From NCBI GenBank assembly GCA_014871385.1, contig CM026423.1, positions 18,403,690 to 18,467,689 on the forward strand: DNA of 64,000 nt, read 5' to 3'. Source of the DNA: Ceratodon purpureus. Its lineage: Eukaryota; Streptophyta; Bryopsida; Pseudoditrichales; Ditrichaceae. Each line of letters opens with the position of its first letter. Positions within the stretch are counted from its first letter, which is position 1. Shown piece by piece: positions 1 through 64,000 of this stretch. The notes under the pieces were generated by a model. That model was not told where the DNA came from, made no database searches, and saw only the letters and a program-made list of their open reading frames with translations. The position numbers and the translations under genes are program-made.

Positions 1-2667
1 TAGCAACCACAATAACAAAAAATTTAAATTGCAATCATGGCCTCATCGACCCCGCCCGAGGGCAGGGCCTCCGCCCCTCTCTTCTCATCTGGTGTGCCGC
101 GGCCCTCTGTCGTTGCCGACAGAGGGCTCGAGCAACCAAATTTTAAAAAATTTAAAATGAAATCATGGCCTCATCGACCCCGCCCGAGGGCAGGGCCTCC
201 GCCCCTCTCTTCTCATCTGGTGTGCCGCGGCCCTCTGTCGTTGCCGACAGAGGGCTCGAGCAACCAAATTTTAAAAAATTTAAATTGCAATCATGGCCTC
301 ATCGACCCCGCCCGAGGGCAGGGCCTCCGCCCCTCTCTTCTCATCTGGTGTGCCGCGGCCCTCTGTCGTTGCCGACAGAGGGCTCGAGCAACCAAATTTT
401 AAAAAATTTAAATTGCAATCATGGCCTCATCGACCCCGCCCGAGGGCAGGGCCTCCGCCCCTCTCTTCTCATCTGGTGTGCCGCGGCCCTCTGTCGTTGC
501 CGACAGAGGGCTCGAGCAACCACAATAACAAAAAATTTAAATTGCAATCATGTCCTCATCGACCCCGCCCGAGGGCAGGGCCTCCGCCCCTCTCTTCTCA
601 TCTGGTGTGCCGCGGCCCTCTGTCGTTGCCGACAGAGGGCTCGAGCATCCAAATTTTAAAAAATTTAAAATGAAATCATGGCCTCATCGACCCCGCCCGA
701 GGGCAGGGCCTCCGCCCCTCTCTTCTCATCTGGTGTGCCGCGGCCCTCTGTCGTTGCCGACAGAGGGCTCGAGCAACCAAATTTTAAAAAATTTAAATTG
801 CAATCATGGCCTCATCGACCCCGCCCGAGGGCAGGGCCTCCGCCCCTCTCTTCTCATCTGGTGTGCCGCGGCCCTCTGTCGTTGCCGACAGAGGGCTTGA
901 GCAACCACAATAACAAAAAATTTAAATTGCAATCATGGCCTCATCGACCCCGCCCGAGGGCAGGGCCTCCGCCCCTCTCTTCTCATCTGGTGTGCCGCGG
1001 CCCTCTGTCGTTGCCGACAGAGGGCTTGAGCAACCACAATAACAAAAAATTTAAATTGCAATCATGGCCTCATCGACCCCGCCCGAGGGCAGGGCCTCCG
1101 CCCCTCTCTTCTCATCTGGTGTGCCGCGGCCCTCTGTCGTTGCCGACAGAGGGCTCGAGCAACCACAATAACAAAAAATTTAAATTGCAATCATGGCCTC
1201 ATCGACCCCGCCCGAGGGCAGGGCCTCCGCCCCTCTCTTCTCATCTGGTGTGCCGCGGCCCTCTGTCGTTGCCGACAGAGGGCTCGAGCATCCAAATTTT
1301 AAAAAATTTAAAATGAAATCATGGCCTCATCGACCCCGCCCGAGGGCAGGGCCTCCGCCCCTCTCTTCTCATCTGGTGTGCCGCGGCCCTCTGTCGTTGC
1401 CGACAGAGGGCTCGAGCAACCAAATTTTAAAAAATTTAAATTGCAATCATGGCCTCATCGACCCCGCCCGAGGGCAGGGCCTCCGCCCCTCTCTTCTCAT
1501 CTGGTGTGCCGCGGCCCTCTGTCGTTGCCGACAGAGGGCTCGAGCAACCACAATAACAAAAAATTTAAATTGCAATCATGGCCTCATCGACCCCGCCCGA
1601 GGGCAGGGCCTCCGCCCCTCTCTTCTCATCTGGTGTGCCGCGGCCCTCTGTCGTTGCCGACAGAGGGCTCGAGCAACCAAATTTTAAAAAATTTAAATTG
1701 CAATCATGGCCTCATCGACCCCGCCCGAGGGCAGGGCCTCCGCCCCTCTCATCTCATCTGGTGTGCCGCGGCCCTCTGTCGTTGCCGACAGAGGGCTTGA
1801 GCAACCACAATAACAAAAAATTTAAATTGCAATCATGGCCTCATCGACCCCGCCCGAGGGCAGGGCCTCCGCCCCTCTCTTCTCATCTGGTGTGCCGCGG
1901 CCCTCTGTCGTTGCCGACAGAGGGCTCGAGCATCCAAATTTTAAAAAATTTAAAATGAAATTATGGCCTCATCGACCCCGCCCGAGGGCAGGGCCTCCGC
2001 CCCTCTCTTCTCATCTGGTGTGCCGCGGCCCTCTGTCGTTGCCGACAGAGGGCTCGAGCAACCAAATTTTAAAAAATTTAAATTGCAATCATGGCCTCAT
2101 CGACCCCGCCCGAGGGCAGGGCCTCCGCCCCTCTCTTCTCATCTGGTGTGCCGCGGCCCTCTGTCGTTGCCGACAGAGGGCTCGAGCAACCACAATAACA
2201 AAAAATTTAAATTGCAATCATGGCCTCATCGACCCCGCCCGAGGGCAGGGCCTCCGCCCCTCTCTTCTCATCTGGTGTGCCGCGGCCCTCTGTCGTTGCC
2301 GACAGAGGGCTCGAGCAACCAAATTTTTAAAATTTTAAATTGCAATCATGGCCTCATCGACCCCGCCCGAGGGCAGGGCCTCCGCCCCTCTCTTCTCATC
2401 TGGTGTGCCGCGGCCCTCTGTCGTTGCCGACAGAGGGCTCGAGCAACCACAATAACAAAAAATTTAAATTGCAATCATGGCCTCATCGACCCCGCCCGAG
2501 GGCAGGGCCTCCGCCCCTCTCTTCTCATCTGGTGTGCCGCGGCCCTCTGTCGTTGCCGACAGAGGGCTCGAGCAACCAAATTTTAAAAATTTTAAATTGC
2601 AATCATGGCCTCATCGACCCCGCCCGAGGGCAGGGCCTCCGCCCCTCTCATCTCATCTGGTGTGCCG
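1..2667. repeat. 128/129-bp tandem array with a hairpin in each unit
   Basis: About 21 head-to-tail units of 128 or 129 bp. Unit markers (the ATGG of each unit) start at 37, 165, 293, 421, 550, 678 and so on to 2605, and the last unit is cut at about 2667. Each unit contains a perfect inverted repeat with 10-bp stem CCCTCTGTCG and 4-base loop TTGC. A short linker varies between AAATTTTAAAAAA and CACAATAACAAAAA types, which makes the 1-bp length difference. Units are nearly identical. The array lies in intron 2 of the minus-strand gene of MULE copy 1 and probably continues left of the window. Confidence 0.95.
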
Positions 2668-2902
2668 AATGAGCTGCAGCACTGCAAGGAACTTCAACAC
2701 CCTCAACCAGCGGTACTTATGACCAACCGAACCCGCAACAAACCATTCAGATCTCGAAGATCCCAACCCACACAACCAGCCCGCATTCAATCCAAAAAGG
2801 TCCGCGACATTGAATCCATGTCGATTCCCACACAACCAGCTCGCATTCAATTCACATTCAACTTACACAACCTGCCCGCATTCCCCGACAACAAGCAAGT
2901 AC

Positions 2903-4284
2903 CTCGTCTGAATGGCCGTCCTCATCTCCACCTGCTCGCAGAAGCTCCGCTCCTACATCCTGCCCACCTTCTTCCGTGTCGGTTTCTTCTCCCGCCCCAT
3001 CAAACCCTCCTGCTCCTTCGGCGACTCCAATATCTTGCACCGGCCCGTCGCCAAGCCCAAATCCTCGCCTAGCTCCACCATCAGAGTCGCTGCCGGCCTC
3101 CATGATTGCAGCTCGCACCCTCCTGGCACACCCACGCAACTCCTCACCCTCCTCTCCGTCGACGCGAAACCTCTGAGAGCCACAAATGAGTCCAGTCGAC
3201 CCAGACAAGTGAGTCGATACGACACCTATCCACATGGCAATTGGATCTACGGGCCGGGCCGAAGTCAACCCTAGATATAGAGCTAACCTAGATATTGACT
3301 TCTGCAAAAACTTCACGTCAAGTTGCTCGCAGACGATCAGTACCCTTTACGAGTTCTTCTCAAATAATTAGTGCCTCAAGAGTTGATTTCTTTCTCGCTT
3401 GGTATCATCAGTTAATGAACCAATATTTTTCACCATCATTACATACATTCTGAGCACTGAATGTGACACGGATTTTAGTACGTACAATTACAAGTATTCA
3501 TCTTCATTCAGTAAAATAAGCGAGGGAAAGTCATCCTTTCTATACTACTTACTGAAATATTCCACAACGTTCTCCACCTGGACCTACTAATAAACTTAAT
3601 TCACTGAAACTTATCACTTCAGCTTGTTTCAAGAATTGATCCAAAGAAGCACCCGATACTTTCAATGATCATATTCTACTCTACACTGTAATACCCCCAT
3701 CCTTCTTTACGTGGTTCAAGTATTGAACTTATATCACTGTGTAATATAGTCCAGATTTAAAAAAAAATTGGCTGAACATATCCTGGCGTTTATGCCAAAC
3801 AATAAAAACCATTTAATAGATAGTGTAATACACTTACCAGTTCACTGATACAATCTTCTTCTGATTGTGAATGCAATTCCTTCGAGCGAGAATCCTTCTT
3901 CCCAAATGAAGGCTGCGGGGACTCTACTCTTTGACTACAATTAAAAACTAATTCTTCCGTCATGGCCTCACCTGGAAATTCACTTAAAGGTACCTCCTGT
4001 TCCTGCTCGTGATTCCCTACGAGGGTGGTCTCCAACAACTCCTCCTCACCCTCCACTATTGAGTCTAGAATGAGTTTCCGGATGCTACAAAACTTCAAAG
4101 CTACAGGCAGGCCAACTCCTCTCCTTTTCACAGGAGCACTCAAATGGTCACTCTTAACTACTGCCTTCTTACGTGACTCTCTCCTCTTCCTCGCTCTTCT
4201 ATCCGTAAAATCTGTACGACCTGGTTTTCTTCTAGGTTTAGGAGTCACAAAAGTGGAGGGTGATGGCCCTCCACTTCGCTTCAT
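2903..4284 (-). CDS. CTD-like/ParB–methyltransferase gene, copy 1, exons 1–2 (partial)
   Basis: Exon 1 is 4284–3838 (149 codons) and exon 2 is 3301–2903 (133 codons). Both junctions are phase 0 (CTG|GTAAGT donor, TTTTTGCAG acceptor, GAG|GTACTT donor). The start is the ATG conserved in all three copies (MKxSxGPSPST); an upstream GTG is not needed. Exon 1 encodes a strongly basic stretch (RRARKRRESRKK), a likely nuclear localisation signal, and then an acidic region. Exon 2 is Gly/Glu/Asp-rich and aligns weakly with exon 2 of copies 2 and 3 around the ARRxR motif. Later exons lie beyond the window, across the tandem-repeat intron. No frameshift is seen in these two exons, unlike copies 2 and 3. 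The molecular role of this part is unknown. Confidence 0.7.
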
Positions 4285-4343
4285 GTGTCTAACCACAGGA
4301 AGGACTCTCTCACAAAAAGACTTTCTAAAGAACTTCCTCCCTG

Positions 4344-4351
4344 CTTAAATA
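4344..4351 (-). promoter_or_regulatory. TATA-like box of the long gene, copy 1
   Basis: TATTTAAG on the minus strand, 59 bp before the ATG. The same octamer sits 59–60 bp before the ATG in copies 2 and 3. The 4285–4919 gap between the divergent long gene and the transposase is AT-rich, holds no gene, and probably contains both promoters. Confidence 0.6.
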
Positions 4352-4919
4352 CCTATCACGTACAAATATTCTCCTACAACCCTAAGTTGATATACAATCT
4401 CAACAACTGACATTGTCTGCCTTCTTTATATTAAGAATATCATTGACAATTCTATTATTTAAGCTAGATTTAAAATATCAACCTTTAATTATAAGGAATA
4501 TATTAAAGTGCACTATAAATTGAAAGATTTGAATCAAGCACTTTAATCATGCTCCTTTTTATAATCATTGTTTTAAATGTAGAATGAAAATGACGGCTCA
4601 TTCTAATCTTATAATACATCATGTCAAATAGAATCCGCTCTACGATTCAAATTTTAAAGTAGAGTTCAATAAACTTTACCTCATATACTTAGACCTGCAA
4701 AAAGTGGCACTGTAATTAGTTAGCGCCGTCTCTCTTAAATAATACATCCGTTACCTAACAGACAGCATCATTCCCAAACTATTCACATGGACATTCCAAC
4801 CTGAATAAAATGATCATCAACGATGCATCATTCCTCTCACTTTGCTCTCGCAAAAGCGCTTGGCTGATGCACTCACTCTCCTCCCTTCTTCCACAAGTAT
4901 CACTGAGTTGCCTGCGAAC

Positions 4920-7900
4920 ATGGGGATGGTCTGCCTGTACGCCCAAGGCATGGGCATCCCACTTAGGTTTCGCGTAGATGACGATGGTCTAGCTACAGTT
5001 TCCTCTCTTCGCCTGAGTCTCAGATTCCATTTCCGTGAGGATACCATCAGTATAGAAGAGGAGATCTTTGATGACGTTACTGCAGAGGTTACCCACACCC
5101 TCGGGCAACCTTCAGTGAGAGATGAGAACAACATGTTGCAGTGGAGACTCCTCCCTGGATCCTATAGAGTCTATGGTCTTACTGATTCTCTTATGGCTGC
5201 ATCCACTGAGATCCTCACCCCCCGTCGCTCTTCTACCTGCACAATTCAGACTCCCTTACCTCATGATGTCAAAGTGAAAGTCGAGCCTGGTACCGAGACT
5301 TCAGATGTAGAGAAACCTCCTCCGACCGTCATATCTCTCTCTTCTGATGACGAAGTCAGTCCCGTCAAGTTGGTGCCTAAGGTCGACGCTGCTGCTCCTC
5401 CTTCCAATGTGTCTCCTCCATTGTCCCAGGTCACAGTTAGCATTGTTCCGCTCCTTAAAGAGATTGCTAAGACGCGTGGGTCCAAAAACGTTTTGAAGAA
5501 GATAGACTATTCCACTATTAGACACGAGAGGGTTGAGTACTTGCCTGCGAAGTTTGATGGTCCGGTTCTTTTTGAGTTGCCCCCAGCTGCTGCAGGATCC
5601 TCTAAGCTCGCCGCAAAGTCAATGCAGGGAATGGACAAACGATACGACGGACACTTGTGGACCAAGACCATCACAACAAACATCAAAAACGACTTCGGAC
5701 TCTCTTTTCGAAGTTCCACCTGCGTCGGATGGCTGCGCTGCACCAACGAGGAGTGTGACTTCCTGAAGCGTGTTCCCAAGATCTTCGAGGTTAACGAGAC
5801 TGAGTTCGAAGGCTGTACCCTGCAAGCTTTTCTCATGGATCAGCCTCCTCCATCTGACTCCACGCTTGTGTGCAAGGTATGTAAAGAACCTCCATCATGT
5901 GTAGCTACATGCGAGGCTAAGATTTATTATGTTGTGGGCAAACCAAATCAGACTAGAGCTTGTATTCACATAGGAACACATCATCATCCAGTGAAAGTTG
6001 GAGACTACAGAGACTCTAAAGCAGAGATTAGTAGCTTAATAGAAGAGCAGGTAGAGATGAACAACAAAGCAACAAAGAGCGCCGTTGTCCTGGAGGCGAG
6101 CAAACTCCTCATCGGCAGCTACCTTCTACAGCCCGAGGACGCTCCACCGAGGAAGCTGACGATGGAGGAGCTGGTTCCTGTTCTGGATCGATGCAAAGAT
6201 ATGGCGTCGCCAAACATCCGCAACAAAGTCGCCACCTTCAAAAGATTCAAAAGGTACGGAATCATGGACGGTATCACCAAGCTCCGTGGTAACAGTCTCT
6301 GGGCGTATGTCCAGGAGAATAGGTTTCCTGGTCAGGGATCGATGCGTGACAAAGTCTTCCTCTTCAAGATGTCGGAGGTCGGGCCGGGAAGTGGTGTCGA
6401 CTTGGTCAGCCGAATGCAAGCAGGTGGCGACTTGGAGAACGCATGGATCATGTTCGACCATGTAAAACGCGTCAAAGACTGGTCGACCATGGCGTGCCAT
6501 GTGTACGACGCCACGTACTGCCGCGTGATGACAATCGCCACTTGCGACATGCAGTCCGAAGACACGGAGGCCCAGCTCGTCTTCTGGAAAAACCTGAACC
6601 TGGTCATGGAGATCAATGGCGTTGCAGCGCCGAACTTCAAGGGGTTCATGGCGGATAACGCACAGGCGAATTGGAATGCAGTGCGAATCCTTTACGGCAA
6701 TGGCAACAAAGAGGACCCAATGGAGGACCGGGAGAGGTCGTGCTTGTTCCACTGGACTCAGAACATGGTGGCGTATACGCAGAAGCACTTCCCCGAAGAA
6801 CTCTGGGAACAGCACAAGAAGATGTGCACTCAGTACAAGAATGCGACCAGCATGGCAGAGGCGGAAACTCTGTACCACGCGTTGCGAGCATGGTGGGCAT
6901 CCACCGGGGTCGTTGGCGAAAGCGGGCTCATCAAACTCGATCAGTGGCTGTCATTCTGGCACCACCGCTTCCGCCAATGGGGGGGATTCATGACCGAGGT
7001 ATTATCTCTGAACTCTGTTTTGATGTTTTTCATACTGGTTTCCTAGCCCTAACCTACAAAACTCTAATCCGTGAATCTAATGGCACCTACTGTCAAAATT
7101 GCAGAAATTCACGGAAGAAGAACTCACAGAGATGCCCACCTGTAACCTCGCCGAAACAGTTCACAACAAGTGGCTCCAGGCTTCTGGAAACAACGGGAAC
7201 GACCTCTACGTCGCTACCGTGGACGATTTCGTTCGGGCTTTTCTTCAAGTTGTTAACTACTACCAATTCCTCAAAGGTGACGTCGGCGGAACAGGACCGT
7301 CCAAGAAGGAACTCAGACTCCGGATGGCTGAACGCAACGCCAAGAAATGGGGAAATCCTACACTGCTCGATAAGCCCATGCTCGATATGCCAGGCGCGGA
7401 TGAGTTCTGCACCCGTCAGCCTATCATGCCTGGAGCGGAAGTCTTCGGTTCACAGAAGCGAAAAGCCGACGTCCCCATCGGAGCTGACGAGGAGTCTCAT
7501 CGCCCGGACAAGACAAACTTCTCACGCCCAAGAGGCCCAAGACGTGCCGTCAGGGCTCGCCCTATGCAGATGCCCGTCATTGTGGAAGACGACTCCGAAC
7601 ACGACACCGAGGTACAATGTACGCAACCTCCTGCCCAGGAAGTTGATTCCCCTTTACCTTCACCTGTGAACAAGGGCGGCATTCGCCATGTCAACGCGGT
7701 TGAAGAAACCAAGGTGGACGTGAAGGAGTGGCACATTTCGAGACTTCACAAACTTTCTGCGAAGTGCTGCTGGGCCCAGAGAGCTGAAACGAAGAAGAAG
7801 TGCACTGAGAGAATCGTCAGGGGGCCCCTTTGCACAGCTGCACCGACCTACACTGGGCTCTGGACTAACTATCGCAGGAACACTGTTGAGAAGACAGAGT

Positions 7901-8598
7901 TCTTCTTCTGCTCCGACGATATTGAGCGCTGCGTGAAAGGCTCTAAGCGCAAGTGGGTAGCGCACTACTCAAAGGACCAGGAATTCCCCTCCATTCCAGA
8001 GGTCTGGCCAGTGAAACTAGGTACTAATCTAAAACTGACTGAGATTCTTGCCCTCGAAGCAGCAGGCTTTCAACTTCCGCCTAAAAAGCCGGTCTCCCCA
8101 AGACGCCTCTTCTCCTCTGCCCCGCCCCCTGCGAATCTCAACTCGGTGCCAGTCCCTGCAGACGCTGACCGCTACCCAGGCAAGAGAGACGGCAAGATGG
8201 TGAAGCGCACTGCCACTCGTCCCAATCCGGCGCAGCGACTATCCATGGGCTCCTCCGAGTCTCTCAAAGCGCGCCTCCGTTCCGTCACCATGATACCTGA
8301 GCCGGGCCACGGTTGCATCATTGGGCTGGATTCGGGCGTCGCTCCTCACATCACACGTTACCAGATTACCATCAGTTCTTACCCTGGTTGCACTTGCCCA
8401 GCATTCAAGAAGACGATGACTACGTTCAAAGGCAGGACTCAGTTCACGTATTGTAAGCACCTTTACTACATACTCTTGAAGGTCTGCAACCGTGATCCCG
8501 AAGCCGAGCTTTTCATCCATGCGCCTACCTTTAGCTTTAACGAGGTCAGGCTTCTCCTAGAGAGTGGAATCTTGCGTCACCCCTTGGCGAAGAAGTAG
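4920..8598 (+). CDS. MULE transposase, copy 1 (two exons, intact)
   Basis: Exon 1 is 4920–6998 (693 codons), the intron is 6999–7104 (GT…AG, 106 bp), and exon 2 is 7105–8598; the protein is 1,190 residues. ATG 4920 is chosen because it is the first ATG in frame and the same start (MGMVCLYAQ) occurs in copy 2; the open frame extends upstream only through a TTG. Features in order: an acidic linker with a SUMO-interaction-like motif (VISLSSDDE); a Cys/His region (CTNEEC, CKVC, HIGTHHHP) like the FLYWCH/WRKY-GCM-type zinc domains of MULE transposases; a DDE-type region with Asp in YDATYCRV and FMADNAQ; and a C-terminal SWIM finger (CTCPAF…YCKHLYY). This protein would cut and join element ends in the nucleus. 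It is the likely source of activity for the defective copies. I did not fix the catalytic Glu. Confidence 0.88.
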
Positions 8599-8852
8599 GT
8601 AGCCCTCCTACTTTAGAACTGCCATTTCCACAATGGCCATTTGTCACGTAGTGAATGATTTTAGTAATATACCATGTACTAAGTCAGCTATTCAGAAGCT
8701 GTATTGACTTTTTCATTATATTAAAGGCTTTGTCGTTCACATTGATTGCATTCTATTTCAATACATTCTATCTTGAAGAAGTGCACTATATACCTCGTAT
8801 CCTCTGACATGTACCCTTTATTACAGCAAACATATACTTGTTATTAGATGTC
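8599..8852. other. Convergent 3' region, no gene
   Basis: AT-rich spacer between the converging transposase and gene B. It is conserved in copy 2 (26662–26912), so it is part of the element and probably carries both 3' UTRs. I see no coding sequence. Confidence 0.5.
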
Positions 8853-9305
8853 CTAATCTTCGAACCTAACACGTTTAGGGTTGCCCACTACACTATCAGC
8901 AGGATTGCGAACCTCTGACTGTACTACAGGACAAACTACATTCGCATTCACTTTCGTTCCCACACTTGGCAAATGTCCTTGGTATGATCGTTTCAGCAAT
9001 GGCCCACCTCCCCGCCTCCGATTCACTGATTCCCTGGAATAGGTTCCCCTTGGGATCTTTCCAACCTTGGAGTATGCATGAGGTTGCAAAGGCACATCTG
9101 CGTCCTCCTCCAGCACTCTGATATCATCCGAATTTTCTGAACGTGGAGGGTCAGCTCTAACATCCGGTTGCACGTCAACATCCGTTGTTAAAGGACGCCC
9201 TTGGCTGCTGGCCATCACCTCTTCTTCGTCCTCCACCTCAACATATGGTTGAAATGGACAAACATCGTCAGCAAGTGAAACAGCAATATCTCTGACGTCT
9301 TCCAT
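8853..9305 (-). CDS. MULE gene B, copy 1: small acidic/basic protein ending in an RVxF-like motif
   Basis: Single-exon ORF of 150 residues, from ATG to stop, the same length as its copy-2 counterpart. The first ~70 residues are acidic (EVEDEEEV, EEDADV). The middle is basic (RRRGGGPLLKRS). The last residues are KRVRFED, which fit the RVxF docking motif for protein phosphatase 1; that match is short and could be chance. I recognise no enzyme fold. It converges on the transposase and lies next to the element terminus, where many transposons carry accessory proteins. Two copies keep the frame and length, which supports a real gene. Function unknown. Confidence 0.75.
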   Translation of the reverse strand: MEDVRDIAVSLADDVCPFQPYVEVEDEEEVMASSQGRPLTTDVDVQPDVRADPPRSENSDDIRVLEEDADVPLQPHAYSKVGKIPRGTYSRESVNRRRGGGPLLKRSYQGHLPSVGTKVNANVVCPVVQSEVRNPADSVVGNPKRVRFED

Positions 9306-9382
9306 AACTGCTGTCCCGCAGTACGGAAAAGAGCTTCACAAAACACCAACAGAAAAGAGGAAGAGACATTCCATAATCCTAA

Positions 9383-9391
9383 CTTAAATAT
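9383..9391 (-). promoter_or_regulatory. TATA-like box of gene B, copy 1
   Basis: ATATTTAAG on the minus strand, 78 bp before the gene B ATG. Copy 2 has the same motif at the same distance. Confidence 0.6.
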
Positions 9392-9599
9392 CCGTGAAGG
9401 AGATGCTTGGCGCCCTTGAAAATCGGATATTCATTCATTTGGAAGTTGCATCTTGCTCAACTGAATGGAAAAGGATGAGGGTTGAGCAGAAGTCATTTAG
9501 CTTTTAAAATTTAAAAATAATTTAAAAAATTAAAAAAAAATTATAAAAGCAAGAAGGAAAAAAAGCAAAAATAAATATTAAGGTTGAAAATAATATGAA

Positions 9600-10140
9600 G
9601 GCGACTAAGAAAATGAAAGAGAAAATAAAATGAAAGACAAAATAAAATGAATGAGAAAATAAAATGAAAGAGAAAATAAAATGAATGAGAAAATAAAATG
9701 AATGAGAAAATAAAATGAATGAGACAATAAAATGAAAGAGAGAATAAAATGAAAGACAAAATAAAATGAAAGAGAAAATAAAATGAAAGAGAAAATAAAA
9801 TGAAAAGGAAAATAAAATGAAAGAGAAATTATAATGAAGGAGACAAGACAATGAAAGAGAGAATAAAATGAAAGAGAAAATAAAATGAAAGAGAGAATAA
9901 AATGAAAGAGAAAATAAAAGGAACTAGAAAATAAAATGAAAGAAAAAATAAAATGAAAGAGAGAATAAAATGAAAGAGAAAAGAAAATGAAAGAGAAAAT
10001 AAAATGAAAGAGAAACAAAAATGAAAGAGAGAATAAAATGAAAAGGAAAATAAAAGGAACTAGAAAATAAAATGAAAGAAAAAATAAAATGAAAGAGAGA
10101 ATAAAATGAAAGAGAAAAGAAAATGAAAGAGAATTAAAGG
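9600..10140. repeat. Purine-rich minisatellite
   Basis: Degenerate tandem units of about 17 bp of the type AATAAAATGAAAGAGAA, almost wholly purine apart from scattered T on the plus strand. It lies between gene B and the terminus of MULE copy 1. Copy 2 has only a shorter, degenerate T-rich counterpart (about 25780–25990), so it expanded in copy 1. Long open frames on the minus strand (Ser/Phe/His/Ile repeats) are a by-product of the repeat. Confidence 0.85.
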
Positions 10141-10560
10141 AAAGGAAAGATAGATAGAGTAATGGAAGTTAATATGAAGAATAAAAGAAATAAACCATGT
10201 AGACCATGGCGGATGATTTCTAACCATGTTAAGAAATTGTTACGATATTAAATGTTACTTTATCCCTCTTAAGAGCTTTAATACCAATACATTTTATGCG
10301 GTAATTTGCATATAAATTTGAGGAGATAAAGGGAATTAATGTATGCCTAAACTAGTTAGAAGGAGCTGGAGCATAGTAATTGGTGCACGTTAAAAAATTA
10401 ATCATCAAAAAAAAGAGAAAACGAACTACAAATTCAATGAAAACACTGTAATTATTCCACGGTTATAGGGTCAATAAAATTACTAAAATTAGTATTTTTC
10501 CAAAAATATACTGAGAATATTCGAATCTTCTAATTTTATATTTTATTTTTAGTAAAAAAA
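10141..10560. other. AT-rich subterminal region of MULE copy 1, no gene
   Basis: Matches the reverse complement of about 25330–25700 in MULE copy 2. No coding sequence is visible. Confidence 0.6.
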
Positions 10561-10564
10561 GTGC

Positions 10565-10664
10565 TATTTTTAGGTTCTGTCCCCCACTCTGTGCTCTCCG
10601 CTCTCCAAATCTGCGCTCACCGCTCTCCGCTCTACGCTCTCCGCTCACGTACAAGCTACGTCCC
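10565..10664 (-). repeat. Terminal inverted repeat / left end of MULE copy 1
   Basis: A run of CTCCGCTC- and GCGCTCACC-type motifs ending in CGCTCACGTACAAGCTACGTCCC-type sequence. It is the reverse complement of the left end of copy 2 (GTAGCTTGTACGTGAGCG core). The next base starts gypsy protease–Pol coding sequence, so this is the outer boundary. The exact last base is uncertain by a few bases. Confidence 0.8.
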
Positions 10665-13600
10665 ATCAGCTGTCAAGACTGTGAGCAGACAGATTTTACA
10701 GACGCCTATTACTGTGTCTTTGGGGGAACTGCTCGAAGTGGCCCCCAACCTTACTGAGTATGTCAGAGCGAAAGTATTTCCTAATACTCAGCGACAGCAT
10801 AGACTGCCATTTGGGCCGGTTCAGCACCAGCAGGTTTCACTACAAACACAGCCGACAACAACATCAGTGGATATCCAGAAACCCCAGGGATCATCGGTAC
10901 ACCCTAACCTGGTTGTTGGTGCAGTAGATATTGATCGAGGCCTTCCGGTTATTTCTGTGCAGGTGGGGCAGTTAACATTGGATAACGTACTCCTGGATGG
11001 GGGGTCTGGTGTCAACCTAATTACTGAGGAGGAGCGAATTCGGTTGGGGTTGAAGGAGCCGTCACCAGCACCCTATCGATTGCGTATGGCTGATCAGGCC
11101 GTGGTGGAGCCCGTGGGATTGATAAGGAATGTTCGGATTCATATCCATGGTATTCCGTACAACATCAGTCTGACTGTTATCAGGAACAAGGAGGTCAACG
11201 AGGCCTACAGCATGCTACTGGGCCGTCCTTGGCTCATAGATGCAAAGGTAACTCATGATTGGGGCAACAAACTGGTTACGATCCGGGGTAACGACACAGT
11301 CAAGACGATATCTATCAACCAACGAAAGGGGCCTCTGCCCAAGCTGCCAGAAGTACTTGTATGCTACAATTTAGTTGAAGGGCTGACAGACGAGGAGGAG
11401 GATCGTTTTTTGAGGACAGAGGAGGATATATTCGCAGTGGGGACTATTACACTATCGGAGGGTTTGAGTCTTCCACTTAACAACGGGATTAACCGACCCC
11501 CAGCCGACCTTCGCAAAGCCGACTGTACCGCAGCCGACATGAGCACCGCCGACTCGGCGAAGGTACCTACACCAGTTCCGGATTCTGGCACCTACCCAGA
11601 ACATTTTTATACCTTCACGGAGGGTGAAATGCCGGTGGATGAAACACCTGTAAGGGACAAGTTAGGGGATATGAAGGTGGCAGCATGGAACCTGACTGAA
11701 GAGGAGCAGTTGCGCAAGATCAATGTTGGCACTGAGGAGTCTCCCAAGATCTTGAAGATTGGAGCTCAATTGGAGCCAACCATGGCCAAGGCAGCTGAGG
11801 ACCTGTTGAGGGAGTATACAGATGTGTTCGCCTAGACATACAAGGATTTGAAGGGCATACCTCCATCGGTAGCTCAGCATCGGATTGTGCTGGAGAAAGA
11901 CGTTCCGCCTATCCATCAGGCCCATTACAGGATGAACCCGAACTATGCCAGCATTGTCAAACAGGATATTGACAAACTGTTGGCGGTAGGGTTCATCATA
12001 CCAGTCGAGGAAGCAACCTGGCTCTCACCCATTGTTGTTGTTCCTAAAAAAAATGGTCAATTAAGGATTTGTATTGACTACAGAAAATTAAATGCTGCTA
12101 CTAAAAAGGACCCTTACCCTCTACCGTTTACTGAAGAGGTGTTAGATGCTGTGGCAGGTTATGAGATGTACTCCTTCCTGGATGGTCGGTCTGGTTACTA
12201 TCAGATTTCGATTGCTCCTGAGGATAGGCATAAGACTGCCTTCATCACGGAATGGGGTGCCTTTGTCTGGGTGGTCATGCCTTTTGGCCTGACTAATGCA
12301 CCGCCGACTTATCAGAGGGCTGTGAACAAAGCGTTCAAGGAATACTTGGGGCGATTTATGAAGCTGTTCCTAGATGACTTCACAGTGTACAGCGACCTAG
12401 CCGACCATTTACAGAAACTGCGCCTATGTTTCGAGAAGTGCAGACAGTATGGCATCAGTTTAAATCCAGAGAAGTGTGCATTTCTAGTCACCTCTGGCAT
12501 TATACTAGGCCATGTGGTTTCTAAGGTAGGCAAGATGCCAGACCCTAAGAAGATTGAAGTTATTCAGAAGATGCCCCGACCACAGCACGGAGCCGACGTA
12601 CAGGTTTTCAATGGATTTGCACAGTTCAACAGAATTTACATTAAATTCTATGCTCACATTATGGAGCCCATAACCAAACTGATGCGAAAATCCGAAGAGT
12701 TTGTGTGGATGGACAAGTGTGAAGCTGCGTGGTTGGAAATCAAGGACAGATATACCAAGGCACCAATCCTGGTTGCCCCCCGCTGGGATTTGGAGTTTCA
12801 TGTCCACACCGATGCCTCTGACATAGCCGTCGGGGCTATGCTGGCACAGAACCAGACAGGGAAGTGTGACCAGCCGATCTCTTATGCTTCTAGATTGCTT
12901 AATTCTGCTGAAAAGAATTATACCACCACAAAAAAGGAAGCCCTGGCTATGGTTTATGCTCTTACGAAATATCGTCATTATCTTTTGGGGAACAAGGTGG
13001 TTTTTTATGTGGATCATATGGCTCTGGTGTATTTGGTTAATAAGCCTCAAGTGTCTGGGCGGATTGCCCGATGGCTTTTACTTTTTCAGGAGTATGATTT
13101 CACAGTAGTGTACAAGCCCGGCAGGACGCATGGCGCAGCCGACTTACTCAGCCGACTTTCTAACGGCGAGCCGCCTACTGGAGTCCCTGACCAGCTTCCT
13201 GACGCTGGCTTATTCTACGTATCCCCTGAGTGGTTGCAAGACATCCGCGATTACTTGCGTACAGGAGAGCCGCCTGCCACTATGCCTAAGGATGATAAGC
13301 GGAAGTTACTGTTACGGGCCCTCCCTTATACTTTACTGGATGGAGTGTTATATAAGAAGGGGCAGGATTTGGTACTCAAACAGGTTTTAGACCCTGTCCA
13401 GGCCGACACAGTTATGAGGGAGATGCACGATGGCTGCGCAAGTGGCCACTTCTCCCAGGATATCACCTCCAAGAAGATTCTGGATGCTGGGTACTGGTGG
13501 CCGACCCTCCATAAGGACGTTTCAGAGTATTGCAGGGCCTGTGATAAGTGCCAACGGGTCGGAGGATTGGCCAACACAGGACTCGCCCAGTTAGTCACCA

Positions 13601-15294
13601 GCCTACCTGCAGAGCCGTTCATGAAGTGGGGCTTGGATTTTGTGGGGCCCATCAAGCCAGCAGCAGCCAAGACAGGTAACAGGTACATTCTGGTCGCAAC
13701 TGACTATGCGACTAAATGGGTGGAGGCTAAGGCACTCCGCACGAATACAGCCGCTGTCACTGCCAAGTTTCTGTATGAGAATATCCTGACCCGCTACGGC
13801 TGTCCTCTAACTCTGATCAGCGACCAAGGCACTCACTTCATCAACGAAGCCATCGAGTACTTGGTACAGCACTTTCTCCTGCAACATCGGACATCCACAA
13901 CTTACTATCCACAGGGCAATGGACAAGCAGAATCGACCAACAAAGTTCTAGGGCGGATACTTACCAAACTCGTCAGTGACAACAGGACTGAATGGGATGA
14001 GCATTTACCGACTGCCTTATTCTCTTACAGGACCGCTTTTAAGGTTAGTACTGGGTATACCCCTTTTCAGCTAGTCTACGGGCTCCATCCACTTATGCCT
14101 ACGGAGTACATTGTCCCTACCCGCAGAACCGACGGTGAGATTGATTTTACTCAAACTCGAGTCTTACAGGCTCGCACAGCCGACTTGGAGCAGCTGGATA
14201 GTCACAGGTTGGCAGCGCAGGACCAGTCCGGTAGTAAGCAGTGGAACAGATCTTTGTGGAGCCAACAACACTACCGACAGAAGGATTTTCAAGAGGGGGA
14301 CCATGTTCTCTGGTACCCCAAGGGCGAAAAGGAACATGCCGGGAAATTTAAGAGCAGGTGGTTCGGGCCATATCGCGTTCAGTACCGGTTACCTAACAAC
14401 ACAACCTTATTAGTGACTGAGGGTCATTTTGAGCCCAACCCCATCATTGTCAACATTAATAAGTTGAAGCCTTACAGGTTTTATTCGGAAGATCAGTTGG
14501 TCACTATTGGCCCCAAGCAGCTGCCACGTGGTATCCCCACAAACCCTAATGTGCAGCCGCCCGTACCAACGACTCCCGGCACCCAACAGTTAAACGACAC
14601 CGAACCCATCGAGGATCAGTCAGTTGGCTCTAAACATTCTTCCAGCTCTACCATGGAGGCTTCTACGTGTCCCACTGTCTCTACTCACGGCCCTACCATT
14701 ACTACCTCACCCACTCTCCCCGACAGTAATGATCTGCCCCCTCGCCTACCCACTGTTCCTACAGTCGGGTGTTTTTCAGTCCAGCCTATGGACATTTCTA
14801 CACCGGCTTCCTCTCCCCTTTTCTCCCAAACCCTACATCCCCCTCGTCTACCCCACAGCTCACCTCTCTCAGCCACTGTCTCTCACTCTACACCGGGGTT
14901 GCTTCCCCCTTCTCTTGTCGATTTCGCTATCGCTCAGCCCCCGAAGCCCAGTTCTCCTGTATCGCAGTGTTGCCTGCTGCGGCCTTTTTCTTCTAGCACA
15001 GCCGCAGAAGTACGCCGGGGCGCAGCATCATGGGACTTGGAAGAATCGTGGGCTCCACCAAATAGCCACCGCACTCCGAGTTTCGGCATCCCGACCGCAG
15101 CCGTTGGCGTTGCTTTTCCAGCTGCCGTAGCAGTGCCATTTGCTCGCTTCCATTCAGACTTGGTGGGCCGCAGCAACCCTCCTGAGACACCGTTGCTGAA
15201 TGCACCGGACCTCGATGCGCAGTTCTCGAATTCCTCCCGATTCCAGCCACCGGTGCCTCCACACACCTCGGGTCAGTTGCTCGATCAAGGTTTT
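10665..15294 (+). mobile_element. Partial Ty3/gypsy retrotransposon, plus strand
   Basis: It is cut on the left by MULE copy 1 and on the right by the LTR of the minus-strand gypsy element. It retains protease, reverse transcriptase, RNase H, integrase and a Pro/Ser/Thr-rich tail. No LTR of its own is visible here; its gag and 5' LTR would lie left of MULE copy 1. Its Pol is close to but clearly distinct from the minus-strand element. Confidence 0.85.
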
Positions 15295-15300
15295 TGTTAA
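10666..15300 (+). pseudogene. Gypsy protease–RT–RNase H–integrase polyprotein, broken
   Basis: One continuous reading frame broken by a single TAG at 11833–11835, where the sister element has Trp (TGG). Domains in order: aspartic protease (LLDGGSGVN, about 11000); reverse transcriptase ([12 protein letters not shown] active-site box near 12370); RNase H (HVHTDAS near 12800); integrase with HH–CC zinc region (HDGC…[13 protein letters not shown] near 13430–13560) and catalytic region ([22 protein letters not shown]). A chromodomain is not evident. The last ~280 residues are low-complexity Pro/Ser/Thr. The final stop is supplied by the inserted LTR (TGTTAA at 15295–15300), so the natural C-terminus is lost. 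Confidence 0.85.
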
Positions 15301-15926
15301 AGGGTGATTTAGCTCACCCTTTGGAAGCTAATAGATTGTCTAGTGAAAGAGAATGAAAAAATCCAAAAATTTCTAACACCCACCTAGTTCCCACCCCTTT
15401 CCTCTTATCTGCTCCTGGACTGCACCAGGATTTCTTAACTCTGCCCCTTACTCGTATCAATGCAAGTACACCCACTACAACTCCACCCACAATCTTCCCA
15501 ATCAATGTGCACACAACCCAATGAGCAAAGATCAATGTCTATATCAATTACTGCTTCCAAGTACAATCAGTCCTGGTCCATTCAGATCTGCTCCTAAGTC
15601 TAACAACCTTCCTCCATTCCTCCTAACCTCCTAACCTCCATAGCTGCAAAAGAATTCTGCAAGGGAGATCCGTGAGAGAGTGAGAGCCGCCACCCTCACT
15701 CCCCCCTAACCCCCCCCCAAACCCTAGCCGCCCTTCAATCTGTCCATTTTTCATCGAAGTCGGTTTTTCATCCGACTGTCAAAACTTCATCCAAAACGCA
15801 GTAACTAAGAAATCCGCAGTAACTAACTGTTTTACTGCTCCTGGCAGTTTACTGCTACTGGCAGTTTTATTGTTTCTGCTCCTAAATTACTGCTCCTAGG
15901 TAAAAAGGCCAAAAATCCCTTTAACA
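15295..15926 (-). repeat. 3' LTR of the minus-strand gypsy element
   Basis: Starts TGTTAAAGGG and ends CCCTTTAACA (TG…CA with short inverted ends). It is nearly identical to 45630–46259. It interrupts the plus-strand gypsy polyprotein. Confidence 0.93.
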
Positions 15927-15941
15927 TTATCCCCCTTTTAG
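15927..15941 (-). promoter_or_regulatory. Polypurine tract
   Basis: On the minus strand, AAAAGGGGGATAA directly precedes the 3' LTR. This is where plus-strand DNA synthesis of an LTR element starts, and it fixes the element's orientation. Confidence 0.7.
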
Positions 15942-16123
15942 TCTGCATCTGCCCTCAGATGCTCCGGCTTCTAGTTTTATGTAGTTAGCCAAAAATAAAA
16001 AAGGAATAAAAATTAAAAAGAGTCTATTACTGGTTCTACCAGTACTCTTTGTGTCCTACTGTCTAGCCACTAGTTGGCATAACTTCTGGGTAGGTGACCT
16101 TCCTTCCTCCTGGTGTCGATCTG

Positions 16124-18272
16124 TCAGCTATTGGAGCAGTCCCCGATCCTGGTGTTGGCGCTGGTCCTGGTGTTGGCGCTGATCCTGGTGTTGGCGCTGG
16201 TCCTGGTGTTGGCGCTGGTCCTGGTGTTGGCGCTGGTCCTGGTGTTGGCGCTCCAAGAACTGATCCCTGGCCCTCTAATGTTGAAACAGGGGTCGATACT
16301 CCCCCCCCCTAACTCCTTGGCTTGTACCTCCTCCTGAACCACTTGCTCATCATCTGACCAGTAGGTAAAAGCAGGAAAGGCCTCTGAAAATCGAACCAAG
16401 TACCTATTAGTCCGCTCCTGGTCCTCTGAATAAGCCTTCAATTCGTCCCACACCTGCTTCTTCGTGGTAGCCAGAAGGTGACGAGCTAAACCTCTGTTGG
16501 CTGGAGAGGCACTAGTCCCAACGACCTCCAACTGTCGTTGCAGCTGCTGGTTCTCCAGAGCTAGACGATCGTAATCCTGAAGCCGAGCATTCATCTTCAG
16601 TTCCATCTCGATCCTCTGCCTCCGTCTGGCCTCTAATTCTCCCCCATTTTCTGCCCACTTGACTCGCTCCTTCGCCTGGTCCTCGGTAAATGCAATCAAT
16701 TTCTTCTTAGTGTCTGCCCACGTGGTCTTCAACTCTGTCAATTCCGTTGCAGCTGCCTGGAGTTTCTCAGTCTGCTGAGTCACTTGGCTCACCAATTCCT
16801 GGTTATGGAGGACCAGTTCTTGGTATGTTGGTCGCCTCAGGTCCTGCTGGGCCTGTAACTCCCGAAGCCTCTCTACCTCCTTCATCCAGACCTTCATTTG
16901 GTCAACCAATTTGTTCATCCCTGCTGTGATCTCGGTCGTCCCTACTTCTGCTGACGAAAAAGCCTTCCCCAGGTTTCTTGGAAACAGGGTATCCCCTTGG
17001 TGCGGTTCTTCCATCACCTGTTCCTGACCTGGTGGGTCAGACAGTATGTCCTGGTCCCCTGGTTGCCCCTTTACTGCTGGTGTAGGAGTACTGGTCCCTC
17101 CTGCTGATTGGGAAGCTCGCAGAGTTAGCAGCACCCGTGAAGCCTCCACCGGGGTCTCTCCTGGTGTACTTCTTCCTGCTTTCTGGCCCTTCCCTTTTCC
17201 TTTCTTCGATGGTGTACTTCTAGCTTTGGAAGTAATGGCGCCCTCTTCCACCTCCTCAGCCTCTCTGGGGTCCATAGACTCTGAACTAGTATCCTTGTAC
17301 CTGGGCTTGGTCCCTGTCCTCCTGAGTCGCTTCCATTGTTGTCCCTGGTCCTTGAGAGTAGAGGGCGAAGACTGAGCTTTCCGTTTCTTCTTTCGGGTTC
17401 TCCTGGCCTGCCCTGAAGAGGACGAGGACTGGCGTTCTACTCCCTCCATGTGGTTCTTCTTCCCTCGGGTGACTCTCGGCTCCCTGTTCCCCCTTGAACC
17501 TGCCCCACTGATCACATCAGGTGGTACTTCCCCCTCCGGTCTTACTGGTGTTACGTCTGGTGGTAGCTGACTGCCATCGTCTACCTCTTCCGACTCCTGG
17601 TCTGGCTCCGGATCGATGTAGTGCTCCTCATCTGAAAACCAGTTCTTCAACAAGGCATCGATTAATTCTGCTCCCTTAATCTCCCGGGTTGGGCTCGTGT
17701 GGACCCGTATGAGCATCCTGCGCAGGCTAGAAAGGATCAAGGGGGCCCAGTTGTGGTCGCACTTCCTGACTGCCTGGTACATGTTCTCCAGTAGTTCGTT
17801 ACTGGCGTACATGGACTTCTTCTTGACGCACATGACCTCCACCAAAGCCCTCACTCGGTCTTGGTATGGCTCATCGAATCCCTTGATCTTGGTCCCGTCT
17901 GAGGTATGATCTGCTCGAGTGAGACCAAAAAGTCTCATATGCCTGGGATCTAATTCGCCATTAGTCCTGGGTAGTGCTGCCACCCGGTTTCCCTCAATGC
18001 CAAGGGCCTGCTGTATGGTCCAGGCAGTAATCTCTACTGGCACCCCTCTAACCGTGGATCTGATCGGTGTAGTAGGCTCTATCTTCTCCCCTTTATGGTA
18101 CTGGAACCCCTCCACGAAGTCGGAGACCAGCTCAGTCCTCGGGATAGGCCATGTGTACTCATAGAATGGGCCCAGACTGACCTGTTCTGCCCAGTGATCG
18201 TCCTTCAACTCCTTCCAGGTCTTCCAATGGTAGGAAAGTCAGTCTGATCGACCTGTTCTTCTTCCTGGCCAT
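16124..18272 (-). pseudogene. Gypsy accessory ORF between integrase and 3' LTR (frameshifted near its start)
   Basis: A frame of about 690 residues covers 18208–16124, and its natural start is probably ATG 18272 (MARKKNRSIRL), reached through a 1-base frameshift near 18230. The N-terminal third is a folded-looking, Trp-containing domain (GPFYEYTWPIPRTEL, CDHNWAPLILSSLRRML) that recalls plant transposon-associated accessory proteins. The middle is a low-complexity acidic/basic linker. The C-terminal part is a predicted coiled coil (ELTELKTTWADTKKK). The extreme C-terminus is a hexapeptide repeat from the 18-bp minisatellite. A related protein is encoded at 46816–49038. Function unknown; a role in packaging or targeting is only a guess. 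Confidence 0.6.
16139..16255. repeat. 18-bp minisatellite inside the gypsy accessory ORF
   Basis: About six units of CCTGGTGTTGGCGCTGGT, with one GAT variant. On the minus strand they encode (NTRTSA)n at the C-terminus of the accessory ORF. Confidence 0.9.
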
Positions 18273-19832
18273 GGTTACCTGCTTTGGAGCTCGGGCTAAT
18301 GCCTCCGTTTGTTTCCTCCTTGTACCTGTCCCGGTCTTCACTGTTTCTGCCCCCTCCTCTGGTCCTTTTGCCTGCTCTCCCTCCGAAATTCCTTGTGTTT
18401 GCTGAGGCGGTGCCCCTTCCTCCTCCTGGATTTCCATCTGCTCCATGTCGCCCATTGCTACTGGTCTGATCATGTACTCGTGAAGAGTACCTTTTCCTCC
18501 CCTTCTTGTCTGGTTTGCTGGTTCCTTTGCTTTCTTTGGTCCTGCTGCTTCGGCCGTGACCATTTCCCTTTCTATAATTCTGCTATCTCTACTCCCTTCT
18601 ACTGTTTTCTTTCTGGCCCAATCTCTGAAAGTGAGTGTCGGCTCTTGACTTCCCTGACTGTTCTCCTCTATTGTCTGTCTTCCTCCTATCTCTACTTGGT
18701 TCTGTAATTTTCTACCTAAAGTTCTAACTATCCTACCTTCTTCTATCTTATGCTGGTGTGGGGAGCGACCTTTTCTATCCTCTTCGTATCCCGACTGAAA
18801 TGCTGTCCAAACTTGTGCTATGGTAAGAGATACCTGATTGGGCAGTGGCTGCTGTCCTTGATCTCGCTCCTGCTGCCCACCTTCTTGTTGCAGTCGATCT
18901 TCCGTGGCTGGCTGAGCTTCTCTTCCTCTTCCGTTCTGCTGTACTAGCCCGTTTTCGGGGTGTTGTTGCTCCCCGCTTCTCCTGTCGACTGCTTCACTCT
19001 GGTCTTCTACTTCCCCCTGCTCCCTTTGGTCTTTCTCCAACTGTTCGGTGTCTTCTAGTGTTCTGAAAACTTCGTGGTCTTCGGTTCTCCTCCTGGAATC
19101 TTGCCGCTGTTCCTCATCCAACCTCCGCCAGTGATCCTCCCCGTTCCAGCGTCTGTGTTCTTCCTCCACCCAACGCCGCTGCTCCTCCTCGAAGTGTCGT
19201 CTTCTTTGCTCCCGCCTAAGACGCTGCTGTTGCTCCTCTTCTTTGAGCCGCCGCTGCTGCTGCTCTTGTGCCTTGATCTTCCGCTGCTCCACTTCCTTGA
19301 ACCGCCGCTGTTGCTCCTGTCTGAGCGGCCGCTGCTGCTCTTGTGCCCTAAGCTTCCGCTGCTCCTCTTCCTTGAGTCGCCGCTGTTGCTCCCGCCTGAG
19401 CCACCGCTGCTGCTCTTCTGTCTTTAGTTTCCGCTGCTCCTCCTCCTTAAACCGCCGCTGCTCGTTGAGTTGATGCTCTTCTTGCGACACTGTAACCCTA
19501 ACTTGTTTGAGGCTATCTACTATCCGCCCCCTTCTTCCTATTCTCTCGCCCTCAGACCTTAGCTCCTTCTCAGTTTCCTCCCCTCCTCTCCATAACTCAC
19601 TACTCGCTCTATTCTCCCGACAGCTCCAAAACAAGAGGTCGGGACTTCTGTTTAGATGTGGTTCATCTAACCTAATACCCTGACCCAGTCCAAGGTCCTC
19701 CTTCAGACTTGGTCGAACCTCATCCAATCTTCCTTCCTGCCGGATGGATGAGATTTCCTGCTCGGATGAAATCTGTCCTTCCTCCTCCTTAATGGGCCGT
19801 CCTTTAAGCTGTCCCATTTTTCTCTCCTCCAT
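18159..19832 (-). CDS. Gypsy-internal Glu/Gln/Arg-rich coiled-coil ORF
   Basis: The open frame runs 19931–18159; the first ATG is at 19832. About residues 100–270 are dense heptad-like repeats of EEQRKL, QQRRLKEEE and similar, a long charged coiled coil built from an internally repeated DNA unit. It overlaps the accessory ORF and lies just after the end of the integrase frame (19960), each in a different frame. I recognise no enzymatic domain. The extension may be the C-terminal part of a longer polyprotein separated by frameshifts, or a separate ORF. Confidence 0.5.
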   Translation of the reverse strand: MEERKMGQLKGRPIKEEEGQISSEQEISSIRQEGRLDEVRPSLKEDLGLGQGIRLDEPHLNRSPDLLFWSCRENRASSELWRGGEETEKELRSEGERIGRRGRIVDSLKQVRVTVSQEEHQLNEQRRFKEEEQRKLKTEEQQRWLRREQQRRLKEEEQRKLRAQEQQRPLRQEQQRRFKEVEQRKIKAQEQQQRRLKEEEQQQRLRREQRRRHFEEEQRRWVEEEHRRWNGEDHWRRLDEEQRQDSRRRTEDHEVFRTLEDTEQLEKDQREQGEVEDQSEAVDRRSGEQQHPENGLVQQNGRGREAQPATEDRLQQEGGQQERDQGQQPLPNQVSLTIAQVWTAFQSGYEEDRKGRSPHQHKIEEGRIVRTLGRKLQNQVEIGGRQTIEENSQGSQEPTLTFRDWARKKTVEGSRDSRIIEREMVTAEAAGPKKAKEPANQTRRGGKGTLHEYMIRPVAMGDMEQMEIQEEEGAPPQQTQGISEGEQAKGPEEGAETVKTGTGTRRKQTEALARAPKQVTMARKKNRSIRLTFLPLEDLEGVEGRSLGRTGQSGPIL

Positions 19833-19959
19833 TACTCCTTGTACTACCCCACATCCGATCACTATTAATTCTTCTCTTTCTTTATTTTTTTCTTTTCTCT
19901 GATTTTTTTCATTTCCTTTATTTTTTTTCAATCACCTCCTCTATGTCTCCTTTTTCTGA

Positions 19960-22900
19960 CTACTGTCCTTCTTCTTGCTCATTTTCATTTTTCTTTTGAT
20001 TTTTCTTTTTTCTCTCACTGTTTTCTTTACCCTTTTCCTGGTTTACTGCTTCACTGCCTCCTTCTTCACTGTTTTTTTCACTTTCTATCCCTGTATTTTC
20101 TAACCCTGGCTGGACACTATCCCCCTTTTGCTCGTTGACCAGTCCTCTGGTCAAATATCCTGGTGTCCTGGTTTCCAATACCCTGTTTTCTTTCTCATAA
20201 AATCTATATGGTTTTAACTTATTGATGTTGACCAATACTGGGTCGGGTTCAAAATTTTTTACCTGGACCAGCAGAGCAGTGTTGTTGGGGAGCCTGTACT
20301 AGACCCTATAAGGTCCAAACCACCGACTTTTGAATTTCCCCACATGCTCCTTATGGCCCTTGGGATACCAGAGCACATAATCGCCTACCTGAAAATCCTT
20401 TCGCTTGTAGTGTTGTTGGCTCCAAAGTGCCCTGTTCCACTGCTTGGCCCCTACTGCTTCCTGGGCCTCCAGTCTTGAAGTGTCCATCTGCTCCAAATCC
20501 GCAATCCTGGCTGCCAACACCCTGGTTGGTGTATAGTCAATCTCTGAGCTGGTCTTCCTGGTTGGTACTATATACTCTGTTGGCATTAACGGATGTAAGC
20601 CATAGACCAGTTGAAATGGTGTGTAACCTGTAGTAACCTTGTAAGCAGCCCTGTAGGAGAGCAGTACAGTATGAAGATGCTCATCCCAATCCGTTCGCCT
20701 ATCATTGACCAGCTTGCTCAGTAGGTGACCAATCACCTTGTTTGTTGATTCAGCCTGCCCATTACCCTGAGGGTAATAGGTTGTTGATGTGCGATGCAAG
20801 AGCAGAAAATGCTCCACCAGGTGTTCTATAGCCTCATTTATAAAATGAGAACCCTGGTCACTTACAAGTGTCAAAGGACACCCGTATCTTGAAAGGATCT
20901 GCTCATACAAAAACTTAGCAGTAACTGCTGCTGAATTAGTTTTGAGCGCCCTTGCCTCCACCCACTTGGTAGCATAATCTGTAGCCACCAGTATGTACCT
21001 GTTCCCTGTTCTGGATGCTGTTGGTTTAATGGGCCCGATAAAATCCAGTCCCCATTTCATAAATGGTTCTGCTGGCATACTGGCCACTAGGGTAGCTAAA
21101 CCAGTATTTGCCATGCCTCCCACTCTCTGGCATCTGTCACACGCTTTGCAGTATTCTGAAACATCCCGATGTATCGCTGGCCACCAGTATCCGGCGTCCA
21201 GTATCTTCCTGCTGGTGATATCTTGTGAAAAATGACCACCTGCTACTCTATTGTGCATTTCCTTCATCACCACCTCTGCCTGCACTGGGTCCAGTACCCT
21301 TCTGACCACCAGATCATATCCTCGCTTGTGTAGAACTCCCTGGACCAATGTATGGGGCAGTGACTTCAGAATCAGCTTTCTCTGCTCCTCCTTAGACAAA
21401 TCCTGTCGTACAACACCAGATTTCAGGTAAGAACGTACATCCTCTAACCATTCTGGTTTAACATAAAACAAACTTGCATCCTTGGTCTGGTCCTCGACAC
21501 CAGTTGCTGGTTCTCCGTTGGGCAGTCTTGACATCGCATCTGCCACACCATGATTTTTCCCTAGCTTATACATCACTGTAAAATCGTATTCTTAAAACAA
21601 CAGTAGCCACCTTGCTATCCTTCCTGACACCTGCGGCTTATTGACCAGATACACCAGTGCCATATGGTCAACATAGAAAACAAACTTATTGCCTAGCAGA
21701 TAATGCCTATACTTGTTCAGAGCATAAACCATTGCCAAAGCTTTCCTTTCAGTAGTACTGTAGTTTCTCTCAGCAGAATTCAGCAGTCTACTAGCATAAG
21801 AAATGGGCTGGTCACACTTCCCTGTTGGATTCTGGGCCAGCATCACTCCTACTGCTATATTCGAAGCATCTGTATGCACATGGAACTCCAGGTCCCATCT
21901 TGGTGCGATGAGAATTGGCGCATTCTGGTACCGCTCCTTGATTTTCTTCCATGCCTGCTCACACTGGTCTGACCAGATGAACTCCTCTGTCTTCCTCATG
22001 AGCCTGGTGATTGGCTCCATGATATGTGCATACGACTTAATGTAGCACCTGTTAAACTGGGCAAAACCGTTAAAAACCTGTACATCTACTGGTTTTTCTG
22101 GTCTAGGCATGTTCTCCACTGCTTCAATTTTCTTAGGATTTGGAAATTTCCCTTCCTTTGACACAATGTGGCCCAGTATAATACTAGAGAAGACTAGTAA
22201 TAGGCATTTCTCCGGATTTAAACTTATACCATACTCACGGCATTTCTCAAAACACTTTCTCAGCTTGACCAGATGACTAATAATGTCACTGTACACACTG
22301 AAATCATCTAAAAACAATTTCATAAAATCACCAATGAAATCGAAATCACGAAAGGCTTTGTTTACTGCCCTCTGGTATGTTGGAGGTGCGTTTTTCAGCC
22401 CAAAAGGCATGACTATCCACACAAATGCTCCCCAGTCTGTTACAAAAGCAGTCTTGTGCCGGTCCTCTGGTTCTATCTGAATCTGGTGGTACCCGGAGTA
22501 TCCATCCAGAAACGAGTACATCTCATGTCCTGCCACAGAATCCAACACTTCCTCAGTAAATGGCAATGGATACGGGTCCTTTTTAATGGCAGCATTCAGT
22601 TTACGAAAGTCAATACAAATTGTCAACTTCCCATTTTTCTTAGGAACAATAACAATAGGGGATAACCAGGTAGCATCCTCTACTGGTGTAATGAATCCAG
22701 CCTGAAGCAGTTTATCCAAGTCCTGCTTCACAATACTGGCATAATTTGGATTCATGCGATATCTGGCCTGATGGGATGGTGGGATATCCTTCTCCAACTC
22801 AATCCTGTGTTGTGCAATTGAGGGTGGGATACCCTTCAGGTCCTTATAGGTCCAGGCAAATACATCCTTGAACTCCCTGAACAGAGCCTCTGCTTCAATA

Positions 22901-25219
22901 GCCTGTTCTGGACTAATGGCTGCATTAATCTTCAGATACTGGGGCTCCTCCTCTGTTCCAAGGTTAATTTTTCTCAACTGCTCCGACTTTGGTAAGGTCC
23001 AGGATGCAATCTTCAGTTTCTTCACTTTCTCCCGGGCTGGTGTCTCATCCACTTCAATGTCGCCCTCCTCAAAGTTGTAAAAATGGTCTGGGTAGGCTCG
23101 CTCTGATCCCCCCTCTTGTCCCTGGTTCTGGTCCTGGTTCTTTGTCGGGCTCTTGATGTCGTCCTGGTCCTTACTGTTGTCCTGGTCCTTGTTCTGCTCC
23201 ATTCGAGGCAGAGTGACTGTTCCAACGGCCAGTAAGTCCTGCTCACTAGCTAACCACAAGGCTTCCTCCTCATCTGTTAGTCCTTCAGTAAAATTATAGC
23301 AGACTAGGACTTCAGGTAACTTAGGCCTAGGCCCCTTTCTCTGACTGACTGAGATTGTTTTTACAGTACCATTACCTCTGATGGTAACCAGGTTATTACC
23401 CCAGTCATGGTTTACCTTAGCATCAATTAACCAAGGTCTGCCTAGCAGCATACTATAGGCTTCATTAACTTCTTTATTTTTAATAACAGTCAAGGTGATA
23501 AGGTAAGGAATACCGTGGATGTGAATTTTCACATTACGAATCATCCCCACTAGGTCAACGACTGTCTGGTCTGCCATTCGTAGTCTGAAAGGAGCAGGCT
23601 GTGGATCCTTGAGGCCCAGTCTTTTACGCTCCTCCTCAGTGATCAGGTTCACACCTGATCCTCCATCCAGTAGAACATTCTCCAGAATCCCATTGCCTAT
23701 CTGCATAGTCAACACTGGCAGTTCTCTGTCAACATCAATAGCTAGAAGTCTGCCTATTAAATCAGTCTTACCTGGTTGACTGGTTGTGGGCTTCTTGCTT
23801 GGTACTGGCTCTGGTTGAGTGGACTGGTCCTCTGCCATTTCTGGGAATACGTGGGCCTTCACAAATTCTGTCAAATTAGGGGCCATCTTCAGCAGCTGCC
23901 CTAGTGAGACTGTGATGGGACTGTCCAGTATTTTTCTTCCAACCACAGTTGCATAATGCTGCTTCTGGTTGTTCTCTGTACTGGTCTCCCCTTCTGCCCC
24001 CAATTCCTTCTCGATGGTCTTGGAGCTGTAGGCTAGTGTATCTGAGTCTGGGAATCCTGCCCACTCATTATCCAGCACTTCACCATCTCCTTCCTTCTCT
24101 GCTGTTTTTAAAGTCGCCCTGAGTCTCTCTGCTTCTGCCTTCTCCTGCTCTTCTTGAAGCTGCATTTCCTTCAGGGTTTCTAGCATCGAATTCCTGATTT
24201 TCTCTTCCTCTTGCCAGTCCTCCTTCGTTCTGGCCTTTCTTGGTTCAGGTTCCCTTGATTCATCGTGGATAGGTAACAGTCCTGCCTTCAACCTCTGGGC
24301 TCTGGTCATGGTAGCTACCTCCACTGACTCTTCAGGTTCCTCTATTAGCTCAATCTCCACATTACTGACATGGTGATCCTGCTTCTTGTTGGTCTTCTCC
24401 TGGTCTGCCAAAAACTGGTCCCATTGTGCCTTCTTGGGGCAGTTCCAGCTTCTGTGGTCTGCTCCTCTACACAAGAAACAGCACGGTGGTTGATCACCAT
24501 AACTCCTCTGTTGACTGTTGCCTGCCCTGGGATTAGGTGGTCGCTGGTATCCTTGGTTGTAACTGTAAGTTCCTGCTGGTTTAGAAGCAGAGACTTCATT
24601 GACAGAGACATGTTCTTCTCCTTCCTTCTTCGCACCTGACCCCCTCTGGTTAGCTGGGTTGTACCAACAGTTCTTATCATCATGGCCCAGCTTTTTACAA
24701 ATACCACAGGCTTTCCTTGGAGCCTCCTAGTCTGGTTCCTTCCTGCTCACTGTGGCCGCCTTACTGCTGGTCTCCACTTTCTTCACTTCGATCTTAGTGG
24801 GTTTACCACTAGAATCAGTGCAATTCTCCTCGCATCGTAAAGCTGCGTCCACCAACTCTGTCAAACTCCTGACTGGTGCCACACTGGTAGTAATCTTGAT
24901 ATACTCCAGCAATCCTGCTCGAAAGTTAGTGATTCTGAACCCTTCCCCTGAATCCGATTGTAGACATTTGATTAATGTCATAAACCGATCATAGTAGTCC
25001 TGTACCTTCTCTCTGTCCCCCTGTTTGAAGGACTTCAATTCCCTGTATACTGCCTCATCAGTAGTCTGGTCTCTGTACCTCCTCCTAAAAGCAGCTTTAA
25101 CATCCTCCCATGAGCAGTAGACATGGTTCTCCAGGAAATTCTCATACCATGCACCAACTTTGTCCAGCAGAGTGGTACCCATCAGGTTGATTATCACCTG
25201 CTCATCAGTTTCTCCGTTG
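19960..25219 (-). pseudogene. Gypsy Gag capsid–zinc knuckle–protease–RT–RNase H–integrase, minus strand, broken by nonsense codons
   Basis: One reading frame throughout, interrupted only by stops: TAG 24727, TAA 21592, TAG 20299, plus a TGA at the MULE junction. Order: retrotransposon Gag capsid domain (GAWYENF…WEDVKAAFRRRY, 25197–24750); two CCHC zinc knuckles (CGICKKLGHDDKNC and CFLCRGADHRSWNC); protease (LLDGGSGVN near 23670); RT with FLDD (near 22310); RNase H (HVHTDAS near 21880); integrase zinc region ([11 protein letters not shown]) and DDE region ([22 protein letters not shown]) near 21180–20730. At 21592 and 20299 the plus-strand sister has CAG (Gln). No frameshift is seen in this stretch. 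Loss of function is expected unless stops are read through. Confidence 0.88.
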
Positions 25220-25229
25220 TGTCATAGGG
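25220..25229. repeat. Target-site duplication, left copy, MULE copy 2
   Basis: TGTCATAGGG is repeated exactly at 42563–42572. Eight to ten of these bases are the duplication, since the terminal Gs are ambiguous. MULEs usually make 8–11-bp duplications, most often 9. Confidence 0.88.
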
Positions 25230-25330
25230 GAGGGTAGCTTGTACGTGAGCGCAGAGCGCAGAGCGGAGAGCGGTGAGCGCAGATTTGGAGAGCGGAGAGC
25301 ACAGAATGGGGGACAGAACCTAAAAATAGC
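25229..25330 (+). repeat. Left terminal inverted repeat of MULE copy 2
   Basis: Begins GGAGGGTAGCTTGTACGTGA, followed by repeated GCGCAGAGCG/GGAGAGCGG motifs. It matches the terminus of copy 1 in inverse orientation and, more loosely, the right ends at 42562, 50131 and 59135. Confidence 0.85.
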
Positions 25331-26122
25331 ATTTTTTTTACTAAAAATAAATTAGAAAATTAGAAAATTCGAATATTCTTAAAATATTTTTAGAAATTTA
25401 CTAATTTTAGTAATTTAATTGACCCTATAACCGTGGACTAATTACAGTATTTTCATTGAATTTGTAGTTCATATTATCTTTTCTTGGTGATTAATTTTTT
25501 AACGTGCACCTAGTACTATGCTCCAGCTCCTTCTAACTAGTTCAGGCATACAGTAATTCCCCTTATCTCCTTAAATTTATATGCAAATTACTACTTAAAA
25601 TGTATTGGTATTGAACCTCTGAGCAGGGATCAAGTAACATTTAATTTCGTAACATTTTCTTAACATTGCTAGAATTCATCCAACATAGTCTACATGCCTT
25701 TCTCCTTTTTTTAATTTTTTTTATTCTTTTTGATATTTGTCTTGTATTTTTTATAAAATTTTCTTTATTCTATCTATCTTGTTAGAGGGGTCAAAAGCCT
25801 CCTTTCATTTAATTCTCTCCTTCATTTTATTTTCACAATCATTTTATTTTCACATTCAATTTGTTAATCTCCTTCATATTATTTTCATCCTTCATTTTAA
25901 ATATTGCTATTCTTTACTTTAATCTTTTTAATTTCATTTTTTATATAATTTGTTTTTTTTTTGTTTTTTTAATTTTTTTTCATTCTTTATTTTTAAAACA
26001 AAAATTTAAATGCAAAATGACCTCTGCTAAACCTTCATCTTTTTCAATTTGGTTTAGGAGGATGACAACTTTTAAATGAATGAATAGCCGATTTTCAAGG
26101 GCGCCAAGCATCTTCTTCAGGG
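25331..26122. other. AT-rich subterminal region of MULE copy 2, no gene
   Basis: T-rich sequence homologous to 9400–10560 of copy 1 (reverse complement), without the expanded minisatellite. No coding sequence is supported. Confidence 0.6.
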
Positions 26123-26131
26123 ATATTTAAG
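26123..26131 (+). promoter_or_regulatory. TATA-like box of gene B, copy 2
   Basis: ATATTTAAG, 78 bp before ATG 26209, the same spacing as in copy 1. Confidence 0.6.
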
Positions 26132-26208
26132 ATAAGAGTAGGGAATGTCTCTGCCTCTTTTGTGTTGGTGTTATGTGAAGCTCTTTTCCGTAGTGCGGGA
26201 CAGCAGCT

Positions 26209-26661
26209 ATGGAAGACGTCAGAGATATTGTTGTTTCACTTGCTGACGATGTTTGTCCATTTGAACCATATGTTGAGGTGGAGGACGAAGAAGAGGTGAT
26301 GGCCAACAGCCAAGGGCGTCCTTCGACAACGGATGCTGACGTCCAACCGGATGTAAGAGCTGACCCTCCACGTTCAGAAAATTCGGATGAAATCATAGTG
26401 CTAGAGAAGGACGCAGATGTGCCTTTGCAACCACATGCATACTCGAAGGTTGGAAAGATCCCAAGGGGAACCTATTCCAGGGAATCAGTTAATCGGAGGC
26501 GCGGAGGTGGGCCATTGCTGAAACGTTCATACCAAGGACACGCTCCAAGTGTGGGAACGAAAGTGAATGCGAATGTAGTTTGTCCTGTAGTACAGTCAGC
26601 GGCTGGCAGTCTTGTTGATAGTGTAGTGGGCAACCCTAAACGTGTTAGGTTCGAAGATTGA
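26209..26661 (+). CDS. MULE gene B, copy 2
   Basis: 150-residue single-exon ORF, the same length as copy 1 and about 90% identical by eye. Acidic N-terminal half, basic RRRGGGPLLKRS segment and the C-terminal KRVRFED (RVxF-like) are all kept. It has no frameshift although the neighbouring transposase is broken. It is the gene nearest the left terminus. Function unknown. Confidence 0.75.
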   Translation: MEDVRDIVVSLADDVCPFEPYVEVEDEEEVMANSQGRPSTTDADVQPDVRADPPRSENSDEIIVLEKDADVPLQPHAYSKVGKIPRGTYSRESVNRRRGGGPLLKRSYQGHAPSVGTKVNANVVCPVVQSAAGSLVDSVVGNPKRVRFED

Positions 26662-26912
26662 GACATCTAATAACAAGTATATGTTTGCTGTAATAAAAGA
26701 TAAATGTCAGGGGATACGAAGTATATAGTGCACTTGTTCAAGATAGAATGTATTGAAATAGAATGCAATTAATGTGAACGACAAAGCCTTTATAATGAAA
26801 AAGTCAATACAGCTTCTATATTGCTGACTTAGTACATGGGATATTACTAAAATCATTCACTACGTGACAAATGGCCATTGTGGAAATGGCAGTTCTAAAG
26901 TAGGAGGGCTAC

Positions 26913-29900
26913 CTACTTCTTCGCCAAGGGGTGACGCAAGATTCCACTCTCTAAGAGCAGCTTGACCTCGTTGAAGCTGAAGGTAGGCGCATGGATGAAA
27001 AGCTCCGCTTCGGGATCACGGTTGCAGACCTTCAAGAGTATGTAGTATAGGTGCTTACAATACGTGAACAGAGTCTTGCCACGGAACGTAGTCATTGTCC
27101 TCTTGAATGCTGGGCAAGTGCAACCAGGGTAAGAACTGATGGTAATCTGGTACCGTGTGATGTGTGGAGCGACGCCCGAATCCAGCCCAATGATGCAACC
27201 GTGGCCCGGCTCAGGTATCATGGTGACGGAACAGAGGCGCGCTTTAAGAGATTCGGAGGAGCCCATGGAGAGTCGCTGCGCTTGATTGGGACGAGTGGCA
27301 GTGCGCTTCACCATCTTGCCGTCTCTCTTGCCTGGGTAGCGGTCAGCGTCTGTAGGGACTGGCAGCGAGCTGAGATTTGCAGGGGGCGGGGCAGAAGAGA
27401 ACAGGCGTCTTGGGGAGACCGGTTTCTTCGGCGGAAGTTGAAAGCCCGCTGCTTCGAGGGCAAGAATCTCACTGAGTTTTAGGTTAGTACCAAGTTTCAC
27501 TGGCCACACCTCTGGAATGGAGGGGAATTCCTGGTCCTTTGAGTAGTGTGCTACCCACTTGCGCTTAGAGCCTTTCACGCAGCGCTCAATATCATCAGAG
27601 CAGAAGAAGAACTCTGTCTTCTCGACTAGGTTCCTGCGATAGTTAGTCCACAGTCTAGTGTAGGTCGGGGCAGCTGTGCAATGGGGCCCCCTGACAATTC
27701 TCTCAGTGCACTTCTTCTTCGTTTCAGCTCTTTGGGCCCAGCAGCACTTCGCAGAAAGTTTGTGAAGTCTCGAAATGTGCCACTCCTTCACGTCCACCTT
27801 AGTTTCTTCAACCGCGTTGACATGGCGAATGCCGCCCTTGTTCACTGGTGAAGGTAAAGGGAATCAACTTCCTGGGCAGGAGATTGGGTATATTCTACCT
27901 CGGGGTCGTGTTCGGAGTCGTCTTCCACAATGACAGGCATCTGCATAGGGCGAGCCCTGACGGCACGTCTTGGGCCTCTTGGGCGTGAGAAGTTTGTCTT
28001 GTCCGGGCGATGAGACTCCTCGTCAGCTCCGATAAGGACGTCGGCTTTTCGCTTCTGTGAACCGAAGACTTCCGCTCCAGGCATGATAGGCTGACGGGTG
28101 CAGAACTCATCCGCGCCTGGCATATCGAGCATGGGCTTGTCGAGCAGTGTAGGATTTCCCCATTTCTTCGCGTTGCGTTCAGCCATCCGGAGCCTGAGTT
28201 CCTTCTTGGATGGTCCTGTTCCGCCGACGTCACCTTTGAGGAACTGGTAGTAGTTGACAACCTGTAGAAAAGCCCGAACGAAATCGTCCACGGTAGCAAC
28301 GTACAGGTCGTTCCCGTTGTTTCCTGAAGCTTGGAGCCACTTGTTGTGAACTGTTTCGGCGAGGTTACAGGTGGGCATCTCTGTGAGTTCTTCTTTCGTG
28401 AATTTCTGCAGATTTGGCAGTAGGTGAAGTTAGATTCACCGATTACAATTTTGTAGGTTAGGGCTAGGAAACTAGAATCAAAAACATGAAAACAGAGTGC
28501 AGAGATAATACCTTGGTCATAAATCCCCCCCACTGGCGGAAGCGGTGGTGCCAGAATGACAGCCACTGATCGAGTTTTTTGAGCCCGCTTTCGCCAACGA
28601 CCCCGGTGGATGCCCACCAGGCTCGCAACGCGTGGTACAGAGTTTCCGCCTCTGCCATGCTGGTCGCATTCTTGTACTGAGTGCACATCTTCTTGTGCTG
28701 TTCCCAGAGTTCTTCGGGGAAGTGCTTCTGCGTATACGCCACCATGTTCTGAGTCTAGTGGAACAAGCACGACCTCTCCCGGTCCTCCATTGGGTCCTCT
28801 TTGTTGCCATTGCCGTAAAGGATTCGCACTGCATTCCAATTCGCCTGTGCGTTATCCGCCATGAACCCCTTGAAGTTCGGCGCTGCAACGCCATTGATCT
28901 CCATGACCAGGTTCAGGTTTTTCCAGAAGACGAGCTGGGCGTCCGTGTCCTCGGACTGCATGTCGCAAGTGGCGATTGTCATCACGCGGCAGTAGGTGGC
29001 GTCGTACACATGGCACGCCATCGTCGACCAGTCTTTGACGCGTTTGACATGGTCGAACATGATCCATGCGTTCTCCAAGTCGCCACCAGCTTGCATACGG
29101 CTGACCAAGTCGACACCACTGCCGGGCCCGACCTCCGACATCTTGAAGACGAAGACTTTGTCACGCATAGATCCCTGTCCAGGAAACCTATTCTCCTGGA
29201 CATACGCCCAGAGACTGTTACCACGTAGCTTGGTGATACCGTCCATGATTCCGTACCTTTTGAATTTTTTGAAGGTGGCGACTTTGTTGCGGATGTTTGG
29301 TGACGCCATGTCTTTGCAACGATCCAGAACAGGAACCAGCTCTTCCATCGTCAGCTTCCTCGGTGGTGCATCCTCAGGCTGTAGAAGGTAGCTCCCGATG
29401 AGGAGTTTGCTTGCCTCCAGGACAACGGCGCTCTTTGTTGCTTTGTTGTTCATCTCTACCTGCTCTTCTATTAAGCTACTAATCTCTGCTTTAGAGTCTC
29501 TGTAGTCTCCTACTTTCACTGGATGATGATGTGTTCCTATGTGAATACACGCTCTAGTCTGATTCGGTTTGCCCACAACGTAATAATTCTTAGCCTCGCA
29601 TGTAGCTACACATGACGGAGGTTCTTTACATATCTTGCACACTAGCGTGGAGTCAGATGGCGGAGGCTGATCCATGAGAAAAGCTTGCAGGGTACAGCCT
29701 TCGAACTCAGTCTCGTTAACCTCGAAGATCTTGGGAACACGCTTCAGGAAGTCACACTCCTCGTTCGTGCAACGCAGCCATCCGACGCAGTTGGAACTTC
29801 GAAAAGAGAGTCCGAAGTCGTTTTTGATATTTGTTGTGATGGTCTTGGTCCACAAGTGTCCGTCGTATCGTTTGTCCATTCCCTGCATAGACTTGGCGGC

Positions 29901-30590
29901 GAGCTTAGAGGATCCTGCAGCAGCTGGTGGGAACTCAAAAAGAACCGGACCATCAAACTTCGCAGGCAAGTACTCAACTATCTCGTGTGTAATAGTGGAA
30001 TAGTCTATCTTTTTCAAAATGTTTTTTGACCCACGCGTCTTAGCAAGCTGTTGAAGGAGGGGGACAATGCTAACTGTGACCTGGGACAATGGAGGAGACA
30101 CATTGGAAGGAAGAGCATCTGCGTGGACCTTAGGCACCAACTTGACGGGACTGACTTCGTCATCAGAAGAGAGAGATATGACGGTCGGAGGAGGTTTCTC
30201 TACATCTGAAGTCTCGGTACCAGGCTCGACTTTGACCTTGACATCACGAGGTAAGGGAGTCTGAATTGTGCAAGTAGAAGAGCGACGGGGGGTGAGGATC
30301 TCAGTGGATGCAGCCATAAGAGAATCAGTAAGACCATAGACTCTATAGGATCCAGGGAGGAGTCTCCACTGCAACATGTTGTTCTCATCTCTCACTGAAG
30401 GTTGCCCGAGGGTGTGGATAACCTCGGCAGTAACGTCATCAAAGATCTCCTCCTCTATACTGATGGTATCCTCACGGAAGTGGAATCTGAGACTCAGGCG
30501 AAGTGAGGAGACTGTACCTAGACCATCGTCATCTACGCGAAACCTAAGAGGGATGCCCATGCCTTGGGCATACAGACAGACCATCCCCAT
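26913..30590 (-). pseudogene. MULE transposase, copy 2 (nonsense codon plus frameshift)
   Basis: The exon structure matches copy 1: exon 1 30590–28512, intron 28511–28406, exon 2 28405–26913. TAG at 28755–28757 replaces a Trp codon (TGG in copy 1). A 1-base loss in a C run near 27863 shifts the frame before the SWIM half; exon 2 is 1,493 rather than 1,494 bp. The zinc region, DDE region and SWIM finger are otherwise clear. A functional full-length product is unlikely, so movement of this copy would need a transposase supplied in trans, for example by copy 1. Confidence 0.88.
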
Positions 30591-31151
30591 GATCGCAGGT
30601 AACTCAGGCAAGAAGAGAGAAGTGTGACTCTACTGGCGAAGCAATATTGCAAGAGCAAAGTGAGAGGAATGATGCATCGCTGTTGATCATTATATTCAGG
30701 TCGGAATGTCCATGTGAACAGGTGGAGAATGATTCATTCTGTTACGTAACGAATGTATGATTTAAGAGGGACGGCGCTAACTATTTGGAATGTGACTTTT
30801 TGCTGGCCGAAGAATAGCAGGTAAGATATTAATAAATCTGCTTTAATAATTTCAATCGTGGCGCAGAGTCTATTAGTTATGAAGTTTGGTAAGATTGAAT
30901 TGAGCCGTCTTTTAAATTCTACATTTAAAACAATGAATATAAAAAGGAGCATGCTTTCAAGTGCTTGATTCTAATCTTCTAATTTTTTGTGTGCTTGAAT
31001 TTATTCTTTATATTTAAAGAATAATATTTTAAACTACACTTCCGAATAGAACTGTTATGGAAATTCTTAATATAAAGAGTGTATAAAATGTGTATGGTGT
31101 TAAGATTCTATATCAATTTAGGGTTGTATCCAAATAGTTGTTCCTTATAGG

Positions 31152-31159
31152 TATTTAAG
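31152..31159 (+). promoter_or_regulatory. TATA-like box of the long gene, copy 2
   Basis: TATTTAAG, 60 bp before ATG 31219. The 30591–31218 spacer is the divergent promoter region shared with the transposase and holds no gene. Confidence 0.6.
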
Positions 31160-31218
31160 CTGGCAGGAAGTTCTTCAGAGAGTCTTTTTGTGAGAGAGTA
31201 AGTCCTTTGGTAAGACAC

Positions 31219-34200
31219 ATGAAGCAGAGTGAAGGGCCATCTCCCTCCACTTATGTCACTCCTAAACCTAGACGAAAACGAGGGGTTACAGATTTTACGG
31301 ATAGAAGAGCGAGGAAGAGGAGAGAGTCACGTAAGAAGGTAGAATTTCAACGTGACCATGTGAGTGCACCTGTGAAAACGAGAGGATCAGGTTTGCCTGT
31401 AGCTTTAAAGTCTGTAGCATTCGTAAACTCATTCTAGACTCTATTGTGGAGGAGGAAGAGGAGTTTATAGGGAATACCGTCGTCGAGAATCAGGAGGAGG
31501 GACAGCAGACACTCTTAAGTGGAGTTCAAGGTGAGGCCATGACGGAAGAATTAGTTTTTAATTGTAGTCAAAGAGTAGAGTCACCGCATCCGTCTATCAG
31601 ATTTAATGACTCTTTGACGGGGGAGTCAAATTCTCAATCAGATTTACGTTTCATCTCCGACGAGGTTAGTATTACTAAACCGTCTTAAATGTTGGGAATT
31701 CTTTATATTAATTCAATAATTTAGTATGAACTCAATTTACTATCAACTCTATTTAAATTAGGCAACTCCGTGAGGTCCCTCAATTATCACGCATTTTATG
31801 TTAAATGGTTTGAGTAGGGTATCGAAAGGATAAGGGAAGTCGATGTTCGAAGAAGGGTTTCACTTGCTCAGGAGGGGTGCGACATCGAGCAGCTGCAACT
31901 CATTGCGAGGAGAGCAAGAAGTGGAATTCTGAGTGTAGGGGAAGGGGGGGAGGCAATGGCAGCAAGATTAGAGCAGATGAGGGGCGGAGAGGAGGAGCAA
32001 GGCGACGCAGAGGCCGTGGGGCAGGCGCCTGTCGAGATGGAGGCGGACGTGGGCGGAGGTGGACAGGACCAGCCCGAGCTGGTTGGGGACGCGAGTGAGG
32101 ATCTGGAGAGGACGGACGGGGACGATGGAGAGGAAGACCCAGAAGATGGAGACCAGGTACGGTATCATTACCTTCAGAAGTTGAGAGTACCACGTGTTTC
32201 AATGATGAGGTTTTTGAATGGGGTGTTGTACGAATCTTGGGTTCGTACGATTTGGGGAATAGAATAGAATATTTGGGGAGATGAGTTGGGTTCGTACGAT
32301 TTGGGGAAGTGATTTGTTTGTTTTCGGTGCTTTGGTTTGTGGGTTGGGGTTGTGGGTTTGATTACATTATCGGAGTTTGTGGGTTCGTACATTGCTGGGG
32401 GCTGCCTGGAGTGACTGATTGCTTGCTCTTAGGATTTTGGAGCCTCGGTCGTAGGGCTGAATTACTCAAGCTTTTTTAATTATATTTTCGAAGGAGCTGC
32501 TACTGCTGACCATTTGCAATGATCTTGTATCGATTTCCGTATGAGCTTTGATATTGGGTCAATTGTTGATGTCGGGAAGTTGTTGGAAGTTGTAACTTGT
32601 GGGTAGTCGGTTGTAGGTTGGTGGATGTGGTTAGTTGGGTTGCGGTGTTTTAGTTTTTGGTTGCAGCTGCTTGGAGGTGCGTGGGTTGCCTGATCGATTG
32701 CTCTTGGAACTTCGGGCTGAATTTTGGAACCTCTTTATTATTGGATTTTGGAGAATGCTGCTGCTGCTGACTTGCAATGACTTGAGATTTACAATGGTAT
32801 TTGAAATGCAATTGTTTGGGAGTGCTGTGCGGAATCTCAAAGAACTGTTCGGCTCTGGAGGAATTCATAGATGTCGTAGTTGGCTTGACTTGCTGCTGCC
32901 TCGTGTTTCAAGTCCTGGGTTCATCCGAATTATTGCTGTTTAAATCTGAATGCTTGAAATTGTATGCTTGCTGCTTGAAACCGAATGGTTGTAGCATAAG
33001 ATTTTAGAGAGATGTTTTGGTAAAGGTCGGAGGGTACAATGGTGTTTCGGTGGGTGCCATGAGTTTGGATATCACACTGTGTCGATGTAAGCTGAGTCGA
33101 GCTACTTCAGTGCTTGGTCGAGCTAGTGCTGCCGGATTAATTGTGTTCATAGAATTTGTATTCTCTTCGATGATTTCAGATCCTTCTGTGCTTTTAGTAG
33201 TGATTGTATTTGCATGTCTCAAGAAAATCTGAAGTTGTTATCTGTTTAGTTGGTCTGAGATTCTTCTAGAAAGACATCATAGGTAATGTTGTACCAACTT
33301 GTATATACATGTTTTGAATAGTTTCGAAACCATTTTCAAGAAGTATATGTATTTTAGTAATTTGTTTTTTAATTTTTTGAAAATTAAAAAAACCCAGAGC
33401 CTACTGTCGTCAACGACAGTAGGCCGAGGGCATGAATAAAAAATTCGGGATTTCTGCAATTTTTGTTTTTTTATTCTTTTTTTGACATTTTGTGTTATAG
33501 ATTTGATTGCAAACTCACAAAATAAAAATATAAATCTAAACATTTTGGTTTTAATTTATGCATTTTGTTAATTTGTATTCAATATTTTGAAAATTAAAAA
33601 ACCCCAGAGCCTACTGTCGTCAACGACAGTAGGCCGAGGGCATGAATATGAATTTTGGGATTTCTGCAATGTTTGTTTTTTTATTCTCTTTTTGACATTT
33701 TGTGTTATAGATTTGATTGCAAACTCACAAAATAAAAATATAAATCTAAACATTTTGGATTTATTTTATGCATTTTATTAATTTATTTTCAATATTTTGA
33801 AAATTAAAAAACCCCAGAGCCTACTGTCGTCAACGACAGTAGGCCGGGGGCACACTAATGAATTTGGGGATATTTTATTTGTTTGTATTTTTTTTTTTTT
33901 TGTTGGTGACATTGTGTGATAATGAAATGCATAATTGCTCACAATTTGTTAATTAAAATCTGAATTCTTTTTTGAGTTTCAGTATTTTCTTGATATTTAT
34001 TTTTTATTTTGAATTTTTAAAAAACCCCAAACCTACTGTCGTCAACGACAGTAGGTTTGAGGCACTTCAATGAATTCGGGGATTTTATATTTGTTTGTCT
34101 TTATTTCTTTTGTTGGTGACATTGTGTGATAATGAAATGCATAGTTGCTCACAATTTGTTAATTAAAATCTGAATTCTTTTTTGAGTTTCAGTATTTTCT

Positions 34201-34497
34201 TGATATTTATTTTTTATTTTGAATATTTGAAAAACCCCAAACCTACTGTCGTCAACGACAGTAGGTTTGAGGCACTTCAATGAATTCGGGGATTTTTTAT
34301 TTGTTTCTCTTTATTTCTTTTGTTGGTGACATTGTGTGATAATGAAATGCATAATTGCTCACAATTTTTTAATTAAAATCAGAAATTTCGTAGATTTTCG
34401 GTATTTTCTTGATTTATTTCTTTTATTTTGAATATTTGAAAAACCCCAAACCTACTGTCGTCAACGACAGTAGGCCGGGGGCACTTCAATGAATTCG

Positions 34498-34532
<35 letters not shown>

Positions 34533-36873
34533 TTGCTGGCATTGTGTGATAATGAACTTCATCATTGCTCACAATTTGTTAATTAAAATCAGAAATTTCG
34601 TAGATTTTCGGTATTTTCTTGATTTATTTCTTTTATTTTGAATATTTGAAAAACCCCAAACCTACTGTCGTCAACGACAGTAGGTTTGGGGCACTTCAAT
34701 GAATTCGGGGATTTTATATTTGTTTGTCTTTATTTCTTTTGTTGGTGACATTGTGTGATAATGAAATGCATAATTGCTCACAATTTGTTAATTAAAATCT
34801 GAATTCTTTTTTGAGTTTCAGTATTTTCTTGATATTTATTTTTTATTTTGAATTTTTAAAAAACCCCAAACCTACTGTCGTCAACGACAGTAGGTTTGAG
34901 GCACTTCAATGAATTCGGGGATTTTTTATTTGTTTGTCTTTTTTTTTTTTGTTGGTGAGATTGTGTGATAATGAAATGCATAATTGCTCACAATTTGTTA
35001 ATCAAAATCTAAAATTTCGTAGATTTTCGGTATTTTCTTGATTTATTTCTTTTATTTTGAATATTTGAAAAACCCCAAACCTACTGTCGTCAACGACAGT
35101 AGGCCGGGGGCACTTCAATGAATTCGGGGATTTTTTATTTTTTTTTTATTTTTTTTTTTGTTGGTGGCATTGTGTGATAATGAACTTCATCATTGCTCAC
35201 AACTTCTTGATTTAATTTTGAATATTTTGTAGATTTTGAGTATTATCTTTATCATTTTTTAAATTTTGAAATTTTTAAAAAATCCCAAACCTGGATTGCT
35301 TGAGAATGCTTTGATTTCTTTGAATTTTTGATGGATTTTATTGATTTTTTAAAGGGTTTTATTGAGAATTAAAAAAATAAAGAAAACCCCAAACCTACTG
35401 TCGTTGACGACAGTAGGCCGAGGGCGTGGGGGTTGCTTTGGGGATTGTTTCCATTTTTTTATTTCTTTGAATTTTTCTGTTGATTGAGTGGGATTTCGTA
35501 ACTATTCTCTCCAGTCGCTGCCGCTGCTTCGGCTGGATTGCTTGAGAATGCTTTGTTTTCTTTGAATTTTTGATGGATTTTATTGATTTTTTAAAGGGTT
35601 TTATTGAGAATTAAAAAAATAAAAAAAACCCCAAACCTACTGTCGTTGACGACAGTAGGCCGAGGGCGTGGGGGTTGCTTTGGGGATTGTTTCCATTTTT
35701 TTATTTCTTTGAATTTTTCTGTTGATTGAGTGGGATTTCGTAACTATTCTCTCCAGTCGCTGCCGCTGCTTGGGCTGGATTGCTTGAGAATGCTTTGTTT
35801 TCTTTGAATTTTTGATGGATTTTATTGATTTTTTAAAGGGTTTTATTGAGAATTAAAAAAATAAAAAAAACCCCAAACCTACTGTCGTTGACGACAGTAG
35901 GCCGAGGGCGTGGGGGTTGCTTTGGGGATTGTTTCCATTTTTTTATTTCTTTGAATTTTTCTGTTGATTGAGTGGGATTTTGTAACTATTCTCTCCAGTC
36001 GCTACTGCTGCTTGGGCTGGATTGCTTGAGAATGCTTTGTTTTCTTTGAATTTTTGATGGATTTTATTGATTTTTTAAAGGTTTTTATTGATAATTAAAA
36101 AATTAAAGAAATCCCCAAACCTTGTATGTTTTTATGAGTTTTTAATATTTAATTGGGAGCCCTGTCTAGGTTGTGGTTTGATTCTTCATAGTTGTAAGTT
36201 TTTCTAATAATTATCAATTTCCTCAGGACGTTGATGGTGATCATCTGGGGAGCGAACGTCAAGACCCTACGCCAGCAGAAACTGAGGTATTTCATTCAAT
36301 CTACAATTTATATTCTTTTTTTATGTTCATGATTTTGAGTTCTATTCGCCCTCTTCCCTTCTTTGTTTCCTACTCTTTTAATTATGGAAGTTAATCCTCT
36401 CTTCATTTCTCCTACTCTAGGTATCATCCGATGCTCCTGAGATGTCCGCCACCTCTCCCATTTCTGTGATCAATGTTTCCGATCTATCGGATTCATTTGA
36501 TCAGCCTTATTGTACCTGTGATGTAGCCAACCCTGTAGGTGTGGAAAGTGGACCTCTCGAGGTCCACTCTCCTCAGTACATGCCTACCTCGCCAGTGTAC
36601 ATGCCTACCTCTCCAGTGTACATGCCTACATCCCCGGTTTATGAGCCAACCTCCCCGGGCTATATGCCCACGTCTCCTCCACAGGGCTCCCCGCCGATGT
36701 CTCCACCCTCTCCTTCCTCGCCGATTAGAGTCAGGAGGCCAGCCCATGTGGTCTTTGCTCTGCCGGCTATTCTGCCCTGCCCTGTCCAACAGACCAGGCG
36801 ATTTTGGAAGAGGCGCCGTCACTGGAACTGTAGACAGTCTAAGGAGTACTATAGTCGATCCTCACGAAGATAG
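31219..36873 (+). CDS. Long gene copy 2, 5' module: basic/acidic protein with Pol II CTD-like heptads (exons 1–4)
   Basis: Exons 31219–31664, 31818–32156, 36227–36286 and 36421–36873 (stop), all phase-0 junctions. Exon 1 has a nuclear-localisation-like stretch (RRARKRRESRKK). Exon 2 is Gly/Glu/Asp-rich (EDLERTDGDDGEEDPEDGDQ). Exon 4 carries five tandem heptads at 36577–36681 (YMPTSPV three times, YEPTSPG, YMPTSPP), then a Pro/Ser-rich linker and a basic aromatic tail (RRFWKRRRHWN). Exon 1 lacks one base near 31408 relative to copies 1 and 3, so full-length translation is broken unless a later start is used. Exon 4 ends in a stop, whereas the ParB exon begins in phase 0, so exon 4 may be an alternative terminal exon. 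The heptads suggest contact with factors that read the polymerase CTD; this is inference. Confidence 0.65.
33400..35901. repeat. Twelve-hairpin tandem array in intron 2, MULE copy 2
   Basis: Intron 2 is 32157–36226. It contains twelve perfect 24-bp palindromes with 11-bp stem CCTACTGTCGT and loop CA or TG, starting at 33400, 33610, 33820, 34032, 34242, 34451, 34661, 34871, 35080, 35394, 35636 and 35878. In several units the stem extends to 15 bp (CAAACC… / …GGTTTG). The first nine are about 210 bp apart and the last three 242 bp apart, set in AT-rich units. The stem core CTGTCGT is shared with the 128-bp array in copy 1. Confidence 0.93.
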
Positions 36874-37018
36874 TTTTATCAATCACAGATGATGATTGAG
36901 TTGATAAAAGAGAGATGACAGTATGAAGATATATTGTTACTTTCTTTTACATACTTGTCAACTTTGCATGACTTTCTTCGATTGTGCTTGTTCTCCTAAT
37001 TTGCGTACCTTCTGGCAG

Positions 37019-40000
37019 GTTACGCAAACACAAGATGTGTTGGTGAAACCATCTTGTCCGTTAAACTTGAAGACTGCCACAGAAGGGGAATTGGAACATC
37101 AAACCAAATACAAGGTGGACACCAACGCCATCATCAACAAGCTCAGGATCAAGCCATCGCAGAAGTCCCGAATGTCGGTGCCCCTGTGCAGGATGATCCC
37201 AATGGCAAAGGTCAGACCAGTGGGCGAAGTGGGTGTGCAGCATTTGGAGCGGGAGTTCGTCAAGGGGTATAGAGATGGCGACCGCGTCATGTACATCTCC
37301 ATGTACAACAACGAAGAGCAGACACGAGATGTTACGGATGAGGTCATGGCTAAATGGAGCCCATTGTGGAGGGACGCGAATGATGCATTTGAATCTGAGC
37401 TTCTAAGTGACGAGGACTGGTCGCAATTCTCGGGGAAGATGTTTTTTGTCTGGGAAGGTAACCATCGCCTCTCAGCATGGATTCGTCATATCAACAAGCA
37501 TCATGCAGACGACCCGTCATGGCACATATCTGTGAACTGCATAGTACTCGATCCCCGTGGCCATGTTGGCAATCTTCTTCACGCAATGCATGACATCAAC
37601 TGGTAAGTACTTGTTTCTTTTTTCCTGTTTTTCTTTTGTTACTTTATCTCATCTCTTTTATTCATCATACGGATTTTGGTTCATTTTCAGGTCGACTGAG
37701 AATGACCACGTCAAGAGTAATCTCCCTGCAAAACTATTTCGAATCCGCTCTTTCGGAATTATGAAGCTGGAGGAATTCAAAGACCTCCTCAGTCCTGAAG
37801 AGTATGACGCATGTTTGAAGAACAAGCCACCTAATCCCTCCTGGTTTCCCTTGACAACTAAAATTTTCATCGCATTTTTGTACCGAGTAAGTCCTACCTC
37901 GTCTCTCTATTTGCTTCTTATTATTCAATACTCATGAAATTTCCTAAGTCTGAATTCTCTTTCTACAGCGGGAACTCGCTGCGGCCTCCGATGAAGCAGC
38001 CAATGCCTACCGCATGAAGACACCCGAGGATGAGCAGTCTGCAAGTGCAGTTTGGGATGTCATGAATGAGGCATCAGAGAGAATGGTCGAAGCCATCAAG
38101 AAGAAGGACTTTACCAAGTACTTGGCCATTGCAAATCCCAAGAATGGTGACGACTTCCTCAACGAGGTGACTCACTGATCATTGTTCAATTCACTGTTTC
38201 CCATGACTTCCATAATTTCTGTATTTATCTTTTTCAAACTTCGGTGCTTCTTGCAGATTAATCGCCATTTCAGTCTCAACAATAAGCCTGAGATGTCAGT
38301 GGATAAGCTTCAGAAGATTGTTCCTGCGGCCGTTGAGGCCAAATACAAGGCTCGTTGGTTGAAGTGGTGGAACTCATCCCCGAGTGCTCGAACGTCTTAC
38401 AGATTTCTGCCATCTGAATTCAAGGACACCGAATTCGACCCATGGTTGAACAAAGCTTCATTCTGGGCTGGGGTAATTTTCATAAAAAATCCATTCCAAT
38501 TCCTTGTTCCTTTAAATTTTTACCATATTCATTCTTCGATGCTACTTATATGAATTTTGTATTACAGTTGGAGGAAGCCGTCATCCACGAAGTCGAAGAC
38601 GTATTCAAGTCTGAGAACCTCGATATCAATTGGATGGCATTTCCTGATGTCCAACAGCCGGGCGATTTTGTCGAGAGTTCACGTATTCTCTTGTGGGACA
38701 AGGCCTTCCCTACGTTCATTGGAAAAAAAGCTGAGAAGCACTTCGACAAGAAGTCCAACTTCGCTAAATTCCCGGGAACCGCTCAAGTTGTCAAGCGGGT
38801 TACTTACCGGTACATTACCTTACTTAATCTCATTTCCATTTTATAGTTTTCATTGTAATTGTTTCTTATACTTACCTCCTTCTTGTCTTCCCATAGGTAC
38901 TTCAAGCGAGAGCTTATATTTAAGGGGGCCATCAGCGTTCAGCACCTCCCCAAGTACTTCAAGCTTTGGACGCAGACATCCTCGGACCAGTGTATGTACT
39001 CTCCTCAGCAGATAAAAAGGTACAAACCTGCTCACCTGGATGCTGGATGCTGGTATCTTGATTGTATTGGTGGTTTCACTATTGACTCCGAGGCGGAAGT
39101 CAAGATGCTGCACGATGGGGGTACGGTTGTGGTGGAGGACTCCGTGGATGATGCAGAAGGTCGTGAAGGAGAGCAGGATCAGTCTTCTGCTCCACCACCG
39201 AAGAGAGGGAGAGGAAGGCGACTGAAATCTCTGCGTTCTCGGTCAGAGGCATCACAGCAAACGGGTGCGGAGTCTTCTGCGCGAGCTGAGAAGGCACCAG
39301 AGCCGTCTCCGGGTGTTGTCATTACCAACCCTTCTCCAGCTTCTTCGCCGGCTCCTTCATCGATCAGTGCTTCGGAGATCACCAGAGGTCTCCTTCAGCA
39401 GAGGAAGGCCAAAATATATCCTCAAACAACTTCTTCCGCTGGAGCTTCGATTTCCACACAAGTTTCCGTCTTCAACTCATCTGTGGATTCCATGTTACGG
39501 CGAAATAGGAGACCGGAGAGAAAAGGTGGCGACCCGGATTGGATCAAGACTCAAGACTTCATTCGCAAGGTTTGTTCCTATATTTTGACATTTAATGGAT
39601 TCTGCCACCTCTACTCGCTATGTAGTTACTAACTCTCCTTTCTTGTTTGCTCAAGTTTGGAGCAGGCCGCGAAAACAAAGTTCCGGACCGCTGCAAACAA
39701 GAGAACCATTTGGGAGTCGACTTGATCATTGCCGACATCCCTGAGAATCTTCCCGTCCCTTCCGTTTCCGTTCCCCCCACGAGTATTCCGCCTTGGAACT
39801 CTCGCGAGAAGGATTATGTGTTCGACATCTTCCGTTTTGCAGATAATTACATGCCGAAAGATGGTGCCATCTGCCTCATCTACAACACTGATCAGAAGCT
39901 GGCTAAGGATATCGAGGAAGAAGCTGCTGGTGGTGAGTACGTGCTCTTCAAGGACTGGTGGGGCGTCAATGTCCTCGGCCTCACTTCTCCTACGAACCTC

Positions 40001-40966
40001 AAGAACTTGGTACTTTTCGTAAACATACCCTTCTCTTAACTTACTGATAACCCTTCCGCTTGATTCTATTCACTACTTTTGCTTGACTGCAGACTATGCG
40101 GTTCTAGATTCGCGTTCGTAGTGGCAGTACTTTCTCCTTCCAGACGAAGAAGGAAGATCTGATACATCGGCTCCTCAACATTACCGAGAGTGATGCCATT
40201 TTCAACCTCACCGATCTGGACTCGCAGCTCATGAATGGGGAGGTGCCGTGGAGAGGCCCAAGGGAGAAATCCCCTGAGATGATGCTGGGCGTAATTGAGG
40301 AGCTCTCAAAGCCCGGCGACATAGTCCTTGATTGGAATGCTGGGACAGGTAACTCTTCTTACATATCTCTGCTTAATTATTCCTCTCGTTTTTCCCACAG
40401 TTTCTTATTTCTTTGTTTCTCTCCGAGTTTCAGGGGCCTCCATCAAGGCCGCTCAGGCTGTTGGTCGTCACATTCTCGCTTTTGAGGATGACGAAGCCAT
40501 ATTCAACGCCCTTCTCAAACCATCCGCCATGGGTCCTCCTAAACATCCAAGGCCGGCAGCAGCAGGCGAAGCGCCTCCAAAGAGAGCAAGACCTGACAAG
40601 TGGTGTAAGTCTTCTATTCTTTGTTCAAATTATCCAATCATTACTTCTCTTTCCAGCTCTACGTACTCGATCTAACCACAATCGGTTCTCTATTGCAGAG
40701 TAGTTTCAGCAACACCGCCACGTGGGCCAAGAGCAGTGTCCACTCCATCGTGGCGTCTTCATTCCAGCCCGATTCAGCCTTTCATACTTCCGGACTACGC
40801 AGAGGACTTAGCACAGGCGTTTCAATCTGGAGCCCTTACATATGTTCCTAGTCGGCCAACTACTTTTGATCCCAGGGCCCTTCTATTCGTCGATGACGAG
40901 GCGGTAGAAGGAGATTCAGAGTCATCTAGTTCTGAGAGTGAAAGTAGCGATGGTAGCATGTTCTGA
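37019..40966 (+). CDS. Long gene copy 2, 3' module: ParB-like + N6/N4 DNA methyltransferase-like protein (ten exons)
   Basis: Exons: 37019–37602, 37691–37886, 37969–38166, 38257–38472, 38568–38809, 38897–39569, 39656–40009, 40108–40348, 40434–40604, 40701–40966. All have GT–AG borders, and the total of 3,141 bp gives 1,046 residues with no stop. The first exon has a ParB/sulfiredoxin-like pattern (KVRPVGEVGVQHLE…VWEGNHRLSAW). The middle is a helical region of unknown fold, then a Ser/Pro-rich linker. The C-terminal third matches a beta-class (permuted) amino-methyltransferase: DLIIADIPENLP at the DPPY position (about residue 725), then PGDIVLDWNAGTG and GRHILAFEDD for the SAM-binding motif (about 890). 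DPPY has become DIPE, so catalysis is uncertain. The tail is acidic/Ser-rich. ParB–methyltransferase fusions are common in phages and bacterial mobile elements. The N-terminal start and its link to exons 1–3 are unproven. Confidence 0.75.
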
Positions 40967-41420
40967 GTTTGAAGGAGGCTTCGGTCTTTCATTGTTTTCA
41001 TTGGATTTGATTTGATTTGATTTAATTGGAGTTCATTGCGTAATCCTTCGTCTACTCTACTACCCTGAATCTATACTTGTTACGATTCTCATTTCCAAAT
41101 CGTCTCCTCCTATGTAGAGGATGAAATGTCACAATTGTAATGCTCAAAATATAATATGAAGAATGAAATGTTACAAAAGAAATGCTCAAAATTTAAATTG
41201 CGCTGTAATTTATATTTTAATCTTTCAAAATCCCACATTTCCATAGCCATGTTACCTATTCTTGACTTGGTGTACATCTTGGTTTCTGCTACTCCATTAT
41301 TCTACACAAACTCTGAAATATTCCACGAACTTTTAAGACCATCTCTTTTAGTTGGTTTCGAGTTGTCTTATTCGTAAATCTTAAGGATTGTATTCGAACA
41401 CCCCGCTAGACTTCACAGTA
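40967..41420. other. 3' spacer between the long gene and gene C, copy 2
   Basis: AT-rich sequence, nearly identical to 57526–58000 in copy 3. No coding sequence is supported. Confidence 0.5.
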
Positions 41421-41792
41421 CTAATCCTTCGGAGGATATACAATCCAACTCTTGTCCATATCAAACCAGCAAGTTTCGCCATCCGATATGATCACTTCGG
41501 GCAGCTGAACAACTGGATTCTCATCGACGTTCGATAGCAAGGGATACGGGATTAGGGACAACTCCATAATACGGAGAAGCTCATTGGTACAAAGCACTGT
41601 CCAACGCCATTCACCTTCACCAACATGGAGGCTTCCGATGTGCCTAAACGGTGGCAGGTCCATGCCTCGTTCCCTGGCGCGCTCCACCTCCAGCAGCCAC
41701 GGCCGCAGCTCCTCATAACTCGCCGGTGCCTTTGGGGGCAAACCTACAGCCGCTCTCGTCCTCCTGGATCTCGCATTACACACCTTCGGCAT
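41421..41792 (-). CDS. MULE gene C, copy 2: small conserved antisense ORF
   Basis: 123 residues from the first ATG (MPKVCNARSRRTR); the same start and length occur in copy 3. The N-terminus is basic and the rest looks folded (LRPWLLEVERARERG, WRWTVLCTNELLRIM, CWFDMDKSWIVYPPKD). The frame is open further upstream to 41909 through a GTG, so an upstream spliced exon is possible. It lies between the methyltransferase gene and the right end, on the opposite strand. I do not recognise the family; near-identity of the copies may reflect recent homogenisation, so evidence for selection is limited. Confidence 0.5.
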   Translation of the reverse strand: MPKVCNARSRRTRAAVGLPPKAPASYEELRPWLLEVERARERGMDLPPFRHIGSLHVGEGEWRWTVLCTNELLRIMELSLIPYPLLSNVDENPVVQLPEVIISDGETCWFDMDKSWIVYPPKD

Positions 41793-42254
41793 CGCGCAAG
41801 ACACTGAATTCTTGTAGTCTTCAAACGTTACACGCAAGCTTGCAGATTGACATCCCCGAACTCCTACGCTACCTTCGCATACAGCACAGAATGCCAAGGA
41901 CTGTGTCACTATCCTAATACGCCACCTTCAAACAAGCTAAAGAAACCAAGAGTGACCTCCTTCTCTGGAACCCAGCTTACCAAGTGTTGTTTCATGATGA
42001 GAATCTCTTACTTGTATCACTCAAATGAAGATGCTTTGCTGCCTAGGAAGAGAGAGTAATCTTCGATGAAGACAAGGACTCTGACAAGGTATATCTTGGT
42101 TTCAGCAGTTAAGATAATATACACGAATTTTGAAATATTCCAGGAAGTTTTCAAACCTTGACTCCTTTACATTCTTTCAAATTTGTTTTTTCCCTTGTGC
42201 ATTTACATAATCCTATGAAAGAATTATTTGTTTGATCTAAAACTCAACGCCTGA

Positions 42255-42562
42255 TCATTGTATCTTGCCTAAACCCATGACAAATCTAAAGGAATGTATG
42301 CATGACGTCAGCATGACATCAGCCCTAATTTGTATCTTTGAGAACAAACGTAATAAATTCTTACCAGAGATAATCCTAATTTCCACGGTAATATACTCTT
42401 TTTCTAAAAAAAGTGTCACAATCAAGCCTTAATTTAGTAATTTTCCACGGTTATAGGGTCTACTTTGCTTTTGAAAATTTTCGTAATTGTCAATTCTGTG
42501 CTCTCCATTCTGCGCTCACCGCTCTCCGCTCCACGCTCTCCGCTCACGTACGAACTTTCCCC
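42255..42562 (+). repeat. Right end of MULE copy 2 (subterminal region and inverted terminal repeat)
   Basis: About 310 bp shared with 49818–50131 and 58825–59135. It ends with clustered GCTCTCC/CGCTCACC motifs and CGCTCACGTACGAACTTTCC-type sequence, the inverse of the left end. It is immediately followed by the direct repeat TGTCATAGGG. Confidence 0.88.
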
Positions 42563-42572
42563 TGTCATAGGG
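42563..42572. repeat. Target-site duplication, right copy, MULE copy 2
   Basis: TGTCATAGGG, identical to 25220–25229. Confidence 0.88.
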
Positions 42573-44313
42573 TCCTCTCAAACTGCCGTATATGGGCATC
42601 TGGATTTGTCCCTTCCTTGTACTTCGTGTAGGTCAGCGGCTTCCTCTGTGCCACAAGGACTGGTCCTGTCACTGGGGGTACTCTGGGTCTAGCAGCTGGT
42701 GGGTATGCTGGTGGACCATGCCTGACTGGATAACTGCTGTCCGCTGTATCCCCTGGTACTCCTATCCCTGCAGGTGGCCTAGTCTCATATGGCATCCCTC
42801 TCATTATCTCCGCTGGTCTCCTGTACCCTGTTCCTGTGTCAGGAACTCCTGCTCTAGCTTCTGCTCCTCCGCTTGGCCAGTATGCAGTTCTGTTGACTTC
42901 TGGTCTGTACTCATCACCTGTGAGGTGATCCACATAGGTAGAATGTGCCCCTCCTCCTCCTGTTGGGCTCACCCGAGTCCTCGAGGTTGGGAAATGGTCT
43001 GTTCCTGGCCTTCTTGGTATGGCAGATGTAGTGTAGGGTGCTCCCATCAATTCTGCTTCCCTCAGCTGACCTGGTCTGTCCCCCTGAACCACTGACTGGT
43101 CATATGCTACCCACGGATCCGCCGTTGGTTTGGCCTGGAGTTTCTGGCTCTCTTCCCTCAATATCTCCTGCCATTTGTAAAGGGTCGCCTGCCGGGTAGC
43201 TTCTTTCATTTCTTCCTCCTTCTTTTTCTGGTCCTCCAATCTCTGTGCCTCTTGTAATAATCGCAGAGCCTCCTGTCTTAGCAAGTCCTGCTGCATTGCT
43301 TCTTTTCTCTCAGCTGCCTGCTTCATCTCCTCCCTCCTTTGAGTCTCCTGCCAGGTTCTGAGAGCCTCCTGTCTCTACTTCTCCTGGTCCTGCTCTTCCA
43401 GTCTCTTTGTTTCCTGCCATAGCTTCATTGCTTCCTTCAGTTTGATCTCCTCCCGATTCTTCTCCTCCCAAGCCTCCATGGTGTCTCTGAACCTTGCTGC
43501 CTGGCCTAGCTCCTCTATCTGCCTCCTGTACAGGTCCTCTGTTGCCTGCTGGTTTCTTTGTTCTCTGTCTGCCTGCCTTCTAGCCTGCTGTCGAGCCTTT
43601 AACTCCTCCAGCTGTCTTCTATCCTCCTCATCTTCCTCCAGCTCCATTCCTTGGAACTGCTCTTGTGCAAAATGTACCACTGGTCTCTTGGGATTCACTT
43701 GTACTGGCTTACCCGTTTTGTACATCTCTGACAGTGCTACTGCTCCTGTCTGGACTCTGTCCCCAGTGTTAACTTCTTCCAACTTTTTCTTCACCGTCTC
43801 CAATGTCTCCACCAAATCACCTGGTGTCTTCTCCCCTGGTTTTGGTGTGTCTGGTCTGCTGCCTCCTTTCTTTTCCTCCTCCTGGTAATGGTCGTATGCT
43901 GATGCCATTCTGGTCTAGGGGTTCCAGCAATGCTGTGTGTCTCCTTCACCTGGCCTTGGGAATTCCCTCCTGCTGGTCCTAGGTGATAGTGGATGTCCCT
44001 CATACTTCCGAATTTCTTCTTCATCCTCCTGCCAATTCTTGAAGCTTGGGCCAGGTTCTCCTCTTGCTGACCCTGTCCTCCTGCTTACTCCAAGTATTGT
44101 CTCCTGGCTCGAATTTTCTCCTACCAGGTCCATGTCAATCAGGTCCCTGGTTCTCCCTTTAGCTATACTTTCTTCTAAACTCAATTGTCCTCCCATTGGT
44201 TTTCCTACTTCTGCTGCTGCTCTTTGCTCCCTGAGTTCGTACCTTGCCAACCGTTCTGCTGCTTGTCTCCTGGCTATCTCCTCCTTGTCCCACCCTGGGT
44301 ATTCTCTGTCCAT
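42573..44313 (-). pseudogene. Gypsy gag N-terminal region, minus strand, broken
   Basis: One frame from ATG 44313 (MDREYPGWDKEEIARRQ) to the MULE insertion, interrupted by in-frame TAG codons at 43915 and 43375. It is rich in Glu, Gln, Arg and Lys with a long coiled-coil region (RRQLEELKARQQARRQADRE, QEALRLLQEAQRLEDQ), then a Pro-rich stretch. It ends at TYTKYKEGTNPDAHIRQFERTL, the usual start of the retrotransposon capsid domain, whose remainder is at 25197–24727 on the other side of the MULE. No frameshift is seen. Confidence 0.8.
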
Positions 44314-45629
44314 TGCAGTACAGTTTGCTGCTCTTCCCTTGGTACTCTCTGGTCAGGTGTTCTTCTGGTTTGGCTGCTGCTTCCTGTGACTGAGTCTGCT
44401 CCTTCAAAACTCCTGGGTAGGTGCTGTCGGCTCCTTGTCCTCAGCCCTCCTCTGGTCTGTCGGATGCTAGTCCTCCTGTTTCCTGGTTCCTGTCCAGTCC
44501 ATCCCTTTTTTCACCCTTCCACTTTGGTTCCTTTGGGACCTGTCAGTCTTTACTGTTCTACTGTAGATAGTTTTCTGCCCCTAGTTTCGCAAGTTCTAGC
44601 ATAGTCTCAGTTTTTTCAAGCTTCCATACATTACAGTTTTGCAAGCTTCTAACCACAGGTTGTCTCCTGGTTCTTTACTGTCCATTCATTTTTGTTTTTA
44701 ACTTTTTCAATTTTCCCCATTTTCCCATTTTCTGCTTAAGCCAATTACTGTTTTCTTATTTCATCTTTACTGTTTGCACTTTTACCCTTAGTTTCCACTG
44801 TTACCTTTTACTGACCCACTATTTTTACTGACTGATAACTTTTTAACTTTTTATCGTTACTTTTTACTACTCGAGTATGTTTTTACTGACTGGTAATTTT
44901 TCAACTTTTTACCGCTACTTTTTTACTGGCTAGTAACTTTTTAACTTTTTACTGCTCGAATGTTTTTTATTGGCCAGTAACTATTTGATTTTTACTGCTA
45001 CTTTTTACTGGTCATTTTTCACGCAAACTACTGTTCCTTTGCAGACTGTCTGAATTCAAACAGTGGTTTGGAACATACCTGATACCCGTGACTATCCTCC
45101 CTCTGCTTTGGAGCTGTCCTCAGCTCCTGTGCCGTTGACTGATTTGCATTGGCTCCTCTCCCACGAGATTCCGGAACTTGGTACCTTCAGATTCGAAATG
45201 CGCTCCAACTGCAGGATCTGGGGTCCTCCTGTAACGTTGACTGCTTGGACATTGGCTCCTCCTCACTGAATTCTGGAACCTGATCCCCTCAGCCTCAAAC
45301 TGTCCTCCTGCTGCAGCATCTGTGGTACTTCTGCTGCTGTAATCCTGGGACTGCGAATCTGTGACTGTAATCCTGTGACTATAAAGCAGTGACTCCGAAT
45401 CTGTGATTGTGATCCTGTGACTATAAAGCAGTGACTGTAATCCTGTGACTGCGAATCTGTGACTGTAATCCTGTGACTATAAAGCAGTGACTGTAATCCT
45501 GTGACTGCGAATCTGTGACTGTTATCTCTCCCTTGGCCACTGTGCCTGTCAACCTGTTCCAGAACTGTCCTGGACTGTACAGATTCGCAGCAAAAGCCAC
45601 CTGATCCGTTCTTAATGCATGGTCGCCAA
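44314..45629 (-). other. Gypsy untranslated leader with short tandem repeats
   Basis: Lies between the 5' LTR and gag. It contains degenerate repeats of CTTTTTACTG(G/A)CTxGTAA type (about 44820–45010) and a tandem of about 60 bp built from TGTGACTGTAATCC and TGTGACTATAAAGCAG (45348–45520). No convincing coding sequence. Confidence 0.7.
45612..45629 (-). promoter_or_regulatory. Primer-binding site of the minus-strand gypsy element
   Basis: On the minus strand the LTR end …TTAACA is followed by T and then TGGCGACCATGC. TGG matches a tRNA CCA end. I cannot name the tRNA. Confidence 0.55.
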
Positions 45630-46259
45630 TGTTAAAGGGTGATTTAGCTCACCCTTTGGAAGCTAATAGATTGTCCAGTGAAAGAGAATGAAAAAATGCG
45701 AAAATTTCTAACACCCACCTAGTTCCCACCCCTTTCCTCTTATCTGCTCCTGGACTGCACCAGGATTTCTTAACTCTGCCCCTTACTCGTATCAATGCAA
45801 GTACACCCACTACAACTCCACCCACAATCTTCCCAATCAATGTGCACACAACCCAATGAGCAAAGATCAATGTCTATATCAATTACTGCTTCCAAGTACA
45901 ATCAGTCCTGGTCCATTCAGATCTGCTCCTAAGTCTAACAACCTTCCTCCATTCCTCCTAACCTCCTAACCTCCATAGCTGCGAAAGAATTCTGCAAGGG
46001 AGATCCGTGAGAGAGTGAGAGCCGCCACCCTCACTCCCCCTAACCCCCCCCAAACCCTAGCCGCCCTTCAATCTGTCCATTTTTCATCGAAGTCGGTTTT
46101 TCATCCGACTGTCAAAACTTCATCCAAAACGCAGTAACTAAGAAATCCGCAGTAACTAACTGTTTTATTGCTCCTGGCAGTTTACTGCAACTGGCAGTTT
46201 TACTGTTTCTGCTCCTAAATTACTGCTCCTAGGTAAAAAGGCCAAAAATCCCTTTAACA
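45630..46259 (-). repeat. 5' LTR of the minus-strand gypsy element
   Basis: Nearly identical to 15295–15926, with the same TGTTAA…TTAACA ends. Confidence 0.93.
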
Positions 46260-46291
46260 GACACCAGTGCCTCGAGCATGCGGTGGCACCC
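46260..46291. repeat. Fragment matching the intron-2 hairpin repeat of MULE copy 3
   Basis: GACACCAGTGCCTCGAGCAT and the following bases differ at one position from 52270–52301, where they form the 3' arm and tail of a hairpin unit. Here only this part is present, directly abutting the LTR. Confidence 0.75.
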
Positions 46292-46652
46292 TTTGGGATC
46301 CGAGAAACTCAGAATAAACCGGAAGAGCCTCATCCGGAGTAAGTATTCCATTAATTTTTCATTTTTTCGGTTAATTAGGTAAAAACTAGCTAGACACTAG
46401 CTGTATTAGGAGTTAACACAAACCGGATACACCAGAAACCTTAAAACAGTTAACGCAGGAAGTATTCTCGGAACCTTGATTCTGGAAACTCGGAAGAGAA
46501 AACACGGAACGGGTCAAAGATCCGAGAACTGACCGTTACTGTAACCGCGTCTAGGATCCGAATCGACGCGGAAGTCATCATGACTCGGATAGGCGTCTAG
46601 CCCGGTACGGTGGCGGCTGCAATTACGGGCCGCCGCAGCGTTTATGATGCCT

Positions 46653-46662
46653 GGGGTATATA
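46653..46662 (+). promoter_or_regulatory. TATA box
   Basis: GGTATATAAG in an otherwise GC-rich stretch, about 155 bp before the ATG at 46816. 46292–46652 holds no coding sequence. Confidence 0.6.
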
Positions 46663-46815
46663 AGCGAGGGTGTTAGGGTTTGGAGTTCCTTTTTGCGGAC
46701 TGGGAGTAGAGAGTGAAAGAGCGGTGAGGTGTTTTTGTCTTTTCCGATTCACCGGCACTTGGATTGCCGGGTTTCTTGCTGTCGGATCGTAGAGGGAGAG
46801 AAGTAAGGCGTAGCA

Positions 46816-49038
46816 ATGTCGCACGTGCAGTGTAGAGTCCTTAGCCCCGGTACTCCGGTGAGGGAATCGGAGATGGAAGAGCTGATCACCGACCTCACCC
46901 GGATGAGGTGCGAGGGGTTGTTGTCACGGCCGTGGTTGCTGAAGAGTGAGGTGATGGTGAGGGAGGTCCTGGACGGGCCGGACAATAGGTGGGATAATAC
47001 GATCCGAGGCAAGCCCACGCTGTGGAATGCGGAACAGTGGGCGGCAGCTTACGATTTCGAGCAGACCGGGCTCCTTTGGGCGACCCGGACGGATAGATAC
47101 GTGCAGGATAAGTTTCACGGAAAGATCCATAGGAATAATGGATACGAGATAGATGCCTGCAAGGATAGGAGGCAGAGGCAGGTCTTAGCCTTCCTCGTTC
47201 CGATCCTGTATCCGCTGAAACGGGAACAGGTCACCATTACGGTCGGGAACACCATCCTCGGAGCGTACTCAGGGGAACGTCCGATGAATTGGGCCGCACT
47301 CATGGCGGAAGTTGTGCAGAAGATGGTGCCAACGATCGGAAAGAAGCCGACCCCGATCTCCCCTTTCCTCTTCCACCTTTACAAGGCGTATGAGTTGCTG
47401 AGCAATAAGGAGGAAGAGACTTATACGATGGCGAAGAACTTCCTCAACTTTTCAGAGATTCCGCCCGGAATGGAAGCTGATCCGCGGGGCGAAACCTCGG
47501 ATATAGCGTCCACGGAACAGGAGGACGATACGACGATCGTTCCGAACCCCGGCACTACTAGGGCTCAGTCCAGGTCACGATCAGAGCGTGCTGCGTCACA
47601 GCACGCGGAGCCTTCTACGGCCCGGGGAGATACGGAACGGAGGGAGGTCAGTTCCGAGAGGGGGTTTCCGATTGAGCTATTCCGGGGGATTCGGGAGGAG
47701 ACTCATCGGGCGCAGGCCTCTTAGGATCGGATCGAGACACTGTTCCGGAGATTCTGCACATCTCTGGGAGGTTGTTTACCGGAGGAGGTGATCCGAGAGG
47801 TGGAGTTGTTGAAGGACGCCCCGAAACTTCGGAGTGAGAAGAAGCAGCTGGAGCTTCAGTTGCAGGAGCTAACAACGGAACTGGCGGCGAAGAGCGAGGA
47901 GATCCGGAAGTTCCATGCCGAGCAGGAGGAGACCTTGGGGGAGCTTCGGACGTTGGTAGGGAGTTCGGGTGTAGTAATCAACAAGGCCCGGCTGTTCGAT
48001 GAGAACGTATTACAGCCGGCAGATTTCGAGAACAAGCAGAGGATCATCATGATCCTCTCCAAATGCGAGCACTCGATGAACCAGATCCTGAAGAAGGTTC
48101 GGCAGCTACTCAATCCGAGTACCGGAAGTCCTAGTATCGTAACCGTTGGTCGGAACCTTCCGCTCCCCGGATCTCCCTCTCGGACAGTTGTAGGAGAATC
48201 TCGAGGGGTAGGGTTCCGAACCCCAATAGAGCGTAACCTCCAGCTGGAGGAGCGGATGGCAGTCGACGCGGACATCTTCAAGATGAACCGGACGATCGCG
48301 GAGGTGATCCGGGAGCACCAAGCACAGGTGGCGTCACCCGGAGCCAGTACGGTCCAGCAGAGCTCCGCGATCCCCACCGATCTGGCGGAAGTTACCGGAA
48401 CTACAGTCACCAAAAGGCGGATCGAGGAGCGGACGGTTACTAAGCAGGTGACCCAGTCCATGCAGCCGGATGTTCTTCCACGACTCGGAGAGGGGGTGAT
48501 CATTGCGGATTATCGAGGAGAGACAGCGGGAACGGAATGGGGACAAGCCATTTCACCAACCGGACGGACCCGAGTGACTCAGGAGGGGGGACTTACCCCT
48601 TCACCCACAGCCAAGACCAGAACGGTGACGCCTACTCCCACCAAAACACCAGTAGCGGATTCCCCTGCTGACAGTGCCGGTGCTCGGAGAATTTTGAGGA
48701 AGAGGAAGGAGCCGATGGAGAAGGGCACCATTACAATTTCAGAGTCCGACTTGGAGACTTATGCGAGTTCTCTGGTTGGGACAGCCGGAACTGGGACTCG
48801 GACCCCTGCGACCGGAACCCCTCCCGCACATATGATACCGAAGTCTCCCAAGTCTCCCAAGAACCGGATCGTTACCCGGTTGTCCTTGGAGGCTCAGGCG
48901 AAGGAGTCTAAGGCGGAACAGAGTGCTAGACGTAAGGCGGAGCGAGCAGCAGGGGCAGGAGGATCTGAGCCGCGGGTGACCAGGTCGAAAGAGAAGGATC
49001 GCGAGCAGGAGAGCCACAAGAAGACAAAGATGGGGTAG
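46816..49038 (+). pseudogene. Stand-alone Gag/accessory-like protein with one in-frame stop
   Basis: A single frame of about 740 codons from ATG 46816, broken by one TAG at 47722–47724. The N-terminal ~220 residues look folded (WNAEQWAAAYDFEQTGLLW, RPMNWAALMAEVVQKMV) and share the NWAxL…M pattern with the accessory ORF of the gypsy element at 16124–18272. A Ser/Arg/Glu-rich linker follows, then a coiled coil (LRSEKKQLELQLQELTTEL, LAAKSEEIRKFHAEQEETL) and a long Ser/Thr/Pro-rich basic tail. There is no reverse transcriptase nearby. It may be a non-autonomous LTR-type element or a captured gene; I did not find flanking LTRs. GC content is higher than in its surroundings. Confidence 0.6.
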
Positions 49039-49817
49039 ATTCCTCTTGCTGCCACTGGCCGTAACTTTCCGGATTTATAGGAGTAGATTCCGGATTGAGA
49101 GATCCGGTTTAGTCGTAAAGTAGAATTCTAGGTAGATAATTAGGGATTAGGGTTTTGATTGAACTACCGGCGCCGCCGCTTTTGTGAAAGCCCCTGCTTA
49201 CTTAAACGGGGAAGGCGATGCAGTCCGGGTCTTCGTTTTGCATGTTTTCTCCCTATATTCCTTATCAGTAAAGTATTCGTATTCTTGCAAGTACTGTGCG
49301 TGGTTTTCCGCTAAGTGTGAATGGTCCGGGAAGGATATGAGAGTTCCGCTGTAGCTCGGATAGGAAGGTCATGGGAGTTGTAACGAGACCCGAACCGGAA
49401 AGGTAATGGGATTGAGCGGAAAGATTTAGTGGATTGTCGTAGGAGTGAAGCCTCACTGTTCCGTCCCCAACCCAACCTCATGCGGAATAGCCGTCGCTAG
49501 GGTCGAAGCGGATCAAGGATTACTTGGTCGGGCTCCCTGAACTTCTGAAGAGGTTCCGTGCACAGTGAGAGGGGGAGTCGGAACGTGGTACGGGTCGCCT
49601 AGGGATACTCGGATCCTGGTTCTCCCAGATCCGGATCGGTTTGTCGTTGTAGTCTCACGGATCAGAAAGGATCGTCTGTGTGACCTGCTCGCCAGAGTAT
49701 TCTAGGACAGTTGTGAGGCGGTAACTGATCCGAGACGTTGGGGTTTGTGGACGAAACACGAGATAAGAGAGAGAAAGAGAGAGAGAGATAGTTAAGGAGT
49801 TACGTTCCGAAGACTGT
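49039..49817. other. Gene-free region after the accessory-like gene
   Basis: GC-richer than its right-hand neighbour, ending in a short GA-rich microsatellite (49770–49795). I see no coding sequence and no clear repeat of 46260–46815 that would mark LTRs. The last bases run into a duplicated 20-bp motif (TGTATCTTGCCTAAACTCAT) that starts the MULE right end. Confidence 0.4.
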
Positions 49818-50131
49818 ATCTTGCCTAAACTCATTGTATCTTGCCTAAACTCATGACAAATCTAACAAAATATATGCATGACGTCATCATGACATCAGCC
49901 CTAATTCGTATCTTAGAGAACAAACGTAATAAATTCTTACCAGAGATAACCCTGATCTCCACGGTAATATACTCTTTTCCTAATAATAGTGTCAAAATCA
50001 AGCCTTAATTTAGTAATTTTCCACGGTTATAGGGTCTACTTTGCTTTTGAAAATTTTGCTAATTGTCAATTCTGTGCTCTCCATTCTGTGCTCTTCGCTC
50101 TACGCTCTCCGCTCACATACAAACTTTCACC
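49818..50131 (+). repeat. Lone MULE right end
   Basis: About 310 bp, nearly identical to the right end of copy 3, in the same orientation and ending in the GCTCACATACAAACTTTCACC terminal type. There is no element body to its left. It directly abuts the truncated left side of MULE copy 3. Confidence 0.85.
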
Positions 50132-50652
50132 GTGTATTAGCAATGCCGTATCGCGAGAGCGAAGTGAGAGGAATGGTGCATCATTGTTGATCATTTTATT
50201 CAGGTTTGAATGTCCATGTGAACAGTTTGAGAATGATTCATTCTGTTAGGTAACGAATGTATGATTATAGAGAGACGGCGCTAACTAATTATGAAGGCAC
50301 TTTTTGCAGGTCTAAATACATGAGTTAAGGTTTATTTAACTCTACTTTAATGTTTGATCCGTGGAGAGGATTCTATTTGTCATGATGTATTATAAGATTA
50401 GAATGAGCCGTCATTTCAAAACTACATTTAAAACAATGAATATAAAAAGAAGCATGATTGAAGTGCTAGATTCAAATCTTTTAATTTATAGTGAACTTAG
50501 ATTTCTTCCTTATCATTAAAGCTTGAAATTTTAAACATAGCTTCAATTATAGAAATGTTATTGATACTTTTAATATAAAGTGGGTAGAAAATGTGTCAGT
50601 GGTTAATTGTATATCAACTTAGGGTTTTATCAAAATAGATGTACGTGATAGG

Positions 50653-50660
50653 TATTTAAG
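50653..50660 (+). promoter_or_regulatory. TATA-like box of the long gene, copy 3
   Basis: TATTTAAG, 60 bp before ATG 50720, as in copies 1 and 2. Confidence 0.6.
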
Positions 50661-50719
50661 CAGGGAGGAAGTTCTCCAGAAAGTCTTTTTGTGAGAGAGT
50701 CCTTCCTGTGGTTAGACAC

Positions 50720-53332
50720 ATGAAGCAGAGTGGAGGGCCATCTCCCTCCACTTATGTTACTCCTAAACAGAGAAGGAAACCTGGCCGCACTGATTTTACA
50801 AATAGAAGAGCTAGAAAGAGGAGAGCATTACGTAAAGAGGTAGATTTTAAAAGTGACCATTTGAGTGCACCCGTGAAACGAAGAGGAGGAGATCTGCCTG
50901 TAGCTTTGAAGTTTTGTAGCCTTCGCAAACTCATTCTAGACTCTATAGTAGAGGAGAAAGACGAATTACTAGAGAACACGGTCGTTGAGAATCACGAGCA
51001 CGAACAGGAGGTATTCTTAAGTACAGCAGCACGTGAGGCCATGACGGAAGAATTAGTCTTTAATTGTAGTCAAAAAGCAAAGTCTCCGCAACCTTCAATT
51101 ACATTCAATGAGTTTTCGACTGGAGAGCCTGATTCTCAATCAGATCAGGTAAGTATTTCTAATCCGTCTAGAACCACACTTGTGTGAATTATGTGTAATG
51201 GACTATAATTCTGGAAACGCTATTCATTTATTAGATTGATTGAAGAGAGTGTGGTTCCTTCTAAGGGTAAGTGAGAGGGGCCGCGTCACTTGACACAGTC
51301 GAAGTGATCTCTCAGAGAGAGGGGCCGCGCCATCCATCCATGAATTCAAATGATAGCTATTTTTATACAGAGCTCAAAGTGGATGAGAGGGGTCGGGGAT
51401 CGAGGTGGTGTCTCTACTGTTGGTGAGTGCATTGAACTGGAGCATCTTCGGGTTGAAGCGAGGCGAGCTAGGCAGGGAATTTTAGCAGCAGGAGTGGGAG
51501 GGAGAGCTATGGCTGCGCAGAGAGAGGAGAATTCTGGGAGGCCGCGAGTATGGTGATGAAGAGGAGGTTGCCCGTGGCGCGCAGGTCGGCGACGTTGATG
51601 GGATTATTGTGCCTGAGGACGAGGTCGAAGTTCAGCAAGCGGACCATGTCGAAGGCCAGCTCGAGGACCTGCACAACGACGACGACGACGACGACGAGGT
51701 AGGCGACCATTGGTGTCTGCATGATTTACTTTTTGAAAGCTTGTTGGGAGTTTCTGGGGGATCGTTGTGATTTTGCTGGGTGCTTGAGTGCGTGCTGGGT
51801 GCTTGGATTGATGGGTAGTTATTGGGATTGTTGGGAATTTGCAGCTTGTTGGGTTTCAGTTGTGTGTTGGGGATTTGCGGCTATTGGGTTATGGGAAGCT
51901 CTGAAGATTCGAATGTAGCGGATTCGAATTGTTGGGGACTCTTAATGTTGGGGATTCAGCTTCCATGGTTGTTTGGGAGTGTTAAGAAGTTGGTTTCTAT
52001 GAATGAGTGTGGGGAATTCGGATTCGGGGATTCAGTGTGGGCAATTCGTATTCAAGAGATTTAAATAAGTATTCAACACTGCCGCGGATGAGGACTGACC
52101 CCGGCCTCCGATGAGGCTTGGTGCATGCGGTTTGATGTCTACTTCGTAGCTTGGCTCATAAGCAATGCCGCAGCTGAGGAGGCTGTGAGCCTCCCATGAG
52201 GCTTGCGGTGTTTATTTTTTTTTTTAAATCTCTTCATGCGAAGTAGCCTGGTGTCTGCTTTCGGAGCAGACACCAGTGCCTCGAGCATGCAGTGGCACCC
52301 GGCTGAGGAGGCTTCAAGCCTCCGATGAGGCTTGGGGCATGCGGTTTGTTGTGTACTTCGTAGCTTGGCTCATAAGCAATGCCGCGGCTGAGGAGGCTGT
52401 GAGCCTCCGATGAGGCTTGCGGTGTTTATTTTTTTTTTTAAATCTCTTCATGCGAAGCAGCCTGGTGTCTGCTTTCGGAGCAGACACCAGTGCCGCGAGC
52501 ACGCATAATTGTTTTTTTATTGCTTTTCTTTAGTGTTAAGTGAACTCTGCCATGTATTATTAATTATTGGTTTCATTCTACTTTTCTTAGGATGTTGTGC
52601 TTGTATTAATGTGTGATCATTTCTGCATGTAGATGTGAAACTATCTACAGGGGTGAGAATAATTTTAATAATTGTCATTAGTGCATTTGTTATGAATTAC
52701 AGGATACTTCCCAGCAGAACATGGGGACCGAGAGTGAAAGCAAGGGACCAGAGGAGACAGAGGTATAGCTACTGATAAATTCATTTTCTGGATTCACATG
52801 TTCTTATTATCCTAAATAATTTGAGCATTTGAAAGTTCTTTCAAATGATTTTTAAACTCTAACTTCCTCATGTGCCATGTACTTGCAGGTAGGCTCTGAT
52901 GCTCCCGACATGTCTGTCAATTCTCCAATCTCTGTGATCAACCTTTCAGACCTGTCAGACCCAGAAGATGAGCGTCTTTGTACCTGTGATTTAGCCATTC
53001 CTTTAGGTGTAGACACTGGACCTTTCGAGGTCCAGTCACCCCAGTACATGCCTACTTCGCCTGTTTATGAGCCCACCTCTCCTGTGTACATGCCCACCTC
53101 TCCAGTGTACATGCCCACCTCTCCACGTCTTGGCACACCGCCGTCTTCGCCTAATCCCCCAGTTTCACCTTTGGTGTTGAGGAGGCCTGCCGATGTAGTG
53201 TTTGCCCTTCCGGCAATACTGCCCAGCGCTTGCCGTCAGACCAGGCGATTTTGGAGGAGGCGCCATCATTGGAATAGTAGAGAGGCTAGACAGTACTATG
53301 GAAGGGCTCCTCGTAGAGTAGCACGGCCTTGA
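50720..53332 (+). CDS. Long gene copy 3, 5' module with CTD-like heptads (exons 1–4)
   Basis: Exons 50720–51148, 51371–51698, 52703–52762 and 52889–53332 (stop). Exon 1 is open in full (143 codons) with the basic RRARKRRALRKE stretch. Exon 2 is 328 bp, one base more than a multiple of three: the frame with ARRARQGILAAG shifts near 51535 into the acidic frame that ends in DDDDDDDE at the donor, so a 1-base insertion is likely. Exon 4 has four heptads at 53045–53128 (YMPTSPV, YEPTSPV, YMPTSPV, YMPTSPR), a SUMO-interaction-like motif (VINLSDLSD) and a basic aromatic tail (RRFWRRRHHWN). Exon 4 ends in a stop in both copies 2 and 3. Confidence 0.65.
52076..52503. repeat. Two-unit hairpin tandem repeat in intron 2, MULE copy 3
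   Basis: Intron 2 is 51699–52702. Two units of 214 bp each contain an inverted repeat with 11-bp stem TGGTGTCTGCT and loop TTCGG, at 52249–52275 and 52463–52489, with GAGGAGGCT/AGCCTCC secondary inverted repeats. The sequence is unrelated to the arrays in copies 1 and 2 but occupies the same intron. Confidence 0.9.
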
Positions 53333-53471
53333 TGCTTGGTGTCATAGATTTAATTTGAGATGTTTTTTTTTACTCTTTCATTTATGAGAAAATCTCTAAG
53401 TGATTGGTAAAATATATTTTTCAGTATCTACATTGTTGAGTTTGATTGTTCATTTCTATTGCTTACGGCAG

Positions 53472-56400
53472 GTACCCGACTTGACGCAAACACATGACGT
53501 GTTGCCATCATCATCAAAGCCTCTGGACTTGAAAGACGCTGTTGAAGGGGAACTGCTTCATCAAACACAGCATAAAGTTGACTCGATCAACGTCATCAAT
53601 GCCGTTCGTATTCAGCCCTTGAGGAAGTCTCGCCTGCTTGTGCCATTGTGTAGAATGGTCGCAATGGCAAAAGTGAGACCGGTTGGCGAAATGGGCGTGC
53701 AACATTTGGAGAGGGAGTTCGTGAAGGGTTACAGAGATGGGGACCGCGTGATGTATATTTCCATGTTCAACACTGAAGAGATGTCAATGGATGTCACGGA
53801 GGAAGTGAAGGCAAAGTGGAGCCCGTGCTGGCGCAGGGCTAACAAAGCCTTCGAAGCCGACCTCCAAGGAGACGATGACCTCAATCAATTTAGTGGCAAA
53901 ATGTTTTTTGTATGGGAAGGGAACCATCGCCTTTCAGCTTGGTTACGACACATCAACAAGCATCATGCCGACGATCCAGCTTGGCACATCTCCGTGCATT
54001 GCATCATTTTGGACCCCCGCGGCCAAGTGGGCAATCTTCTCCATGCCATGCACGACATCAACTGGTAAGAATTTTGGTTGAACAATTTCTCAATTTTGAT
54101 TTCGGATCATCCTTCTATTATGATGTGTTCTCTAAACTGTTTATTTTGTCCACAGGTCTACTGAGAATGACCATGTCAAGAGTAATCTTCCAGCGAAGTT
54201 ATTCCGCATCCGCTCTTTCGGTGTCATGAAGTTAGAAGAATTCAAAGATCTTCTAAGCCCAGAAGAGTTTGAAATCTGTGTGCAGAATAAACACGCAAAG
54301 GACCGATGGTTCACCTTGACAACTAAGGTTTTCATTGCGTTCCTATACCGAGTAAGAATTTATTCCTTGACTCAGCAAGTACATTTGTTCTGATCCTTAC
54401 TTTAACTAATGCATTTCAAGTAGTTTGTACATTGATTTTTATATACTGCGTTTCCATGTACAGAGAGGGATTGCAGTCGCCTCGAATCAGGCCGCAAGAG
54501 CCTACAAGGAGAACACGCCAATAGAGGATCAATCTGGATCTGGAGTTTGGGATGCCATGACGACTGCATCAAACAACTTCATCGATGCCGTCAAGAAGAA
54601 GGACTTCACCAAGTACTTGGCCATTGCGAATCCCAAAAATGGTGACGACTTCCTTGCCGAGGTGAATCCTTAATCCCTTCACCTTAAGCTATTTTGTTCT
54701 TATCTCCCTTGTTATATTGATTTCATAATGCTAACAGTTCTGTTCTAATTGCAGATTAACCGCCACTTCAGCGATGTCAACAAACCTGAGATGACATTGG
54801 ACAAGCTGCAGAAGATTGTGCCGGCGGCAGTGGAACTGAAGTACAAAGCTCGTTGGTTGAGGTGGTGGAACTCCTCTCCGACTTCAAGGCAGTCTTATAG
54901 GTTCCCACCACCGGAGTTCAAGGAAGCTGACCTCAACCGTTGGCTAAACAGGGCTTCATTCTGGGCAGGGGTATGCTCCCTTATTTCTAGAACTGATAAT
55001 GTCTTTGTCATTCTATCACTTTGATTGTCGTAGTCTAATTCTGCTGACTGTCTCTTGTAGTTGGAAGAAGCGGTCATCCAAGAGTTCGAGGACATGTGTA
55101 AGGCCGAGGAGCTGGACATCAATTGGAATGCCTCCCCTGATGTTCAGCGACCTGGCGATTACGTGGAGAGCTGGCGTATTCTGCTTTGGGACAGAGCATT
55201 CCCGGCATTCCTTGGATCCAAGGCGAAGAAGACTTTTGATAAGAAGTCGATTTTCACGAAATTCCCTGGAACGGAAGATGTTGTCAAGCGAGTCATATAC
55301 CGGTATGAATCTTTTCTCAAACATGTGTGCATTTCGAATCCTCCCGTTCCTCTCTCCCACATACTAAGTCATTCAAAATTGTCCCACACTAGGTACTTCA
55401 AGAGAGAGCTTCTTCCAAAAGGAGCCATCACTGTCCAACAACTCCCAAAGTACTTTCCTTTATGGATCCAGAGAGGCTCGGACCAGTGTATCTACTCTCC
55501 TCAGCAATTGAAGAGGTACAAAGCTCCCCACTTGGAGGCAGGATGTTGGTATCTAGATTGCCTCCGTGGTTTTACAGTTGATTCTGAGGCCGATGTCAAA
55601 TCATCACTTGATCTTCGAGCGCCGGTCGTTGAAGACTCCAATGAAGCTTCTGAAGAAGACAAAGAACATCAGAGTCAATCATCTGCACCTCAACCGAAGA
55701 AAGGGAGAGCTCGGCGACGGCGAACTCTGGGTTCGAAGTCACAGACCTCACATGATACTGGGGCTGAGTCTTCCTCACCAGGGAAGGAGATGGGCAACGC
55801 TTCTCCAACTATAGACGTCCCAATGCCAACGTCGACCACAGCGAATGCGCCTTCATCCATTGGTGCTTCTGCGATCACGCGAAGTCTCATTGAGCAGAGG
55901 AAGGCCAAACTATATCCTCAAACAACTTCTTCCGCTGGAGCTTCGATTTCCACACAAGTTTCCGTCTTCAACTCATCTGTGGATTCCATGTTGCGGCAAA
56001 ATAAGAGACAGGAGAGAAAAGGTGGCGGCGACCCCGATTGGATCAAGACTCAAGACTTCATTCGCAAGGTATGTTTTGATATTTTGACATTTAATGGATT
56101 CTGCCACCTCTACTCGCTTTGTAGTTACAAACTCTGCTTTCTTGTTTCCTCAAGTTTGGAGCAGGCCGCCAAAACAGAGTTGGGGACCGGTGCAAACAAG
56201 AAGACCATCTAAGAGTCGACTTGATCATTGCCGACATCCCTGAGAATCTTCCCGTCCCTTCCGTTTCCGTTCGCCCCACGAGCATTCCGCCTTGGAACTC
56301 TCGCGAGAAGGATTATGTGTTCGACATCTTCCGTTTTGCAGATAATTACATGCAGAAAGATGGTGCCATCTGCCTCATCTACAACACTGATCAGAAGCTG

Positions 56401-57525
56401 GCTAAGGATATCGAGGAAGAAGCTGATGGTGGTGACTTCGTGCTTTTCAAGGATTGGTGGGGCGTCAATGTCCTCGGCCTCACTTCTCCTTCGAACCCCG
56501 AGAACTTGGTAATTTCCCTAAACATACCCTTCTCTTTACTTACTGATAACCCTTCCGCTTGATTCTATTCACTACTTTTGCTTGACTGCGGACTATGCGG
56601 TTCTAGATTCGCGTCTACGTTCGTAGTGGCAGTACTTTCTCCTTCCAGACAAAGAAATCCGAGTTGATACATGGGGTCCTCAACATTACCGAGAGTGATG
56701 CCATTTTCAACTTCACCGATGTGGAAACGCAGCTCATGAATGGGGAGGTGCCGTGGAGAGGCCCAAGGGAGAAAGCCCCTGAGATGATACAGGGCATAAT
56801 TGAGGAGCTGTCAAAGCCCGGCGACATAGTCCTTGATTGGAATGCTGGGACAGGTAACTCTTCTTACATATCTCTGCTTAATTATTCCTCTCATTTTTTC
56901 CACAGTTTCTCATTTCTTTGTTTCTCTCCGAGTTTCAGGGGCCTCCATCAAGGCTTCCCAAGCTATTGGTCGTCACATTCTTGCTTTTGAGGAGGACAAA
57001 GCCATATTCAACGCCCTTCTCAAACCGTGCATGGCTAGACCATCCGCCATAGGCCCTCCTAAACATCCAAGGCCGGCAGCAGCAGGCGAAGCGCCTTCAA
57101 AGAGAGCAAGACCTGATAAGTGGTGTAAGTCTTCTATTCTTTGTTCAAATTATCCAAGCATTACTTCTCTTTCCAGCTCTACGTACTCGATCTAACCACA
57201 ATCGGTTCTCTATTGCAGAGTAGTTTCAGCAACACCGCCACGTGGGCCAAGAGCAGTGTCCACTCCATCGTGGCGTCTTCATTCCAGCCCGATTCAGCCT
57301 TTCATACTTCCGGACTACGCAGAGGACTTAGCACAGGCGTTTCAATCTGGAGCCCTTACATATGTTCCTAGTCGGCCAACTACTTTTGATCCCAGGGCCC
57401 TTCTATTCGTCGATGACGAGGCGGTAGAAGGAGATTCAGAGTCATCTAGTTCTGAGAGTGGAAGTAGCGATGGTAGCATGTTCTCAGTTAGAAGGAGGCT
57501 TTGGTCTATTGTTGTTTTCATTTGA
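53472..57525 (+). CDS. Long gene copy 3, 3' module: ParB-like + N6/N4 DNA methyltransferase-like protein (ten exons)
   Basis: Exons: 53472–54064, 54156–54351, 54464–54661, 54755–54970, 55061–55302, 55393–56068, 56155–56508, 56607–56853, 56939–57124, 57221–57525; 3,213 bp in total, 1,070 residues, no internal stop. Splice positions and phases equal copy 2. ParB-like region: KVRPVGEMG at residues 67–75 and GNHRLSAW at 150–157. Methyltransferase region: DLIIADIPENL at about 729–739 and PGDIVLDWNAGTGASIKAS then GRHILAFEED at about 896–925. The order of catalytic motif before SAM motif is that of the beta class. Five of the ten exons differ markedly from copy 2, yet the frame is kept in both, which argues for past selection. 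Likely nuclear; substrate and activity unknown. Confidence 0.77.
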
Positions 57526-58000
57526 TTTGATTTGATTTAATTGGAGTTCATTGCGTAATCCTTTGTCTACTCTACTACCCTAAACCTAAACTTGTTATGA
57601 TTCTCATTTCCAAATCGTCTCCTTGTGTGTAGAAGATGAAATGTCACAATTGTAATGCTCAAAATATAATATGAAGAATGAAATGTTACAAAAGAAATGC
57701 TCAAAATTTAAATTGCGCTGTAATTTATATTTTAATCTTTCAAAATCCCACATTTCCATAGCCATGTTACCTATTCTTGACTTGGTGTACATCTTGGTTT
57801 CTGCTACTCCATTATTGTACACAAACTCTGAAATATTCCACGAACTTTTAAGACCATTTCTTTTAGTTGGTTTCGAGTTGTCTTATTCCTAGAATCGTCT
57901 ATGTTATCTAAAACCATCATGCTGGAACACTCGTATCTAGATTCAATAAGGGACCAAATCTAAAGGATTGTATTCGAACACCCCGCTAGACTTCACAATA
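57526..58000. other. 3' spacer between the long gene and gene C, copy 3
   Basis: Nearly identical to 40967–41420 in copy 2 apart from a short extra segment near 57890–57960. No coding sequence is supported. Confidence 0.5.
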
Positions 58001-58372
58001 CTAATCCTTCGGAGGATATACAATCCAACTCTTGTCGATATCAAACCAGCAAGTTTTGCCATCCGATATGATCACTTCGGGCAGCTGAACAACTGGATTC
58101 TCATCGACGTTCGATAGCAAGGGATACGGGATTAGGGACAACTCCATAATACGGAGAAGCTCATTGGTACAAAGCACTGTCCAACGCCATTCACCTTCAC
58201 CAACATGGAGGCTTCCGATGTGCCTAAACGGTGGCAGGTCCATGCCTCGTTCCCTGGCGCGCTCCACCTCCAACAGCCAGGGCCGCAGCTCTTGATAACT
58301 CGCCGGTGCCTTTGGGGGCAAACCTACAGCCCCTCTCGTCCTCCTCGATCTCGCATTACACACCTTCGGCAT
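58001..58372 (-). CDS. MULE gene C, copy 3
   Basis: 123 residues from ATG (MPKVCNARSRRTR), differing from copy 2 at only a few residues. No frameshift. Same position and orientation relative to the right end. Function unknown. Confidence 0.5.
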   Translation of the reverse strand: MPKVCNARSRRTRGAVGLPPKAPASYQELRPWLLEVERARERGMDLPPFRHIGSLHVGEGEWRWTVLCTNELLRIMELSLIPYPLLSNVDENPVVQLPEVIISDGKTCWFDIDKSWIVYPPKD

Positions 58373-58824
58373 CGCGCAACACACTAAATTGTCGTAGTCT
58401 TAAAACGTTCCACGCAAGCCTAGAGATTGACCCCCCCGAACTCCATCGCTACCTTCGCATACAGCACAGAATGCCAAGGACTGTGTCACTATCCTAATAC
58501 GCCACCTAGAAACAAGCTAAAGAAACCAAGAGTGACCTCCTTCTCTGGAACCCAGCTTACCAAGTGCTATTTCATGATGAAAATCTCCCACTTGTATCAC
58601 TCAAATGAAGATGCTTCGCTGCCTAGGAAGAGAGAGTAATCTTCGATGAAGACAAGGACTCTGACAAGGTATATCTTGGTTTCAGCAGTTAAGATATTAT
58701 ACACGAATTTTGAAATATTCCAAGAAGTATTCAAACCTTGCCTCCTTTATGTTCTCTGAAAGTTGTTTTTTTCCTTGTGCATTTACATAATCCTATGAAA
58801 GAATTATTTGTTTGATCTAAAACT

Positions 58825-59135
58825 GAACGCATGGTCATTGTATCCTACCTAAACTCATGACAAATCTAACAAAATATATGCATGACGTCATCATGACATC
58901 AGCCCTAATTTGTATCTTAGAGAACAAACGTGATAAATTCTTACCAGAGATAACCCTGATCTCCACGGTAATATACTCTTTTCCTAATAATAGTGTCAAA
59001 ATCAAGCCTTAATTTAGTAATTTTCCACGGTTATAGGGTCTACTTTGCTTTTGAAAATTTTGCTAATTGTCAATTCTGTGCTCTCCATTCTGTGCTCTTC
59101 GCTCTACGCTCTCCGCTCACATACAAACTTTCCCC
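58825..59135 (+). repeat. Right end of MULE copy 3
   Basis: Ends in clustered GCTCTCC motifs and CGCTCACATACAAACTTTCCCC-type sequence. The sequence after it (GTCGAGGG…) belongs to the intron before the next methyltransferase-gene fragment. Confidence 0.85.
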
Positions 59136-59335
59136 GTCGAGGGTGTGTTTTACTTGTGACTAAACCTGATGGAAGAGGGTGTGATTTACTGATGACATAT
59201 TTTCCGTTCCGCTGACTCAATTTCTCCACATGACCACCTCTACGAGTCTACGCATTCTTCTCCATGAGCTGTTTAATCTGTTATCTTTTATTTGCTATAA
59301 GCTAATTGGTTTATTGTGTGTTGGGTCCTGCAAAG

Positions 59336-62300
59336 GTATTTCAAATACGAGCTCTTAGCGAAGCAAGCAATTTCAAAAGAAAACCTTCCTGTATTTCTTG
59401 CAGCATGGGTCGATCGATCGAACCCAGCATGCATGTTCTCCGCATTGCAACAGCGGACATGGACGACTTCGCACCTTACCGCAGGTGCATGGTACTTGGA
59501 CTGTGTGCCAAGCTTTACTCCATCGTTTGAGATCGAGCTCTGGAAGTCGAGGGACGCCATTGGGGAGTCTGGTATAGAAATGGTTGATCTTATTGGAATA
59601 GAAGACGAAAATGAGAGAGCGAAGGCGCTGAAGAGAAGGGTCGAAGAAGACCGTAAGAAGGCCCAGAAAGTGAGAGAAGCGGAGCAGAAGGTGGAGCAGA
59701 ACAAGCTTGAGAAGCAACAGAAGGCACAAGAGAAAACAGCGAAAAAATGCAAGATGAAGGTCACTACCCCGGGTCAGGAGGATATAGAGAGTCCGACTAA
59801 TGATTCCGGGCAGAGAGAGCATACGGCCTCGAGGAATAGAAAAAGGAGAACAACCTATGATGAACTTAACCAGCTTCTCGAATTTTACAATACCGGGGAC
59901 TGAGGGAAAAATGAAGAAATGATCCTGAACTCATTCCTCGACGATGTTCTAGCAGGCAAAGATGATGACTACACACCAACGTACCTGGAAATCAAGGATT
60001 TCCAACTTAAGGTAAAGCAGCTCACATCTCTTTGATTCGAGTCATGCTTGAAATGGCAGCAGAGGTGACTCCACTTTGAAATCAGTCGGTCAATTCACTT
60101 CATCAATTTATTATTAGCCTAGGTTTCAGCACCTAGTTAGTCCTTTTCGAGAGAATGATATCCGTGTAATTTTAACTCATACCATGGTGGGTCAGAACCA
60201 TGGGCACTGTGGCGCGACCCGAACAGTCACATACACATCTCTAAGAATCAAGACTGACTGGGCCTTTGTGTGTTCAATTTATTTGTAATTTTCAGTTTCT
60301 AATGTCTGTCTAGCTCTGCTCCGTAGCAACCGTAGTCGAAGAAGTCTTACTTGGGTGCCGACTTTGGAATGGTGTCTAATTGGCCTTTTTTACATGTAGT
60401 GTTCTGTGACTTTTAATGGTGACCGTGATGTCTACTTAGCCCTTATGTGCATTGAGTTTAATTATACTATTGCCTTTCCATTGTCTGTACTGCTCTGCTG
60501 TAGTGTCATAGAATACCTGCTCGGTCGCGGATGCTATGACCTTTGCATTTGTCCAGCTGAAGCTTTGTCCTTGTGCTTAAAGGGGAGCTCATGTGTATCG
60601 ACTTATTAGTTGCGGATGTGACTAGGACCTCACCCTATTGAGAGGCCTCCAGAATTTGAGTTATTATGCTGCGTATAATTGACTTCATTCTATTTACTTT
60701 ATGTGCAGGTTACTGAAGGGAGAGCCCTGCATTTGAAGGGAGATCAAGTGAGTCACCCGTTCGTTGACCTCATCATTGCTGACTTAATAGAGAACCTCCC
60801 TGTCCCAGGCGTCTCAGACCCTCCTAGATCCATCCCCGCTTGGAATGAGGGAGCTTCTGATTGGTTGCAGAGCATTTTGCTGAGAATCACCTGCACCATG
60901 ACGGGGCGATGATACTTTTTCATCCTTTTTGTGCAACAACGAAATCTGAAATTCTAGGTTACTGTGACGTGTATGGAATGAAAGTCCGCAAGGAATGGTG
61001 GGCAATGAACCGACTCCACCTGACATCACCCTTGGATCAATCCGTTACTGTAAGTTGTAGCTAAACATTACTCCCCTTGTTTTGTTTCGTAGTCACCCCG
61101 GTTTTGCATATTTTCTCTCCAGATAACCATTGAGAATCAGCTTAAACTTATTCTTGTAGCCAAGGACCACGAGCCTGTCTGGATAACTTAGTGATACTAG
61201 CACTCTCCTTGCAGTACCAAGTGGTCACGGCCTAGGCGGACAGCCATGGAGAAAAAGCCATTCAAAGGAGCGTTTTCAGAATTAAACTTCTCATCTCTTG
61301 AGCAGTCTATCATCATTGCTTGGGCTCTATTAGAGTTCGAAATCCCTCCATCTAAATGCAATCACAGAGTCCTGATAAATTATTACTAACTTAGTGTTTC
61401 AAATTGGGATGCAGACACTCCGGTTTGGAATTATCCTGGCAGTGAAGAGTGGATTTCCTGCATCAAAGTTTGCTTTCAGGCCTGTGCCCAAGCTGCTTAG
61501 CCACCACGGTGTAAACGTGGGCCGTGATGACTGCCTACAGAACATTGTTCTGCCCGAGAACCAGATGTGTGATGGTCAGAGGCCATGGATAGGCCCCCGG
61601 GAGAAATCGGTGGTACTCATGGAAATGTTGATTGAAGCTGCATCAGATCTGGGCAACGTCATATTAGACTGTACGACAGCAACTGGTCAGTTTCCTGTAC
61701 CGAAAAAATCTTTGTACTCTATGTTGCACTACCTCTCCTATTTGTCCACGAACACTATTACCACTAATAATATAAATTCATTGGGTTGTGTTTCAGGTTC
61801 ATCAATCCATGCCTGCCGCAACATTGACCGCCACATTGTGGCCTTGGAGGCCGATGCAGCCATTTTCAAGGCTTTGTTAGAACCATTAATTCGGAATACT
61901 TCGGTCCGTGAGGGCAGCACCGCACAGCATGTCATCTCTGAGGATCCTGAGGGAGAAGTTCCTGTCATGAAGATCGTGAAGAGATCTCGATTCAAGAAGT
62001 GAGTTTAGACTCTTTTTCTCTAGTGTTACCTCTCATATACACGCATTCAATGTAAAGTGGATTTATAAACAACTTGCCATTTACATTTGCAGATGCAATA
62101 ACATGAGGTCTCCCGTGCATCGTTCTTTTTTTCTGATCCTAATTTCCACCCGAGCCCTCCACAGTCTTGGAATCTTCCATCTTATGCAAACGATGGAGCT
62201 ATCCAACTAGCTCGTGGTTCGTACCATTACTTTAGATCTAAAAATGCACCAAGTAGATGGCTGGAGTTTCTTGATATTGAAGCCGATGAGTCAGACGACC

Positions 62301-62419
62301 ATCTCTCAGATATTAGCCCCTCCTCAATCACTCTATCGTCCTCTGATCAGTCCAACCTTGAAGAAGAGCGCCGTCTAGAACGCTCTGTCAATACTTTGGA
62401 GGACACTTTGGAAATGTGA
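59336..62419 (+). pseudogene. Fourth, divergent copy of the methyltransferase gene, 3' half only
   Basis: Counterparts of the last five exons: 59336–60011 (starts YFKYELLAKQAI, Glu/Lys-rich coiled coil, in-frame TGA at 59901), 60709–61049 (DLIIADLIENLPVPG; frameshift near 60860), 61415–61685 (PWIGPREKS, NVILDCTTATG), 61797–about 61999 (RHIVALEADAAIFKALLEP) and about 62093–62419 (SYANDGAIQLARGS, acidic Ser-rich tail; frame disturbed near a T run at 62130). Splice positions match copies 2 and 3, but sequence identity is low, so it is an older paralogue. The exons for the ParB-like part are absent; MULE copy 3 ends about 200 bp upstream. It shows which methyltransferase residues are retained over longer divergence. 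Confidence 0.78.
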
Positions 62420-62763
62420 GTTAGGGTCGTAAGCGAGTTGATAGAGAACTCGCATGTACTGAAGGGCTTAGCCAAAGCTCTGTATATGAATTCCCTTAAT
62501 TCCCGGTTGCATTATCTATTTTTTGTTCTTTTCTCCATTCCATCCATTATCTGCATATATCCCTTCCACTCCAAATGTCCATTTTCATTCTCATCCCCCC
62601 TCCCCCCTCATTTTTTCTTTTTACCATTCCCTTTTTTATTTCTTGTTCATTCCTTCTTCTCGAATCTTTCTTCTTCATTAACATCCCATTTTTTTGTTGC
62701 TTCTATTTCCATCCGCACTTTTCCTTTTCTTAAACATATGCTTTATTTTCTTTTTAGGTTTTG
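62420..62763. other. Pyrimidine-rich spacer, no gene
   Basis: C/T-rich DNA with no supported coding sequence, leading into the 178-bp tandem repeat. Confidence 0.4.
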
Positions 62764-63236
62764 GCACTCCACCCCCTATTTTCATTCATCTTTTCCTCTC
62801 CCACTCTACACTGTCATTCCCATCGCCGTTATCATTTTCTTATTTTTATTTTTCTATATTTTTATTTTTTTTCATTGATGCCTTCCATCCGCTCCGTTCC
62901 TCTTGATTAACTTCTCCTTTGTCCTTTTTATTTGCTTTTGCATTCCATCCCCTATTTTCATTCGTCTTTTCCACTCCCACTATCCACTCTCATTCTCATC
63001 CCCGTTATCATTTTTTTTTTTTTTTCATTTTTTTTTTTTTTTTTTTTTTTCCATTTATGCCTTCCATCCGCTCTGTTCCTCTTCATTAACTTCTCCTTTG
63101 TCCTTTTTATTTGCATTTGCATTCCATCCCCTATTTTCATTCGTCTTTTCCACTCCCACTCTACACTGTCATTCCCATCCCGGTTATCATTTTTTTTTTC
63201 TTTTACGGTTTTTTTTTAATATTTTTCATTTATTCC
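62764..63236. repeat. Pyrimidine-rich tandem repeat of about 178 bp
   Basis: About 2.7 units beginning near CACTCCACCCCCTATTTTCA, each with CCACTCTACACTGTCATTCC and a long T run. The T runs vary in length. Open frames across it are low-complexity artefacts. Confidence 0.8.
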
Positions 63237-64000
63237 CTTTTCATTCGAACATGAAATGCGTAATTGCATTCATAAGCTCATCATGTGAGCAAACATTATG
63301 CCCATAGTGGCCATCCACAGGACTCTGCTCGGCCCCGACCACTCTTGCATTCTTAAAGTCCTCATTACAGCTCACACAATATCCACACGTTTTGGCCAAG
63401 GGAGTCTGCTCGGCCCCAACTTGTGGTGAATATCATACTTAATCTCGTCATGCGAGCTCACATGAGGGGGATCAATATGTACAAGTGCTTCACAACTTTG
63501 TTCGAAACACGTCAGCCCAGGGGTTGGCATCCCCTAAACCGCTTTTCTTTTCAGAGTTGATTCTCCCTTATAATGCATTACTCTTATTGGAACTCTCAAG
63601 GTTCCAGTTCCATATTAAGATTCTGTAATCTACCCCACTCTTTACGTTACATTTTTTTAATCTACCTTTCTAGTCATATATATCCTTTTGAAATTTACAG
63701 ATTTCTGGGTCCCAGTCCTTATCTTAATCACCACAAAATCCAGGCCTCCCACCCTCTATAGAACTTATACAACCTTGCTCCGGAATTTTACTCTATGCTT
63801 CTCTTTTCTTTCTTTCATGCTTATTCTTTTTTTTAGTTCTTTTTCCTTTCTTTCGTAAATGTTATAAAACTTATTCCATTTCTTTCTTAAATTGTTTGTC
63901 TCTTCATGCTTATTTATTTTTTATTTTAATTCCCTTTCTTTTTTATATTAAATGGTATACGACTTATTTGTTTTTTTTTTTGGGAGACGAAACCCACTAA
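63237..64000. other. AT-rich sequence, nothing recognised
   Basis: I see two loosely similar stretches (CATAAGCTCATCATGTGAGC near 63270 and CTCGTCATGCGAGCTCACAT near 63445) and no gene or clear element boundary. Confidence 0.4.

Follow-up and report, generated by a model that had tools for sequence, protein, structure and literature searches.

A ParB-like and methyltransferase protein encoded by a large, probably Mutator-like transposon of the moss Ceratodon purpureus

Introduction

How does a protein that joins a ParB-like part to a permuted amino-methyltransferase come to be encoded in the genome of a moss, and what might it do there if the catalytic motif of its methyltransferase half has been replaced? 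The question is raised by positions 53472-57525 of a 64,000-nucleotide stretch of contig CM026423.1 of Ceratodon purpureus, which we refer to as the window and whose numbering is used throughout. A sequence-only reading of this segment had described a plant gene with these two parts, had noted that DPPY was altered in three copies, and had suggested a phage-like source; fold prediction and a phylogeny were named as checks.

Results

All the motifs named in that reading, namely, KVRPVG, GNHRLSAW, DLIIADIPENL, PGDIVLDWNAGTG, and GRHILAFEED, were found where it had placed them, on the plus strand within 53472-57525. Using splice motifs and the reading frame, we predicted ten exons separated by nine GT-AG introns of ~85 to 113 bp each. 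Spliced, they amount to 3,213 nt in one frame, encoding 1,070 residues with the sole stop at the end. Exon 1 (53472-54064) encodes the ParB/sulfiredoxin-like part with KVRPVG and GNHRLSAW, as judged from its sequence, from the predicted fold of a relative (P0001, see below), and from a dN/dS ratio of 0.09. Exons 2 to 6 (54156-54351, 54464-54661, 54755-54970, 55061-55302, and 55393-56068), defined by splice motifs and frame, form a linker region (54156-56068) for which no match to any known family was found. Exon 7 (56155-56508) contains methyltransferase motif IV in the context DLIIADIPENL (DLIIADIPENLPVP), with DIPE in place of DPPY. The methyltransferase part continues in exon 8 (56607-56853), which includes PGDIVLDWNAGTG, and exon 9 (56939-57124), which includes GRHILAFEED, so that 56607-57124 reads GPREK...DWNAGTG...GRHILAFEED. 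Exon 10 (57221-57525) encodes a C-terminal tail, the frame of which ends 13 codons sooner in the second window copy (copy B) and at loci L070, L071, and L072 than in the copy described here (copy C). A frameshift between exons 6 and 7 was considered and ruled out, since the upstream acceptor that starts exon 7 at 56155 leaves one open frame and the same residues are encoded at this place in several relatives. Two further plus-strand open reading frames (ORFs) lie upstream: one at the start of copy C (50660-51187), tentatively a 5' exon, and one with YMPTSPV-like repeats (52889-53330), tentatively a 5' exon or a small gene.

The description as a plant gene did not hold, since the gene rides on a high-copy transposon with inverted ends and target-site duplications. 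This is illustrated by copy B, a complete element of 17,333 bp (25230-42562) with terminal inverted repeats that are 82% identical over 67 columns near the tips. It is flanked by the 10-bp target-site duplication TGTCATAGGG on the left (25220-25229) and on the right (42563-42572), and it interrupts a gag-like frame (gag was recognized by eye) that is the same on both sides, with one stop at the junction. Its ParB-methyltransferase gene (37019-41002, plus strand) encodes DIPE, and its exon 1 is 75% identical to that of copy C. Divergent from this gene is a transposase gene on the minus strand (26913-30629), the frame of which is broken into ORFs at 28755-30629, 27842-28429, and 26913-27863. The B transposase DNA is 91% identical to that of a further element, A, whose transposase gene (4809-8598, plus strand) consists of two ORFs (745 and 505 amino acids) with a SWIM-like C terminus; divergent from it lies a minus-strand ORF (3790-4344) related to 50660-51187 of copy C.

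A second complete element, of 14,917 bp, was found at C12:16203300-16218216 (loci L073 and L071, 15.4 kb read). It has inverted ends that are 94% identical over 53 bp, an exact 10-bp target duplication (TTGTTAACCC), and open transposase ORFs of 729 and 505 amino acids. Exact 10-bp duplications were thus present in both elements of which both ends were read, and in both the two genes depart from a common start region, the transposase gene to the left and the ParB-methyltransferase gene to the right. The inverted ends are composed of 7-bp GAGCGNN iterons, four to five per end. The sequence GAGCGNNGAG occurs nine times in B, in all cases within the ends, and 12 times in the C12 element, with nine occurrences in the ends; 50 shuffles gave means of 0.3 and 0.5 and maxima of 2 and 3, respectively. 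Iterons at the ends may be sites for the ParB-like protein or for the transposase.

Copy C itself (50132-59137, plus strand) has lost its left part, as seen from its homology to the complete elements, which begins 5' of the divergent transposase gene. Its right end was placed at about 59135-59138 by comparison of the window with itself and with four further copies (L069 to L072). The transposase gene and the left end are missing, and a second 303-bp right end sits in their place (49831-50133, plus strand), a direct copy that is 98% identical to the right-end repeat at 58835-59137. These direct repeats had first suggested an LTR-type element, which was ruled out because the complete elements have inverted ends and 10-bp duplications and the 303 bp correspond to the right element end. 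Diverged remains of a third gene copy, D, follow at 59325-61903 on the plus strand.

As to the class of the element, 154 database relatives of the transposase were found, and none of the 120 listed carries a Pfam domain. An alignment of the window transposase with 21 relatives showed D540, D589, C618, and H621 to be invariant or nearly so, as are zinc-ligand-like cysteines and histidines of GCM1/WRKY-like appearance upstream of them. The best Pfam hint was a weak match to Transposase_mut (E = 0.034, in two of the 22 sequences), and the SWIM-like end matched PF04434 with an E value of 0.12. The two aspartates, the CxxH, the zinc ligands, and the SWIM-like end presumably agree with Mutator-like transposases. 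Mutator-like elements produce target-site duplications of about 8 to 11 bp, and the 10-bp duplications together with the inverted ends point in the same direction as the transposase residues. By these sequence features, the element probably belongs to the Mutator superfamily.

The gene is abundant in the genome. Exon 1 had at least 150 matches (the best 150 of 1,899 candidates scored), the best 30 of which were 96 to 100% identical and spread over many contigs. Exon 7 likewise had at least 150 (the best 150 of 1,689 candidates scored), and 141 of these 150 were free of stops. Of the 85 transposase matches listed, 27 had one of the best 150 ParB exons within 25 kb, and random placement linked a mean of 1.6 and a maximum of 8 in 1,000 trials. 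The divergent layout was observed in 26 of the 27 linked pairs, and the other 58 of the 85 transposase matches had no ParB partner among the matches listed. We consider it almost certain that the gene is an accessory gene of the transposon. That it represents a domesticated host gene family, located next to transposons by coincidence, appears extremely unlikely. The relative P0001 (1,147 amino acids) is indeed recorded as a hypothetical moss protein (M758_1G295400), but the P0001 type is also multicopy, with at least 59 matches (the best 40 of 5,255 candidates scored). Genes of the window type are enclosed by element ends and target duplications, and their at least 150 matches are dispersed.

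Estimates of selection indicate that the protein is under constraint. For exon 1, the 435 pairs among the 30 best-matching copies gave a mean dN of 0.008, a dS of 0.095, and a dN/dS of 0.09, a ratio that is biased downward because the copies were picked by their exon 1 protein match. The pair of copies C and B, which was not so picked, gave 0.05 for exons 1 and 2, but its dS is saturated (3.1). Among six copies, the methyltransferase exons yielded ratios of 0.27 to 0.56 in 13 of 15 pairs and of 0.76 to 0.77 in the two closest pairs, and the middle exons ratios of 0.19 to 0.50 in 14 of 15 pairs and of 0.77 in one. By these sequence estimates, the ParB half is likely held more tightly than the rest. 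The same data bear on the notion that the gene is passive cargo, captured in the manner of a Pack-MULE and without function for the element. Copy C without its transposase, the stops in some copies (in exon 6 of L069, L070, and L072), and the bias in the exon 1 estimates would fit such cargo. We nevertheless judge it to be very unlikely, given that the methyltransferase exons, which played no part in the choice of copies, have ratios under 0.6 in all but two of the 15 pairs, that the layout is so consistently divergent, and that a transposon-borne counterpart is described for an alga in PMC12477816.

With regard to the two halves of the protein, its methyltransferase part matched PF01555 in copy C with 32.0 bits against a cutoff of 26.7 and a PHROG methyltransferase family with an E value of 4.6e-10. 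A profile built from four sequences retrieved PF01555 proteins outside the family from an E value of 1.5e-8 (database size, 5.8 billion). The similarity to methyltransferases exceeds chance at the sequence level. In the model of P0001, for which 45 of the 58 alignment rows came from PF01555-type proteins not belonging to the family, a beta-class methyltransferase fold is predicted, and motif IV precedes motif I. Homology and motif order as read from the sequences show that this part is homologous to beta-class enzymes, and the P0001 model supports such a fold for the family. The same model predicts a ParB N-terminal/sulfiredoxin fold for residues ~234 to 387, and this prediction supports the ParB assignment; Pfam ParB models gave no match to the copy C protein at an E value of ≤1 or to P0001 at ≤5. 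Both domains of the sequence-only reading thus find support, the permuted methyltransferase in database matches, motif order, and fold, and the ParB-like part in the fold prediction of this relative.

The alteration of DPPY was also confirmed: all three window copies are real, and they contain DIPE (B and C) or DLIE (D, which in addition lacks the second proline), so that the catalytic pattern (D/N/S)PP(Y/F/W) is absent from them. What the reading missed is that the altered motif is conserved in the family and that a sister subfamily keeps DxP[F/Y]. A pattern search caught motif IV in 27 of 44 family proteins, most of the others lacking this exon, and returned DIPE in 19, DLPE in two, and DTPF (P0001), DAPS, DVPE, DMLE, DVPK, and EIPD in one each. 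Excluding P0001, the residue at the Y position is nonaromatic in all 26 proteins; among the proteins P0045 to P0121, DPPY is present in 69 of 77. Within the same genome, the window type has DIPE at L069 to L072 and in B and C and DLIE in D, and the sister subfamily of the P0001 type has DTPF, DQPF, or DQPY at nine loci. Identity with exon 7 of copy C spans 86% to 37% among the 19 DIPE proteins and 45% to 26% among those with D[VL]PE, and DIPE or D[VL]PE is mostly followed by NLPVP or GLPVP. In sequence terms, these comparisons show that a conserved DIPENLPVP stands in for the catalytic DPPY. The presence of a new conserved string at the catalytic motif, unlike decay, suggests a function that was altered but kept, and on balance the sequences argue that classical catalysis has been lost in the DIPE subfamily.

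The main rival explanation is that of an active enzyme, which would bind its own element and mark it with N6-methyladenine or N4-methylcytosine, the glutamate in place of tyrosine being tolerated or the substrate changed. It is compatible with the CcrM-type homology and fold, with the retention of the aspartate and the second proline of motif IV in DIPE, and with a motif that is conserved down to 37% exon identity. Motif I reads DWNAGTG in copies B and C (DLSASTG in P0001), so that the GTG of NAGTG is kept, and the strand containing GRH has an acidic end in both copies (FEED in C and FEDD in B). Activity is moreover proposed for the algal relative in PMC12477816. The missing aromatic residue in the 26 proteins, however, speaks against activity, as does the SAM motif FxGxG, which was absent from all 14 family proteins whose motif I a pattern search had captured. 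We therefore regard an active enzyme as unlikely and a DIPE protein with a non-classical methyltransferase half as the preferred reading.

The suggested origin from a phage-like source was not substantiated, as the profile of the ParB exon yielded no confirmed relative among 117 pattern matches in viral or 186 in prokaryotic genome collections. The methyltransferase profile identified at least three viral loci (L074 to L076), and kinship with ordinary prokaryotic enzymes accounts for this part equally well. A phylogenetic tree built from 58 methyltransferase sequences placed the 13 rows of the family in one clade (support, 1.0). The tree is uninformative on the donor, since in several rows half of the domain is missing and the rows outside the family are simply the nearest database matches.

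Discussion

Taken together, the gene is likely an accessory gene of a large, probably Mutator-like moss transposon, encoding a DNA-binding regulator or anti-silencing factor with a non-classical methyltransferase half. The ParB-like half would bind element DNA, and the GAGCGNN iterons of both ends are candidate sites, a binding that we propose only tentatively. The protein would then regulate the element or counter its silencing and so maintain its expression or mobility. The methyltransferase half of the DIPE subfamily would more likely be a module binding SAM and/or DNA than a classical N6A/N4C enzyme, since it has no aromatic residue with which to hold a flipped base. Possibly, the DIPE protein is a partner of the DxP[F/Y] subfamily. 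The more specific form of this proposal is doubtful, namely, that of a non-catalytic, element-specific ParB-pseudomethyltransferase that reads the end iterons and may serve as the inactive partner of the DxP[F/Y] subfamily. Pairs with an inactive half have parallels in METTL3-METTL14 and MTA1-MTA9.

According to PMC12477816, brown, red, and green algae have transposons with ParB-methyltransferase genes, and the moss gene now adds a seemingly different type of element. Should such a gene recur in elements that are unrelated to one another, it would probably serve a genuine function in transposon biology, perhaps self-marking or the escape from silencing. The moss, with its many copies, divergent transposase gene, and defined ends, offers a convenient laboratory test case, and the family's conserved substitute for the catalytic motif raises the question of whether marking is needed or whether binding alone suffices.

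Among known systems, CcrM, M.HpyAVI, and MboIIA share with the moss family homology, the order of motif IV before motif I, and the fold predicted for P0001. The moss family differs from them in having DIPE or DxP[F/Y], in motif I sequences among which FxGxG was not found, in its fusion to ParB-like and helical parts, and in its location in a eukaryotic transposon. ParB N-terminal domains and sulfiredoxin resemble the predicted fold of P0001, whereas the moss protein has GNHR at the position where ParB has GERR. VANC proteins are anti-silencing proteins of plant Mutator-like elements; the moss protein is likewise an accessory protein of a probably Mutator-like element that contains short repeated motifs, and no common domain is claimed. 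PMC5512222 describes a fusion of a ParB-like domain with an adenine methylase, Bce_0392 of Bacillus cereus, the ParB part of which is said to nick DNA; this protein is similar in its domains and differs in being prokaryotic.

The closest counterpart is the Ectocarpus element Sola1-1_Ec32, for which PMC12477816 reports an accessory ParB-methyltransferase gene of 1,104 amino acids on the strand opposite to the transposase, with a proposed self-modification of element DNA. Similar transposon proteins are said there to occur in green and red algae. The paper also mentions giant EnSpm elements of red algae that carry accessory genes, without saying whether a ParB-methyltransferase is among them. 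As in the Ectocarpus element, the moss protein is long, combines ParB-like and N4C/N6A methyltransferase parts (by the P0001 folds), and has a gene oriented against the transposase gene of a large DNA element. It is unlike that element in its moss host, its Mutator-like appearance with 10-bp duplications, and its replaced catalytic motif; the likeness is one of layout and domains. We found no report of the moss element, or of ParB-methyltransferases in moss or land-plant transposons, in the open-licence literature (Iyer 2011 and Petroll 2025 may cover more). Given the algal cases in PMC12477816, a ParB-methyltransferase accessory gene is of a known kind, and, as far as literature searches go, what is new is its occurrence in a moss, the probable Mutator-like nature of the element, and a conserved motif that stands in for the catalytic one.

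Apparent mosaic divergence between two copies; a second subfamily

The ParB-methyltransferase genes designated copy B (37019-41002, + strand) and copy C (53472-57525, + strand) look mosaic in structure. Their synonymous divergence falls from 3.1 in the ParB exons to 0.85 in the middle and 0.115 in the methyltransferase exons. On sequence comparison, it is as if the 3' halves had been swapped between the two copies by recombination or gene conversion. Related to these genes is a second, multi-copy subfamily, typified by the moss protein P0001 and represented by loci L001-L005, L008, and L039-L068. Nine of these loci show the catalytic motif IV of the methyltransferase, which there reads DTPF, DQPF, or DQPY.

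Genomic distribution and possible linkage

Of the 150 best matches to the ParB exon in the moss genome searched, 68 fall on a single contig, C6, which measures 110.5 Mb (30% of the assembly) and is probably a sex chromosome of Ceratodon purpureus. Protein searches retrieved a methyltransferase exon (P0036) and a transposase relative (P0213) on contigs of equal length (466,347), suggesting that both are located together on one contig of another assembly.

Repeats and an upstream reading frame

Two gypsy-type polyproteins, recognized by eye at 10534-15300 and 20299-25221, adjoin elements A and B at their left ends. Self-comparison of the window showed that their DNA is ~70% identical over 2.9 kb and that a satellite-like array (2-2667) consists of ~128-bp units that are mostly 96-98% alike. 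Element B is inserted inside a gag-like frame. The 5' part of the ParB-methyltransferase unit holds tandem repeats (33346-36122 and 52104-52505) that inflate element length; these repeats, with units of ~210-240 bp in variable number, also occur in the further element copies L070 and L072. Directly upstream of the ParB exon, copies B (36421-36873) and C (52889-53330) carry an ORF with several YMPTSPV-like repeats, unequal in number between the two copies. The match of PF05001 to this ORF was below the cut-off (E = 0.0091). The repeats resemble the heptad of the RNA polymerase II CTD, and the ORF is a possible CTD mimic.
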